Shown piece by piece: positions 1-46,004 of a stretch of 46,004 nt of DNA. Under the pieces are notes generated by a model. It was not told the DNA's origin, searched no databases, and saw nothing but the letters and a program-made list of their open reading frames with translations. The position numbers and the translations under genes were made by a program. Positions within the stretch are counted from its first letter, which is position 1, and the number at the start of each line of letters is the position of its first letter. Source of the DNA: a virus; the IMG/VR virus record IMGVR_UViG_3300010883_000068, positions 1 through 46,004 of that record. The stretch is one strand, 5' to 3'.

Positions 1-630
1 AATATAAATGAAGAATATAACACAACTGTTGGTTGGGTTAATGACTTTGGAAAAGATTTAGAAAAAAATGCCGACTTTCTTAGTAACTTGAAGTCTATTT
101 TTAAAAGTAGAAGCGAAACATTTTCTACAATAGATGAAAAAATGGCTGATATAAAAACTAGAGTTGGCTTTGATCTTATAAAAGATGTTGATAATAGTCA
201 CAGAATAAAAACATCTTCTGCAAAAAAAGAGGCATCTGGGTGTGGCTCAGAGAAAGATGGTGGCGACAAGTGTGGCCCTTGCAGCTCAGGCGGCTCATGT
301 GGTGGTCCGAATAATGACCATGGAGTAGAAAGAAAGGGGAAGGTGGATAGCATTGTAGAGCTTTTAAAGTATATACAAGATACGATAAAAAACGAACCAC
401 ATTTAGACGAACCTGTTATTTTAGATCGATGTAGAAAAGAAAAAAGCTATGGCCTTGAAAATATAAATGATATGTCTAAATTAAAAAAGTTTATATCAAA
501 TGCAGTATCAACTGGTGAGCCGATGTCTATAAAGCTAGAATATATTCCTCAAGAGCCTATAACTTCTTCTGAATCGATGTTTGACGATACTGCAGATTAT
601 TATGAACACGGACTTGTAGGCTCAGAGTAA
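1..630 (+). CDS. Hypothetical protein with Cys-rich linker, 5' partial, upstream of terminase
   Basis: The reading frame is open from the first base of the window, so the gene starts upstream; at least 209 residues are present. An internal TTG at 88 could be mistaken for the start, but the upstream codons are open and protein-like. The visible part has a charged N-terminal segment, a short Gly/Cys-rich stretch at about bases 238-303 (a Cys, then a CGPC pair, then another Cys), and an acidic C-terminal half ending just before the terminase gene. The Cys spacing could bind a metal or form disulfides, but it matches no family I can name. Its position 9 bases ahead of the large terminase gene makes a packaging role such as a small-terminase equivalent conceivable. 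That is inference from context only; I do not recognise the protein. Confidence 0.75.
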   Translation, partial: NINEEYNTTVGWVNDFGKDLEKNADFLSNLKSIFKSRSETFSTIDEKMADIKTRVGFDLIKDVDNSHRIKTSSAKKEASGCGSEKDGGDKCGPCSSGGSCGGPNNDHGVERKGKVDSIVELLKYIQDTIKNEPHLDEPVILDRCRKEKSYGLENINDMSKLKKFISNAVSTGEPMSIKLEYIPQEPITSSESMFDDTADYYEHGLVGSE

Positions 631-639
631 CGATGGAAA

Positions 640-2412
640 ATGAAATCTTCTCAAAAAGAAAGGCAAATATTTGAATCATTAAAGTTAGATTTTCTAAACT
701 TTGATCCGCCTAATTTTGTTCAAAACAACCTAACGTTAGATGGTTCCACATTTCAAATAAAAGGAAATGGATGGAGCTTTATGTCTGATATATATAGATA
801 TATCGCCCTGCAAGCTACAAAGAGAAATGGAAAGCCTGTGGTAATAAAGAAGGGTCGACAGGTTGGCGCAACAGTCATGGCTGGAGCTCTAGATCTTTAT
901 TTTACTAACAGCGGGATGTTTAGGTCCCCAGGGCCAAGGGTGTTGCATTTATTTCCAGCCCTAGCTCAGGTCAAAAAGTTTTCTCAAGACAAACTTGAGG
1001 GTCTGATCAGAACTGCAAAAAATGACTCAATAAATAAAAACAAGCTAAAAACCCCAAATGCTGTAGACAACCTAACAATGAAACAGTTTAATGACGGAAC
1101 GCTATGGATAGACAGCCTGGGAACTGATGGAGACAGGATAAGAGGTATGTCTGTGGATATAGCCTTCTTTGATGAGGTTCAGGATATGATGGGGCATGCT
1201 ATTGGAAATGCAACAAAAACATTAACTGCAGCAAAGTATGGGCCAATTGGACAAGGCGTTCAGGTTTATTTTGGAACGCCAAAGGAAAGGGGTAGTTATT
1301 TTTCCAAACTTTGGGAAATTTCAGATCAGAGGTATTATCATCTGGGTTGTAAAAACTGCAAAGAAACTTATCCATTTTACCTACCAGATGATAACAGGTG
1401 GATGGATATATGGGTAGAGGGCTACACGATAAAGTGTCCACTCTGTGGTCATGAGCAGCACAAGGTTGACTCAATAGAGCTTGGGAAGTGGGTTCCCTCC
1501 AAACCATCAGAGAGCGCAAAAATGACCGGATTTCATGTAAATCAGTTATATATTCCATATTTTTCTAAAGAAAATATATTAAACTTAATGCCAGAAAACA
1601 ACCCTTCTCAAACAGAGAGGATATGGCAAAATGAAGTTGTCGGAGAGTTTTATTCTGGTTATGATGTTCCTATAACAAAGGAAGAGATATACAATAAGTG
1701 TAGGGATGCGGATAGGTTCTTTTCTAAGAGGATAAACCCAAGGGATAAGGTTACATATCTTGGTGTCGACTGGGGAGGGAAGACAGATAGCAAAACAGAT
1801 TTGGGCGGACAGTCTTTTTCTTGCGCTGTAATATTGTCAGTGGGAAATGATGGGGAGCTGCTTATTGAGCACGCGCACAAATTAACTAAAAAAGACTTTA
1901 GCTATAAGAAAGAAACTATGCGTGAACTGTATAGAAGGTTTGGAGTCAGCAGGGGAGTATCTGACTGGTTCTTTGGTCAGGACGTTGTTCATGATTTGCA
2001 ACTTGAGTTCGGAGAAAGATTTTTGGGAGCCCAAGGAAGTGGAAGTCTGATAAAGCCAATTAAATATAGAGAGGATGAGCAAATTATATCGTATAATAAA
2101 GACCTAATGGTAGAGGAGATTTTCGATATGATGAAAAAAGGGAAGATAAGGTTTCCATGGAAGAGCTATGAATATATAGAGTGGCTTATAGATCACTGTG
2201 TATCTATGGATGCTAAAATAAGGATATCGGGTGGCCAGCCAATCAAGACCTATACAAAAGGGTCTGTCCCAAATGATGGATTGATGGCGCTTATGTACGC
2301 ATATATGGCTTATAAATTTGACTTAACAAAAGGCTTTTCAATAAGGCCAGGCATGAATACACAGTCTCAATACCCGATAGGTACTTTGGCTCATGCGCCA
2401 AAGATTAGATAA
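640..2412 (+). CDS. Terminase large subunit (DNA packaging ATPase/nuclease)
   Basis: This is the motor that pumps phage DNA into the prohead through the portal and cuts the concatemer. The 590 residues fit the usual large-terminase length. A Walker A-like segment KKGRQVGAT lies at about residues 70-78; the lysine usually found just before the final Thr is Ala, and lysines sit earlier, as in lambda gpA-type terminases. Walker B with catalytic carboxylates is FFDEVQD at 176-182. A four-Cys zinc-ribbon-like insert follows (C237, C240, C266, C269), also typical of the gpA-type family. The RNase H-like nuclease domain begins at about residue 372 with LGVDWGG, where D377 is a likely metal ligand. 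The ATG at 640 has only a weak ribosome binding site. The portal gene follows after 9 bases. The family call is firm; the gpA-like subgroup is inferred. Confidence 0.95.
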   Translation: MKSSQKERQIFESLKLDFLNFDPPNFVQNNLTLDGSTFQIKGNGWSFMSDIYRYIALQATKRNGKPVVIKKGRQVGATVMAGALDLYFTNSGMFRSPGPRVLHLFPALAQVKKFSQDKLEGLIRTAKNDSINKNKLKTPNAVDNLTMKQFNDGTLWIDSLGTDGDRIRGMSVDIAFFDEVQDMMGHAIGNATKTLTAAKYGPIGQGVQVYFGTPKERGSYFSKLWEISDQRYYHLGCKNCKETYPFYLPDDNRWMDIWVEGYTIKCPLCGHEQHKVDSIELGKWVPSKPSESAKMTGFHVNQLYIPYFSKENILNLMPENNPSQTERIWQNEVVGEFYSGYDVPITKEEIYNKCRDADRFFSKRINPRDKVTYLGVDWGGKTDSKTDLGGQSFSCAVILSVGNDGELLIEHAHKLTKKDFSYKKETMRELYRRFGVSRGVSDWFFGQDVVHDLQLEFGERFLGAQGSGSLIKPIKYREDEQIISYNKDLMVEEIFDMMKKGKIRFPWKSYEYIEWLIDHCVSMDAKIRISGGQPIKTYTKGSVPNDGLMALMYAYMAYKFDLTKGFSIRPGMNTQSQYPIGTLAHAPKIR

Positions 2413-2421
2413 GGAGTTGAA

Positions 2422-4110
2422 ATGAGTAGAAGAGTTTCTAGACCAAGCAATATAAATAAAGTGTCAAAGGCTGCCAGCGAAAGTGTTTCTGATATGAGAA
2501 GATCTGCAATATCTGATGCTTTAGAGAAATCAAATTATGGCTCAGCTACCACTGATCTATCCAAGGCCGCAATAGCTCACAGCCCAAATTTTGCAAAGAG
2601 GGGCTCTATAGTCTCTCCAATGACCGGCCCCTCATCTTCTCAGACTACCGAAAGAATGGCCCCAGACATATACTCTCCATTGTTTCAGCTGGCGAACCTA
2701 AACCTTCCGAGAGACCGTGTGACTATGAATGCGTGGAATAGGATATTCTACGATACGCATCCAATTGTCAGAAACGCCGTAAATCTTCATGCGTCTTTTC
2801 CCATCAGCAAGATAAATATATCATGCAAAAGCAAAAAAGTTCAAAGATTCTTTCAGGAAATGTCGGAAAAGATAGACCTATATTCAATAGTGTATGGTGT
2901 TGCGTTGGAATTTTGGAAAATGGGCGAAGCTTTTCCATATGCAGAGCTGGATAAGTCATCTGGCGTATGGAAGCGGGTTACGATTTTAAACCCAGATTAT
3001 GTTCATGTTAAGAAGTCTGTCATAGGGGATGATCACTTGATATCCCTAAGGCCAGATGCGGGACTTAAGAGGATAATAAACTCCACATCTCCTGCAGATA
3101 TGGCCATGAGGAAGAGGATTCCTGGGCATATTATTGATTTCGTCAGAAAGGGGCAGAACATACCTCTTGATAATTTTAACGCCTCTCATTTAAAGCTTCT
3201 GAGCTCTCCATATGATATACGTGGAACATCTGTCATTGTATCTGTATACAAAGATTTGATGTTATATGACAAACTAAGGGAGTCTAAGTTTGCTCAGGCA
3301 GATGGAATGATAAACCCAATGACATTGGTAAAGCTTGGCGCTGATGGCGACTACAGGCCATCTCAGGCCGACCTTGAGTCTTTCAAAAATATACTTGAAG
3401 AGGCTCAGTACGATAAAGACTTTAAGCTAGTTACTCACGCCGGGGTCACCATAGAGAGGGTCGGCTATGGCGGCGGTGTGATGGACATATCTAGTGATGT
3501 AACTCATATTACGGAAAATTTATATGCCGGGTTAATGGTGCCTAAAGCCCTAATGGATCAGGAGGGGGCAACATATGCCAGCTCTTCGGTAGGTCTTGAG
3601 GTATTGAGACAAAGATATGATATATTTAGAAATATGATAAAAAAATGGCTGGAGATAAAGATATTCGCCCCAATATGTGAAATTCAAGATTTTTTCGAAT
3701 ATGAGGATGGGGAAAAAAGGCTTCAGGTCCCATCTATTGACTTTAATCATATGAATTTATACGATATGGCCGATTACGTCCAGAACCTGTCAACCTTTGT
3801 TGGTAATAAGCAAGTGTCAATGCAGACCGTATGTCGAAGCCTTGGGCTTAGCTATGAAGAGGAGCAAAAAAGATTGAGGGAGGAGGCTATTGATTTTGCA
3901 ATTATGTCTAAAGAGCAGGCAATATTGCAGGGAATGAGACTTTCCGAGCTGATGACATTGGATCCGGAGAAGGCAATACCAGAGCCGTTGGGCGAGACTC
4001 CTGACGGGGGTGGCGAAGGCGGGATGCCGGAACCAGGTGGAATCCCGGGAGTTCCTCCCGACATGGGAGGGGGACCTCCAGAAGGTGGAGGCCCAGGGGG
4101 CCCGATCTGA
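2422..4110 (+). CDS. Portal protein
   Basis: The portal forms the ring at one capsid vertex through which DNA enters and leaves and to which the terminase and neck dock. Evidence is position directly after the terminase, the usual length (562 residues), and a portal-like N-terminal region (about 93-130) with a THPIVRNAVNLHASFP segment. A long alpha/beta core follows, with a segment at about 275-310 (YKDLMLYDKLRESKFAQAD) typical of the portal stem/clip region of myovirus portals. The last 35 or so residues are almost only Gly, Pro, Glu and Met, an unstructured tail unusual for portals. The start is supported by AAGGAG eight bases upstream. The absolute call rests on recognised sequence style and synteny rather than on a catalytic motif. 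Confidence 0.88.
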   Translation: MSRRVSRPSNINKVSKAASESVSDMRRSAISDALEKSNYGSATTDLSKAAIAHSPNFAKRGSIVSPMTGPSSSQTTERMAPDIYSPLFQLANLNLPRDRVTMNAWNRIFYDTHPIVRNAVNLHASFPISKINISCKSKKVQRFFQEMSEKIDLYSIVYGVALEFWKMGEAFPYAELDKSSGVWKRVTILNPDYVHVKKSVIGDDHLISLRPDAGLKRIINSTSPADMAMRKRIPGHIIDFVRKGQNIPLDNFNASHLKLLSSPYDIRGTSVIVSVYKDLMLYDKLRESKFAQADGMINPMTLVKLGADGDYRPSQADLESFKNILEEAQYDKDFKLVTHAGVTIERVGYGGGVMDISSDVTHITENLYAGLMVPKALMDQEGATYASSSVGLEVLRQRYDIFRNMIKKWLEIKIFAPICEIQDFFEYEDGEKRLQVPSIDFNHMNLYDMADYVQNLSTFVGNKQVSMQTVCRSLGLSYEEEQKRLREEAIDFAIMSKEQAILQGMRLSELMTLDPEKAIPEPLGETPDGGGEGGMPEPGGIPGVPPDMGGGPPEGGGPGGPI

Positions 4111-4166
4111 TATAACATGGTAATAAATTAATTAATTATATAGTGTATTTTTTATAGGTTTGTTAT

Positions 4167-5591
4167 ATGAGTAACTTTAATTTACAGTCTTTTGCAGATA
4201 GATCAGAGCAGGGTAGCTCCGATGCAGGCACAGGTGTTGGTGAAGCCACCCATGATGTCACTCCTCCTTCGGAATCAGAAAATAATAAGTCATCGCCAGA
4301 AGAAGGCACGGCGGCGGCGGCTAGAGTTGCCGTAGGGTTTGCTTTAACTGCAATTAAACAGGGTAACAGCAGTAGATGGACGATGTCAGGCAGTGGGCTC
4401 GCTGACCCACTCACATATATGATGCCGAGCAGCGTATCTAGCCGGGCCAAGGCTTCCGCCGGTTCCACAGAGAGTAGGGGTGACGGAGTAATCAAATTTT
4501 TAACAACACTATTAGGAGAAGCTGAGTCTGTTAATAAGAAGTTTAATCCTTTATTTGATTTGGTTAAGTCAATGGGTGATGATAAAAATGCAAAAAAACT
4601 TTTAGTAGCTCCACCTGCCAAATGGATTGAGGAGATTCTATCTGGATGGGAGCTTGTCCATGATTACAAATCTTGGTATGGGGAAGAATCCGTATATGAT
4701 TTCGTAGCAGGAAGAAGTGACAGCCTTTTGGATAAGTTTAAGGATTCATGGTCTAATATAAACAGGTTTAGAGAAACAGATCTGTTTGATGATATATTTG
4801 ATCTGTTTTCACAATCAAGAGGTTCTCTTGATACTGGGCGCTCCAATGTTGAAGACTTCTTGCAAAGCATTCTGCTATGGAGGGCGGTCCTTCGCGCCAT
4901 GAAAATGGTTATAGATGGCTCAATTGTTGTCAAAACAGAAGAACCTGTTGCTACGAATAAGGACCCCGAAGAGAAGCTGGAGGAGCTGAGGATGTCAAAT
5001 TTGAACATTCAGTTGTCATCAGTAAGGTCTGCAAATAATGCGGCATCCGTAGATAGAGCTACTAAAAATATAATGATCGACAGGAGTAGGCTTTCCTCTG
5101 GAGAACAGGTAATCCTCGTATTCTACTTCGACGGACCAGATTCTAAAAAACTTTCAAAATCGGATAAAGATTATGCTATGTCAGTTCTGATGGAATATAT
5201 AGACATTGCAGACTACCTGGATGGATATAAGATTGGAGAGGTGATTGGATTAGAACATATAGATAAAAAGACAAAACTATATTTAGAATTAGACAGAACT
5301 CTTTTAAAAGACCTTATTGAGAAATTTGATGATATTTATGAGCTTTTTAAAATAAAGTATAGAGAGGGCTATTTAAAAGTTGAGGCATGCAATTTGGATC
5401 TATATAATAAAATAAAAAAGATTGCCAACTCTACTACCACCTCCTACTACACTGTAACAACGCCTTCTGGCAAGAAGACCGATCTAAGTATTGCGGATAT
5501 AGTTATGGGCAGAGGCTACTCCTCGGGCCTGGGAAATAAATTTAAGGCAAAATCATTGTCTAAAAAAGTTTTGAAAAAAAATAAAAAATAA
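4167..5591 (+). CDS. Hypothetical structural-region protein (474 aa)
   Basis: I do not recognise this protein. The first 100 residues are low-complexity, rich in Ser, Gly, Ala, Glu and Asp, and probably disordered. The rest looks alpha-helical and charged, with many DLF/DDI helical patches at about 190-260, and the C-terminus is strongly basic (…LSKKVLKKNKK). The start follows AGGTTTGTTAT, a spacer seen before several other starts in this window. It sits between portal and the phosphatase-like gene. The next gene downstream has a similar Ser/Gly/Ala-rich N-terminal leader, so the two may be products of related recruitment. A minor virion or prohead-core role is possible from position, but nothing in the sequence proves it. 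Confidence 0.8.
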   Translation: MSNFNLQSFADRSEQGSSDAGTGVGEATHDVTPPSESENNKSSPEEGTAAAARVAVGFALTAIKQGNSSRWTMSGSGLADPLTYMMPSSVSSRAKASAGSTESRGDGVIKFLTTLLGEAESVNKKFNPLFDLVKSMGDDKNAKKLLVAPPAKWIEEILSGWELVHDYKSWYGEESVYDFVAGRSDSLLDKFKDSWSNINRFRETDLFDDIFDLFSQSRGSLDTGRSNVEDFLQSILLWRAVLRAMKMVIDGSIVVKTEEPVATNKDPEEKLEELRMSNLNIQLSSVRSANNAASVDRATKNIMIDRSRLSSGEQVILVFYFDGPDSKKLSKSDKDYAMSVLMEYIDIADYLDGYKIGEVIGLEHIDKKTKLYLELDRTLLKDLIEKFDDIYELFKIKYREGYLKVEACNLDLYNKIKKIANSTTTSYYTVTTPSGKKTDLSIADIVMGRGYSSGLGNKFKAKSLSKKVLKKNKK

Positions 5592-5607
5592 TTGGCAGTT
5601 TATTGTT

Positions 5608-6165
5608 ATGAAAAAAAAATCTTATAGTTCTAAAGAACAAGTTATCAGTATTAAACCGATATCAAATACGCCGGTGCCATCATCGCCAGAGGGTCTCACC
5701 GAGGAGGGCGCAGGTTCTGCAACTGACAGTGCCGGAAGATCCGGATTTGGGATGACTTTTCAGCAAAGCGCTGTAGATATAGACGGAGTCCTTCCATATG
5801 ATGTAACTGGAGTATATGATGATTTTAAAATAAAGCCACCGGTTGATAACCTAGACGCACTAGTAGAGCTCCTGCTTAGCCTGGGAGACACAATGGACAA
5901 GGAAAATAGAAGTCTTGCAGACTTTTCAGATTTTTTACTAACAAAGTACGCAGAACAGCGTGATGCAGATGTAACCAGAATGTTTAATGACGTTATAATT
6001 AAAATTAAAGATTCGGATTCTTTTAATAAAGATGACATTATAATTAAAATTACAAAAAGATATAGCAGATATATAAAGAATTATTTTAATAAATTTAATG
6101 ATTTGTATAAATCAAAACAATTTGCTTATAACAAAATACTAAATGAAATAGGTAGTGATTTTTAA
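5608..6165 (+). CDS. Hypothetical protein (185 aa)
   Basis: The protein is not recognised. It starts with a basic KKK, has a Ser/Pro/Gly-rich linker to about residue 55, then a mainly alpha-helical, charged region. Its C-terminal third is rich in Lys, Asn, Ile and Tyr. The start at 5608 follows TTTATTGTTATG after a 16-base gap, and the stop is two bases before the next start, so it is probably co-transcribed with and translationally linked to the 96-residue gene. Base composition grows more AT-rich toward its 3' end. A structural or assembly role is only suggested by location. Confidence 0.75.
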   Translation: MKKKSYSSKEQVISIKPISNTPVPSSPEGLTEEGAGSATDSAGRSGFGMTFQQSAVDIDGVLPYDVTGVYDDFKIKPPVDNLDALVELLLSLGDTMDKENRSLADFSDFLLTKYAEQRDADVTRMFNDVIIKIKDSDSFNKDDIIIKITKRYSRYIKNYFNKFNDLYKSKQFAYNKILNEIGSDF

Positions 6166-6167
6166 AA

Positions 6168-6458
6168 ATGATAAATAAAAAATCATATATATTAGAATCA
6201 GACCCAAAGTATGTTGCAGAGCAAATACATGGCATTGTAAAGATAATGGTAATGAGAATGCCCATGGATAGGAGGGCGCCTTCTTTTCAGAATATAAAGG
6301 GAAGGCTTGATGACTTTAATACAACAGAAATAGGGTCTAAAAAAACCCCAGGTGGTGCGTCAATAGGCGTTAGTATAGGGCTTATAAAAAATATTTTAAA
6401 TGGAAGAGATCCGTTTTTTATAAGATTGGTCTTAGATGAATTATCTAATATATTGTAG
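6168..6458 (+). CDS. Small hypothetical protein (96 aa)
   Basis: The protein is not recognised. It begins two bases after the preceding stop with no independent ribosome binding site, suggesting translational coupling. It has a helical N-terminal half (residues 10-35, Met-rich), a Gly-rich turn near residues 62-72 and a hydrophobic C-terminal helix. No membrane segment or metal motif is visible. It ends eight bases before the phosphatase-like gene. Confidence 0.7.
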   Translation: MINKKSYILESDPKYVAEQIHGIVKIMVMRMPMDRRAPSFQNIKGRLDDFNTTEIGSKKTPGGASIGVSIGLIKNILNGRDPFFIRLVLDELSNIL

Positions 6459-6466
6459 GGTTTGTT

Positions 6467-7567
6467 ATGGATAGAATAAATAGAATTGTTTTAATAAAAG
6501 ATATGTATTGTGAGATAAAAAAAGAATCCAGCGCAAGTATGTATGATTTTTACGAACCAAGAAGTGGTGGCGCTAATCACAAGCAATATGCTTTTAGATA
6601 TCATGAAGGTAGAGATGAGTTTGAAGTTATGGAAACCCCGGGGTGTGAAAACATCGGAAGTCTTTATCAAAGTGGTTCTAATGTATACAATTCTTTAATG
6701 CTAGTTAGAGAGCACTGGTATAAATTTCCCTTTAGTGGCGGCTCTTGTACTCCAAGCTCTCAGGCGTACCCCATATCTGGAGAACAGGTAGATGTTGTGC
6801 CTAATTCTAAGGGCACGCCTGTTCCACAGGATGCGTCTCATCTGAGCCCAGATGAGCTTCTTCAACTCTCGCCAGATGAGATGCTTGGGTCTGCAAAGCC
6901 GACGAGCCGCGTGCAAGAGCTGTTCCCATCTGGAGCGATTAGAAATAGGCTGCAGAATATAAGACATTCTGATTCAGATTTTGCAAGCGTTGAGACCGTT
7001 AGGCCGTCTGGAGGCCAGCTTGCTGAGTTTTCGGGGGGGAACTGGAGATATCATCAGCCAAGCCTTGGAGAGATGAAGTGGTTTATAGAAAATGGAGTCA
7101 CAGACTTTATAAGGCTCAGTGGAGATGGCTCTGGAGATATTATAAAGGATCCTCAAGTGGGCGTCAATATAACGATAGCTGTTCAAAAAAGGTTTGTAGA
7201 AGGGCTTGGGGCCAAGCTTCACAGGCCTAGCGCTCATAGCGGCTATAGGTTTGGTCAAGGATACACTGGGTCTATAAAGCGCTGCAACCCCATATTATCT
7301 GGTGGGAACTGCCTTGTTCATTGTCGGTGGGGAGCGGATAGAACTGGATATATTGTGGCTGCATTTTTAAAAGAATCTGGAGCTATGACAGATTTGGAAG
7401 AATTATGGAACTATACGATTGGTTTTAACAGATGGGAGAGTAAGGTCTGCAGAAATGCATCAAATCTTGGATATTCTAAATATTTAGATGGCTTTTACCC
7501 ATTAGATCAGTTTTGTAAGCGACATAGTGATTGCGATGTTTGTGATAAGCTAGAACAATTAAGATAA
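6467..7567 (+). CDS. Protein tyrosine / dual-specificity phosphatase-like protein
   Basis: Residues 284-294 read VHCRWGADRTG, an exact match to the HC-x5-R-(S/T)-G signature of Cys-based protein phosphatases. C286 would be the nucleophile, R292 the phosphate-binding Arg and H285 its neighbour. Upstream, at about 200-225, is a segment resembling the core of dual-specificity phosphatases (LGEMKWFIENGVTDFIRLSG), and an Asp near 223-230 could be the general acid. The first 190 residues are unrelated, with a Pro/Ser-rich linker at about 105-150, and the C-terminus holds several Cys (CKRHSDCDVCDK). By family, it would dephosphorylate Tyr or Ser/Thr residues, or possibly RNA 5' or lipid phosphates. 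It is in the structural operon between portal and protease genes; whether it is packaged in the virion is inference. The start follows AGGGTTTGTT. Confidence 0.75.
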   Translation: MDRINRIVLIKDMYCEIKKESSASMYDFYEPRSGGANHKQYAFRYHEGRDEFEVMETPGCENIGSLYQSGSNVYNSLMLVREHWYKFPFSGGSCTPSSQAYPISGEQVDVVPNSKGTPVPQDASHLSPDELLQLSPDEMLGSAKPTSRVQELFPSGAIRNRLQNIRHSDSDFASVETVRPSGGQLAEFSGGNWRYHQPSLGEMKWFIENGVTDFIRLSGDGSGDIIKDPQVGVNITIAVQKRFVEGLGAKLHRPSAHSGYRFGQGYTGSIKRCNPILSGGNCLVHCRWGADRTGYIVAAFLKESGAMTDLEELWNYTIGFNRWESKVCRNASNLGYSKYLDGFYPLDQFCKRHSDCDVCDKLEQLR

Positions 7568-7568
7568 T

Positions 7569-7575
7569 TACTAAT
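7569..7575 (+). promoter_or_regulatory. TACTAAT motif 50 bases upstream of a start codon
   Basis: TACTAAT begins two bases after the phosphatase-like stop codon and 50 bases before the ATG at 7619, in an AT-rich leader. The same 7-mer lies 48-53 bases before three other starts (14913, 29889, 41467). It may be a phage-specific promoter element; this is inferred from recurrence and spacing alone. Confidence 0.3.
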
Positions 7576-7618
7576 AGATTTAGTATAGTTTGAATATTAT
7601 ATATAAAATGGGTTTTAA

Positions 7619-10057
7619 ATGAAAAAAATATCTTGGCCATACTTCGAGACAGAAGAGGAGCAAAAAGCAAACTTAGGCTCTATGTCGGAGCCTGATGATT
7701 CTGATATGAGCATTGATATGTATTCTAATGTTTATGATACGATGGTTCCAGATAAGTCGGTAATGGAGGAGGGGCAGGAACCCTCCTATGGGTATGGCGA
7801 AGGAATGTTCAGTCCGGTTGCAGATAAGGACTATGATGACGTATATTTAATATCTAATGCGTCAAGATCCTACAAGATGCTAGACAGGCTCAAAGAGGGG
7901 GCGTCTATTTTAGACATAGAGTCATCACACAATGACTCAGAACTTTTATCCAAATCGGGATTTAATGTTGTATCCATATGTCAAGACAAAAAAAGGATTG
8001 CTCAAAGTACGGATTATGAATTAATAAAAGACGATGCTAGATATTATAATTTTTCTAGAAAGTTTGATGCTTTCAGATGCCTAAAGATACTTAAGAGTGA
8101 TATGGATTATGAAATTCTTATTAAAAATATATATAATCACTTGAGGCCGAGATCTTTTGGAGTTATAAGAACCTCTAACTTAGATTTAAAAATTTTAAAA
8201 TTATTGAAAAATAATAATTTTAAAATAAATAAAATATCAAAATTTAAGAATGCGGGTTCGATATTTTCCGACATCTTTGTTGAGAAAAATGATTTAGATA
8301 AATTCGCAAATATAGAAATTTATTCAATAAATGACAAGAACTTATGCCCAGTCACCGGAGGCTCAGTTGAAGATAACTATATATCCGCTATGTTCTTTGG
8401 AAGCGATTTTAACTTCAGCTCTGCAGAGTCGTTGAAAGAGTTTGAAAAAGATCCATTTAAATACATAGAACCTATTGCGAAATTTTCATGTGATGTAGCC
8501 AAGACGTTTTATGAAAAAGTTGCTGGATTGCAGGTATATCCATCTCTAAACTCCGAGGCCGGGCTTGTATTCGAGTATGAAGAACCACAGGATGTTTTGT
8601 ATCATATGGGCACTGTTCCATACTCGATTGATATAATCTTTATAGATAGCTCAATGAGGATTAAAAAAATATCTAGAAGTATAGAGCCCGGAAGTCTTGC
8701 TACTTTTGGATGCCATAATGTAAAATACGTATTGGAAATATCCGGGGGCCTTTCTAACAGGCTTGGCATAAAAGAGGGCAGCCTGATAAACATACAAAAA
8801 GATGAATCAAATATTATAAATTCAATAAGCAAATTCTCCAATCTGTATAATATTGGGAACAAGAACGTTATATTTAATTCAAAAAATAAATCTTTTAAAT
8901 ATGGCGATTATAACATAATTACTTTCGATAAGTTCTCCACACCATTGAAGAAGATTGGTGCCGAGAAAAGAACTTCTGATGTGCATAACTCTGTAAAAAA
9001 TCTTCACAGGAAAAACCCAAGGGTAGATGTTTTTGATATAGACAGAGAGTTATTTTCAGACAATTCATTTGTTAGATTGTACAGGGCGAGGGCTGCTACG
9101 AAAGATGATAAGGCTGTATATAGGGGCTTCGACAATAAAGCGTTTTATATAGAAAAGAATGAAGATGGAGATAACATATACATAGATATTAAACTTTCAA
9201 ATATCATAGACAACGAAGCTTTGAAAAAAATATCATCTAATTACTGCATACTGTCTAGCCCAGAAAAAAGCTTCAAGGGGTTTGCAAATATTGATAAGAA
9301 GATGCTAAGTAATATAATAAGCTTATCTTCGAAGGAAGGCTCCAAATCAGTGTTTGTCACTAGGGCTTCCGGAAATACAGATATACTTAGAGATATTATA
9401 TGTAATAAAATCAAAATGCATAGCTCTGCAAATATTTTAAAAAATTGCGATATAATGCAAATTCCAAATAATTTTAGTAGTGAGGATATTATAAAGTCCG
9501 CCTCAAAGAAGTACTTGACTAAGAACATACATTTAAACAATTATAATATTAAAAACGCAGGATTCCCAATTGCAAAAGAAGTGAGGGGTAAGGCGGCAGA
9601 TGCTGAGAAAATGCTTGAAAGTGCACAGAAAACATGCCAGAAGCTTAGAGAGTCATTTCAAAAAAATCTCAGCGAGTATGAAAAAATACAGGCAAAGCCA
9701 GATGCAGTTAAGGCTTCGAAGGGAGAGTACAGACTTTCTTCGAAAAGACTTATTAAAAAAGTGAGATCCATGCTTTTAAATATAAGAGATTCAATACGAG
9801 TGTTGAATGATATAAAAGATGTGTCTACAACTGGAGAGATAATAGATGCGCTGATAAGTTCATGCTCTCCGGCATCAGAGTCTGCTCAGGAAATCTTTAA
9901 CCTTGTTGATAAAATTGAAAGCCCTGAGTTTTTCGCGGCACTTCAAGAAAATTCTTCAAACTTCGATCAGTCTGCAGAGGATTTGAGCTCATCCATGGGC
10001 CGGGCCAGAGACTATATAAATAACAACATACTAGGTATAGTGTTAATATCTGAATAA
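7619..10057 (+). CDS. Multidomain protein: methyltransferase-like + YHS-like + DUF192-like + helical tail
   Basis: Residues about 85-225 have the order of motifs of a class I SAM methyltransferase (GASILDIESSHNDSE, GFNVVSICQDKK, KFDAFRCLKIL, LRPRSFGVIR), but the glycine-rich SAM loop is replaced by ESSHNDS, so it is probably inactive. Residues 236-286 match a YHS domain: LCPVTGGSV, FGSDFNFSSAES, then LKEFEKDPFKYI; the usual second Cys of CPxCG is Thr. Residues about 296-392 match DUF192 along its length: VAGLQVYPSL, GTVPYSIDIIFID, then KYVLEISGGLSNRLGIKEG. Residues 450-650 are unrecognised and 655-812 are helical and charged. The N-terminal 75 residues are acidic. I know of no family with this domain order. 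It follows the phosphatase-like gene after 51 bases containing TACTAAT. A virion or prohead role is inferred from location. Confidence 0.7.
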   Translation: MKKISWPYFETEEEQKANLGSMSEPDDSDMSIDMYSNVYDTMVPDKSVMEEGQEPSYGYGEGMFSPVADKDYDDVYLISNASRSYKMLDRLKEGASILDIESSHNDSELLSKSGFNVVSICQDKKRIAQSTDYELIKDDARYYNFSRKFDAFRCLKILKSDMDYEILIKNIYNHLRPRSFGVIRTSNLDLKILKLLKNNNFKINKISKFKNAGSIFSDIFVEKNDLDKFANIEIYSINDKNLCPVTGGSVEDNYISAMFFGSDFNFSSAESLKEFEKDPFKYIEPIAKFSCDVAKTFYEKVAGLQVYPSLNSEAGLVFEYEEPQDVLYHMGTVPYSIDIIFIDSSMRIKKISRSIEPGSLATFGCHNVKYVLEISGGLSNRLGIKEGSLINIQKDESNIINSISKFSNLYNIGNKNVIFNSKNKSFKYGDYNIITFDKFSTPLKKIGAEKRTSDVHNSVKNLHRKNPRVDVFDIDRELFSDNSFVRLYRARAATKDDKAVYRGFDNKAFYIEKNEDGDNIYIDIKLSNIIDNEALKKISSNYCILSSPEKSFKGFANIDKKMLSNIISLSSKEGSKSVFVTRASGNTDILRDIICNKIKMHSSANILKNCDIMQIPNNFSSEDIIKSASKKYLTKNIHLNNYNIKNAGFPIAKEVRGKAADAEKMLESAQKTCQKLRESFQKNLSEYEKIQAKPDAVKASKGEYRLSSKRLIKKVRSMLLNIRDSIRVLNDIKDVSTTGEIIDALISSCSPASESAQEIFNLVDKIESPEFFAALQENSSNFDQSAEDLSSSMGRARDYINNNILGIVLISE

Positions 10058-10126
10058 TTTTTTTACACAAAAATTTAATATGATTAATAATAATATATTA
10101 GCTGTAATTACGTGGAATTAAAATTT

Positions 10127-13100
10127 ATGTTAAAAAAAATATCATTTTCTCCGAATACTAGCTTAGAGACCGTAGAGCTTAGCGAGATAAAGGCTAGCCC
10201 ACACCTCTTAGATAGAATGGATAAACTAGCTAGCAACATAAGAGAAATTGCACCACAGTCTGATGACTTTCTATATTTTAGTATTATATTTTTAAAATCA
10301 GCAGAGGCGTGCCTTATTAATGAAAGCGGAGACCTTAAGAAGGTATCTGGTGGCGAAACGGCATGGGGATACTTTGATGATGACTGGAAGTGGCATGGAA
10401 ACGTTCAGCCGCACAGAAATAACAATAGAGACATATTCCCGGAGTCCGAACTAAGAAAGGCTGCGAAAGACTGGATTGGAATGCCATTATGCAGAGACCA
10501 CGAATCTAGTTCTGTAGATGGAATAAGGGGAATAATATTAGACACTCATTACGATGAAAAGCTAAAGCAGGTCGTTGGGCTCTGCGCCCTCGATAGAATA
10601 AATTATCCAGATTTAGCAAGAAAGGTTCAGACAGGCCTGGTTAGGTATGGCTCAATGGGCACTGCAGTCGAAACATCCGTGTGCTCTGAGTGTGGAAATA
10701 AGGCGCAAACGCAGGAACAGTACTGTGAACATATAAACAATAAGAACGCCTGGGGCGAAATAAACGTTGGGCTAAAGCCAATAGAGTACAGCCTTGTTGT
10801 TCAGCCTGCAGAGCCGGGAGCTGTGCTATTACGGTGTATAGCCTCTCTAAAAGAGTATAAGAGTGAGTTCACCCAGCATGGCGTCAAAGACTTAAATTAT
10901 ATGTTAAGCTCTTTGAGCGAGCAGCAGGCAGAACATCTTGATAGGATAATGAAGACGGCATGCGGAAAAGACGGATGCTCTATAGTTGAGCGTAAGAAGA
11001 TAGTTAGAGGGTTTCTGCTGAATAATGATTTAGTTAAAGATGCAGAAAGAAAAGTTATTTCGCTTGAAGAAGCGGAAAGAGCTGCTAATATAGTTAGCAG
11101 AATTTCTGGAGGGAAGTCATTAGAAGAAATAAGTAATGATACAGACTCTCCAGAGTACTCCTTCCTTAGTAGACTCGAAGTGTCTATTTTGGGAGGTGGT
11201 GGTCGCACCGAGGTTACTGGAGACCAGAGGGCTCTTACCGGAGAGTCTATATTACCCGACGAAGGCTCTCAGATGGATGGTATGAGTCCAAGAGATCTGA
11301 CTGGATCTTCGGGTCCTATGGTTGCATCGACTGATGGTGAGTCAAGAGTTGATACTTTCGATACAGGAGGTGTTATCGAAAGAAACGTGTATTCAAAACA
11401 AAACAAGAATGAACTTGAGAAAAAAGCAATTAATTCCATATTGGAGGATATTATGAATGAGGCAAGATTGAGAAAGAGGGCGGAGCTCCGCCGTCGAATC
11501 GCATACCATCAGGGTGGGTCCGAGGGCGTAGAACCAAGCACTTACAAGGATGAGAAGGCACTAGAGGGTAGGCTGAGGGGCGAAGATCGCCAGATGAAGC
11601 AAGATAAGGGAATGGGCGGTGACTCAGGCATGATGCCCGGTGACGAACAAGTTAAGCAGAAGCTTAGCAGGGCTCAGATAGAAGAGCGCAGGCTTAAAAG
11701 AATGGCGTACCATCAGGGTGGCTCTGATGGTGTTGAGCCGAGCACTTATACTGACGAGAAGGCCCTAGAGGGAAGACTCAGGGGCGAAGATCGTCATATG
11801 AGGCAAGATAAAAGTATGGGTGGAGACTCCGGCATGTTTCCTGGTGATGAGCAGGCCAAGGCGAAGCTCAGCAGGGCGAAATATGAAGGGCCGTCTCTAC
11901 GGACAAAATTTTCTGCAAAGACAAGAAGTGGAAGGCTAGATAGAGCTGGTTCGGTATTTGAGGTTTTTGCAGGTAGTAATAAAGTCATTACGGCAACTGC
12001 TAAAGAAATCTTTGGAACCGAATTATCTGAAAATTGGAACTGGCTATCTAGCAAGGAGTATGGACAAGAAGTTTGTAAGCAGATTAGAGCACACGGTTTA
12101 GACTATGTGTCGGGACTCCTTAAGGTTGCGCAAGAAGAACTTCCGCCGCCTCCAGCCGGAGGAGATATGCCTCCACTTCCAGGTGAGGGGGGAGGAGACA
12201 TGGATCTTCCGCCCATGGATATGGCAGAACCCGCAGAAGAGCTTCCTCTTGCTATGGAAGATGATGCAGAAGGTGAGTCAGAAGACCCGAAGGACGCGAT
12301 CGAGAGCGCCTTGGTTGATATAGAAGAGCGGGTTGATGAAGTTAGAGACTTAGCATCCCAGCTTGGTGGGGGTCAGGACGTTGACATAGATATCGCAGTA
12401 TCCCCAGAGGGTGCAGACATCGGAGATGATGGTCTTGGCGAGCTGCCAGTTCCTTCTTTGGCGTCTGAATTAGTCCAGAACCTAAAGACGGCAATGTCTG
12501 AGTTAAATGAATCTGCAGATGAGCTAGCCTTAATTGCGGAAACATTCGAAGGAGAGAAGCAGCTTACTGCCTCACAGCGTACAGATCTTAGAAAAATTGC
12601 ATTTGATGCACTTAATGATTCCTATGATCTAAATGCCGAAACAAAGGCTCTAGTTAGGGTTACGGCAGGATTGGTAAAGAGTGCTAACTGGGGTGCTGAA
12701 AATACAAGCAGCATGGACGATGGTCCTGCTAATTCTGTTAATTATGCGGAAGACAAAGAAGACAAAATGGATGACAACTATGTAATGGAGCACGATCTAG
12801 ATGAGGGTGACCTGAATAATCCCAGCATGGAAGCAGAGGCTGATGATGCCGAAGACGGGGCGAGTAATGACCTAATGGTAGAAGCCATGGTCTTAAGAAA
12901 AGAGAGAAGGGAAGCTATTCTTAAGCATGCTGAGAAGTCTGAGTTGAAAGATAGAAAGAGCAAAAGAGAGTCTCTTTTTAAGAATGCACAAATGCAGGAG
13001 CAGGGTGTTGAGGAGTTGGTCTCTGAGGTCGCCAATGATATGCAGAGTCCAGACGAATTGCTTGGGGCAGCTGCTGACGGAGATGACGATAACGATATCA

Positions 13101-13489
13101 GTGATGCTGACGATGACACTAGCGCAACAGTTGCCCTTGCAGGCTCCTTAAAAGGAAAACTGCAAGATGCTCTTAGCGATAAGCATGCGGAGGAAGAACG
13201 AGAGACTTATAAGCTCAGGTTAAGAAGAGCTTATGACGTTGCAATGAATATGCAAAGAAAGGGTCTCCTCTCAGAAACAAAGCCATCCTTGGATAGGCAG
13301 GTTGATGAGATAATGCAGTTTGACTCAAATGCTTTTGAGGCATTCAAGAGAACGATTGCTAACACAAGGCCTCTCTCCTCGGTTAAGACAGCTTCTGATC
13401 TTGGAGGTGTTAATATAGGGGTTGAATCTCCAGAGTCTTCGACAACGGTGAGAAATACGGTAGATGTGCTAACATCAATGTGGAAGTAG
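10127..13489 (+). CDS. Putative prohead protease/scaffold fusion protein with internal repeats
   Basis: I chose ATG 10127 (1,120 residues); an in-frame GTG at 10112 would add five. The N-terminal 240 residues resemble phage head-maturation proteases: a PLCRDHES segment with H125, then GLVRYGSMGT with S176 as possible catalytic residues, followed by a zinc-like cluster C186, C189, C200, H202 (CSECGNKAQ…YCEHI). Residues 457-524 and 525-584 are a tandem duplication beginning R-(I/M)-AYHQGGS. Next come a Pro/Gly/Met-rich acidic stretch (about 670-705) and a long acidic, Glu/Asp-rich helical region typical of scaffold/core proteins. No separate protease or scaffold gene is evident, so one polypeptide may do both jobs and digest itself during maturation. 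The catalytic assignment is inference; the fold is not proven. Confidence 0.6.
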   Translation: MLKKISFSPNTSLETVELSEIKASPHLLDRMDKLASNIREIAPQSDDFLYFSIIFLKSAEACLINESGDLKKVSGGETAWGYFDDDWKWHGNVQPHRNNNRDIFPESELRKAAKDWIGMPLCRDHESSSVDGIRGIILDTHYDEKLKQVVGLCALDRINYPDLARKVQTGLVRYGSMGTAVETSVCSECGNKAQTQEQYCEHINNKNAWGEINVGLKPIEYSLVVQPAEPGAVLLRCIASLKEYKSEFTQHGVKDLNYMLSSLSEQQAEHLDRIMKTACGKDGCSIVERKKIVRGFLLNNDLVKDAERKVISLEEAERAANIVSRISGGKSLEEISNDTDSPEYSFLSRLEVSILGGGGRTEVTGDQRALTGESILPDEGSQMDGMSPRDLTGSSGPMVASTDGESRVDTFDTGGVIERNVYSKQNKNELEKKAINSILEDIMNEARLRKRAELRRRIAYHQGGSEGVEPSTYKDEKALEGRLRGEDRQMKQDKGMGGDSGMMPGDEQVKQKLSRAQIEERRLKRMAYHQGGSDGVEPSTYTDEKALEGRLRGEDRHMRQDKSMGGDSGMFPGDEQAKAKLSRAKYEGPSLRTKFSAKTRSGRLDRAGSVFEVFAGSNKVITATAKEIFGTELSENWNWLSSKEYGQEVCKQIRAHGLDYVSGLLKVAQEELPPPPAGGDMPPLPGEGGGDMDLPPMDMAEPAEELPLAMEDDAEGESEDPKDAIESALVDIEERVDEVRDLASQLGGGQDVDIDIAVSPEGADIGDDGLGELPVPSLASELVQNLKTAMSELNESADELALIAETFEGEKQLTASQRTDLRKIAFDALNDSYDLNAETKALVRVTAGLVKSANWGAENTSSMDDGPANSVNYAEDKEDKMDDNYVMEHDLDEGDLNNPSMEAEADDAEDGASNDLMVEAMVLRKERREAILKHAEKSELKDRKSKRESLFKNAQMQEQGVEELVSEVANDMQSPDELLGAAADGDDDNDISDADDDTSATVALAGSLKGKLQDALSDKHAEEERETYKLRLRRAYDVAMNMQRKGLLSETKPSLDRQVDEIMQFDSNAFEAFKRTIANTRPLSSVKTASDLGGVNIGVESPESSTTVRNTVDVLTSMWK
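11495..11878 (+). repeat. Tandem 204-base in-frame repeat inside the protease/scaffold gene
   Basis: Copy 1 is 11495-11698 (68 codons) and copy 2 is 11699-11878 (60 codons before divergence). Both encode AYHQGGS(E/D)GVEPSTY, ALEGRLRGEDR, MGGDSGM and PGDEQ at the same spacing. The proteins are nearly identical while many third codon positions differ, which points to an old duplication kept by selection. Confidence 0.9.
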
Positions 13490-13497
13490 GTGATATT

Positions 13498-14046
13498 ATG
13501 ATTGGAAATAAATATACAGGAGATAATATTGCTGCTGAATTTATGAAGATTATAAGCTCAAAGTCTTCTCCAGGGAAAACCCTGGAGAAGGCTGCTTCTG
13601 TCGAAAACGATCTAGTTGAAGCGGCAGAGGGGATGCTTATGGAATCTAAAGATGAAAGTCCAGCGAATAACCCGATTGAAAATGCTTTGGAGGCTGTTGA
13701 AAATATGCTCGGAGACGAAGGAGCCCCCTCCGCTGATGCAGATAGCTTGAGTAGTGTCGATCAGGACGGGCTAGATGCCCATGCTGCATTTAACGCTTCT
13801 GAAGCTTACCTTATAAAGGGACTCGGCAAGATAGCTGGAGGGCTGAGGAGAAAGGACGAATCATTTGCGGCGGATATGGTAGAGGCAACGGCAAGAAGTA
13901 TTTATGGAGACATAATGAAAGAGGCTGCTCATCGTAACAATATAATGAGCGGCCTTTCCAAGGTTGCTCGCGAGTTGTCAAGCTCCGGAGATAATTTTGC
14001 TTCAGACTTAGTTAAAGCCTCCATGAGGAGAATTAAAAGGGGATAA
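13498..14046 (+). CDS. Small head-region protein with internal repeat (182 aa)
   Basis: ATG 13498, preceded by GGTG five bases upstream, is preferred over a GTG at 13480 that lies inside the end of the preceding gene. The protein is acidic and Ala/Glu/Ser-rich in its middle. Its last 80 residues contain two copies of a helical motif: GLGKIAGGLRRKDESFAADM followed by VEATARSI, and GLSKVARELSSSGDNFASDL followed by VKASMRRI. Composition resembles the scaffold-like part of the preceding protein and it is followed by a terminator, so a prohead-core or head-accessory role is plausible. I do not recognise the family. Confidence 0.7.
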   Translation: MIGNKYTGDNIAAEFMKIISSKSSPGKTLEKAASVENDLVEAAEGMLMESKDESPANNPIENALEAVENMLGDEGAPSADADSLSSVDQDGLDAHAAFNASEAYLIKGLGKIAGGLRRKDESFAADMVEATARSIYGDIMKEAAHRNNIMSGLSKVARELSSSGDNFASDLVKASMRRIKRG

Positions 14047-14068
14047 TTTAAATATATTTGGTAGAATA

Positions 14069-14097
14069 AAAAAGAGGGAGAAATTCTCCCTCTTTTT
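14069..14097 (+). terminator. Intrinsic terminator (possibly bidirectional)
   Basis: GAGGGAGA (14074-14081) pairs perfectly with TCTCCCTC (14085-14092) around a 3-base loop. It is flanked by A5 on the left and T5 on the right, which extend the stem to 13 pairs. It lies 22 bases after the stop of the 182-residue protein gene. Confidence 0.88.
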
Positions 14098-14154
14098 GCA
14101 TTTAATATATTAATTTTATTAATGATATTGAAGTAAGTATATTCGGAGACTGAT

Positions 14155-14847
14155 TTGTTAAAAGTTATACATTCTGGAAACGCACTGCCACTGAGTTTAA
14201 CTGTAGATCCTACAGCTGAGTTTGAGCCTGGCATTTTTGCGCAATTGAAATTAGTAGGTAACGATATAGCGGCAGGCGTTAGTGACGGAACGGCCCCATT
14301 GGGAATAATAGATGATGTCAGAACTACTGCATTTACCAGTTCAAAAATTGATGAAATAGTTTTAATAGAAGGCGTCTCTTCTGAAATAGATTCAAATGGG
14401 GATAGGGTCAGCTCCGCTGATTTTACCGGAGTCCTAGATAGTCCGCATGTTGTTGAGGCTAGCTTTACCTCCACCATATCTGTTGTTCTGAACGCTATAA
14501 ATGGAATAATAACAGTTCCAAAGGGGACAGAGCTAAACCATGATTCTGATGGCGACGGGACTATGGACGGCTTTAGAATGATAACCAATTATATTTATAG
14601 GATTGCAAACAAGCCGGGAGATGATTCTACTTTGGGGTCGGGAAGAATAACGGTCCATTATCAAAGAGGAATTTATGCTACAGATCAATTTGATACAACT
14701 CAGACATATCCTCTAAATTCCACCCTCTATGTTAATCTAAGCGGCAAGCTGACTACAAAGCAACCTACTGCTAATCATCCGGGAGTTGCCTTCGTAACAG
14801 GGCCTCCGTCTGCCGCAATGGGTACCCTTGAGTTTCTTTTATTGTAA
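14155..14847 (+). CDS. Decoration-like structural protein, minor paralogue (230 aa)
   Basis: The frame is closed by a stop at 14134 and has no earlier ATG. TTG 14155 lies seven bases after CGGAG, so a TTG start is likely. The protein is beta-rich. Its C-terminal part carries RITVHYQRGIY, then LNSTLYVNLSGKLT, and ends FVTGPPSAAMGTLEFLLL. These align with VTVWTQQGLYG, PNELLYGVGGDELT and the …LLGPSAPGTI end of the 263-residue protein at 18663, so the two are paralogues. A DSDGDGTMDG loop at about residue 133 looks like a calcium-binding DxDxDG turn. All six arginines use AGA/AGG, unlike its paralogue. A head decoration or stabilising role is inferred from the paralogy and location. Confidence 0.65.
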   Translation: MLKVIHSGNALPLSLTVDPTAEFEPGIFAQLKLVGNDIAAGVSDGTAPLGIIDDVRTTAFTSSKIDEIVLIEGVSSEIDSNGDRVSSADFTGVLDSPHVVEASFTSTISVVLNAINGIITVPKGTELNHDSDGDGTMDGFRMITNYIYRIANKPGDDSTLGSGRITVHYQRGIYATDQFDTTQTYPLNSTLYVNLSGKLTTKQPTANHPGVAFVTGPPSAAMGTLEFLLL

Positions 14848-14859
14848 TATGGCAATAAC

Positions 14860-14866
14860 TACTAAT
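14860..14866 (+). promoter_or_regulatory. TACTAAT motif 53 bases upstream of a start codon
   Basis: TACTAAT lies 13 bases after a stop codon and 53 bases before ATG 14913, in an AT-rich gap. It shares sequence and spacing with the sites at 7569, 29838 and 41419. A promoter role is inferred only. Confidence 0.3.
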
Positions 14867-14912
14867 TAAATAAGTTTGTTGAGTTCTAAAATATCTTTAG
14901 GAGTGGATTAAA

Positions 14913-15302
14913 ATGTCAAATCGTTGGGTAAAAGAAGACAGGGTCGCTTGGACCAGAAGCGAGGTTATGCAAGAGCTTGAAAAGAAGGTTCTGGATAATA
15001 TGCGTCGTGTCGAAGCTATGGCTCAAAAAATAGCACAAGATAACACTCAGGCAAAAGTAGACGCTGTAATGAGCTCAAGCGCACCTCTACATGAAAGAAC
15101 AGAGGCAATAAAGAATTTAGCTGATGATGAGCCTAAAGATTCTGATGTCGTAGATGATAATGAAGTCGATGACGAAGTTACAAAGGAAGCCATGGTTGCG
15201 GAGCTGAGGCTGATGGCCCAGGCCGCTATATCTAAGGGAAATATAAAGGTAGCTTATAAAATTGAAAGAACAATTGAAGAAATTTTAGAAGAAGAAGTCT
15301 AG
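14913..15302 (+). CDS. Small acidic coiled-coil protein (129 aa)
   Basis: The protein is almost wholly charged and helical. A probable coiled coil spans residues 10-50, an acidic Asp-rich segment about 70-90, and a C-terminal helix ends in EEILEEEV. A clear TTTAGGAG lies upstream of the ATG. It is followed after 12 bases by the 1,089-residue gene. Size and composition fit a small scaffold or assembly factor, but no family is recognised. Confidence 0.7.
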   Translation: MSNRWVKEDRVAWTRSEVMQELEKKVLDNMRRVEAMAQKIAQDNTQAKVDAVMSSSAPLHERTEAIKNLADDEPKDSDVVDDNEVDDEVTKEAMVAELRLMAQAAISKGNIKVAYKIERTIEEILEEEV

Positions 15303-15314
15303 AGGTTTGTTTTA

Positions 15315-18300
15315 ATGAAGGTCAACACGAGCAGGTCGTCTGAAATATTTGACGAGTTTATAAAAAATTACTCTACATATAAAAGCGGTGTTGATACCGG
15401 AACAAAGTCTAGAATATCAAAGATAGCGGGTAGTTCGAGAATTATAAAAATCGCATCGTTAAGAGCCGGAGTGCAGCTTGCTTCTGGAGTGGCCGACGCT
15501 GGCGGGACGATTGCTATTGCAGGAAAGGTTATAGGTAATCTTGCAGATGTCGTAAAGCACGTAGATGTCCTTCCAATCGGCGTTTGGGCCAAAGCGGTTG
15601 GGGCGGCTGACAATCTTCCCTCTATTATGTCAAGGCTTAGGGCCGGGGCTGTAATAGATGCCTCGTCTGAGGGTGCTGGTGAATTGGCCAAGCTTTCATC
15701 AATGGTATCAAAATTTGATCAAGTTGCCACTAACGCTATAAAGAATAGTGATGAAATGATTAACTTTAGAAAAACTTCATCGGCAGCATTTCCCGGTGGA
15801 AAAAACACATGGGTAGGTGACTTAGAAACTGCAATTACAAGAGTGTACATTCAGGGAACGATAGATGCGGTTGGAACTGGAAAATCCGCTTCAAAGATAA
15901 TGGAAGATAGCATTACAGAGGTAATAAGAAATGGTGGTGCAAATTTTAGGTACGAACTTCCAGGTAGCATAGCAGGGTGGAAAAATATTGCCTCCAGGCA
16001 ACCAGAGTTTATAGACGCAGTAGAAGGAATGGTTAAGGGAACGGCCAGGGTTGAGCCAGATGAGCTTGCGGGAATGTATAGGCGTGCTGGAAGTGCTCGA
16101 AAAGGCGGCGAAGGTGGCGCAGACCTCAGGCAAGGTGGAGCAAGGGAGCTCACCAGGGGTGAGGGTGGAATAGAAACTGGTGTAGCGAGGTATACTGACG
16201 AAGCAGGAGATGCGGGAGCTGGTGCCGCCAAAGGTACGGATGATGTGGATATACGAGATCCTGGTGTGCCGTCCCGAGTAGATAATCCTCAGCAGATAGA
16301 CCAATTGGGTGCAACTACTGCGAAAAATGCAGAAGATATCGCCGCAATAAGTCGATTCAACGAGACGATGCGGGGCCAGGTTGGCCAAAGCATGAACCTT
16401 GAACAAGTAATGGCGCTATTCCAGGATATGAGCAGGACTCAGCAGGAAACGGTACGCGAAATGGCGCGGTCCATGGGAAGTCAGAGCGTAACTGTAAAGC
16501 AGATTAACCAACAAAGCGTTGATGGGGCAGTGACAGGAGCGGGAAGAAAAGCTTCTGCCCGGGCCAGAGAGACTTCCCGTAAGGCTTCTGATGGGATACC
16601 GAGAAGAAAGCAGAGGCTCAGACAGGCTCAGGCAGGCGGAAATCAAGCTGATATTACAAGACTTCAGGATGAGATAAGGCGTCTTGAAGAGATAACAAGA
16701 AGGTCGAACGCCGGAACGCAGGCGGTCAAAGAGACTGCAGGCTGGAAAGCATTAATTCCTGGATCGGCAGCTACCGCATGGAAGTGGGGTAAAAGAATTT
16801 TAGTTGGCGGTGTTCTCATCGGGGCAGGATATCTTTTATACCAGTGGCTGACCGGACCAGATGGGGATGAGGCATTTCTAAGAGTTAAGAATGCGACAAT
16901 TCAGCCACAACTGATAGAAGATCCGGCGGGCAGGCTAGTCCCCGTTGTTGAGGCGGCAATTACAGCGCTTAGGGCTGTGGAGTTCACTCCTGCCAGCGTT
17001 TCAGATGCAAGGACTGGCGCCTATATAGAGTTTTTACAAAATACACTTTTGCCAGCCGTATCTTCAGTTGCTCAGGATGGTAGAAACTTTGCTCTCCCAG
17101 AGGGAAATGAGAACGGCCTTATAATAACAGGTCAGGCAACTTCAAACACTGAAGCTCAACATCTTGCGATGCAGCCGGCAGGTTCTTTCGAGCCGGATGT
17201 TGTCTCTGGGGATGAGGCTGATTTTATTGCCGCAGAAGATGCAGTTGAGAATCTTAAAAATGAGTTGCAAAGATTCAGCGAATCTGTGTCGAAAACTCTT
17301 ACTGACGGAATGCAGGCTCAGGCAGGAGATAATGCAAACCTGGGAAACCGCGACTGGAATCCTCGTGGAGGTGGTGGCCAAGTTGGAAGTGGTGGCGCTA
17401 GCGGCGTCGGCGGAGCACCCGGCCAGAGAGGTCAGCAGGGTGGTGGCTCGGGACTGGAAGGCCGAAGAGATCCGGGTGGTCGTGGTGATTTAAGAAGAAA
17501 TGAAATTGCTTTAGAAATGGATCTATGGGGAGAAACGTGGAGAGTTGTTCTTCCCGCAAGATCTAGAAGAATTGGCGGACAAAGAGTTAGTACTCTTAGA
17601 TCTGATATAGCGGAAAAGCTTGGCGATCCGCCACCAGATGGCACAAGGCCTGGTCCAATATATAGGGCTTTGAATACCGCCATTGGAAAAGAATATGTTG
17701 GGCTTGGTGAAAATAATGATCCACAAATTGGCGGCGGCCATAGTGATTGGTCAAATATAATGCAGTCAGACCAGGTCAGGCTGAATGATGCTACTGGAGC
17801 TAGAATATCATTAGCGATACAAAGAATGGCCAGATACAATATAGATTCTGTAAAAGAGCTAAGAAAAGATTTACTAGAAGACAGCAAAGACCGCCTTGGC
17901 GAGGGGCTTTTCAATACTTCTCCAGCCTATAGGGATGAGAAGAGGTCTCTTAGGGCTCCAACTAGAGAGAGCCGAAGGCAGGAGCGGAAAGACAGAAAGA
18001 GGCGCAGAAGGGAGTCAAGAAGAAGGGCCGGCCTTGATATAAGCGGTCTTCATAAGGTCTCAAATAAAAAATCCTTATATGAATCTACTAATATAGATGA
18101 TTTAATCGAAACAAGGATTCAATATAATATGAGTTTCAATAAAAAAGCAGACAAATATTCTAATGAATATTTTAGAGATGCCGTTAAGGGTCTTAATGAC
18201 AGTTCTGTAAAGACTTATTATGCAGGGTTTAAAGACATGTATAATGAGAGGCCTGAGAAAAGGCCAAAGGATACAAATTCCTTATATATGATTGGTGATG

Positions 18301-18584
18301 AAACTGGTTCAGAGTTAGTTCAAAGGGCCCACCCGAAGTCCATTGTTGTCTCAGACGCAATGGGAAATGGTGGCCTGGTAGAAAATCTCTTGGAGCAACA
18401 CCGTCACGGAGAAGAGGTGGCTTTCAGCACTCCAACCGGGAATTATAGATCAAAGCATGCCTATGTTTTAGAAGAGCTCAAGGGCTTGGCTAAGATGGCA
18501 AGATCAGAGAATAATGCGGAAGCGTTTGAAATGATCAAAGGTGCTATGGTTGAAATCGTGTCTTTAAACCCAAAGTTAGTTTAA
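15315..18584 (+). CDS. Giant virion-type protein with one central membrane segment (1,089 aa)
   Basis: The protein is not recognised as a named family. The N-terminal 180 residues are rich in Ala, Gly, Ile and Val with amphipathic helices (residues 50-120). Residues 250-460 are Arg/Gln/Ala-rich and likely coiled. A single hydrophobic segment, ILVGGVLIGAGYLLYQWL, lies at 495-512. Residues about 680-720 are Gly-rich linker, and a very basic cluster of Arg/Lys is near 885-905. Hydrophobic helices, a membrane segment and basic disordered parts in one large late protein are features of internal head proteins ejected with DNA, but that is inference. The start follows GAGGTTTGTTTTA. It ends 78 bases before the decoration protein. 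Confidence 0.75.
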   Translation: MKVNTSRSSEIFDEFIKNYSTYKSGVDTGTKSRISKIAGSSRIIKIASLRAGVQLASGVADAGGTIAIAGKVIGNLADVVKHVDVLPIGVWAKAVGAADNLPSIMSRLRAGAVIDASSEGAGELAKLSSMVSKFDQVATNAIKNSDEMINFRKTSSAAFPGGKNTWVGDLETAITRVYIQGTIDAVGTGKSASKIMEDSITEVIRNGGANFRYELPGSIAGWKNIASRQPEFIDAVEGMVKGTARVEPDELAGMYRRAGSARKGGEGGADLRQGGARELTRGEGGIETGVARYTDEAGDAGAGAAKGTDDVDIRDPGVPSRVDNPQQIDQLGATTAKNAEDIAAISRFNETMRGQVGQSMNLEQVMALFQDMSRTQQETVREMARSMGSQSVTVKQINQQSVDGAVTGAGRKASARARETSRKASDGIPRRKQRLRQAQAGGNQADITRLQDEIRRLEEITRRSNAGTQAVKETAGWKALIPGSAATAWKWGKRILVGGVLIGAGYLLYQWLTGPDGDEAFLRVKNATIQPQLIEDPAGRLVPVVEAAITALRAVEFTPASVSDARTGAYIEFLQNTLLPAVSSVAQDGRNFALPEGNENGLIITGQATSNTEAQHLAMQPAGSFEPDVVSGDEADFIAAEDAVENLKNELQRFSESVSKTLTDGMQAQAGDNANLGNRDWNPRGGGGQVGSGGASGVGGAPGQRGQQGGGSGLEGRRDPGGRGDLRRNEIALEMDLWGETWRVVLPARSRRIGGQRVSTLRSDIAEKLGDPPPDGTRPGPIYRALNTAIGKEYVGLGENNDPQIGGGHSDWSNIMQSDQVRLNDATGARISLAIQRMARYNIDSVKELRKDLLEDSKDRLGEGLFNTSPAYRDEKRSLRAPTRESRRQERKDRKRRRRESRRRAGLDISGLHKVSNKKSLYESTNIDDLIETRIQYNMSFNKKADKYSNEYFRDAVKGLNDSSVKTYYAGFKDMYNERPEKRPKDTNSLYMIGDETGSELVQRAHPKSIVVSDAMGNGGLVENLLEQHRHGEEVAFSTPTGNYRSKHAYVLEELKGLAKMARSENNAEAFEMIKGAMVEIVSLNPKLV

Positions 18585-18605
18585 AATAAGTTTTTGACTT
18601 ATAAA

Positions 18606-18635
18606 ATATTAATTCAATAGTTGGATTAATATAAT
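18606..18635 (+). promoter_or_regulatory. Inverted repeat and TATAAT box upstream of the capsid gene pair
   Basis: ATATTAAT (18606-18613) and its exact reverse complement ATTAATAT (18625-18632) flank an 11-base spacer. A perfect -10-type TATAAT overlaps the right arm at 18630-18635, 28 bases before ATG 18663. No convincing -35 lies at the right distance, though TTGACT occurs at 18594. Candidate promoter/operator for the two most codon-optimised genes. Confidence 0.35.
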
Positions 18636-18662
18636 TAAATTTTTATTAAGGAGAATAATAAA

Positions 18663-19454
18663 ATGGCTCTCAAAATTTTACAACCAGGGTATGTACCCTT
18701 GGGCCAGTTTGATCTGAAGGTAAGCTCAACCGTTTTAGGTGGCGAATGTGTGGTTTTATCACAGTCGACTTCTGATGGTGGAGCAAAGGACACGGAGCAG
18801 TATATGAATACTGGTTCTACCGAACGCCCAATGTTTGAACTTGGTGGACCTCATGGCATACCCATTGATTCCGCTGGTGGAAGTGCCCAACCGGTAGTCC
18901 CAGGATCTGCTGCTCAACTATGGAAAAGCCGGTTGCAGGCAAATTCTACAACTGGTGGTGGATATGTTTCGCTTTTCGGCTTGGCCGATGACGGAACATC
19001 TGGGTATGGTACCCTTTTCGGTGAACTAATTGGTGGAAACGTAGGTCGGGCGACCTCAGTTTCTGGCGCTACTGTCATTGGACCGGCGACACACCTTGCA
19101 TCTGGAAAGGTGACTGTCTGGACACAGCAAGGTCTTTATGGCGTTGCTGGCGCACCAGCAAACTACATTGATGGTGGTGCTTGTGTTCCAAACGAGCTCT
19201 TGTACGGTGTTGGTGGTGATGAACTCACCCCCGGCTACCTCGTATCGGAAGCCAACGATGCTGCAACTTACGACGCCTATGGGCAAGGCGGCGGCGTTGC
19301 TATCTTTGTAGGATTAATGACAGATTCGTCATTAGTTCGCACTTCAACCCTTTTAGCTACAGGCACAGCGACAACTGACGAAGAATATGCTGCAGTATAC
19401 CTACTCGGACCATCTGCACCAGGTACTATCTTCCCAGCTATCTCTGGCGGCTAA
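18663..19454 (+). CDS. Probable capsid decoration / head stabilising protein (263 aa)
   Basis: A beta-rich, Gly/Thr/Ala-rich protein encoded immediately before the major capsid protein, the usual place for decoration or cement proteins. It shares C-terminal motifs with the 230-residue protein at 14155 (VTVWTQQGLYG, NELLYGVGGDELT, LLGPSAPG). It is preceded by a strong AAGGAG ribosome binding site. All four arginine codons are CGN, whereas neighbouring genes use AGA/AGG, suggesting selection for very high expression. It could instead be another abundant head surface protein; the exact role is inferred. Confidence 0.7.
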   Translation: MALKILQPGYVPLGQFDLKVSSTVLGGECVVLSQSTSDGGAKDTEQYMNTGSTERPMFELGGPHGIPIDSAGGSAQPVVPGSAAQLWKSRLQANSTTGGGYVSLFGLADDGTSGYGTLFGELIGGNVGRATSVSGATVIGPATHLASGKVTVWTQQGLYGVAGAPANYIDGGACVPNELLYGVGGDELTPGYLVSEANDAATYDAYGQGGGVAIFVGLMTDSSLVRTSTLLATGTATTDEEYAAVYLLGPSAPGTIFPAISGG

Positions 19455-19481
19455 TCTTTAACATTAATAGGAGAAAAAAAA

Positions 19482-20528
19482 ATGTCTAATATGTTTAATA
19501 CACATGGTGAACTAAATGCCTCTAATGTAAAAGAGGCGCTAACGCAGATTGTAAAATATGCTGCTGTAATTGAAGATTTAGGTTCTGCGAATGATTCCGC
19601 ATCCGCTGCTCCATCATTAACTGATGGTCAGAGAGATGAGATGATTAAGCAGGCTCTAATGACACAGGAAGGTAAGATTGCCCTCGGTCAGGCCATGGCT
19701 AACCCAATTCGTAAGAACTTGGATTACCAGGGTGTTGGTCGTAAGGCTCTAGTTGTCGATCCCCTTCCTCAGGGCGCTCTGCCCATCTATGACCGAGATA
19801 TTGATGTCGGCGCAGTTGTTGTTTCCAGCAACGGTTCCGCCCCAGAATCTCGTGTCTTTGGTGACCGCGTGACCGTTCCTGAGTTTGAGATTGTTTCCAA
19901 CCCAACCGTTCGTATTGCTGAAGTTAAGCGTCGTCGATTCAATGTCGTCGATCGTGCTCAGCAAAAGGCTAGGCAGGAAATTCAGGCTCAAGAGGATGCT
20001 AACGTCTTTGCCGCTCTAGATTTTGCTGGTGACAGCTCTTCTGGTGGTGGTACAAACGCCAAGCAGACCAACCTGGACAACTATAGCGCAGCAGCCACTG
20101 GACCTCACGGACCAGATGGTGAGCTTTCCAAGCATGGAATGCTTACGCTTAAGAGACTCATTGATCGTTGGGACTTAGTAACTTCTAAGTACTTCCTCAA
20201 CATTAATGAGTTTACCGACATTCTCAATTGGGAGTCTGCCGGTGCTGGTGGTCACTCTTCAGTAGACCCTGTAACTCAGAGAGAACTTCTTCAGACTGGT
20301 CTTTATGGTCACATCTTTGGCGCCGACATTGTCGTTTCCAAGGTTGTTCCTGCCGGACAAGCTTTTGCAGTTGCTGATCCTGAGTTCGTTGGTGTTATGC
20401 CCGTAAGGCAGGACATCGAGGTTCTTCCCGCTGATGAGCCCAAGCAGCTTAAGCTTGGTTGGGTTGTTAGTGAGATTGTTGGTATTGGTATTGTCAACAC
20501 CCGTGGTGTTGCTACAGGTACTGTGTAA
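19482..20528 (+). CDS. Major capsid protein
   Basis: This is the main shell subunit, expected to have the HK97 fold. Evidence is its position after decoration protein and scaffold/protease genes, a length of 348 residues, and a capsid-like core: GALPIYDRDIDVG near residue 98, FGDRVTVPEFEIVSNPTVRI at about 126-145 and a helical RAQQKARQEIQAQEDANVF segment around 159-177 corresponding to the spine helix. The N-terminal 60 residues, Ala/Ser-rich, may be removed on maturation. Codon use stands out: 12 of 17 arginines are CGN and C-ending codons are frequent. The ribosome binding site AGGAG plus an A-tract is identical over 16 bases to that of the gene at 45746. A strong terminator follows 27 bases after the stop. 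Confidence 0.9.
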   Translation: MSNMFNTHGELNASNVKEALTQIVKYAAVIEDLGSANDSASAAPSLTDGQRDEMIKQALMTQEGKIALGQAMANPIRKNLDYQGVGRKALVVDPLPQGALPIYDRDIDVGAVVVSSNGSAPESRVFGDRVTVPEFEIVSNPTVRIAEVKRRRFNVVDRAQQKARQEIQAQEDANVFAALDFAGDSSSGGGTNAKQTNLDNYSAAATGPHGPDGELSKHGMLTLKRLIDRWDLVTSKYFLNINEFTDILNWESAGAGGHSSVDPVTQRELLQTGLYGHIFGADIVVSKVVPAGQAFAVADPEFVGVMPVRQDIEVLPADEPKQLKLGWVVSEIVGIGIVNTRGVATGTV

Positions 20529-20555
20529 TCTTTCTAATAAACTAGAAATAAAACT

Positions 20556-20590
20556 CACCTCGTCAGTTTGTTCTGGCGGGGTGTTTTTTT
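20556..20590 (+). terminator. Intrinsic terminator after the major capsid gene
   Basis: CACCTCGTCAG (20556-20566) pairs over 11 positions (three G-U) with CTGGCGGGGTG (20573-20583) around the loop TTTGTT, followed by T7. This cleanly ends the capsid transcript. It also rules out the TTG at 20568, inside the loop, as a start for the next gene. Confidence 0.92.
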
Positions 20591-20615
20591 ATTAATTTTA
20601 AGTAATATTATATAT

Positions 20616-21122
20616 ATGACTCCAAATCAATTAAAATCAAGACAAAAGTTCATAAAAGCCACACCTTTGGCGGATAGGGCTAGTTGTAGAAATACAAGCA
20701 GAAGGGAGAAAAACCACATAGAGGAGGAGGAGTCTCATAGTGAAACTTTTGATACATTTTTTGAATATGAGGAAGAGCTGTCTCAGCTAAAACCATCTAA
20801 TTTGCAATCTGATTTTGACCCTGATGAGCCAAACTCATACGGGTTTATAGAGATGGAAACTAGTGATGAAGACAGCATAATCATAGAAAGCATTGCTATA
20901 AAAATGGAAGAATCAGAAGATATAAAAACTAATAAAAACTCATACATGGTTATGGAAGAGGATTCCGGCAAAGCTGATAATTATATGGATGTCAAGGGAT
21001 TTGACTTTATACAATGTGAGTATATGAAGAAAGATGGAAATAGGTGTAAAAGACAGGCTCCAAATGGTTTTAAAATATGTTCAATACACAAAAAGATGAT
21101 TGAAAAAAGCTCAAATAACTGA
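20616..21122 (+). CDS. Small acidic protein with C-terminal Cys/His zinc-knuckle-like motif
   Basis: The start is set at ATG 20616; an upstream in-frame TTG lies inside the terminator. The 168-residue protein has a basic N-terminus, a long acidic Glu/Asp/Ser middle (residues 30-125) and a C-terminal C134-x9-C144-x10-C155-x2-H158 motif with basic residues between ligands (MKKDGNRCKRQAPNGFKIC). This spacing resembles short zinc-binding modules of the type C…GxxCKR…CxxH found in phage and viral proteins of unknown function. It could bind nucleic acid. No ribosome binding site is obvious. The next gene starts three bases after its stop. Confidence 0.7.
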   Translation: MTPNQLKSRQKFIKATPLADRASCRNTSRREKNHIEEEESHSETFDTFFEYEEELSQLKPSNLQSDFDPDEPNSYGFIEMETSDEDSIIIESIAIKMEESEDIKTNKNSYMVMEEDSGKADNYMDVKGFDFIQCEYMKKDGNRCKRQAPNGFKICSIHKKMIEKSSNN

Positions 21123-21125
21123 ATT

Positions 21126-21404
21126 ATGGCAAGAAGAAAAAAGAAAAAAGATAAGGAAGAGGGTGAGCTAAGCCTAAAGTCTAGGCTGTTTAAAAAAAGA
21201 ATATGGACGCTAGAGTTTATGCGCATCAAGGCGGAGTCCACTATAAAAGAATGTGAGAGCTTAATTAAAAAGATAGACTCAGATGGTATAGACGCATATT
21301 ATAGCGAAAACAGCGATATACTAAGGCATGCTACAGATATATGGAAGGGGTGCTTGAGGTCTGCCGAATTTAGAAAAATAAGCGAAGATATGGAAAGAGA
21401 GTAG
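21126..21404 (+). CDS. Small basic hypothetical protein (92 aa)
   Basis: The protein opens with a run of Arg and Lys (residues 3-10), then is a charged, mainly helical protein. It starts three bases after the upstream stop without its own ribosome binding site, so it is probably translated by coupling. No family is recognised. The N-terminal basic patch could contact nucleic acid or acidic partners such as the preceding protein. Confidence 0.65.
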   Translation: MARRKKKKDKEEGELSLKSRLFKKRIWTLEFMRIKAESTIKECESLIKKIDSDGIDAYYSENSDILRHATDIWKGCLRSAEFRKISEDMERE

Positions 21405-21473
21405 TTCTATTATTATATTTAGATGTAAATAGAAATCGCATATTGTATTAAGAGTTAAGTTCATAACGCAAAA

Positions 21474-21725
21474 ATGAACCAACACAGGATAATAAAATTA
21501 ATGAAAGAATTTAAAACATCGGATTTGGGGCTTGCGGCGTTTATGGTCATGAGAAGTCTTCAGCTGGTAAGTGCCGATAGGCTCGATAGCGGAAGGTTCG
21601 AGTTTGTTTTAAACGATCCTGAAGAAAAGTCAAAAGCCCTATCGATAGAATATGTTAGCAGTGAGTTTTGTCAGTTTGACAACCAAGTTAGAACATTGAA
21701 AAAATTATTATACAGTTCTAAGTAA
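21474..21725 (+). CDS. Small protein resembling DUF5659-type phage proteins (83 aa)
   Basis: The pattern FKTSDLGLAAFMVMRSLQLV, then a short strand region ending GRFEFVLNDPEE, then a final helix with VRTLKKLL, matches my memory of the DUF5659 family (small proteins of unknown function, common in phages and their hosts). The 69-base gap upstream is AT-rich with no evident terminator, and the ribosome binding site is weak. Family assignment is moderate and the role unknown. Confidence 0.6.
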   Translation: MNQHRIIKLMKEFKTSDLGLAAFMVMRSLQLVSADRLDSGRFEFVLNDPEEKSKALSIEYVSSEFCQFDNQVRTLKKLLYSSK

Positions 21726-21889
21726 AAATCTACTAATAATTACTTGGTAACTTGAATAAGTTATAGTTTTGTTTTTTCTAATTTAGTTATGTTTGCATAA
21801 ACTTAAGTTATGTTTATATTTTGTTTCTAGTGAGTTACGTTTTAATTTTTCAATATAAATTAAACATTTTTTAAAAAGGAAACAAGAAA
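21726..21889 (+). promoter_or_regulatory. 164-base AT-rich leader with TACTAAT and a direct repeat
   Basis: This is the longest non-coding gap in the window. TACTAAT lies at 21731-21737, six bases after a stop. AGTTATGTTT occurs twice, at 21785-21794 and 21806-21815, 21 bases apart. The leader ends with AAAAAGGAAAC before ATG 21890. The long untranslated leader suggests independent control of the abundant-looking fibre gene that follows. Confidence 0.4.
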
Positions 21890-23806
21890 ATGGCTACAAC
21901 AAAAACAGATATACCGTTACATATGTTAGCGGTAACCTCCGGTGCGACATTAGCGTCCAAGACCGGAGCTCCAATGTTCGAATTTGACGTTCCAGTAGGC
22001 GCAACGTCTGCCGGAAATACGGCTCACTTCGAATTTGAACCATCGGCAAGTGCTGCCGCACCAGTTGAGATAGCGGCAAAGGGTGCTTTCGATAATACTT
22101 CAATTGCATTTGCGCCAAAAGGAACTGGCGAAGTTAGAATTATTGGTAACTCCACATCTGCTGGTGGTATCAGGTTTTATGAAGATACAGATAACGGTGC
22201 CAACTTTACGGGACTTAGAGCTCCAATACTTGCTGGAAACTATACACTGACTCTTCCAAAATCTGCTGGTACTGCTGGATATGCGCTCACCCTTGGTGCT
22301 GACGTTACTGATCCGCTTCAGTGGAAGGAAGCCTTGACCGATGGAGGAGCTTTTGGTAGTCTTACTCTGACTGACTCAGCAGGAGCCCTTCAGATTGATG
22401 TCGCAACTGGTGATGCATCTATTATCTTTGATAATGCAGGTACAGACAGATGGGTCATTGGTGCTGCTAGTTCTGGAAATATCTTCAGAATCAACAAAGC
22501 AAATTCTTCCGGCGTAGCCCTCTCTGCAGCGTTCATGTTCCAGTTGACTACCTCGGGTGCTGCACACGTTCAAAAATCACTTCATGTTGGAGGAAACTCA
22601 TCGGGTTCTGCTCAGGGAACTGCATCGCTAGTCGCAGCAACTGCCGCTTCTGCTGCGTTCTTGCGATTAGCTGAGGACACAGATGATGGTTCTCACTTTG
22701 GAACCATTAAGCCTATTGCTTTGGGTGCTAATAGATTCTATTCGCTTCCAGATGCAACCGGTACATTCATAGTTGGCTCTGCTGCTAACAAGCTTCCGAA
22801 GGATGCGATTGCTGTAAACTTTACTTTGGATCAAATATCGGCAGCTGGAGATGTCAATATGTTGTTTGCACAAACTGGAAATGTTAGATTCTCAGTGGGT
22901 CTTGATGATTCTGATGGGGATATCTTCAAAATTCACTCTGGTACTACACTAGCTAACGATTCGGACTTCGAAATTGATTTTAGTGGAAATGTTGAAATTA
23001 AAAACGGAAACCTTACGGTTGCTGAAGATATTATCGTAACTAAGAAGATAAGAGCTGCCGGACTTAGTGCTGCTGGAATTACAGCCACTGCAACCGATTC
23101 TACTGCTGGGTTTATCACACTCAATGAAGATACTGATAATGGAGTTCATGTTATGAAGCTAAGTGGTCCAAGATTACTTGGTGCCGACCAGACGTGTACT
23201 CTTCCAAACACAGGTGGAGATGTTCTAACATCCACAAGTATGATTTGGGGCGACTTGACGGCGACTACACCAGATGGACTGAATGGTGAAATGATATTCG
23301 GTAAACAGGCTAGCATAAATGGTGCCGGAATGTTGTTCAGAAATGGTGCGGTAGCTCTTACGACTCCTGGTGGTCAGCATGTCGTATCACAGGTTACCTC
23401 TGCTGCTGCAGGCTCTGCTACTGGAATTTGCCTTGCTAACTCGGCTGGTCTATGGCTTGCCTATGGCGAAGTAAATGCTCCATCAACTGTTGATAATTAT
23501 TATAATGGATGGCAGATCAGAATTGTAGAAGGAACGGGACGTGGTGAACAAACAACAATCTCTGACTATACTGGCGCAACGCTTCAGGCTTCAGTTAGCC
23601 CAGTCTGGACTAGCGCCGGAGTTATTCCTGACGCAACCTCTGTATACGTTCTGATTCAGAATGATTACACCTTTATTGCCAAGCATAATGGATCAACTAC
23701 CGGTACGGCAGTTGCATACTTTGCGAAGGATAATCAAGGAGATCTTCCTCAGGCTGGAGACGTAATCTATGCTTGCTATTCAAGGCTTGCTTCGTCTGTA
23801 GCATAG
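21890..23806 (+). CDS. Repeat-containing fibre-like virion protein (638 aa)
   Basis: A beta-rich protein, rich in Gly, Ala, Ser and Thr, with few charged residues. Three copies of a roughly 45-residue motif lie at about 93-138, 255-300 and 407-452. Each contains (R/L/T)xxEDTD(N/D)G, then a LxxPxxL strand, then a LPxxxG turn. Such modules are common in tail fibres and other trimeric phage surface proteins. Intervening segments such as TDRWVIGAASSGNIFRINKA (186-205) resemble repeat units of fibre stalks. The C-terminal 190 residues probably form a globular head. It has its own leader and a strong hairpin after the stop, so it is likely an independently transcribed, abundant protein. Whether it is a tail fibre or a capsid fibre is not resolved. 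Confidence 0.7.
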   Translation: MATTKTDIPLHMLAVTSGATLASKTGAPMFEFDVPVGATSAGNTAHFEFEPSASAAAPVEIAAKGAFDNTSIAFAPKGTGEVRIIGNSTSAGGIRFYEDTDNGANFTGLRAPILAGNYTLTLPKSAGTAGYALTLGADVTDPLQWKEALTDGGAFGSLTLTDSAGALQIDVATGDASIIFDNAGTDRWVIGAASSGNIFRINKANSSGVALSAAFMFQLTTSGAAHVQKSLHVGGNSSGSAQGTASLVAATAASAAFLRLAEDTDDGSHFGTIKPIALGANRFYSLPDATGTFIVGSAANKLPKDAIAVNFTLDQISAAGDVNMLFAQTGNVRFSVGLDDSDGDIFKIHSGTTLANDSDFEIDFSGNVEIKNGNLTVAEDIIVTKKIRAAGLSAAGITATATDSTAGFITLNEDTDNGVHVMKLSGPRLLGADQTCTLPNTGGDVLTSTSMIWGDLTATTPDGLNGEMIFGKQASINGAGMLFRNGAVALTTPGGQHVVSQVTSAAAGSATGICLANSAGLWLAYGEVNAPSTVDNYYNGWQIRIVEGTGRGEQTTISDYTGATLQASVSPVWTSAGVIPDATSVYVLIQNDYTFIAKHNGSTTGTAVAYFAKDNQGDLPQAGDVIYACYSRLASSVA

Positions 23807-23847
23807 TGTTGCTTAGAGCTGTATTTAAAGTTTAGTGGTGTATTATT

Positions 23848-23871
23848 GGGGGGAGGGATTTCCCTCCCCCC
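23848..23871 (+). terminator. Perfect GC hairpin after the fibre-like gene
   Basis: GGGGGGAGGGA and TCCCTCCCCCC are exact reverse complements separated by two T residues (effective loop four). No strong T-run follows (ATGTTTCTGTTAATTTT), so it may terminate weakly or instead protect the upstream transcript from 3' exonucleases. Confidence 0.75.
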
Positions 23872-23936
23872 ATGTTTCTGTTAATTTTATGTATATTATT
23901 AAGTAGTTTTATATTTTATTAAATAAGGAGTTTATC

Positions 23937-24347
23937 ATGTCAGATATATTAGCTGGGGATATTTTCAATGGAGTACACATCAAGGGTGTGCCATATAATA
24001 AAGCAACTGTATTAGACGAAGATGATCCTGATATATATTTGATAAAAGCGTCTACTTCGTCCGAACTGAATGTAGCAACCGCACTTAGTAAGGATAGTGA
24101 GGTTTCAAACCTTGGGACATCCCAGTTGGTTACATCAAACTTATCACCACAAGTTACCTCTGCCGCGAGCCTTTCTTTTAAAACAGATTTAACTCCAACT
24201 AATGCACTCGTATATTTAGATGGGGTTTTTATGACAAGAGGGGTCGACTACACGATTGTCGGAAAAGATATAAAATTTACAGACGAATACAGTGGATTAA
24301 TAAGGGACGGCTCAGTCCTGTCCATCATGTATACCACAACAGACTAA
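23937..24347 (+). CDS. Small fibre/adaptor-type virion protein (136 aa)
   Basis: The C-terminal half, ALVYLDGVFMTRGVDYTIVG followed by KDIKF and a …GSVLSIMYT end, has the strand pattern L-x-V-x-LDG-V…G-x-DY-x-I-x-G common to small beta domains of phage tail fibres and baseplate proteins. The N-terminal half is acidic and Ser/Thr-rich. A clear AAGGAG precedes the ATG. It is 10 bases from the next gene. The function is inferred from fold pattern and context. Confidence 0.6.
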   Translation: MSDILAGDIFNGVHIKGVPYNKATVLDEDDPDIYLIKASTSSELNVATALSKDSEVSNLGTSQLVTSNLSPQVTSAASLSFKTDLTPTNALVYLDGVFMTRGVDYTIVGKDIKFTDEYSGLIRDGSVLSIMYTTTD

Positions 24348-24357
24348 AGGGGATATT

Positions 24358-25272
24358 ATGTCTGCAACAAGAGATGGAGTGTATAGGGGTGGTGATATAA
24401 CCTTAAGTGTTCAGTACTATGGGCCAGACGGTCTGGCTAAAGATGCCGACAGTACACCTAAAGTACAAATAACAGATGTTGATGGCGATACATCTTTGAG
24501 CTCCACATCTAGCGGAGTAGTCAGGGTTTCGGAGGGTCTTTATAAATACACATATAGCATCGGAAAGACTGTAGACAAAGGGTTGTGGACAGATAAGTGG
24601 ACGGCTACAGTCGGTGGAGCTAGCCTGTCAAATGAGTTTAAATTTTTAGTTGCAGATACGTCGTCTGCAGCAACTACCGCAGGAAGCGTTAAGTTGGCGG
24701 ACGATGTCAGCTTTAATTTTTCAGATGAAGAGCTTGCTGGGGTAAATATTCTTATGAAGTATTTGAAAGCAAGATTAAGGTCAGATGGGAAAAAACCAAA
24801 AAGAGATGAGTATGGTTCTTTTATCACAGACGGTTATGGAGAATTGGTAATGGAAGATTGCAATGTATTTGGAAATGAGATACTTGCAAATTTTTTATGT
24901 ATGGGATTATCTGAATTTAACATGATTCCTCATTTTACAGCATATGGATTCTCTGATGATATTATAAAAACTACATTTTCTTCTGCAGTAGTTGAGGGTG
25001 CATATATATTCGCACTAGCGTCCCAATCACTTATAGAGAAAGGCAGAGATTTCACAATTAGCGATGGAGGGGTTTCTTATCAGCCACCAGCGCTTGGTGA
25101 CTTCTTAAGCTCCCACTTCGGAACATGGCTTACTAGTTATAGGGAAAGGTTGAAGTTTATAAAGATGAGCATACGTCCAGGTCCTGTTGGATTTGGAACA
25201 TATACCAATTTAACCAGTGGTGCGCCAGCATTCTTAAGGTTGAGGCACCTGAGAGCTAGAAGGATAATTTAA
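24358..25272 (+). CDS. Virion protein with N-terminal Ig-like domain (304 aa), possible neck/tail component
   Basis: Residues 1-100 look like an immunoglobulin-type beta sandwich (GLYKYTYSIGK, then GLWTDKWTATVGG). Residues 115-304 are mixed alpha/beta with a conserved-looking segment EKGRDFTISDGGVSYQPPAL followed by GDFLSSHFGTWLTSYRERLK, and a basic end (RHLRARRII). The C-terminal part resembles proteins of unknown function in large myovirus structural operons. AAAGGGGAT precedes the ATG. It is followed one base later by a membrane protein gene. A head-tail connector role is a guess from context. Confidence 0.6.
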   Translation: MSATRDGVYRGGDITLSVQYYGPDGLAKDADSTPKVQITDVDGDTSLSSTSSGVVRVSEGLYKYTYSIGKTVDKGLWTDKWTATVGGASLSNEFKFLVADTSSAATTAGSVKLADDVSFNFSDEELAGVNILMKYLKARLRSDGKKPKRDEYGSFITDGYGELVMEDCNVFGNEILANFLCMGLSEFNMIPHFTAYGFSDDIIKTTFSSAVVEGAYIFALASQSLIEKGRDFTISDGGVSYQPPALGDFLSSHFGTWLTSYRERLKFIKMSIRPGPVGFGTYTNLTSGAPAFLRLRHLRARRII

Positions 25273-25273
25273 A

Positions 25274-25594
25274 ATGGAAGCACTTTTAGTTACGGCACTT
25301 CTTGAAAAAGGAGGGCTGTTTGGCATTGTTTCTGCATTTGCATTTTTTTGGATAATGTACAAAGATAAACAATTTATAATTAAATCAAACACACTTGAGG
25401 ACAAGCTTGCAAAACAAGCTGGGAGGATAAAAGAGTTGGAAATTGATAATCTTGAAAATATTAAAGAATTAAATAAAATAAACGAAGAAAGAATTAGTGA
25501 TTTGAAGCAGATTTTATCTGAACATAATAAAACCTTTAATGATACATCAATAGCTCTAGAGAAAATTCAGTTTTTTCTAGAAAATAATAAATAG
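25274..25594 (+). CDS. N-terminal membrane plus coiled-coil protein, holin/BhlA-like (106 aa)
   Basis: The first 12 residues (MEALLVTALLEK) are followed by one hydrophobic segment (13-30), a positive stretch YKDKQF and a charged coiled coil to the end (45-100). This architecture is seen in BhlA/UviB-type holin-like proteins and in inner-membrane spanins. It starts one base after the preceding stop. Lysis is a plausible role, but a membrane-anchored structural accessory is also possible. Confidence 0.55.
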   Translation: MEALLVTALLEKGGLFGIVSAFAFFWIMYKDKQFIIKSNTLEDKLAKQAGRIKELEIDNLENIKELNKINEERISDLKQILSEHNKTFNDTSIALEKIQFFLENNK

Positions 25595-25597
25595 GGG

Positions 25598-25810
25598 ATG
25601 AAAGTGAAAATAATTTTAAAGAAAAGTTGCGAAGAAGTAATGGAGCTGCTTGAGATCTACTCATCTCTTCAGAAAAGAGTAAAGCGGCATGTAAATAAAA
25701 TATCAGAGTGTATTTCATGTGAAAAAAGCAGTAAAATATCTTTAGAGCAAAAGGGCAATTCATATTTGGAAAATTCACTAGAAGATTCTGAAATTATCGA
25801 AACAAACTAA
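25598..25810 (+). CDS. Small hypothetical protein (70 aa)
   Basis: A short charged protein with a helical first half (residues 8-35) and a CISC pair near residue 38. It starts three bases after the previous stop; an alternative GTG start at 25604 has better spacing from the GGGGA. No family is recognised. Confidence 0.5.
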   Translation: MKVKIILKKSCEEVMELLEIYSSLQKRVKRHVNKISECISCEKSSKISLEQKGNSYLENSLEDSEIIETN

Positions 25811-25821
25811 ATGGAGAGCGC

Positions 25822-26040
25822 ATGAAGAAGCCAGAAGAGTTAAGCCTGACATATTGTGGTTATAAAAAGCCATCGAATTTACATGAATATAAATTTGAAG
25901 TTTTGGGGCTAAAGAATTTGATAAAAAGAGCAGAAGAGAGAATGTCTGTGCTGGAGCAGAGCTCATATCTTGCAGAAGTTACAATTTCAGATAATAGCGG
26001 AATGGTTTATAAAGAGATTTTTGAAGATGAAAAAAATTAA
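25822..26040 (+). CDS. Small hypothetical protein (72 aa)
   Basis: A charged protein with a helix around residues 30-48 and an acidic C-terminus. TGGAGAG precedes the ATG. Its 3' end overlaps the following metallopeptidase gene by 14 bases, implying translational coupling. No family is recognised. Confidence 0.55.
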   Translation: MKKPEELSLTYCGYKKPSNLHEYKFEVLGLKNLIKRAEERMSVLEQSSYLAEVTISDNSGMVYKEIFEDEKN

Positions 26041-26527
26041 TAAAAATAAAATAGACTTAAAAAAAAATATAGAAACCATATCTAGATTAAGGTCTTCCCT
26101 GAAGAATAACGAAATTGCCAGGTCGATCTGCAAAGAAAACGAGTTTGAGTATTCTGCACTGGATGGGATACCCATATCCTTTAGTTCGGAAATTGATGTA
26201 AAGGCGAAAACAAAAAATGGTGAAATCTTCATAAATCAGGATCTTTCAGATGAGCCAATACATAGGCTAATGAGTTACCTAATACACGAAATAACTCATG
26301 TTTTCCAACATATCGAGAGAATCGGGAAAAAAGATCCATATAAAGGTAAAGAATACCTTGATAGACCGGATGAAATAGAGGCTTTTCAGAATCAGATAAA
26401 GCAAGACGCGGATACTAGGGCAGATTCAGAAGTAAGAGGGTATGTTGAAGATTTAGTAGAGTATCACGATGTTCCGAAGAGTGAAAAAGATAATAAAATA
26501 AAAGAGCTAACGGAACATATTAATTAA
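26027..26527 (+). CDS. Small HExxH zinc metallopeptidase-like protein (166 aa)
   Basis: I set the start at ATG 26027, overlapping the preceding gene by 14 bases; the frame extends upstream without a better start. H87-E88-x2-H91 (LIHEITHVFQH) is a zincin motif at the end of a hydrophobic helix, and PDEIEA at 114-119 supplies a likely glutamate third zinc ligand about 25 residues later, as in small gluzincins. The C-terminal third is highly charged. By family it would cleave peptide bonds with one Zn2+; the substrate is unknown. There is no signal peptide. Position among small late genes allows roles in virion maturation, host takeover or lysis. Confidence 0.7.
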   Translation: MKKINKNKIDLKKNIETISRLRSSLKNNEIARSICKENEFEYSALDGIPISFSSEIDVKAKTKNGEIFINQDLSDEPIHRLMSYLIHEITHVFQHIERIGKKDPYKGKEYLDRPDEIEAFQNQIKQDADTRADSEVRGYVEDLVEYHDVPKSEKDNKIKELTEHIN

Positions 26528-26566
26528 TACTATATAAATTAGAATAGTATTTTTCTTGGAGTCATT

Positions 26567-28558
26567 ATGTTATCTATTGCTGGCATGCTACCGTCAGAGG
26601 GTCAGAAGGATGTAAATCTAGACTCTACCATAGAGTTTACGATTGTAGATGACGGATCAACCATCGACCAAGCAACTCTAGTTGTTTATATAAATGGCAC
26701 CAAGGCAATAGACTCTGGAGCTTTCAAGTCTGACTATAATGGGCCAAAGTCCGAAATAGTTAAGAGTGGAGATAACTTAAATGCAATCATAGATCCAATA
26801 AGTAACTTTTCTGTGGGAAAAGTTATTTTGGTTAAGATTCAGGTTAAAAATTCAAGTGGGAAATATTTTAATTCATCTTATATATTTAAGACATCCCCAC
26901 TTGAGCCGATCCTAACTCTGAACTCTCCAGTACACCGTCAGGTATTAAAATCTGCTCAAGTTTTATTTCTGCAATTTGAAGATAAAATTGATGGAGTTGA
27001 ACAAAGCACTCTTACGGTTTATCTTAATGGATTGGTAATAATTTCAAGCGGAGTTTTTCAAACTGGATTTACTGGGGATTTATCAAAAATAATTGAAATT
27101 ACAAATGGTGTATCTGTAACTATTGATCCAAATGAACCGCTAAAGACCGGAAGTTATATTTTTAGGTATATTATTAGCGACAAAAGTGGCAATGAGCTTG
27201 ACGGTAAACTTAATTTTTCAGTTAAATTCACAGACCAGGTTTTGCCATCTACAATGATACAAACTGGATTTTACGGTTCATTTGGAATAGTTAAGGCATC
27301 AGATGTTGGGTGTGGAGATTCAATAAAATTAGAGTGGAACAAATTAAAGAAAAGGTATTACGGAAGTAACGTATACACTCTCATATATCAAAACAGCAGC
27401 AGGCTAGATATATTTGATAAGCAGCCAAAATATTTAGCAAAGGAATCTGCTAGTTCTTTTACAGCAAAAGGATTTGATGCTGGAAATAGAATGTTTTTCG
27501 CAGCAAGAGCTCTTGAGACTTATAATAATGTACTAGATACATCACAGATGGTAGGGGCGGCTACCGGGGTATATTACATACCGGACCCCGTATACTTATC
27601 CAAAAACTTACTTCAGGATGATCTGAGGGTATATGTAGACTCTGTTGCCGGATATCCAAGCTCTGGAAACCTGATAATAGGAAGAGAGGTCGTTAGGTAT
27701 TTATCCGTAGATGAAGAGAATTCTGCGTTTATGCTTCACTCTAGCGGAAGAGGGCTAAGCGACTCTACCGCCACAATACATATATCTGGAGATAAGGTCA
27801 GCCTGTTTGTGGAGTGTTCGGATAAAAATACCGTTATAGCGTCCGCTACCTCAACATATCATGATGGATATGGGCTAGAAAGGGAGGTGGGTGGCGTTGG
27901 AGTTGTTGTAAATGACTATACTGACAATGATAAGAAGTTTTTTCAAGGATTTGATTTTTGCGGATACCACAGGCCCCTACCTCAGCATATTCTTCAGGGT
28001 AAGGGCGATTGCGGCAGTTACCTGGGAGGGGAGTTTAACGGGCAAAGAGGTATGTTTCTCTACGACAGAATGCTGAACAGAGAGGAGGTCTTGCTAGATC
28101 AGAGCGGTGAGCCAATTATCTTGCTAAAAAGAGTGTGGGACGGCCAACAATGTGGATGTATGCATACAAACAGGCCTCACCCAAAAGTTAAGTCGTGCAA
28201 AGCATGTTATGGAACCGGATATGCTGGAGGCTATGCTCAACATCTGAACAAGAGAAGGGAGGACTATAAGCTGATGGTTAAATTTAAAGATACCCTAGAG
28301 GACTTAAAGTTATCTCCACACAGCCATCTTGAGCAGGTCTACGAACCACAGTGCTGGACCATAGCCATGCCAGCAATAAGGGATCGGGATATAGTAGTTA
28401 GGTTTGATTTTTCTGGCGATATAGAATATATGTATGAAGTTTTAAATGTAACAAAGGAGAAAATAATGTATACTCATTATGGAAGACAGAATCTTTCGTT
28501 AAAAAGAATGGATAAAACAGATATTCTATACACATTTCCTTTTGTTCTGTTTTCATAA
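26567..28558 (+). CDS. Ig-like domain tail/baseplate protein with C-terminal Cys cluster (663 aa)
   Basis: Two N-terminal Ig-like domains (about 1-108 and 113-228) are repeats of each other: both have a D(S/K) segment, then (Q/E)xxTLxVYxNG, then GxF(K/Q)(S/T) and a final IDP. A beta segment at 355-415 (SVAGYPSSGNLIIGREVVRY) follows. Near the C-terminus C529-x-C531 and C544-x2-C547-Y-G-T-G resemble half of a DnaJ-type zinc finger. The last 100 residues are alpha/beta. The start has TTGGAGTCATT, identical over 12 bases to the next gene's leader. Ig domains and size fit a virion surface or baseplate component; the precise role is inferred. Confidence 0.65.
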   Translation: MLSIAGMLPSEGQKDVNLDSTIEFTIVDDGSTIDQATLVVYINGTKAIDSGAFKSDYNGPKSEIVKSGDNLNAIIDPISNFSVGKVILVKIQVKNSSGKYFNSSYIFKTSPLEPILTLNSPVHRQVLKSAQVLFLQFEDKIDGVEQSTLTVYLNGLVIISSGVFQTGFTGDLSKIIEITNGVSVTIDPNEPLKTGSYIFRYIISDKSGNELDGKLNFSVKFTDQVLPSTMIQTGFYGSFGIVKASDVGCGDSIKLEWNKLKKRYYGSNVYTLIYQNSSRLDIFDKQPKYLAKESASSFTAKGFDAGNRMFFAARALETYNNVLDTSQMVGAATGVYYIPDPVYLSKNLLQDDLRVYVDSVAGYPSSGNLIIGREVVRYLSVDEENSAFMLHSSGRGLSDSTATIHISGDKVSLFVECSDKNTVIASATSTYHDGYGLEREVGGVGVVVNDYTDNDKKFFQGFDFCGYHRPLPQHILQGKGDCGSYLGGEFNGQRGMFLYDRMLNREEVLLDQSGEPIILLKRVWDGQQCGCMHTNRPHPKVKSCKACYGTGYAGGYAQHLNKRREDYKLMVKFKDTLEDLKLSPHSHLEQVYEPQCWTIAMPAIRDRDIVVRFDFSGDIEYMYEVLNVTKEKIMYTHYGRQNLSLKRMDKTDILYTFPFVLFS

Positions 28559-28573
28559 AGTAAAGGAGTCATT

Positions 28574-28831
28574 ATGCTTTGGATTAAAAATACAGATGCT
28601 AAAAGAGATGCGATGTTGACATTCGCATTAATTTCTTTTTTCATTGTTACGCTAAATTTATTTTTAGCTACATTTCAAAATATATCCGTGAATGGATATG
28701 AGTTTGGATTTTCATTTATGGATGCATCAACTATGACTGCATATTTAGCAGCAACGTTTGGTGCATATGTATCTAGAAGGTGGACTGATAGGAAGTATTC
28801 TTCTGATGAAAAGGAGGTAGATAGTGAGTGA
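28574..28831 (+). CDS. Two-membrane-segment holin-like protein (85 aa)
   Basis: Hydrophobic segments at 14-34 and 50-66, a short polar loop between them, and a charged C-terminal tail after RRWTDRKY. This is the layout of class II holins, and the gene opens a run of membrane and coiled-coil genes. AAAGGAG precedes the ATG. Its end carries the AAGGAGG ribosome binding site of the next gene, which overlaps it by eight bases. Holin activity is inferred from topology only. Confidence 0.55.
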   Translation: MLWIKNTDAKRDAMLTFALISFFIVTLNLFLATFQNISVNGYEFGFSFMDASTMTAYLAATFGAYVSRRWTDRKYSSDEKEVDSE

Positions 28832-29171
28832 TAATAGAAATATAATATATGATTTTTTTAAAAAAATTAGCCTAAAGACTAAGATCTTTGTTTCTATAAT
28901 TTTTTCTATTATAATGTTTTTCTTAATAATCATATTTAGAATAAAAATTTCTAATAGAAAAATGCTAGAGTATGAGTTATCAAAGATTAGGCATACTATT
29001 GAAATAGAAAGGTTGAAAGATGAGGAGTCTATAAATTTAGCAAAAATCAATCTACTGGAAAAAGAAGAGGCTGATATTTTGAATAAAATAAAAGAAATTG
29101 AAAGCATAGAAACCTCTGGTAATGTTACAAATGAGGAGCTAGATAAGTTTTTCGACGATAGGGGGTTTTAA
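28824..29171 (+). CDS. Membrane-anchored coiled-coil protein, inner-membrane-spanin-like (115 aa)
   Basis: GTG start at 28824, six bases after AAGGAGG. Residues 21-40 are a single hydrophobic segment with positive residues on both sides, and residues 45-95 are a charged coiled coil. This N-in, one-segment, coiled-coil layout is that of Rz-type inner-membrane spanins, but no sequence signature proves it. It overlaps both neighbours (eight bases before, one base after), as expected for a coupled cassette. Confidence 0.5.
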   Translation: MSDNRNIIYDFFKKISLKTKIFVSIIFSIIMFFLIIIFRIKISNRKMLEYELSKIRHTIEIERLKDEESINLAKINLLEKEEADILNKIKEIESIETSGNVTNEELDKFFDDRGF

Positions 29172-29404
29172 TGAAAGATAAAATAATTAAGCTTTATAAT
29201 TCAATAAAGGATAACAATCCTAATATTGCCAAGGAAATAATTTACAAATCAAGTAAGATATTAATTGATCTAGAGCCTTTTGTAAAAGAAATAAAAGGTG
29301 ATTTTATTTATATAAATAAGAGAGAGATAGAGTCCCTTATAGATTCTGGTATTAACTTTCCCACAGAGCAAATTGGAGATGTTGGATTTGAAAATGAAAT
29401 TTAA
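29171..29404 (+). CDS. Small hypothetical protein (77 aa)
   Basis: The start overlaps the previous stop by one base (TAATG) and the end overlaps the next gene by 11 bases. A charged helical N-terminal half is followed by a short strand region (IKGDFIYINKREIESL). It has no membrane segment and no recognised family. Its position inside the membrane-protein cassette is the only hint to function. Confidence 0.55.
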   Translation: MKDKIIKLYNSIKDNNPNIAKEIIYKSSKILIDLEPFVKEIKGDFIYINKREIESLIDSGINFPTEQIGDVGFENEI

Positions 29405-29843
29405 TAAAAAGATTATTATTTCGATATTTATTTTGATATTATTTTTCTTTCCCAGAATCACTAATGCTGGAGATATAAAGGAAGCCGGAACGGTTCTGGA
29501 GAAAGACTCTTATGTGTTCAGCATAGATGAGGCTACTGCACTTTTAAATAGGGTTGAGGAGCTTGAGAAAAAGGAGCTTCTTCTTAGTGAGTATATTGAG
29601 TTAAATCTAGTTCAGTCTAGACAAATTGATCTATATAAGGTAAATTATGACATACTAGACCAGCAAAGAATGCAGTATATGCAACTTGTGGATCTAAACG
29701 AAAACCTTCTTGCCAGAACGAGGCAGCAGAACAACTTAAGTGAGCTTAAAAATTGGGGTATTTTTTCTATTGGTGTTGTAGTAACTATTGGGGCATTTTT
29801 AGCCGCAGATAGAATTGGGGACACTATGGAGACTACTTACTAA
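29394..29843 (+). CDS. Exported protein with signal peptide and C-terminal membrane segment (149 aa)
   Basis: ATG 29394 is chosen because it gives a textbook signal peptide: basic NKK, a hydrophobic core at 7-19, and a probable cleavage after TNA (residue 25). There is no lipobox Cys. The mature part is a charged coiled coil (about 45-110), then a hydrophobic segment at about 122-139 (IFSIGVVVTIGAFLAAD) and a short tail. An exported domain anchored by a C-terminal membrane segment resembles the plan of unimolecular spanins but lacks the lipoprotein end. It overlaps the upstream gene and is followed by the giant spike gene. Confidence 0.6.
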   Translation: MKFNKKIIISIFILILFFFPRITNAGDIKEAGTVLEKDSYVFSIDEATALLNRVEELEKKELLLSEYIELNLVQSRQIDLYKVNYDILDQQRMQYMQLVDLNENLLARTRQQNNLSELKNWGIFSIGVVVTIGAFLAADRIGDTMETTY

Positions 29844-29844
29844 T
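29838..29844 (+). promoter_or_regulatory. TACTAAT motif 51 bases upstream of a start codon
   Basis: TACTAAT overlaps the final Tyr and stop codons of the preceding gene and lies 51 bases before ATG 29889. It has the same 7-mer and spacing as the sites at 7569, 14860 and 41419. A promoter role is inferred. Confidence 0.3.
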
Positions 29845-29888
29845 TATTTAAATATGTATGACATTAAAGTACATAATTGGTGGGTTAA

Positions 29889-32800
29889 ATGGCTAAATCA
29901 AAATATCCTGAAAAAATAGATACATCTGTTGAGCTCCCACATGTGAGGGACAACATTTTAGAGATTGGTTCTGATGTAATTAATAGCATAAGAACCGCTA
30001 TATTTCAAATTGAAAAAACACTTGGGGTTAATCCTCAGGGTTCGGTTGGTAACAGCGTATCTTCGAGGATATCAAGAGCGCTAGACTCTCGTGGTAATCT
30101 AAAAAAAGAGGCATTGGACAGGGCTAACATATTATCCGGCCCAATCATTGACGCAGATGTATCTAAGGTTGCTGCAATACAGGAATCTAAGCTCAGGCTG
30201 GACTTTCCAACTCAGCTTTTGCAAGATGAGGTATCTATCTTAAATAGGCAGATAGGGTCTATAATTGCGAAAGTTGATGAGCTAAATTATATCTTATCCA
30301 CTCATGTTAGCATTGAGGCGACAAACAGACACAAGGCTAAGGCTATAACCGTAGAGGCAATCGGGTCCTCTGGAAGCTCAACTTCTACAAACTCAGTGGA
30401 GGAGTCAACGCTTCAATCGGTGCTGGATGATATATACAGTTCGCATATAAATTATGATGGAATAGGCATATCTGAAGAAAACAGCTCTCATGAAGCAAAT
30501 CAGGTGTTTTTTGATAGCACAAACATAACTCAGGTAACTAGCGAGGATGATGTTCAGGGTGCGATAGAGGATATAGCTTTAGCGTCATTTTTTCAAGCTG
30601 TAGAACATCAGGATTTATTTCATACCAATGGCGCTCTGAACAATTGTGTGATAACGAGAGACTCATCATCAGATTTTGGGGTTGAAATATCTGAGGAAAC
30701 ATCGGTTTCCTTCTCAATGCCATCCTCTACTGACTCATCAAAGGTTTCTGATGTAACCTTTGGAAGTCCAATAAGTATAAGTGGAGTGGAAGCCTCTAAG
30801 TCAGATATACTTACTTTGGGTGACGGCATTACTTCGTCCAACTATGAGATTGAGAGCTTCACCCTATCCTCTGATTTGTCATCGATAGAGAGTGTTAGCA
30901 TATTCGGCTCATTTGCCGAAGACTCATCATCGGAGTCTGTAGGCTCTATGAGTAGGAATACGAAGACTAGTGGGAATATAACTTCACTGCTATCCACAGC
31001 AAGGGAGGTCCCAGACCTTACATCTTCATCCTATTTGGTTCAAATATGTAATCCGAACTCTTCGGCTATAATCACTAATGAGATAAGGCCAGCTGCGCTG
31101 AACGCGCTGAGCAGCGTGGAGATATCCGTTGATGGTGGAGATTCGGTATCATTAGATGTGTATAACTCTAGTTTTGAACAACAAAGCCTGGACACTATTG
31201 TATATAAAATAAACGAGCAAATTGCTGAAAATTCTTATAACTTTTCAGCTTACAGGTTGGATAAAGACAATGGAGGGTCTGAGCTTGTCATTGCACATAA
31301 TCTTCCATCTTCTAAGGATTTTGATTACACACTTGAAGTAACTGGCGGCTCGCTCGACGGAATGGGGCTTTCTAGTGACTCTGGAGTTGTTAAGGCTACT
31401 TATGGAAATAAATATTTTATTCAAGGTTACCCATATCAGGGCTTGAGTCAGAAGATTGATGTTTATGGTTCAGACATGTCCTTCTCCTCCGGAACAAACT
31501 ATATAACATCAATAGGTGGAGATTTAGACTTTAAGGAGAACAAAATATACTCCGGAGACTTGATCACAATAATAAATTCTGATGATGATAGTGGAACATA
31601 TGTTATATCAAGTGTAAGCTCAGAGCAGATTGTCTTGGCAGAGCCGGTCTCATCAGTAGGCTTCTCTGGTTCATCAACAGACGAAACAAGGTTTTTGATT
31701 TATAGAAACTCCGTTTCTCTTTCGTCTATGGAATTTGACGAAATTGACTCATCTACATCAGGAATGGTGCTTGATATATTCTTAGATTCTAACCAAGAAG
31801 TGTATTTGGATAAAAGGATTGAGTATGTATCTCATGTAAATACAAAATATCAGTCATTGGTAACTATTGTTGATTTTAGTGGGGATGATTCTAGCATAGA
31901 GTTATCTATGGTCGCTTCAATCAATTCGTCTGGAAGCGTCCAGATCATATTAGATGGCGGAGATCCTATAGTTCTAGCCTCTGACAGAGTGTACCAGAGT
32001 ATAAGATCTGGAAAACACAACATATCATTAAAATTACTTATAGATAGGGTTAGTGATATACTGTCCGAAATATCAGCTAGCTCTACTTCGCAACTTGAAT
32101 TTTCAGTATATGTCTACCCTCCTGTAAATAAAGACACTAATCTTCATATATCCAGAGTTAGTTATGACAACTTTAGAGGTGAGATAACCGGTGGGGGTTC
32201 TAGATCATACTCTAATGATAAGCAGACTAGGCGGATCATAAGAACTCTAGTTAGCGGAATTACCGGAATTGACGATATAGCATCAAGCGTAAAAGAAGAG
32301 TTGGTGTATAATAGGTTTTCCGAAACAAGAAGTGATGGCGTTGTCTTTGGCCTTGAGATATCCAATGTTACGTTAGATATGTCTACTGCATCAGAAATAT
32401 ATGAGTTTGACATATCGGCTGGCGCGGCATATGTTTCTGGAAAGAGATTTGAAGTACCGCTAATAGAAGGATTTTTATCCGGGATACCAAGTGCTGGCGG
32501 CGACTCTGTTGATAATTTTTATATAGCGTTAGACGAATATGGAAATATAGTCGCATTACCGGCTGCTGGCAGTAGCGGTTCAAGCCCCTGTTCTAGTCCG
32601 TTTGGAGCTAGCGGATTTGCAATTCTAGGCTCTGTGGAAAAATCTGGAGGTGTTGTTACAGGATATGACCTAAGACTCCTTATAAGCGATCTGGATAGCA
32701 AGGTTTTAAACGCAATTTCAGTCAGCCCCCTACCAGGAATGGGGCACTTTAGAGATATATCAAAAGCTATTAAGTATGCAAAAAGATTTTCTGATATATA

Positions 32801-35402
32801 TCCAGGAGCTGGAGTCCCAACGATACGTTTGAAGTCAGGTGTACACACTATTGTTTATGACGTTGGAGTCATGTTTGCAGACACATCTAAGCAGCAGGTA
32901 TTTGATAAAGCATATGAAAGCGGAGCATGGATAAACTTTCCGGTTAATATAGTAGGAGAGGGTGACTCTACTGTATTGGACATAATGAGAACATATGTCG
33001 ATTATCCGGCGACCAGTGATGACAGGAAAGGTGCCGGTGCTATAAAGAACGATGGCTACATACACATAGCCGGCCCAGGCCTATCTGCCACTACGCCTAC
33101 AGCTGATGTAAATACCCTTTCCAATGGAAAGGTTTTGTTAAAAGATTTTTCAATGCGACTGTCTGGAATTAGGATTTTAGACCCAATGATTAGCGATGGC
33201 GATGGAGTCTCTTATAATAGCCATGTAGTGATTGACAATGTAAAGTTTGACTTTTCGGAAAAAACTGATTTTGGAAAGCATAACATGGGAATAGTTGTAG
33301 CCAATGTTGATTCAGATGAGGATGATCGAGTTGGTAATATAACTATACAAAATTGTAAATTTATAAACAGCCTTACTCGTCTTAAAAAGTGGGAAGCAAA
33401 TAAGTGGTATTATTTTAAATACAATAATAACTTTTTAGACACTCTTGGTGACGAGCAGGCTTATCCCATATATCAAGATACGCAGGAGGGTGATGATTAT
33501 GACCACATTATGCAGGCAGATCGTTATCATTATACCAGCTCTGTTACATCAACTGGTATAAGTGGACAAGGGAGAAATGGAAGGTATTCTGAAAGTCAGT
33601 TTATTACTGCAATTGGAAATGTCGTATCTGGAGATTCTGGCCCATACTGGGATCCGAAAAACAAAGTAGGATTCGGAACAGTTATTGCAGAGGCAAATAC
33701 CTATATTGACAACTTAGAGGTTCCATACTGGCTAGAAACAAAGGGTTCGGTCTCATTTTCTGATAATACTGATGGTGATGAAACGTTTAGTAGTTGGCTT
33801 GACTCTACGTTTTATGGCGATGTTAAAGCGTACGGTGACACTATCATAGGCAACTCGGAATCTGATAGTCTAACGGTAATTGCAAAAACTTTCTTTAACA
33901 CAAAATCTACAAAAGGAATTGGAATCGGAGTAGAAGATTTCCTTCCCCATGCTGATGGTGGCTCCGTTGTTCATATTCATGAAGACACATCCAATAGAGC
34001 TTATGTTAGATTTACAAATACTACTACTGGAAAAACAGCGGCTGACGACGAGACGGCGGCTGGGGTCGGCGGGCCTGGAGTTCTAATAGGGATGAACGCC
34101 GGTGAGGATGCCTTCCTTGGGAACCTCTCAAGGGGCAAAGACATCCGCCTTCAGACTACAGATGATGATGGTAATTCCAAATCAAAGTTTAGAGTAGGCG
34201 GAAAAGGCTGGACTTCAATGCGTTCCGGCGGGGTTGACGGTGATAAAGGCTTCACTTATTCTTCTTTGGGTGATGAAGCAGCAGTGCCTCTTGACGTAAG
34301 GGGTTGCAGAAGTGGCGGTTATATTGCTTCAATTTTTAATTCTGCAGAGGAATTCAATGACGCGGATCTTGGAGTATATGAAGGAAGCGTGTTATTGCTC
34401 GGAGTTAATGGATACAGGCCAAGCTATAAATCAAATTGGATAAGGTTTACCGCGCAAGATGGCAAAAATAACCCAAGTATCGAGAGGGCCGATACCGTTG
34501 GAGGTGTAAGGGGAACCCTTGGAACAGTAGGGAATGATGGCGTAGATATAAAAGCAGCGTTTTTTAACTTCTGTCATACAGAACAAGTTCCAGTGGGTAA
34601 TACGCCTGTCGACGGGTCGGGGTCTCCTCTGGGTCCAGTATTTAAACACCTAGCCAGGGTTAAAGGCACACTTGGTGGAATGGTTGATTATGTATATACA
34701 ACTGCCCCGGCAATCGATACCCCTAGGTGGAGGGCGACCGGTGATGACGATTCAGATACCGGAGAAACCCTGTCTGATCGCACCAAATGGCTAAATCCAA
34801 CCACCAGGCCACACCCTATGATTATTCTCGGTGGGAATAGTGCTAATGATTATAACAATGGACACTCTCATTACTACTCAAAGGCATACGGAGGAAGGGG
34901 TGTTCAGTACTATACTGGAGCCCAGGATTTCGGAGAGTGGTTAAAAATAGGTGATATAAATGAGTGGCCAGAAATCCTAGAGAAGGAGCTAGAGAAGGAC
35001 GATGACGACTCAGATATTGTAATTATAAATAGAGAGATATTTGGATTAGAGGAGGGGATGGTTGTGTATATAAGAGAGGCTATAATATACAGAAGTGGAC
35101 CTGGAACCCCGATGGTTATAACAAATAGAGCGGCACTAGTTGGCAACGCTTCATGGAAAGATGATGGATATTCCGGAGAGGTCGTCTCTTTTGTAGGGCA
35201 GGTTCCCGTTGTCGTAAGGGGTGGATCTAAAGATGGAGATTATTTAATTCCAGAGGAAAATCACTGCATCCCTATAAGTAGGGATGATATTACATTTGAG
35301 CAATATAGGAGAGTTATCGGAACTGCATGGCGAACTGTTAATATTCCAGAAGAAGATGACGGAGAGTTCGTAAAAGTATTGTGCGCAATAGGTATTAAAT
35401 AA
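29889..35402 (+). CDS. Giant tailspike/fibre protein 1 (1,837 aa)
   Basis: Residues 1-160 (…YPEKIDTSVELPHVRDNILE…) are a helical anchoring region nearly identical to that of the next gene. Ser-rich beta domains fill 160-950, including a small domain at about 550-590 (GDLITIINSDDDSGTYVISS). From about 950 the sequence has a parallel beta-helix pattern like pectate-lyase-fold spikes (VPTIRLKSGVHTI, VNIVGEGDSTVLDI, GNITIQNCKFIN). Residues about 1350-1500 resemble fibre stalk modules (VRFTNTTTGK). The C-terminal 130 residues include VSFVGQVPVVVRGGSKDGDY, like C-terminal trimerisation or self-cleaving chaperone domains of fibres. Such proteins bind and sometimes cut host surface glycans. It overlaps the next start by one base. 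Confidence 0.75.
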   Translation: MAKSKYPEKIDTSVELPHVRDNILEIGSDVINSIRTAIFQIEKTLGVNPQGSVGNSVSSRISRALDSRGNLKKEALDRANILSGPIIDADVSKVAAIQESKLRLDFPTQLLQDEVSILNRQIGSIIAKVDELNYILSTHVSIEATNRHKAKAITVEAIGSSGSSTSTNSVEESTLQSVLDDIYSSHINYDGIGISEENSSHEANQVFFDSTNITQVTSEDDVQGAIEDIALASFFQAVEHQDLFHTNGALNNCVITRDSSSDFGVEISEETSVSFSMPSSTDSSKVSDVTFGSPISISGVEASKSDILTLGDGITSSNYEIESFTLSSDLSSIESVSIFGSFAEDSSSESVGSMSRNTKTSGNITSLLSTAREVPDLTSSSYLVQICNPNSSAIITNEIRPAALNALSSVEISVDGGDSVSLDVYNSSFEQQSLDTIVYKINEQIAENSYNFSAYRLDKDNGGSELVIAHNLPSSKDFDYTLEVTGGSLDGMGLSSDSGVVKATYGNKYFIQGYPYQGLSQKIDVYGSDMSFSSGTNYITSIGGDLDFKENKIYSGDLITIINSDDDSGTYVISSVSSEQIVLAEPVSSVGFSGSSTDETRFLIYRNSVSLSSMEFDEIDSSTSGMVLDIFLDSNQEVYLDKRIEYVSHVNTKYQSLVTIVDFSGDDSSIELSMVASINSSGSVQIILDGGDPIVLASDRVYQSIRSGKHNISLKLLIDRVSDILSEISASSTSQLEFSVYVYPPVNKDTNLHISRVSYDNFRGEITGGGSRSYSNDKQTRRIIRTLVSGITGIDDIASSVKEELVYNRFSETRSDGVVFGLEISNVTLDMSTASEIYEFDISAGAAYVSGKRFEVPLIEGFLSGIPSAGGDSVDNFYIALDEYGNIVALPAAGSSGSSPCSSPFGASGFAILGSVEKSGGVVTGYDLRLLISDLDSKVLNAISVSPLPGMGHFRDISKAIKYAKRFSDIYPGAGVPTIRLKSGVHTIVYDVGVMFADTSKQQVFDKAYESGAWINFPVNIVGEGDSTVLDIMRTYVDYPATSDDRKGAGAIKNDGYIHIAGPGLSATTPTADVNTLSNGKVLLKDFSMRLSGIRILDPMISDGDGVSYNSHVVIDNVKFDFSEKTDFGKHNMGIVVANVDSDEDDRVGNITIQNCKFINSLTRLKKWEANKWYYFKYNNNFLDTLGDEQAYPIYQDTQEGDDYDHIMQADRYHYTSSVTSTGISGQGRNGRYSESQFITAIGNVVSGDSGPYWDPKNKVGFGTVIAEANTYIDNLEVPYWLETKGSVSFSDNTDGDETFSSWLDSTFYGDVKAYGDTIIGNSESDSLTVIAKTFFNTKSTKGIGIGVEDFLPHADGGSVVHIHEDTSNRAYVRFTNTTTGKTAADDETAAGVGGPGVLIGMNAGEDAFLGNLSRGKDIRLQTTDDDGNSKSKFRVGGKGWTSMRSGGVDGDKGFTYSSLGDEAAVPLDVRGCRSGGYIASIFNSAEEFNDADLGVYEGSVLLLGVNGYRPSYKSNWIRFTAQDGKNNPSIERADTVGGVRGTLGTVGNDGVDIKAAFFNFCHTEQVPVGNTPVDGSGSPLGPVFKHLARVKGTLGGMVDYVYTTAPAIDTPRWRATGDDDSDTGETLSDRTKWLNPTTRPHPMIILGGNSANDYNNGHSHYYSKAYGGRGVQYYTGAQDFGEWLKIGDINEWPEILEKELEKDDDDSDIVIINREIFGLEEGMVVYIREAIIYRSGPGTPMVITNRAALVGNASWKDDGYSGEVVSFVGQVPVVVRGGSKDGDYLIPEENHCIPISRDDITFEQYRRVIGTAWRTVNIPEEDDGEFVKVLCAIGIK

Positions 35403-38400
35403 TGTCGAAATCAAAATATCCAGACAAATTAGATACATCTGCAGAAATACAGCATGTAAGAGACAATATAACCGAAATAGGCTCTGATGTTGTAAACAGC
35501 ATAAGGTCAGCCATATTTCAAATTGAAAAGACCCTCGGGACCAACCCTCAGGGGTCAATTGGAAATACCGTGTCTAATCGTCTAAATAGAGTTTTGGACG
35601 ATAGAGGTAATATTAAAAAAGAGGCATTGGACAGGGCCAACATATTGTCTGGCCCCATTATTGATGTTGATGTATCTAAGGTTGCTGCGATACAGGAGTC
35701 TAAGCTCAGGCTGGACTTCCCGACTCAGCTTTTGCAAGATGAAGTATCTATTTTAAATAGACAGATAGAATCTATAATTGCAAAAGTTGATGAACTAAAC
35801 TATATCTTATCCACTCATGTTAATCCAGAGGCGACAAACAGACACAAGGCTAAGGCTATAACCGTAGAGGAGGCTACCGATTTTTCATCAAGCTCCTCTG
35901 CCACAACTTCATTTACAGAACAAGACCTTCAAAGCTTTATTAACAGCTTGTATTCTTCTCATATAAACTATACAGGGGAGTCGATATCTTCTATAAATAG
36001 ATCTCATGAGGCCAATCAGGTATTCTTTGATAATACAAATGTTTCAGATATAATAAAGAAAGAGAGTGTTCAGGGCGCTATAGAGGATATGGCAGATCTC
36101 GAAGGGGTCGCCCTTAGGGATAATACGCTTAACCTAAACTCTAATGGAATCATAAGGTCTGGTTCGGTAATAGACGGCTATGAAAATCTAGGTGTGGGAT
36201 CAGAGATAATCTCATCATCTGAAGTTAATTACGAGGCTATTACTGGAAAGTCGACTACAAGATTTTATTTTACAGACAACCCAACACCAATAGAGTCTAT
36301 TAGTGAATTTGATTTACTCATACTTTCTGGTTCAACTACTGATGAGAACAATATATCATATTCAATAAAAAGCTTTTCACTTAATGGTAGCGGTGAGCTT
36401 GTATATGTGGACGTATATGGATCTCCAGTCTCTGAAAGTGAGGCGGGAATATTTGGCTCAATATCTAAAAGAATATACAGATCATATAATTCAAATGGCT
36501 TGAACTGCACCGTTAGATATAGAAGGAATAAGACAAACACTCCAGATGTTCAGGTTTCAAGCCCAGATTCTGCTACGATAATAACAAGGGGTGTTAACCC
36601 ATCTGCACTTACGGAAGATTCTGGCTCGTTTAATATATCAATAGACAGTGAAGAAGAGGTACAAATAGAGGTATATGACTCTAATTATAGCTCTCAATCC
36701 TTAGATACTATAGTGTCTAAAATAAATAAATTTTCTATAGAAAATCATTTAAATATAATGGCATATAAGATAAAAATGTCAAGATGTTATGAGCTTGCAA
36801 TATCTCATAATATGCCGAATAATTCTTCTGATATAATAAACAGAACTCTTAAAATAAGTAGCGGCACGTCTAATGATGGGACAGCAGAGCTTGGAATGCT
36901 TAGCGTTCTAGACAAAGAATTTGAGGGAACTACCGGAAATGCATATCATATAAACGGATTGCTCATATCTAGTTTTGGAAAGATAAAGTCATATAGCTCT
37001 TCTGAGGTCCAAATCTCTGCAGATTTAACTATAAGCTCAACTAGTGGCGTTGACTTTATTACAAGTAATATTAGAACTGGAGATTTGGTAATAATAACAA
37101 AATCCACTGATCCGTCAGATGATGGAACATACAGAATACTAGAGGCTACCCAGTCGGTAATAACTCTCGATTTTGATGGAGGATCCTTCTCCGGAGAGTT
37201 AGATGGTAACTCTATTGTCCATGTAATAAGATGCTGTGCGTCAATTAGCGAATTAGAGTTTAATGAACTTGGCCCGATATCATCTGGGCCGACCCCAACG
37301 GTCGGCAGCGTATTGTTTGACGTATTTATAGATGAAAATAATGATATAATGTTCAGAAGAAGGCTTGAGCAGTCCGGGATTCTTGCGGACTCTGGTTTTA
37401 GGGCGATTATTGTTGATGTTTCTAAGAACTTTATAGTATCCGATGAAGTTGCCACCATCTCTGTGAGTAGCTCTAATGTCGCAACCCTGTCTGGACCTGG
37501 GTTTGTATCTTCTGGCCCTCCAGTTCAGGTAGGCGCAGATGGTCTATACAAAGTATTCGCATCCGATAGAATGTCATATATAGTGTTACAGGTTGAGCAC
37601 TCCTCTCCCCCAACGTCTACTATATTTACAGAAATCTATGGTTTTAACGAGTCATCATATAGCGGAATAACGTTATCAAGGGGGGCATTCGCAACATCAA
37701 TAGGGAGAGTTATATCTACCTCAACAGTATCTGCAGAGAATAAAAATGGAGTTCCTGTTGTTTTGGACAAGAGAACTACTGGAACCATAGACCATACTAT
37801 TATCAGTGAAACATTCTTGGAAAGATATATACAGGGCCCTAGAAATGAGCTTAGGGGCTCTGGAATAATAAGAGGCTGCAATGTGAGCGGCGTATTAATA
37901 GATAGTGATGCCATAGGCAATGTTGCAAAATTTACGGTATCGGCGGGTATTGCGATAGTAAACGGAATAAGGTATGAGTTTGAAGGCGTAGAAGATTATA
38001 TTCAAAGAGTCGCCGGAGGAACCTTTTATGTTGCAATGGACTCAGATGGATGCATAATAACGGGATACGAATCTAGCTCAATATCTCCATTTTCAGATAT
38101 GAATGTTGCACATTTAGCAAGAGTAAAAGTAGATACACTTGGGTCTGTTCCAAGCATAATAACGATATATGATTTAAGACTTTTTATAGATAATATTGAC
38201 TATAAAATTATTTCAGACATAACAGTTTCAAACGATACAAGATTTAGTCACTTTGTAGATATAAAAAGCGCCGTTAGATATGCGATGATGTTTGATAAAA
38301 TGTTTTCCAGTTTTAACGCAACACCATCTATACTCATAAAAGAAGGCACTTATTATATAGATGAGCCAATAATGATACATAAAGATATATCTATAAGCGG

Positions 38401-39616
38401 GGTTGGTCCGTCAACTATAATAAAGAGAAGTGCTTCTTTTCGATCATTATGTTCACTCTCAAGCGTTAGCGATTATATACCTAATGCATATAAATCATTA
38501 TTTATAATAGGGCAGTCAGAAGATATAGAGTTAGGCACCTATTCCACTTTAGATTCAAGTAAGATAATTAATGGAGTTACGCTTAAGGACTTTGTGTATG
38601 ATTGTGGAGGGTCTGTTAGCGGGGTTGCTTCTGTAGTTTCAATTGCACAAAAAGAAGTCGGGACAGAACGGTTTATTTTTAAAAACATAAGTTTCATTGG
38701 ACCAGAGAATGCTCAAAATGACTCAGTCGGATCAGCATGTGACTTTGAATATATGGTCACCCTCATGAGACAACCGTCCACAACTGATGATTCAAAAATG
38801 TTCTCTGACGATGATGTAAAGAATTCAGACGGGAGCAGGAGAATATTTAGAGGCTTGGAGGTGAGTAATTGTAGGTTCAAAAGAATGGGCTGTGGAGCGT
38901 CAATAATATGTGTAGGGGGACTTTTAACATACTCTACAATTAGCAATAATATTATAACGGATCTTCCTATAATAACTGGAGACTTAGAAATTCCAACTGA
39001 TAAATCCTTATCCATTCCCGTCGAGTCATTTGAGCACTGGAGCCGGCCCGGAATCCCTAACTTCAGAACAGATAATTACCCCAGAGACTGGTTCTTCGGA
39101 ATGATAAGTGCAGGGCATGGGTGGAGGGCAGATACAGAGGATGGTAATAAGTATAGAGTATCGCTCGGAGTTGGATGTTCCGAAACATCAAACACTATAG
39201 TCGTTGGAGAGGCCGTTGACAATGTTACAGCCGAACATATTAGCGATACCGTAATATGCTCAGAGTTATTCAGACAAGGCATGATGAATGAGTCAATATA
39301 CGAGGCAGATAAACTTTTTGGCAGAATTATGGAGAAGTCCAACAAGGAAGCATTGCATGGTTATAGAATGTGGGCAACTCCAATAGTATCCGTAATGAAA
39401 AAATCAAAGGTATTTACAAACATTGTTTCATGGATAGCAATACCATGGGCTTATCAAATGGCATATGAAGTTGGAGCAACAGATAAAGGCAATCGATTAG
39501 GAAAATTACTAATGGTATTAGGAATTCCAATGTCAAAAGTCGTATATAAATTAAGCTTAGTAAAGAAAAAATTATTTAAAAAAAGAATTCCATTTAAAGA
39601 TGTTCAGAATTTTTAA
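35402..39616 (+). CDS. Giant tailspike/fibre protein 2, paralogue with a different C-terminus (1,404 aa)
   Basis: Starts in the TAATG overlap with spike 1. Residues 1-165 closely match spike 1 and similarity continues at lower level to about residue 1,200. Shared features include QSLDTIV(S/Y)KIN, the small domain near 557 (GDLVIITKSTDPSDDGTYRI), and YDLRL followed by a beta-helix start at about 950 (PSILIKEGTYYI, ISISGVGPSTII). The final 110 residues (MNESIYEADKLFGRIMEK onward) are helical, Trp-containing and basic, ending KKKLFKKRIPFKDV, and do not look like a spike tip. It has no fibre-type chaperone end like spike 1. It may be a second receptor-binding protein or a structural adaptor for spike 1. 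Confidence 0.72.
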   Translation: MSKSKYPDKLDTSAEIQHVRDNITEIGSDVVNSIRSAIFQIEKTLGTNPQGSIGNTVSNRLNRVLDDRGNIKKEALDRANILSGPIIDVDVSKVAAIQESKLRLDFPTQLLQDEVSILNRQIESIIAKVDELNYILSTHVNPEATNRHKAKAITVEEATDFSSSSSATTSFTEQDLQSFINSLYSSHINYTGESISSINRSHEANQVFFDNTNVSDIIKKESVQGAIEDMADLEGVALRDNTLNLNSNGIIRSGSVIDGYENLGVGSEIISSSEVNYEAITGKSTTRFYFTDNPTPIESISEFDLLILSGSTTDENNISYSIKSFSLNGSGELVYVDVYGSPVSESEAGIFGSISKRIYRSYNSNGLNCTVRYRRNKTNTPDVQVSSPDSATIITRGVNPSALTEDSGSFNISIDSEEEVQIEVYDSNYSSQSLDTIVSKINKFSIENHLNIMAYKIKMSRCYELAISHNMPNNSSDIINRTLKISSGTSNDGTAELGMLSVLDKEFEGTTGNAYHINGLLISSFGKIKSYSSSEVQISADLTISSTSGVDFITSNIRTGDLVIITKSTDPSDDGTYRILEATQSVITLDFDGGSFSGELDGNSIVHVIRCCASISELEFNELGPISSGPTPTVGSVLFDVFIDENNDIMFRRRLEQSGILADSGFRAIIVDVSKNFIVSDEVATISVSSSNVATLSGPGFVSSGPPVQVGADGLYKVFASDRMSYIVLQVEHSSPPTSTIFTEIYGFNESSYSGITLSRGAFATSIGRVISTSTVSAENKNGVPVVLDKRTTGTIDHTIISETFLERYIQGPRNELRGSGIIRGCNVSGVLIDSDAIGNVAKFTVSAGIAIVNGIRYEFEGVEDYIQRVAGGTFYVAMDSDGCIITGYESSSISPFSDMNVAHLARVKVDTLGSVPSIITIYDLRLFIDNIDYKIISDITVSNDTRFSHFVDIKSAVRYAMMFDKMFSSFNATPSILIKEGTYYIDEPIMIHKDISISGVGPSTIIKRSASFRSLCSLSSVSDYIPNAYKSLFIIGQSEDIELGTYSTLDSSKIINGVTLKDFVYDCGGSVSGVASVVSIAQKEVGTERFIFKNISFIGPENAQNDSVGSACDFEYMVTLMRQPSTTDDSKMFSDDDVKNSDGSRRIFRGLEVSNCRFKRMGCGASIICVGGLLTYSTISNNIITDLPIITGDLEIPTDKSLSIPVESFEHWSRPGIPNFRTDNYPRDWFFGMISAGHGWRADTEDGNKYRVSLGVGCSETSNTIVVGEAVDNVTAEHISDTVICSELFRQGMMNESIYEADKLFGRIMEKSNKEALHGYRMWATPIVSVMKKSKVFTNIVSWIAIPWAYQMAYEVGATDKGNRLGKLLMVLGIPMSKVVYKLSLVKKKLFKKRIPFKDVQNF

Positions 39617-39732
39617 GAAAATTGGTATAGAGTAGCTCATGCGCACCATGGTACAATAGTAAGTGCATATAGTTGAGTAATAATAAATTTTTATTTATAT
39701 AAATATTAATATTCTAACAAGGGTTGTTAATT
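39617..39732 (+). other. Intergenic region (116 bases) before accessory genes
   Basis: The first half is mixed sequence (TAGAGTAGCTCATGCGCACC), the second half AT-rich with GAGTAATAATAAATTTTT. No convincing terminator or promoter is visible. It ends with the ribosome binding site AAGGG ahead of ATG 39733. Confidence 0.5.
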
Positions 39733-40209
39733 ATGGCTAAATCAAAGGAACAGTCGGCAATAGATGCTATCTACGCTTTAGTAGATAGGGTAGATCTTCT
39801 TGATAAGAAAATTGAAATTGTGGACACTAATATAAAACATTTGAATAATAAGGTGTCTCAGCTATTGACATCAAGTAAGCCAATAGCATTACCTTCTGCT
39901 AGGGCTTCTGCAGTTGCTGCTACTAGTGTCTCCACAGGATCGGAAAGTGTTGATAAGTTAGTCTTAGGTCCAGTGAAAGTTTTTGGCCGAATTGTTGATA
40001 ATAATATGGTTCCGATACCAGATGTAGCTATAAGCGTTTATGACAGTAGCAGCGATTTGATAAAAAGCGAGATATCAAATGCTGATGGTTACTGGGAAGT
40101 TAGACTTCCCGCTGGAAAGTATGGTGTGGAGTACTCACACTCTAGGTTTAAAACAATAAATAGAACAGTGAATCTTGAGAATGGGATAAAAACTTTTGAG
40201 GTTAGGTGA
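39733..40209 (+). CDS. Coiled-coil protein with carboxypeptidase-regulatory-like beta domain (158 aa)
   Basis: ATG 39733, nine bases after AAGGG, is preferred to an in-frame TTG at 39724. Residues 5-45 are a coiled coil and 46-75 an Ala/Ser linker. Residues 80-158 form a transthyretin-like beta sandwich of the CarboxypepD_reg type: VKVFGRIVD, PIPDVAISVYD, then NADGYWEVRLPAGKYGVEYS. Coiled coil plus such a domain is common in trimeric fibre-associated or neck proteins. It sits right after the spikes, so it may be a spike/whisker attachment protein. This role is inferred. Confidence 0.65.
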   Translation: MAKSKEQSAIDAIYALVDRVDLLDKKIEIVDTNIKHLNNKVSQLLTSSKPIALPSARASAVAATSVSTGSESVDKLVLGPVKVFGRIVDNNMVPIPDVAISVYDSSSDLIKSEISNADGYWEVRLPAGKYGVEYSHSRFKTINRTVNLENGIKTFEVR

Positions 40210-40589
40210 TGTTCACTATTAAATTTTTAGCTTCCAAGGGTGATCGAGGTTATGAGGTTAATAAAACTATAAAAAATATAGCAAATTACCTAAAAAACGA
40301 TTTAAATAGAAGGATAAAGTTTTTATCGGATAACTCCTCAATTGAGATTATTTCTGGTTCTCCTATTGAAAATACTGGAGACATGGTTGTAGAATTGTTA
40401 ATAAAAAAAAGAATAGTTATTAATAATGATGATTTAAATGATAAGAAAAATTTAGACAGCTGTATATCTGAAATTAAAAACTTTTGTGATCAAGCTTCGA
40501 AAATAGAAGATGTTAGTTATATCCCATTACATTTTAGAAAGAAAAGAACCACAAGCTCGAAAGACGAGCTTGGTGACAAGGAAGAGTAA
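40209..40589 (+). CDS. Small hypothetical protein (126 aa)
   Basis: ATG 40209 follows GAGG by seven bases and overlaps the previous stop codon by one base; an adjacent GTG at 40206 is possible. The protein is alpha/beta, Lys/Asn/Ile-rich, with a basic patch FRKKRTT and an acidic tail. No family is recognised. It lies between spike accessory and tail terminator-like genes and could be an assembly factor. Confidence 0.65.
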   Translation: MFTIKFLASKGDRGYEVNKTIKNIANYLKNDLNRRIKFLSDNSSIEIISGSPIENTGDMVVELLIKKRIVINNDDLNDKKNLDSCISEIKNFCDQASKIEDVSYIPLHFRKKRTTSSKDELGDKEE

Positions 40590-40594
40590 TAGAG

Positions 40595-41404
40595 ATGATG
40601 GATAATCAAGCATTGCCCGGAGCTGCGGGAAGTGGAGATCACAGGGTTTTCTCAAACTTTTTTTCTGATCATAATATAATTCAAAATGTTGCAATAGTTC
40701 AGCCAAAAAATCTTTTAATATCGGCAATGAGAGATATCTTTAGAGCTGATTCTATATTTACATATAGAGATGATAAGTATGGGTATCCTTTGACACCAAA
40801 CTTAACTGGTATGGACGTTGACTCCGTGCTAACAACAAAAATTTTAATAAGTGATGTTTATCGTTATGAGGTTAAATTTTTTCCAGCTATAGTTGTAAAG
40901 TCAAATGGCGGTACATACAAGCCTTTGTCATTCAATCAAAATATGACATTGAAGCATAGGGAAGACATTATTGAGAATAATTACGGCTCTATAAGCAAAA
41001 TAAAGACCCCGACACACAGAGTGTATGCGGGGATGTGGGAGCTTTCTTTCGACATCATGATATATTCAGAAAGTCATTCCGAATTGGAGGAGCTAACTGA
41101 AATTGCAAGTATGGCTCTTCAGTATTCTTTATGGCAAGATCTTAGGGCTAATGGTCTTTTTATAAAATCTTTGTCTATAGGTGCAGAAAATGCGGAGCCT
41201 TATGCTAATGATTTTGTTTATAGTCAGAATATTACACTGAGCACGCTTTCTGAGTGGAGGGTTGAGATTCCACTAGATTCTATTATTGAAAAATTAGTTT
41301 TCTATTTTGATTCAACCAGGCATCCTGTTCCAGGACAGAAAACTCAAGCAGACGTTGCGGCCTTAAATTACAGTGATATTTTAGAAAAAACACAAATTAA
41401 ATGA
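40595..41404 (+). CDS. Tail terminator/neck-like structural protein (269 aa)
   Basis: The ATG at 40595 is directly followed by a second ATG, so the exact start is uncertain by one codon. The core, RVYAGMWELSFDIMIYSESH then an amphipathic helix ELEELTEIASMALQYSLW, followed by IKSLSIGAENAEPYANDFVY and strands ending in SEWRVEIPLDSI, has the strand-helix-strand layout of tail terminator or connector proteins. It sits directly upstream of the sheath, where many myoviruses encode the tail terminator. The specific function is inferred from synteny and layout. Confidence 0.6.
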   Translation: MMDNQALPGAAGSGDHRVFSNFFSDHNIIQNVAIVQPKNLLISAMRDIFRADSIFTYRDDKYGYPLTPNLTGMDVDSVLTTKILISDVYRYEVKFFPAIVVKSNGGTYKPLSFNQNMTLKHREDIIENNYGSISKIKTPTHRVYAGMWELSFDIMIYSESHSELEELTEIASMALQYSLWQDLRANGLFIKSLSIGAENAEPYANDFVYSQNITLSTLSEWRVEIPLDSIIEKLVFYFDSTRHPVPGQKTQADVAALNYSDILEKTQIK

Positions 41405-41418
41405 GAATATAATTAAAC

Positions 41419-41443
41419 TACTAATAATAATCAATGAATTGAT
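41419..41443 (+). promoter_or_regulatory. TACTAAT motif and small inverted repeat upstream of the sheath gene
   Basis: TACTAAT (41419-41425) begins 48 bases before ATG 41467. An inverted repeat ATCAAT-GA-ATTGAT follows at 41430-41443. The pairing of motif and palindrome may mark a promoter with an adjacent operator. This is inferred. Confidence 0.3.
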
Positions 41444-41466
41444 ATTGGAAACTCGGAGGGAACTAA

Positions 41467-44400
41467 ATGGCTAATATACCAGGAATTTCAGGTTATGTAC
41501 AGCCCGGAGTGTTTGCTAGAGATAGGGTTATATCTAGAGGTGTATCCATTCCTGGCGGACTGCGCATTGTATGTGTATTGGGCGAGGGTCTTAAGGAAGA
41601 AACAGTGGTCTCTTCCGCGTTTGGAAGTGGCAAGGATGGTAACATTACTTACAGTCCAACCGGAACTGGCGATGGCAGATTTTTTAAGATTGCAAATGCG
41701 CCAGTTGAGTCGGGAAGGACAGAGCTTAGGTTGAATCAGAGCCTATTGTACGGTACAGAGGCGACCGTTGATTCTACAACTGGAAAGTGGGGAGCGTCCG
41801 GATTCGATTCAAAATATGATTATAGACTTGATGTTTCGAAGGGTGCTATTGAAATGCAAAAAGCAGCTTTGGCAGACCTAGATGGAAAGCTATATTCAGC
41901 AAGCTCTGGAAATACCGGAAATGGAGTAGTAGCTCACCAGGGAACAACATGGGGTGTCGACTCTACAAATCTTATAAACATTTTAGATACGAATGCGATT
42001 GCTGAAAATTGGACCGCAAAGTGTGTAGGCACAGTTCGCGATTCGGCCGGAAATGTTGTATCTGGGCAAAGCACCTTTACTGTCAGAGGAGAGGTCACCG
42101 GTGTTGTAAGAGACGCAAACGGGGTTCCTTATACGTGGAGTAGCAATACCGGAAGCCAAACGGGTGCAGACGGAGCAATGTCTGGTACTAAAGACCCGGT
42201 AGCAGACGGATATTTGGTTGCTACCAACTTTATGGCAGGAATAGGTATGACGAGCGGGGCGGTGACGGAAACCTCTGCGGGTTCTGCTGCAAAAACTGCA
42301 ACATCAGCTGTAGGTACGACTACTGACACTATATACATTGCTGCATTCGATCTTGTAAAACATGGTCAGGCATTAGCTGGTGATTACATATGGTTTAATG
42401 AGTTTTCAGCAACAGACTATGGCGGTTACTCAAATCCAGCTAAAATTAAGTCAATTACGTTTGACAGTGATAATGATAGGTCTGTAATAACCACAGAAGA
42501 GGGAGCTCTTGCGGAAACGCAAGCTGATCTTATATGGTTTATTCATGCAACTAATTTGTTTATACAGGGGGATAATAATGGCGATCTACATCATCTAACT
42601 GGTGGCAGTATCGAAGTTGCTACGGCTCCAACAAATTCCTTTACTTCTGCGGATGTCGGAAAGACTCTGATTATAAGTAGCGGAGTCAATGAGGGAAGAT
42701 ACACTATAACTGCAGTTACATCATCTAGGCGTTGTAGAGTTCAGAAGTACGGAGATAGTTCCTCTGGATTCCCCGTTGGCCTTGAGTCTATCTACAACGG
42801 AATGACTTCTGCTGGTGCTCGTTATCATTCAGACTCAACTGCCTCGTTATCGGATGGGCTACGCGATTCTTCTGGTGCATACCTTGGAATGGGCGTCTCA
42901 GCCGCAACGATCCTTTTTAATAGTGCTGGAGCCGGAACTCATGTTGAGATGGGGCTATCCCAGGTGAGTGTAACATATTATCTATTAGATACAAACGGTG
43001 TTCTTGAGTTTGCAGTAAAAGAGGGCGCCACGCCATTTGAGGTTGGTGACTTCTTCACGCTAAGGGTTCAGTCAAGAGTGCTTAGAAATGGTGACGAGCT
43101 TGAGGCAAGATATATTGCTACTGAAGATCTTAACGATCCTGAATTTTTTACAAGTACTTCAGAATTATTTAAAAAGCATGGCACACCAAGTGCTACAAAT
43201 ACATTAGCTCTCGGAGCTCAAATGGCTTTTGAGAATGGAGCGCCTGGAATTTTGGCTCTTCAGTGTAAGCCTGCAATATCAAGAAGAACAGCAGAGACTC
43301 TTCTTGAGGCTGTTGACTCAAATGGAGATGGCGGGATTCAAGTTTCGGTTGGGACAAACGCAGAAAGAGATGATCTTTACTTTCCAATACCAAGACCGAA
43401 CTCTGGTCTTGGGCTCGGCAAGCCTGATACAGATACAGAGGTTAACATATTTGTAGTCAGAAGCGGAGTTGAGACACAGATATTTCCAAATAAATACGGA
43501 TTCTATAACACCCAACTTGCCTCTGGAATAGTAAATGAAACAAACACTTCACAGGTGAACTGGATTTCTGATTCAGATAATGCATATTCTTATACTATCG
43601 TCAGTACCGGAGTTCAGATCTTAGGAACTGGGTTTAAAGGCGTTTTGACAGGGTCATCGACCGCATCTGTTGCAAATGAAACAAGTACATTTTCAACGAC
43701 TGAATTCAACTTTGATTCAAGTCATGTTGGAGACATTATTGTACTTCAGTCTATTGAAGTGGAGGACACTTCAGATGGCGAAGGAACAAAGTATACTACA
43801 GAATCTGCCATCCAGACTCAAACCGGACTTGATGACCATGAGATGACGATTCACTCGGTGTTGGATGATAATACCGTAGTTGTTTACGGACACGGAACTG
43901 GCACGGCTGATGTCTTAACATCGAGCTTTGTCGATGTTAAGTGGTTCTTAAAGAATGAAGCTGACACTACCAATACTGGAGCTGCATTGCTTCTTCACAA
44001 AGATTTAGCAACCAGCGGAACCATCAAAGAGGGCGATGGAATCAGGATCTCATACATTGATCAGAAGGATGCTGACCTTTTTGATACAAACTGGTTTAAT
44101 GCATTCGAAAAGCTTGAAGCTCAAGACTGCCAGATAGTTGTTCCGCTCCCAACTCAGAATAGGTCTAAGATCTTTAGAGCCGCAGTTACACATTGTGAGC
44201 AGATGAGCACTATTGCAAACAGAAAGGAAAGGGTAGCTCTAATTGGAGCTCAGCAGGGCGTTACGGTTGCTGCACTTCTTGGAGAGTCTGAAATCGCAGT
44301 TGAGGATATTGGAATTATTGAAGGAATTCAGGGAGATACCGCCGCTGAGATCTTGGCCGGAAATGTTGAAGACTTGGTTAACTTTAAGTTAAGCGATAAT

Positions 44401-44997
44401 TACATAAGCAAGAGATGTGTATATTTCTATCCAGACTCTATCGTTAGAAACATTAACGGTACAAATACAAACATTGATGGGTTTTATATAGCGGCAGCAG
44501 CTGGAGGTTGGCTATCCGGAACACAAAATGTTGCAATACCTCTAACAAGAAAGGTTCTTACCGGATTTGCACTACTTAGAGATAAGGTGTATAGGCAGAT
44601 TAGGCTAAATTCTCTTGGAAATGTTGGAGCCACAGTTCTACAGCCGGTAACTGGCGGTGGAAGAGTGCTGGCCGGAAGAACAACTAGTAATACCGGATAT
44701 GTTGAAGATGAGGAAATTTCAGTAGTTTTCATTAGAGATAGAGTTAAGCAGGTTCTTAGAGATAGTTTGGATGGGTATATAGGGACTGTTGAAAATGAAA
44801 ACACACAAGGAGTTATAGGCTCTAGGGTTATATCAATTATGTCAGCGTTAGTTAGCCAAGGTCTTGTTACGAATTTTGAAAACATTAAAGTTTCAAGGGA
44901 TAAGGTAGATCCAAGGCAGTGGAACGTTTTCTTAAGGTTCCAGCCTGCATTCCCAATAAACTACATATTCATAGACATAGAGGTTGGAGTCCTCTAA
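41467..44997 (+). CDS. Tail sheath protein, unusually large (1,176 aa)
   Basis: This is the contractile sheath that drives the tube through the host envelope. The N-terminus ISGYVQPGVFARDRVI, and the C-terminal domain from about residue 880 with DGFYIAAAAGGWLSGTQNVA, GFALLRDKVYRQIRL, TGYVEDEEISVVFIRDRV and a final INYIFIDIEVGVL, are characteristic of myovirus sheaths. Family members are commonly 350-700 residues; the extra length is a long beta-rich insertion at about 60-560. It contains a small domain (DVGKTLIISSGVNEGRYTI, about 395-415) like those in the two spikes. CGGAGGG precedes the ATG. The tube gene follows after 15 bases. Confidence 0.92.
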   Translation: MANIPGISGYVQPGVFARDRVISRGVSIPGGLRIVCVLGEGLKEETVVSSAFGSGKDGNITYSPTGTGDGRFFKIANAPVESGRTELRLNQSLLYGTEATVDSTTGKWGASGFDSKYDYRLDVSKGAIEMQKAALADLDGKLYSASSGNTGNGVVAHQGTTWGVDSTNLINILDTNAIAENWTAKCVGTVRDSAGNVVSGQSTFTVRGEVTGVVRDANGVPYTWSSNTGSQTGADGAMSGTKDPVADGYLVATNFMAGIGMTSGAVTETSAGSAAKTATSAVGTTTDTIYIAAFDLVKHGQALAGDYIWFNEFSATDYGGYSNPAKIKSITFDSDNDRSVITTEEGALAETQADLIWFIHATNLFIQGDNNGDLHHLTGGSIEVATAPTNSFTSADVGKTLIISSGVNEGRYTITAVTSSRRCRVQKYGDSSSGFPVGLESIYNGMTSAGARYHSDSTASLSDGLRDSSGAYLGMGVSAATILFNSAGAGTHVEMGLSQVSVTYYLLDTNGVLEFAVKEGATPFEVGDFFTLRVQSRVLRNGDELEARYIATEDLNDPEFFTSTSELFKKHGTPSATNTLALGAQMAFENGAPGILALQCKPAISRRTAETLLEAVDSNGDGGIQVSVGTNAERDDLYFPIPRPNSGLGLGKPDTDTEVNIFVVRSGVETQIFPNKYGFYNTQLASGIVNETNTSQVNWISDSDNAYSYTIVSTGVQILGTGFKGVLTGSSTASVANETSTFSTTEFNFDSSHVGDIIVLQSIEVEDTSDGEGTKYTTESAIQTQTGLDDHEMTIHSVLDDNTVVVYGHGTGTADVLTSSFVDVKWFLKNEADTTNTGAALLLHKDLATSGTIKEGDGIRISYIDQKDADLFDTNWFNAFEKLEAQDCQIVVPLPTQNRSKIFRAAVTHCEQMSTIANRKERVALIGAQQGVTVAALLGESEIAVEDIGIIEGIQGDTAAEILAGNVEDLVNFKLSDNYISKRCVYFYPDSIVRNINGTNTNIDGFYIAAAAGGWLSGTQNVAIPLTRKVLTGFALLRDKVYRQIRLNSLGNVGATVLQPVTGGGRVLAGRTTSNTGYVEDEEISVVFIRDRVKQVLRDSLDGYIGTVENENTQGVIGSRVISIMSALVSQGLVTNFENIKVSRDKVDPRQWNVFLRFQPAFPINYIFIDIEVGVL

Positions 44998-45012
44998 AAT
45001 TAGGAGATAAAA

Positions 45013-45627
45013 ATGGCATCATACCCATCAACAGGAAGCATTTTAGACAGCAAGACCAGAACTGGTCTATCAACCCAAGTAATCATTATGGTAAATAATG
45101 AGCCAGTTGGCGCTGTGCAGAGCTTTCAAGAGAGTCAGACTAAGCCACTAAGGAGGCTTCAAGAGGTAGGTACAGACGGAATAGTCGAGATTGTTCCTCA
45201 GTCCGCAACAACTGTTGATTTAACTATTCAGAGAATAGTATTTGACGGATTAAGCATAACAGAGTCAATGGCTCGTGGATTTAGAAACTTGGCATCACAA
45301 AGAATTCCTTTTGATATTATGGTTATAGATAACTATACTGGAACTGGTGATGAGGCGGTTGTTACAACTTACAAGAACTGCTGGTTTGCCTCTATAGGCA
45401 AGACATATAGTGCTGGTGATTATATCATAACAGAAAACGCGTCTGTTCAGGCAGAGTTTATGTTTACTACAAGGGGCAACAAGCCCACTGCCGAGAGTCC
45501 GGGAACAGGTGGCGCCAGGCAGCTCGCAGGAACTCAGATTGATAATACTGAAAAGGCTGTTGATGCTGGCAAGGGCAGAAGAGGCCCCCTTGACTTCCCG
45601 GGACTTATATCTGCAGCGTATAGCTGA
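45013..45627 (+). CDS. Tail tube protein
   Basis: This subunit stacks to form the inner DNA-conducting tail tube inside the sheath. Its 204 residues are slightly longer than T4 gp19-like tube proteins. VGAVQSFQESQTKPLRRLQE followed by VGTDGIVEIVP is the conserved tube region, and the middle strands (TTVDLTIQRIVFDGLS) and YKNCWFASIGKTYSAGDYII fit the tube fold. The last 50 residues are a Gly/Ala-rich extension. It directly follows the sheath and is closed by a strong terminator. TTAGGAGAT precedes the ATG. Confidence 0.9.
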   Translation: MASYPSTGSILDSKTRTGLSTQVIIMVNNEPVGAVQSFQESQTKPLRRLQEVGTDGIVEIVPQSATTVDLTIQRIVFDGLSITESMARGFRNLASQRIPFDIMVIDNYTGTGDEAVVTTYKNCWFASIGKTYSAGDYIITENASVQAEFMFTTRGNKPTAESPGTGGARQLAGTQIDNTEKAVDAGKGRRGPLDFPGLISAAYS

Positions 45628-45650
45628 CACGTAAGAATATAGATAAATCA

Positions 45651-45680
45651 AAAGACCACCTACTTTGGTGGTCTTTTTTT
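45651..45680 (+). terminator. Intrinsic terminator after the tail tube gene
   Basis: GACCACC (45654-45660) pairs perfectly with GGTGGTC (45667-45673) around TACTTT. Flanking AAA and T7 extend the stem and form the T-run. It ends the sheath-tube transcript. Confidence 0.93.
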
Positions 45681-45692
45681 GTTTTAAAAGCG

Positions 45693-45698
45693 TATAAT
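45693..45698 (+). promoter_or_regulatory. Candidate -10 box TATAAT after the terminator
   Basis: A perfect TATAAT lies 12 bases past the terminator T-run and 53 bases before ATG 45746. No good -35 is seen at 17 bases upstream, so the element could depend on another factor. The spacing to the start resembles that of the TACTAAT sites. Confidence 0.35.
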
Positions 45699-45745
45699 GC
45701 GTAATAAGGTTAAGTATTTTTATTTAATCATTAGGAGAAAAAAAA

Positions 45746-46004
45746 ATGGCAAGAAGAAAAGCTGACTTTGAAGAGGGCGATGATGACGCTAAAGTTGAAA
45801 ATGACTTAGGTGTTACAGAAGAATCTAACGATAAACTGTCTGGGTTAAGACAGTTAATATTTCTAGGAAGACAAGAGAGTGTTGTCGATGTAGATGGCGT
45901 TAGTTTTAGTATAGCAACTCTTACTAGCGGACAACAAAGAAGCATGATGAAAGATGTTATGACCTTATCTGATGATGAAAGGGTGCCGAGTATGCGGGAG
46001 GCTG
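45746..46004 (+). CDS. Probable tail assembly chaperone, 3' partial
   Basis: The gene runs off the window; 86 codons are visible. The N-terminus is basic (ARRK), followed by an acidic linker to about residue 25. The strand pattern VVDVDGVSFSIATLTSGQQR then SMMKDVM resembles phage tail assembly chaperones. Position right after the tail tube is where such chaperones precede the tape measure gene. The leader AGGAGAAAAAAAAATG is identical to that of the major capsid gene. A frameshift product, usual for this family, cannot be tested because the 3' end is outside the window. Confidence 0.55.
   Translation, partial: MARRKADFEEGDDDAKVENDLGVTEESNDKLSGLRQLIFLGRQESVVDVDGVSFSIATLTSGQQRSMMKDVMTLSDDERVPSMREA

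Follow-up and report, generated by a model that had tools for sequence, protein, structure and literature searches.

The window, a 46,004-nucleotide stretch of viral DNA (IMG/VR record IMGVR_UViG_3300010883_000068), contains matches to a terminase, a portal, a head maturation protease, a major head protein and a tail sheath. Along 87% of its length, the major head protein shares 47.5% identity with the counterpart in Bacillus phage G, a phage of 497 kb. Between the genes for the major head protein (19482–20528) and the tail sheath (41467–44997) lies a small gene encoding a zinc metallopeptidase-like protein, here called MP, flanked on the same strand by a short overlapping gene and by the gene for a large virion-type protein, c2 (Table 1). 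The first-pass annotation had placed MP in a 'tail/lysis interval'. This description is only partly right, given the position between the head and sheath genes: when 26 of the 37 window genes were compared with the PHROGs (a set that leaves out 28824–29171), no lysis family was matched apart from a non-significant hit of MP itself to an 'amidase' family (E 0.028).

Table 1. Features of the MP locus, with their positions in the window and the basis of each assignment.
Feature	Position	Strand	Basis
c3, conserved 304-aa protein of the upstream virion region; weak similarity of its C-terminal part to gp165 of Bacillus phage G (E 0.009)	24358..25272	+	
c10, small protein with a single hydrophobic segment and, by eye, a likely coiled coil; found in some loci between c3 and MP	25274..25594	+	
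70-aa small protein; by eye like another small protein upstream of MP in L148, L180 and L181	25598..25810	+	
Conserved small protein (72 aa) whose gene shares 14 nt with the start of MP; putative MP partner	25822..26040	+	Homologues beside MP in 29/38 loci
MP, zinc metallopeptidase-like protein, 166 aa	26027..26527	+	ORF; 38 distinct family members; model pLDDT 91.7
HEITH active-site motif, H87-E88-I89-T90-H91, in helix 78–97	26285..26299	+	H87, E88 and H91 invariant (34/34); helix from model
E116, probably the third ligand of the metal, within the first turns of helix 114–130	26372..26374	+	Invariant (34/34)
c2, 663-aa virion-type protein with Ig-like domains and a C-terminal CxC/CxxC and beta module; constant neighbour of MP	26567..28558	+	

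The MP family and its putative active site

The MP reading frame starts with an ATG and carries HEITH at residues 87–91 and PDEIEA at residues 114–119. The highest 19-residue Kyte–Doolittle mean is 0.44, too low for a signal peptide or a transmembrane helix, so that the earlier description of both motifs in a 166-residue protein lacking a signal peptide is confirmed. Translated in all six frames, the window contains just two HExxH motifs, one in MP and one in a frame riddled with stops, and HEITH is therefore more than a chance occurrence. Judged from its sequence, MP is a soluble, putative zinc protease that is probably active.

A search with the single MP sequence retrieved just one contig, carrying an identical copy. 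The family was opened by two motif scans and a six-member alignment (A1), whose profile detected the family at 33 loci of viral contigs; at 26 of these the match extends over about 120 residues or more. We distinguish 38 MP loci, 22 from the MP search, which serve to test the linkage to c2, and 16 from a search with c2. The 38 members (some near-identical, such as L140 and L141) all belong to uncultivated phages, and some of the contigs exceed 200 kb (nine of the 46 loci with a long c2 match). A second alignment of 21 rows (A2) comprises 20 relatives that are 30–46% identical to the window MP. Among the 25 closest pairs, the 15 with a computable dS gave dN/dS values of 0.07–0.20, and although these ratios are rough because dS exceeds 1, the comparison points clearly to purifying selection.

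Three members queried against a phage collection of 50,697 records found no relative: the window MP had nothing at E 0.1 and, at E ≤ 10, four weak matches, each with a coverage below 80%; a second member had none at E 1; and a third matched only tape-measure-type genes at E 0.8, in three records of one cyanophage. When whole records were searched, MP was present in all five MP-bearing records, with one match each, and in none of five records with a match to only the C-terminal part of c2. Three of four large phage records gave no match and the fourth (LR745208) an unconvincing one at E 0.05. No publication pointing to the family was found in the open-licence library searched; neither PMC12619734 nor PMC9723584 contains the term 'metallo', and a table in the former has a 'putative peptidase' group. 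Phage zincins proposed for virion maturation are already known, and the MP family with its gene cassette looks new.

The third metal ligand was assigned on members recruited through c2 rather than through a motif (44 loci, reduced to 34 unique proteins), because the motif-based viral scans (71 and 52 stretches) select both glutamates of ExEA. The residues that never vary in these 34 proteins include H87, E88, H91, Q94, Y110, E116, A119, F120, Q123, Y139, L143 and H147. HExxH is hence conserved throughout, as membership of the zincin-like metallopeptidase superfamily requires. Residue 118 is a glutamate in 27, an aspartate in four, an alanine in two and a glutamine in one, and since E116 is retained in 34 of 34 compared with 27 of 34 for E118, E116 is the likely third ligand. 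In the model it lies in the helix that follows the active-site helix (helix 114–130); in gluzincins (HExxH...E) a glutamate of the corresponding helix is the third ligand, a role that E116 may have in MP. SprT proteins typically have a third histidine at the place of E116. The three-ligand zinc site suggested by the first-pass annotation is strongly supported by these invariant residues together with the model described below; of the two PDEIEA glutamates, the ligand is probably the first and not the second.

Predicted fold and relation to known peptidases

The AlphaFold2 model built from alignment A2 is confident (pLDDT 91.7, pTM 0.87). Helices 11–26 and 29–37 and a short helix 42–47 precede three strands (50–53, 60–63 and 66–70), which are followed by the HExxH helix (78–97), the helix bearing E116 (114–130) and two further helices (133–146 and 151–161). 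The core of zincin-like MPTases has been described as an N-terminal helix, a three-stranded sheet, the HExxH helix and a helix with the glutamate (PMC5512222), and the model agrees with this description as far as the order of elements alone is concerned. The elements of the MP model thus follow one another as in a minimal zincin, probably of the gluzincin type (HExxH...E).

Comparison with experimental structures gave similarities that all stay below the guide value for noise. Foldseek found no PDB match at E ≤ 0.001. In the VIA structural alignment, zincins make up most of the leading rows (aminopeptidases, selecase, BlaR1, Wss1 and IrrE), all of them under the Z of 8 taken as the noise guide: selecase (4qhh) superposes with Z 6.8 and an r.m.s.d. 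of 2.8 Å over 78 residues, BlaR1 has Z 6.5, 4jiu Z 5.3 and IrrE (3dte) Z 5.2 over 87 residues with an r.m.s.d. of 3.9 Å. The top row is 8s5f, the HExxH domain of the alpha-ketoglutarate dependent oxygenase ChlB (Z 7.7, 147 residues, r.m.s.d. 5.0 Å). A library of viral structures also yielded weak matches, none at E 0.001, several of them to phage proteins named metallopeptidase, SprT-like or IrrE-like. Two PDB sequence matches were set aside: a weak one to 9g58, which is listed as a putative ATP-dependent zinc protease domain protein (E 0.017 for the whole sequence and 1.1 for the best stretch, with HExxH unaligned), and one to a designed helical protein.

At the profile level MP resembles small zincins of archaea and phages with the pattern HExxHxxQ...Y(I/L)xRPxEIEA. 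Profile–profile comparison of MP gave a probability of 98.0% with eight of ten proteins from archaeal MAGs and 97.9% with 11 small phage proteins (eight from the motif scans and three from weak matches of the A1 profile search), against 0.1% and 0.3% for the negative controls c2 and c3; each figure refers to a comparison with one profile rather than to a database search. These proteins share the strands, the HExxH helix and the EIEA helix with MP, whereas only 73–81 columns align and the lineage-specific N- and C-terminal helices of MP fall outside the match. Ten archaeal MAG contigs matched the MP profile, nine over about 40 core residues and one over residues 85–166. In these contigs (L161–L170, from MAGs titled Thaumarchaeota, Bathyarchaeota and other archaea) the protein is a small standalone zincin, with HEL(V/T)HxxQ...YIDRPTE(I/V)EA in the eight that were read.

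In Peptidase M78/IrrE N-terminal-like proteins (PF06114), HExxH is followed by a glutamate in the second helix, as in MP, and IrrE 3dte aligns with the model; one of 21 members matches this family at E ≤ 0.1 (L138, E 0.017), below the cut-off (15.3 versus 22 bits). The IrrE alignments end with model residue 127 on chain residue 124 in 3dte and with model residue 128 on chain residue 125 in 3dti. A gapless extension of these ends would put E113, which we take to be the metal ligand of IrrE, at model residue 116. The minigluzincins abylysin, jannalysin and selecase resemble MP in their minimal size and element order (Z 5.3–6.8, below the noise guide), while MP differs in its extra C-terminal helices, and no minigluzincin is among the PDB sequence matches of MP or its profile. 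The strand and HExxH core of the SprT-like family (PF10263) and of the eCIS core family (PF13699) was matched at E ≤ 0.1 in 11 and 10 of 21 members, respectively; for SprT-like, the score of MP is 16.5 against a cut-off of 25.6 bits and the best E among the 21 members is 0.0052. Wherever bit scores are given, all Pfam matches of MP (SprT-like, eCIS core, M90, DUF6782 and M78) lie below the curated cut-offs. YgjP-like (PF01863) is matched by seven of 21 members, with 15.3 versus 26 bits for L151 and a best E of 2.1e-05 in one member, and not by the window MP at E ≤ 1. We did not name the family after it, as that E of 2.1e-05 comes without a bit score or alignment. Matches to Phage_TAC_16 and DUF826 were dropped as chance, and NCBIfam and PADLOC gave no match to MP.

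Genes linked to MP

The c2 gene lies 3′ of MP on the same strand in all 38 distinct loci, with at most 76 bp between the profile matches in 37 of them and 546 bp in one. The converse search with c2 returned 63 loci, 46 with long matches and 17 matching in the C-terminal module only. Two of the 46 start at a contig edge, and MP is present in each of the other 44. In the C-terminal-only loci it is present in 0/17 within the DNA examined; there, every significant match to the c2 profile starts at position 453 or later, some of the proteins have a different long N-terminal part (L220, 704 aa) and some loci are near-duplicates. Upstream, a match to c3 was found in 33 of the 38 MP loci within the DNA examined, and the order c3 ... 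MP, c2 ... long protein recurs. Four of the 17 C-terminal-only loci have a recognisable c3, and because c3 directly precedes the c2-like gene in two of them (L228 and L232), MP may be located at an older c3–c2 junction. In a Mantel test on distances over 29 of the 38 loci, the correlation was 0.76 for MP and c2, 0.56 for MP and c3 and 0.70 for c2 and c3, differences to be read as nominal. In six loci (L132, L133, L135, L138, L145 and L147), two minus-strand genes of about 360 aa (cluster c9) stand in tandem upstream of c3, within the plus-strand virion block.

The model of c2 has a pLDDT of 74.7, with much of the conserved Cys-rich part at low confidence. Its beta-rich N-terminal domains resemble Ig-like folds, one of them with a Z of 10.7 across 96 residues. 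PHROG matches were to virion structural proteins in ten of 16 members and to a baseplate wedge subunit in eight of 16, and may stem mostly from generic Ig-like domains. In phage Tunturi_5 a c2-like stretch (60 profile positions, E 1.2e-10) occurs in gp322, annotated as a minor tail protein four genes before the sheath and followed by gp324, a tail terminator, and gp326, the tail sheath. A neck or tail role of c2 is plausible. A domain-level search ruled out that the c2 proteins of L149, L152 and L153 share the N-terminal Ig domain only: their N-terminal, middle and C-terminal parts are all present and the second Ig domain is missing. The c2 gene of L149 has, downstream of 8400, an in-frame stop at the position of a glycine in its relatives and is otherwise open, which could reflect a sequencing error, inactivation or recoding.

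The reading frame in which the start of MP is buried turned out to be a conserved gene itself, a point that the first-pass annotation overlooked. Homologues of this 72-aa protein adjoin MP in 29 of 38 loci (28 by BLAST, and L149 by profile search), one lies about 0.9 kb upstream of MP in L152 and the protein is absent from the remaining eight loci within the DNA examined. Its consensus, read by eye, is near MREPEnC..YCGf..P....e..fEilGL..LIkrAeeRI..L.Qs.fL. It had one chance-level match (E 8) in the phage collection and none at E 10 in the 17 C-terminal-only loci and the examined stretches of phage G and Tunturi_5. The buried start had been read as a sign of tight stoichiometry. The overlap itself is real, 14 nt with the ORF at 25822–26040, and would support at most translational coupling, as only part of the loci share it: the MP start overlaps the upstream ORF by 1–53 nt in at least 13 of 21 loci, a lower bound that leaves overlaps above 60 nt uncounted and for which the starts used in L149 and L151 are not start codons, and the others have gaps of about 2–213 nt. 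Counted on the homologues themselves, the overlap is found in 23 of the 28 BLAST loci, with approximate starts that from L172 on are those of the profile match.

Possible roles of MP

Proteolysis in the assembly of tailed phages is best known from the head. The arrangement described above suggests that MP could act elsewhere in the particle. H87, H91 and E116 would be the zinc ligands, and E88 the residue that activates the water molecule. Expressed from the virion gene block, MP would serve specifically in assembling the neck or tail of the particle, and its target, or at least its binding partner, would most likely be c2, perhaps the N-terminal Ig-bearing part, because MP is found only with N-terminally extended c2. 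It would cut or remodel c2, helped or restrained by the overlapping 72-aa protein, which is probably its adaptor, chaperone or inhibitor. That MP is an active zincin dedicated to virion (neck or tail) assembly, most likely processing c2 with the small protein as a partner, is a reading to which we give even chances. Several considerations temper it, among them the structural matches, which all stay under Z 8. The linkage between MP and c2 reflects shared function or shared inheritance and does not identify a substrate, and MP and the extended c2 may both simply characterise a single lineage, as the outcome of one evolutionary event. Moreover, relatives without MP presumably assemble their virions without it.

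Small gluzincins had been described as not standard among tail-module enzymes; a precedent does exist. Group 1 jumbo phages have a conserved uncharacterised zincin-like metallopeptidase (AMR59696.1) proposed for virion maturation (PMC7824862). By description, it resembles MP as an uncharacterised zincin found throughout a lineage of jumbo phages; the MP profile had no match in the phiKZ record, in a search run without a positive control. The same work argues that jumbo-phage peptidases tied to a virion type act in maturation and patchily distributed ones on the host (PMC7824862), and by analogy the distribution of MP corresponds to the virion-type-tied pattern.

Between the two targets first proposed for MP, virion proteins and a host or defence protein, the former is favoured since the gene is locked to a virion-type gene. 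A virion-carried or late-expressed MP whose cleavage target, following entry or in the course of infection, is a host or defence protein is unlikely in our view, and is the strongest rival to a role in assembly. For zincin-like MPTases within phage polyvalent proteins, delivery and, in some cases, an action on proteins of the host have been proposed (PMC5512222), and the SprT-like and ArdC-like zincins of jumbo phages have been argued to be host-directed on account of their limited, variable distribution (PMC7824862). The distribution of MP, however, is not patchy within its lineage, in which it stands beside c2 in 38 of 38 loci and gives one match in each of five MP-bearing records. The same fixed position, together with the small size and the conserved C-terminal helices with the invariant Y139, L143 and H147 outside the catalytic core, would also suit a structural or chaperone protein with a peptidase fold that mainly binds, as a zinc-holding assembly factor or a component of the virion, and in which catalysis is secondary or has disappeared. 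The general base E88 and the likely ligands, with which a pure scaffold could dispense, are invariant in 34 of 34 proteins, and we rate this alternative as quite improbable.

The remaining alternatives concern the type of reaction. We would be surprised if MP were a lysis or cell-wall enzyme that attacks the peptides of peptidoglycan: small proteins with hydrophobic segments are encoded downstream (28574–29843) and there is the weak 'amidase' match, but MP lacks a signal peptide, that match is non-significant and the other 25 window proteins scanned against the PHROGs matched no lysis family. A non-proteolytic metal enzyme on a zincin fold, for example an oxygenase like the HExxH domain of ChlB, is suggested by the top structural row, 8s5f, with its Z of 7.7 over 147 residues. 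The r.m.s.d. of 5.0 Å, the presence of ordinary aminopeptidases within one Z unit and the difference in length (166 residues for MP versus 335) make this very improbable.

If the assembly reading is correct, MP would be a second lineage-wide peptidase fixed to a tail- or neck-type gene with a small partner, pointing to regulated maturation of another part of large virions, and three unannotated genes in dozens of uncultivated phage loci would gain a testable function. What is new here is the fixed MP–c2 linkage, a gene for a small partner and the probable assignment of E116 as a ligand. More tentatively, MP could be a maturation protease that jumbo phages devote to a neck or tail protein, separate from their prohead protease. 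It would then share a fixed cassette of three genes with its substrate, the Ig-bearing c2, and with a small regulator, encoded in an overlapping gene, which would hold the enzyme inactive, or target it, up to the time of assembly; this fuller scheme is possible, if doubtful.

The block downstream of c2 has further features. Four small genes (c5, c11, c12 and c4; 28574–29843) recur 3′ of c2, some with hydrophobic segments and likely coiled coils, and are holin/spanin-like by eye. The first stretch, 28574–28831, has a weak match to DUF4212 (E 0.00019, 22.2 versus 30 bits). We rejected the genes with hydrophobic segments as a lysis cassette, no lysis family being matched among those scanned (28824–29171 left out). 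Two consecutive very long proteins follow (29889–35402 and 35402–39616; 1837 and 1404 aa); they begin with nearly the same 120 residues and are apparently duplicated virion proteins. The tail sheath protein (1176 aa) matches the sheath profile only over residues 999–1172 and carries a large N-terminal addition.
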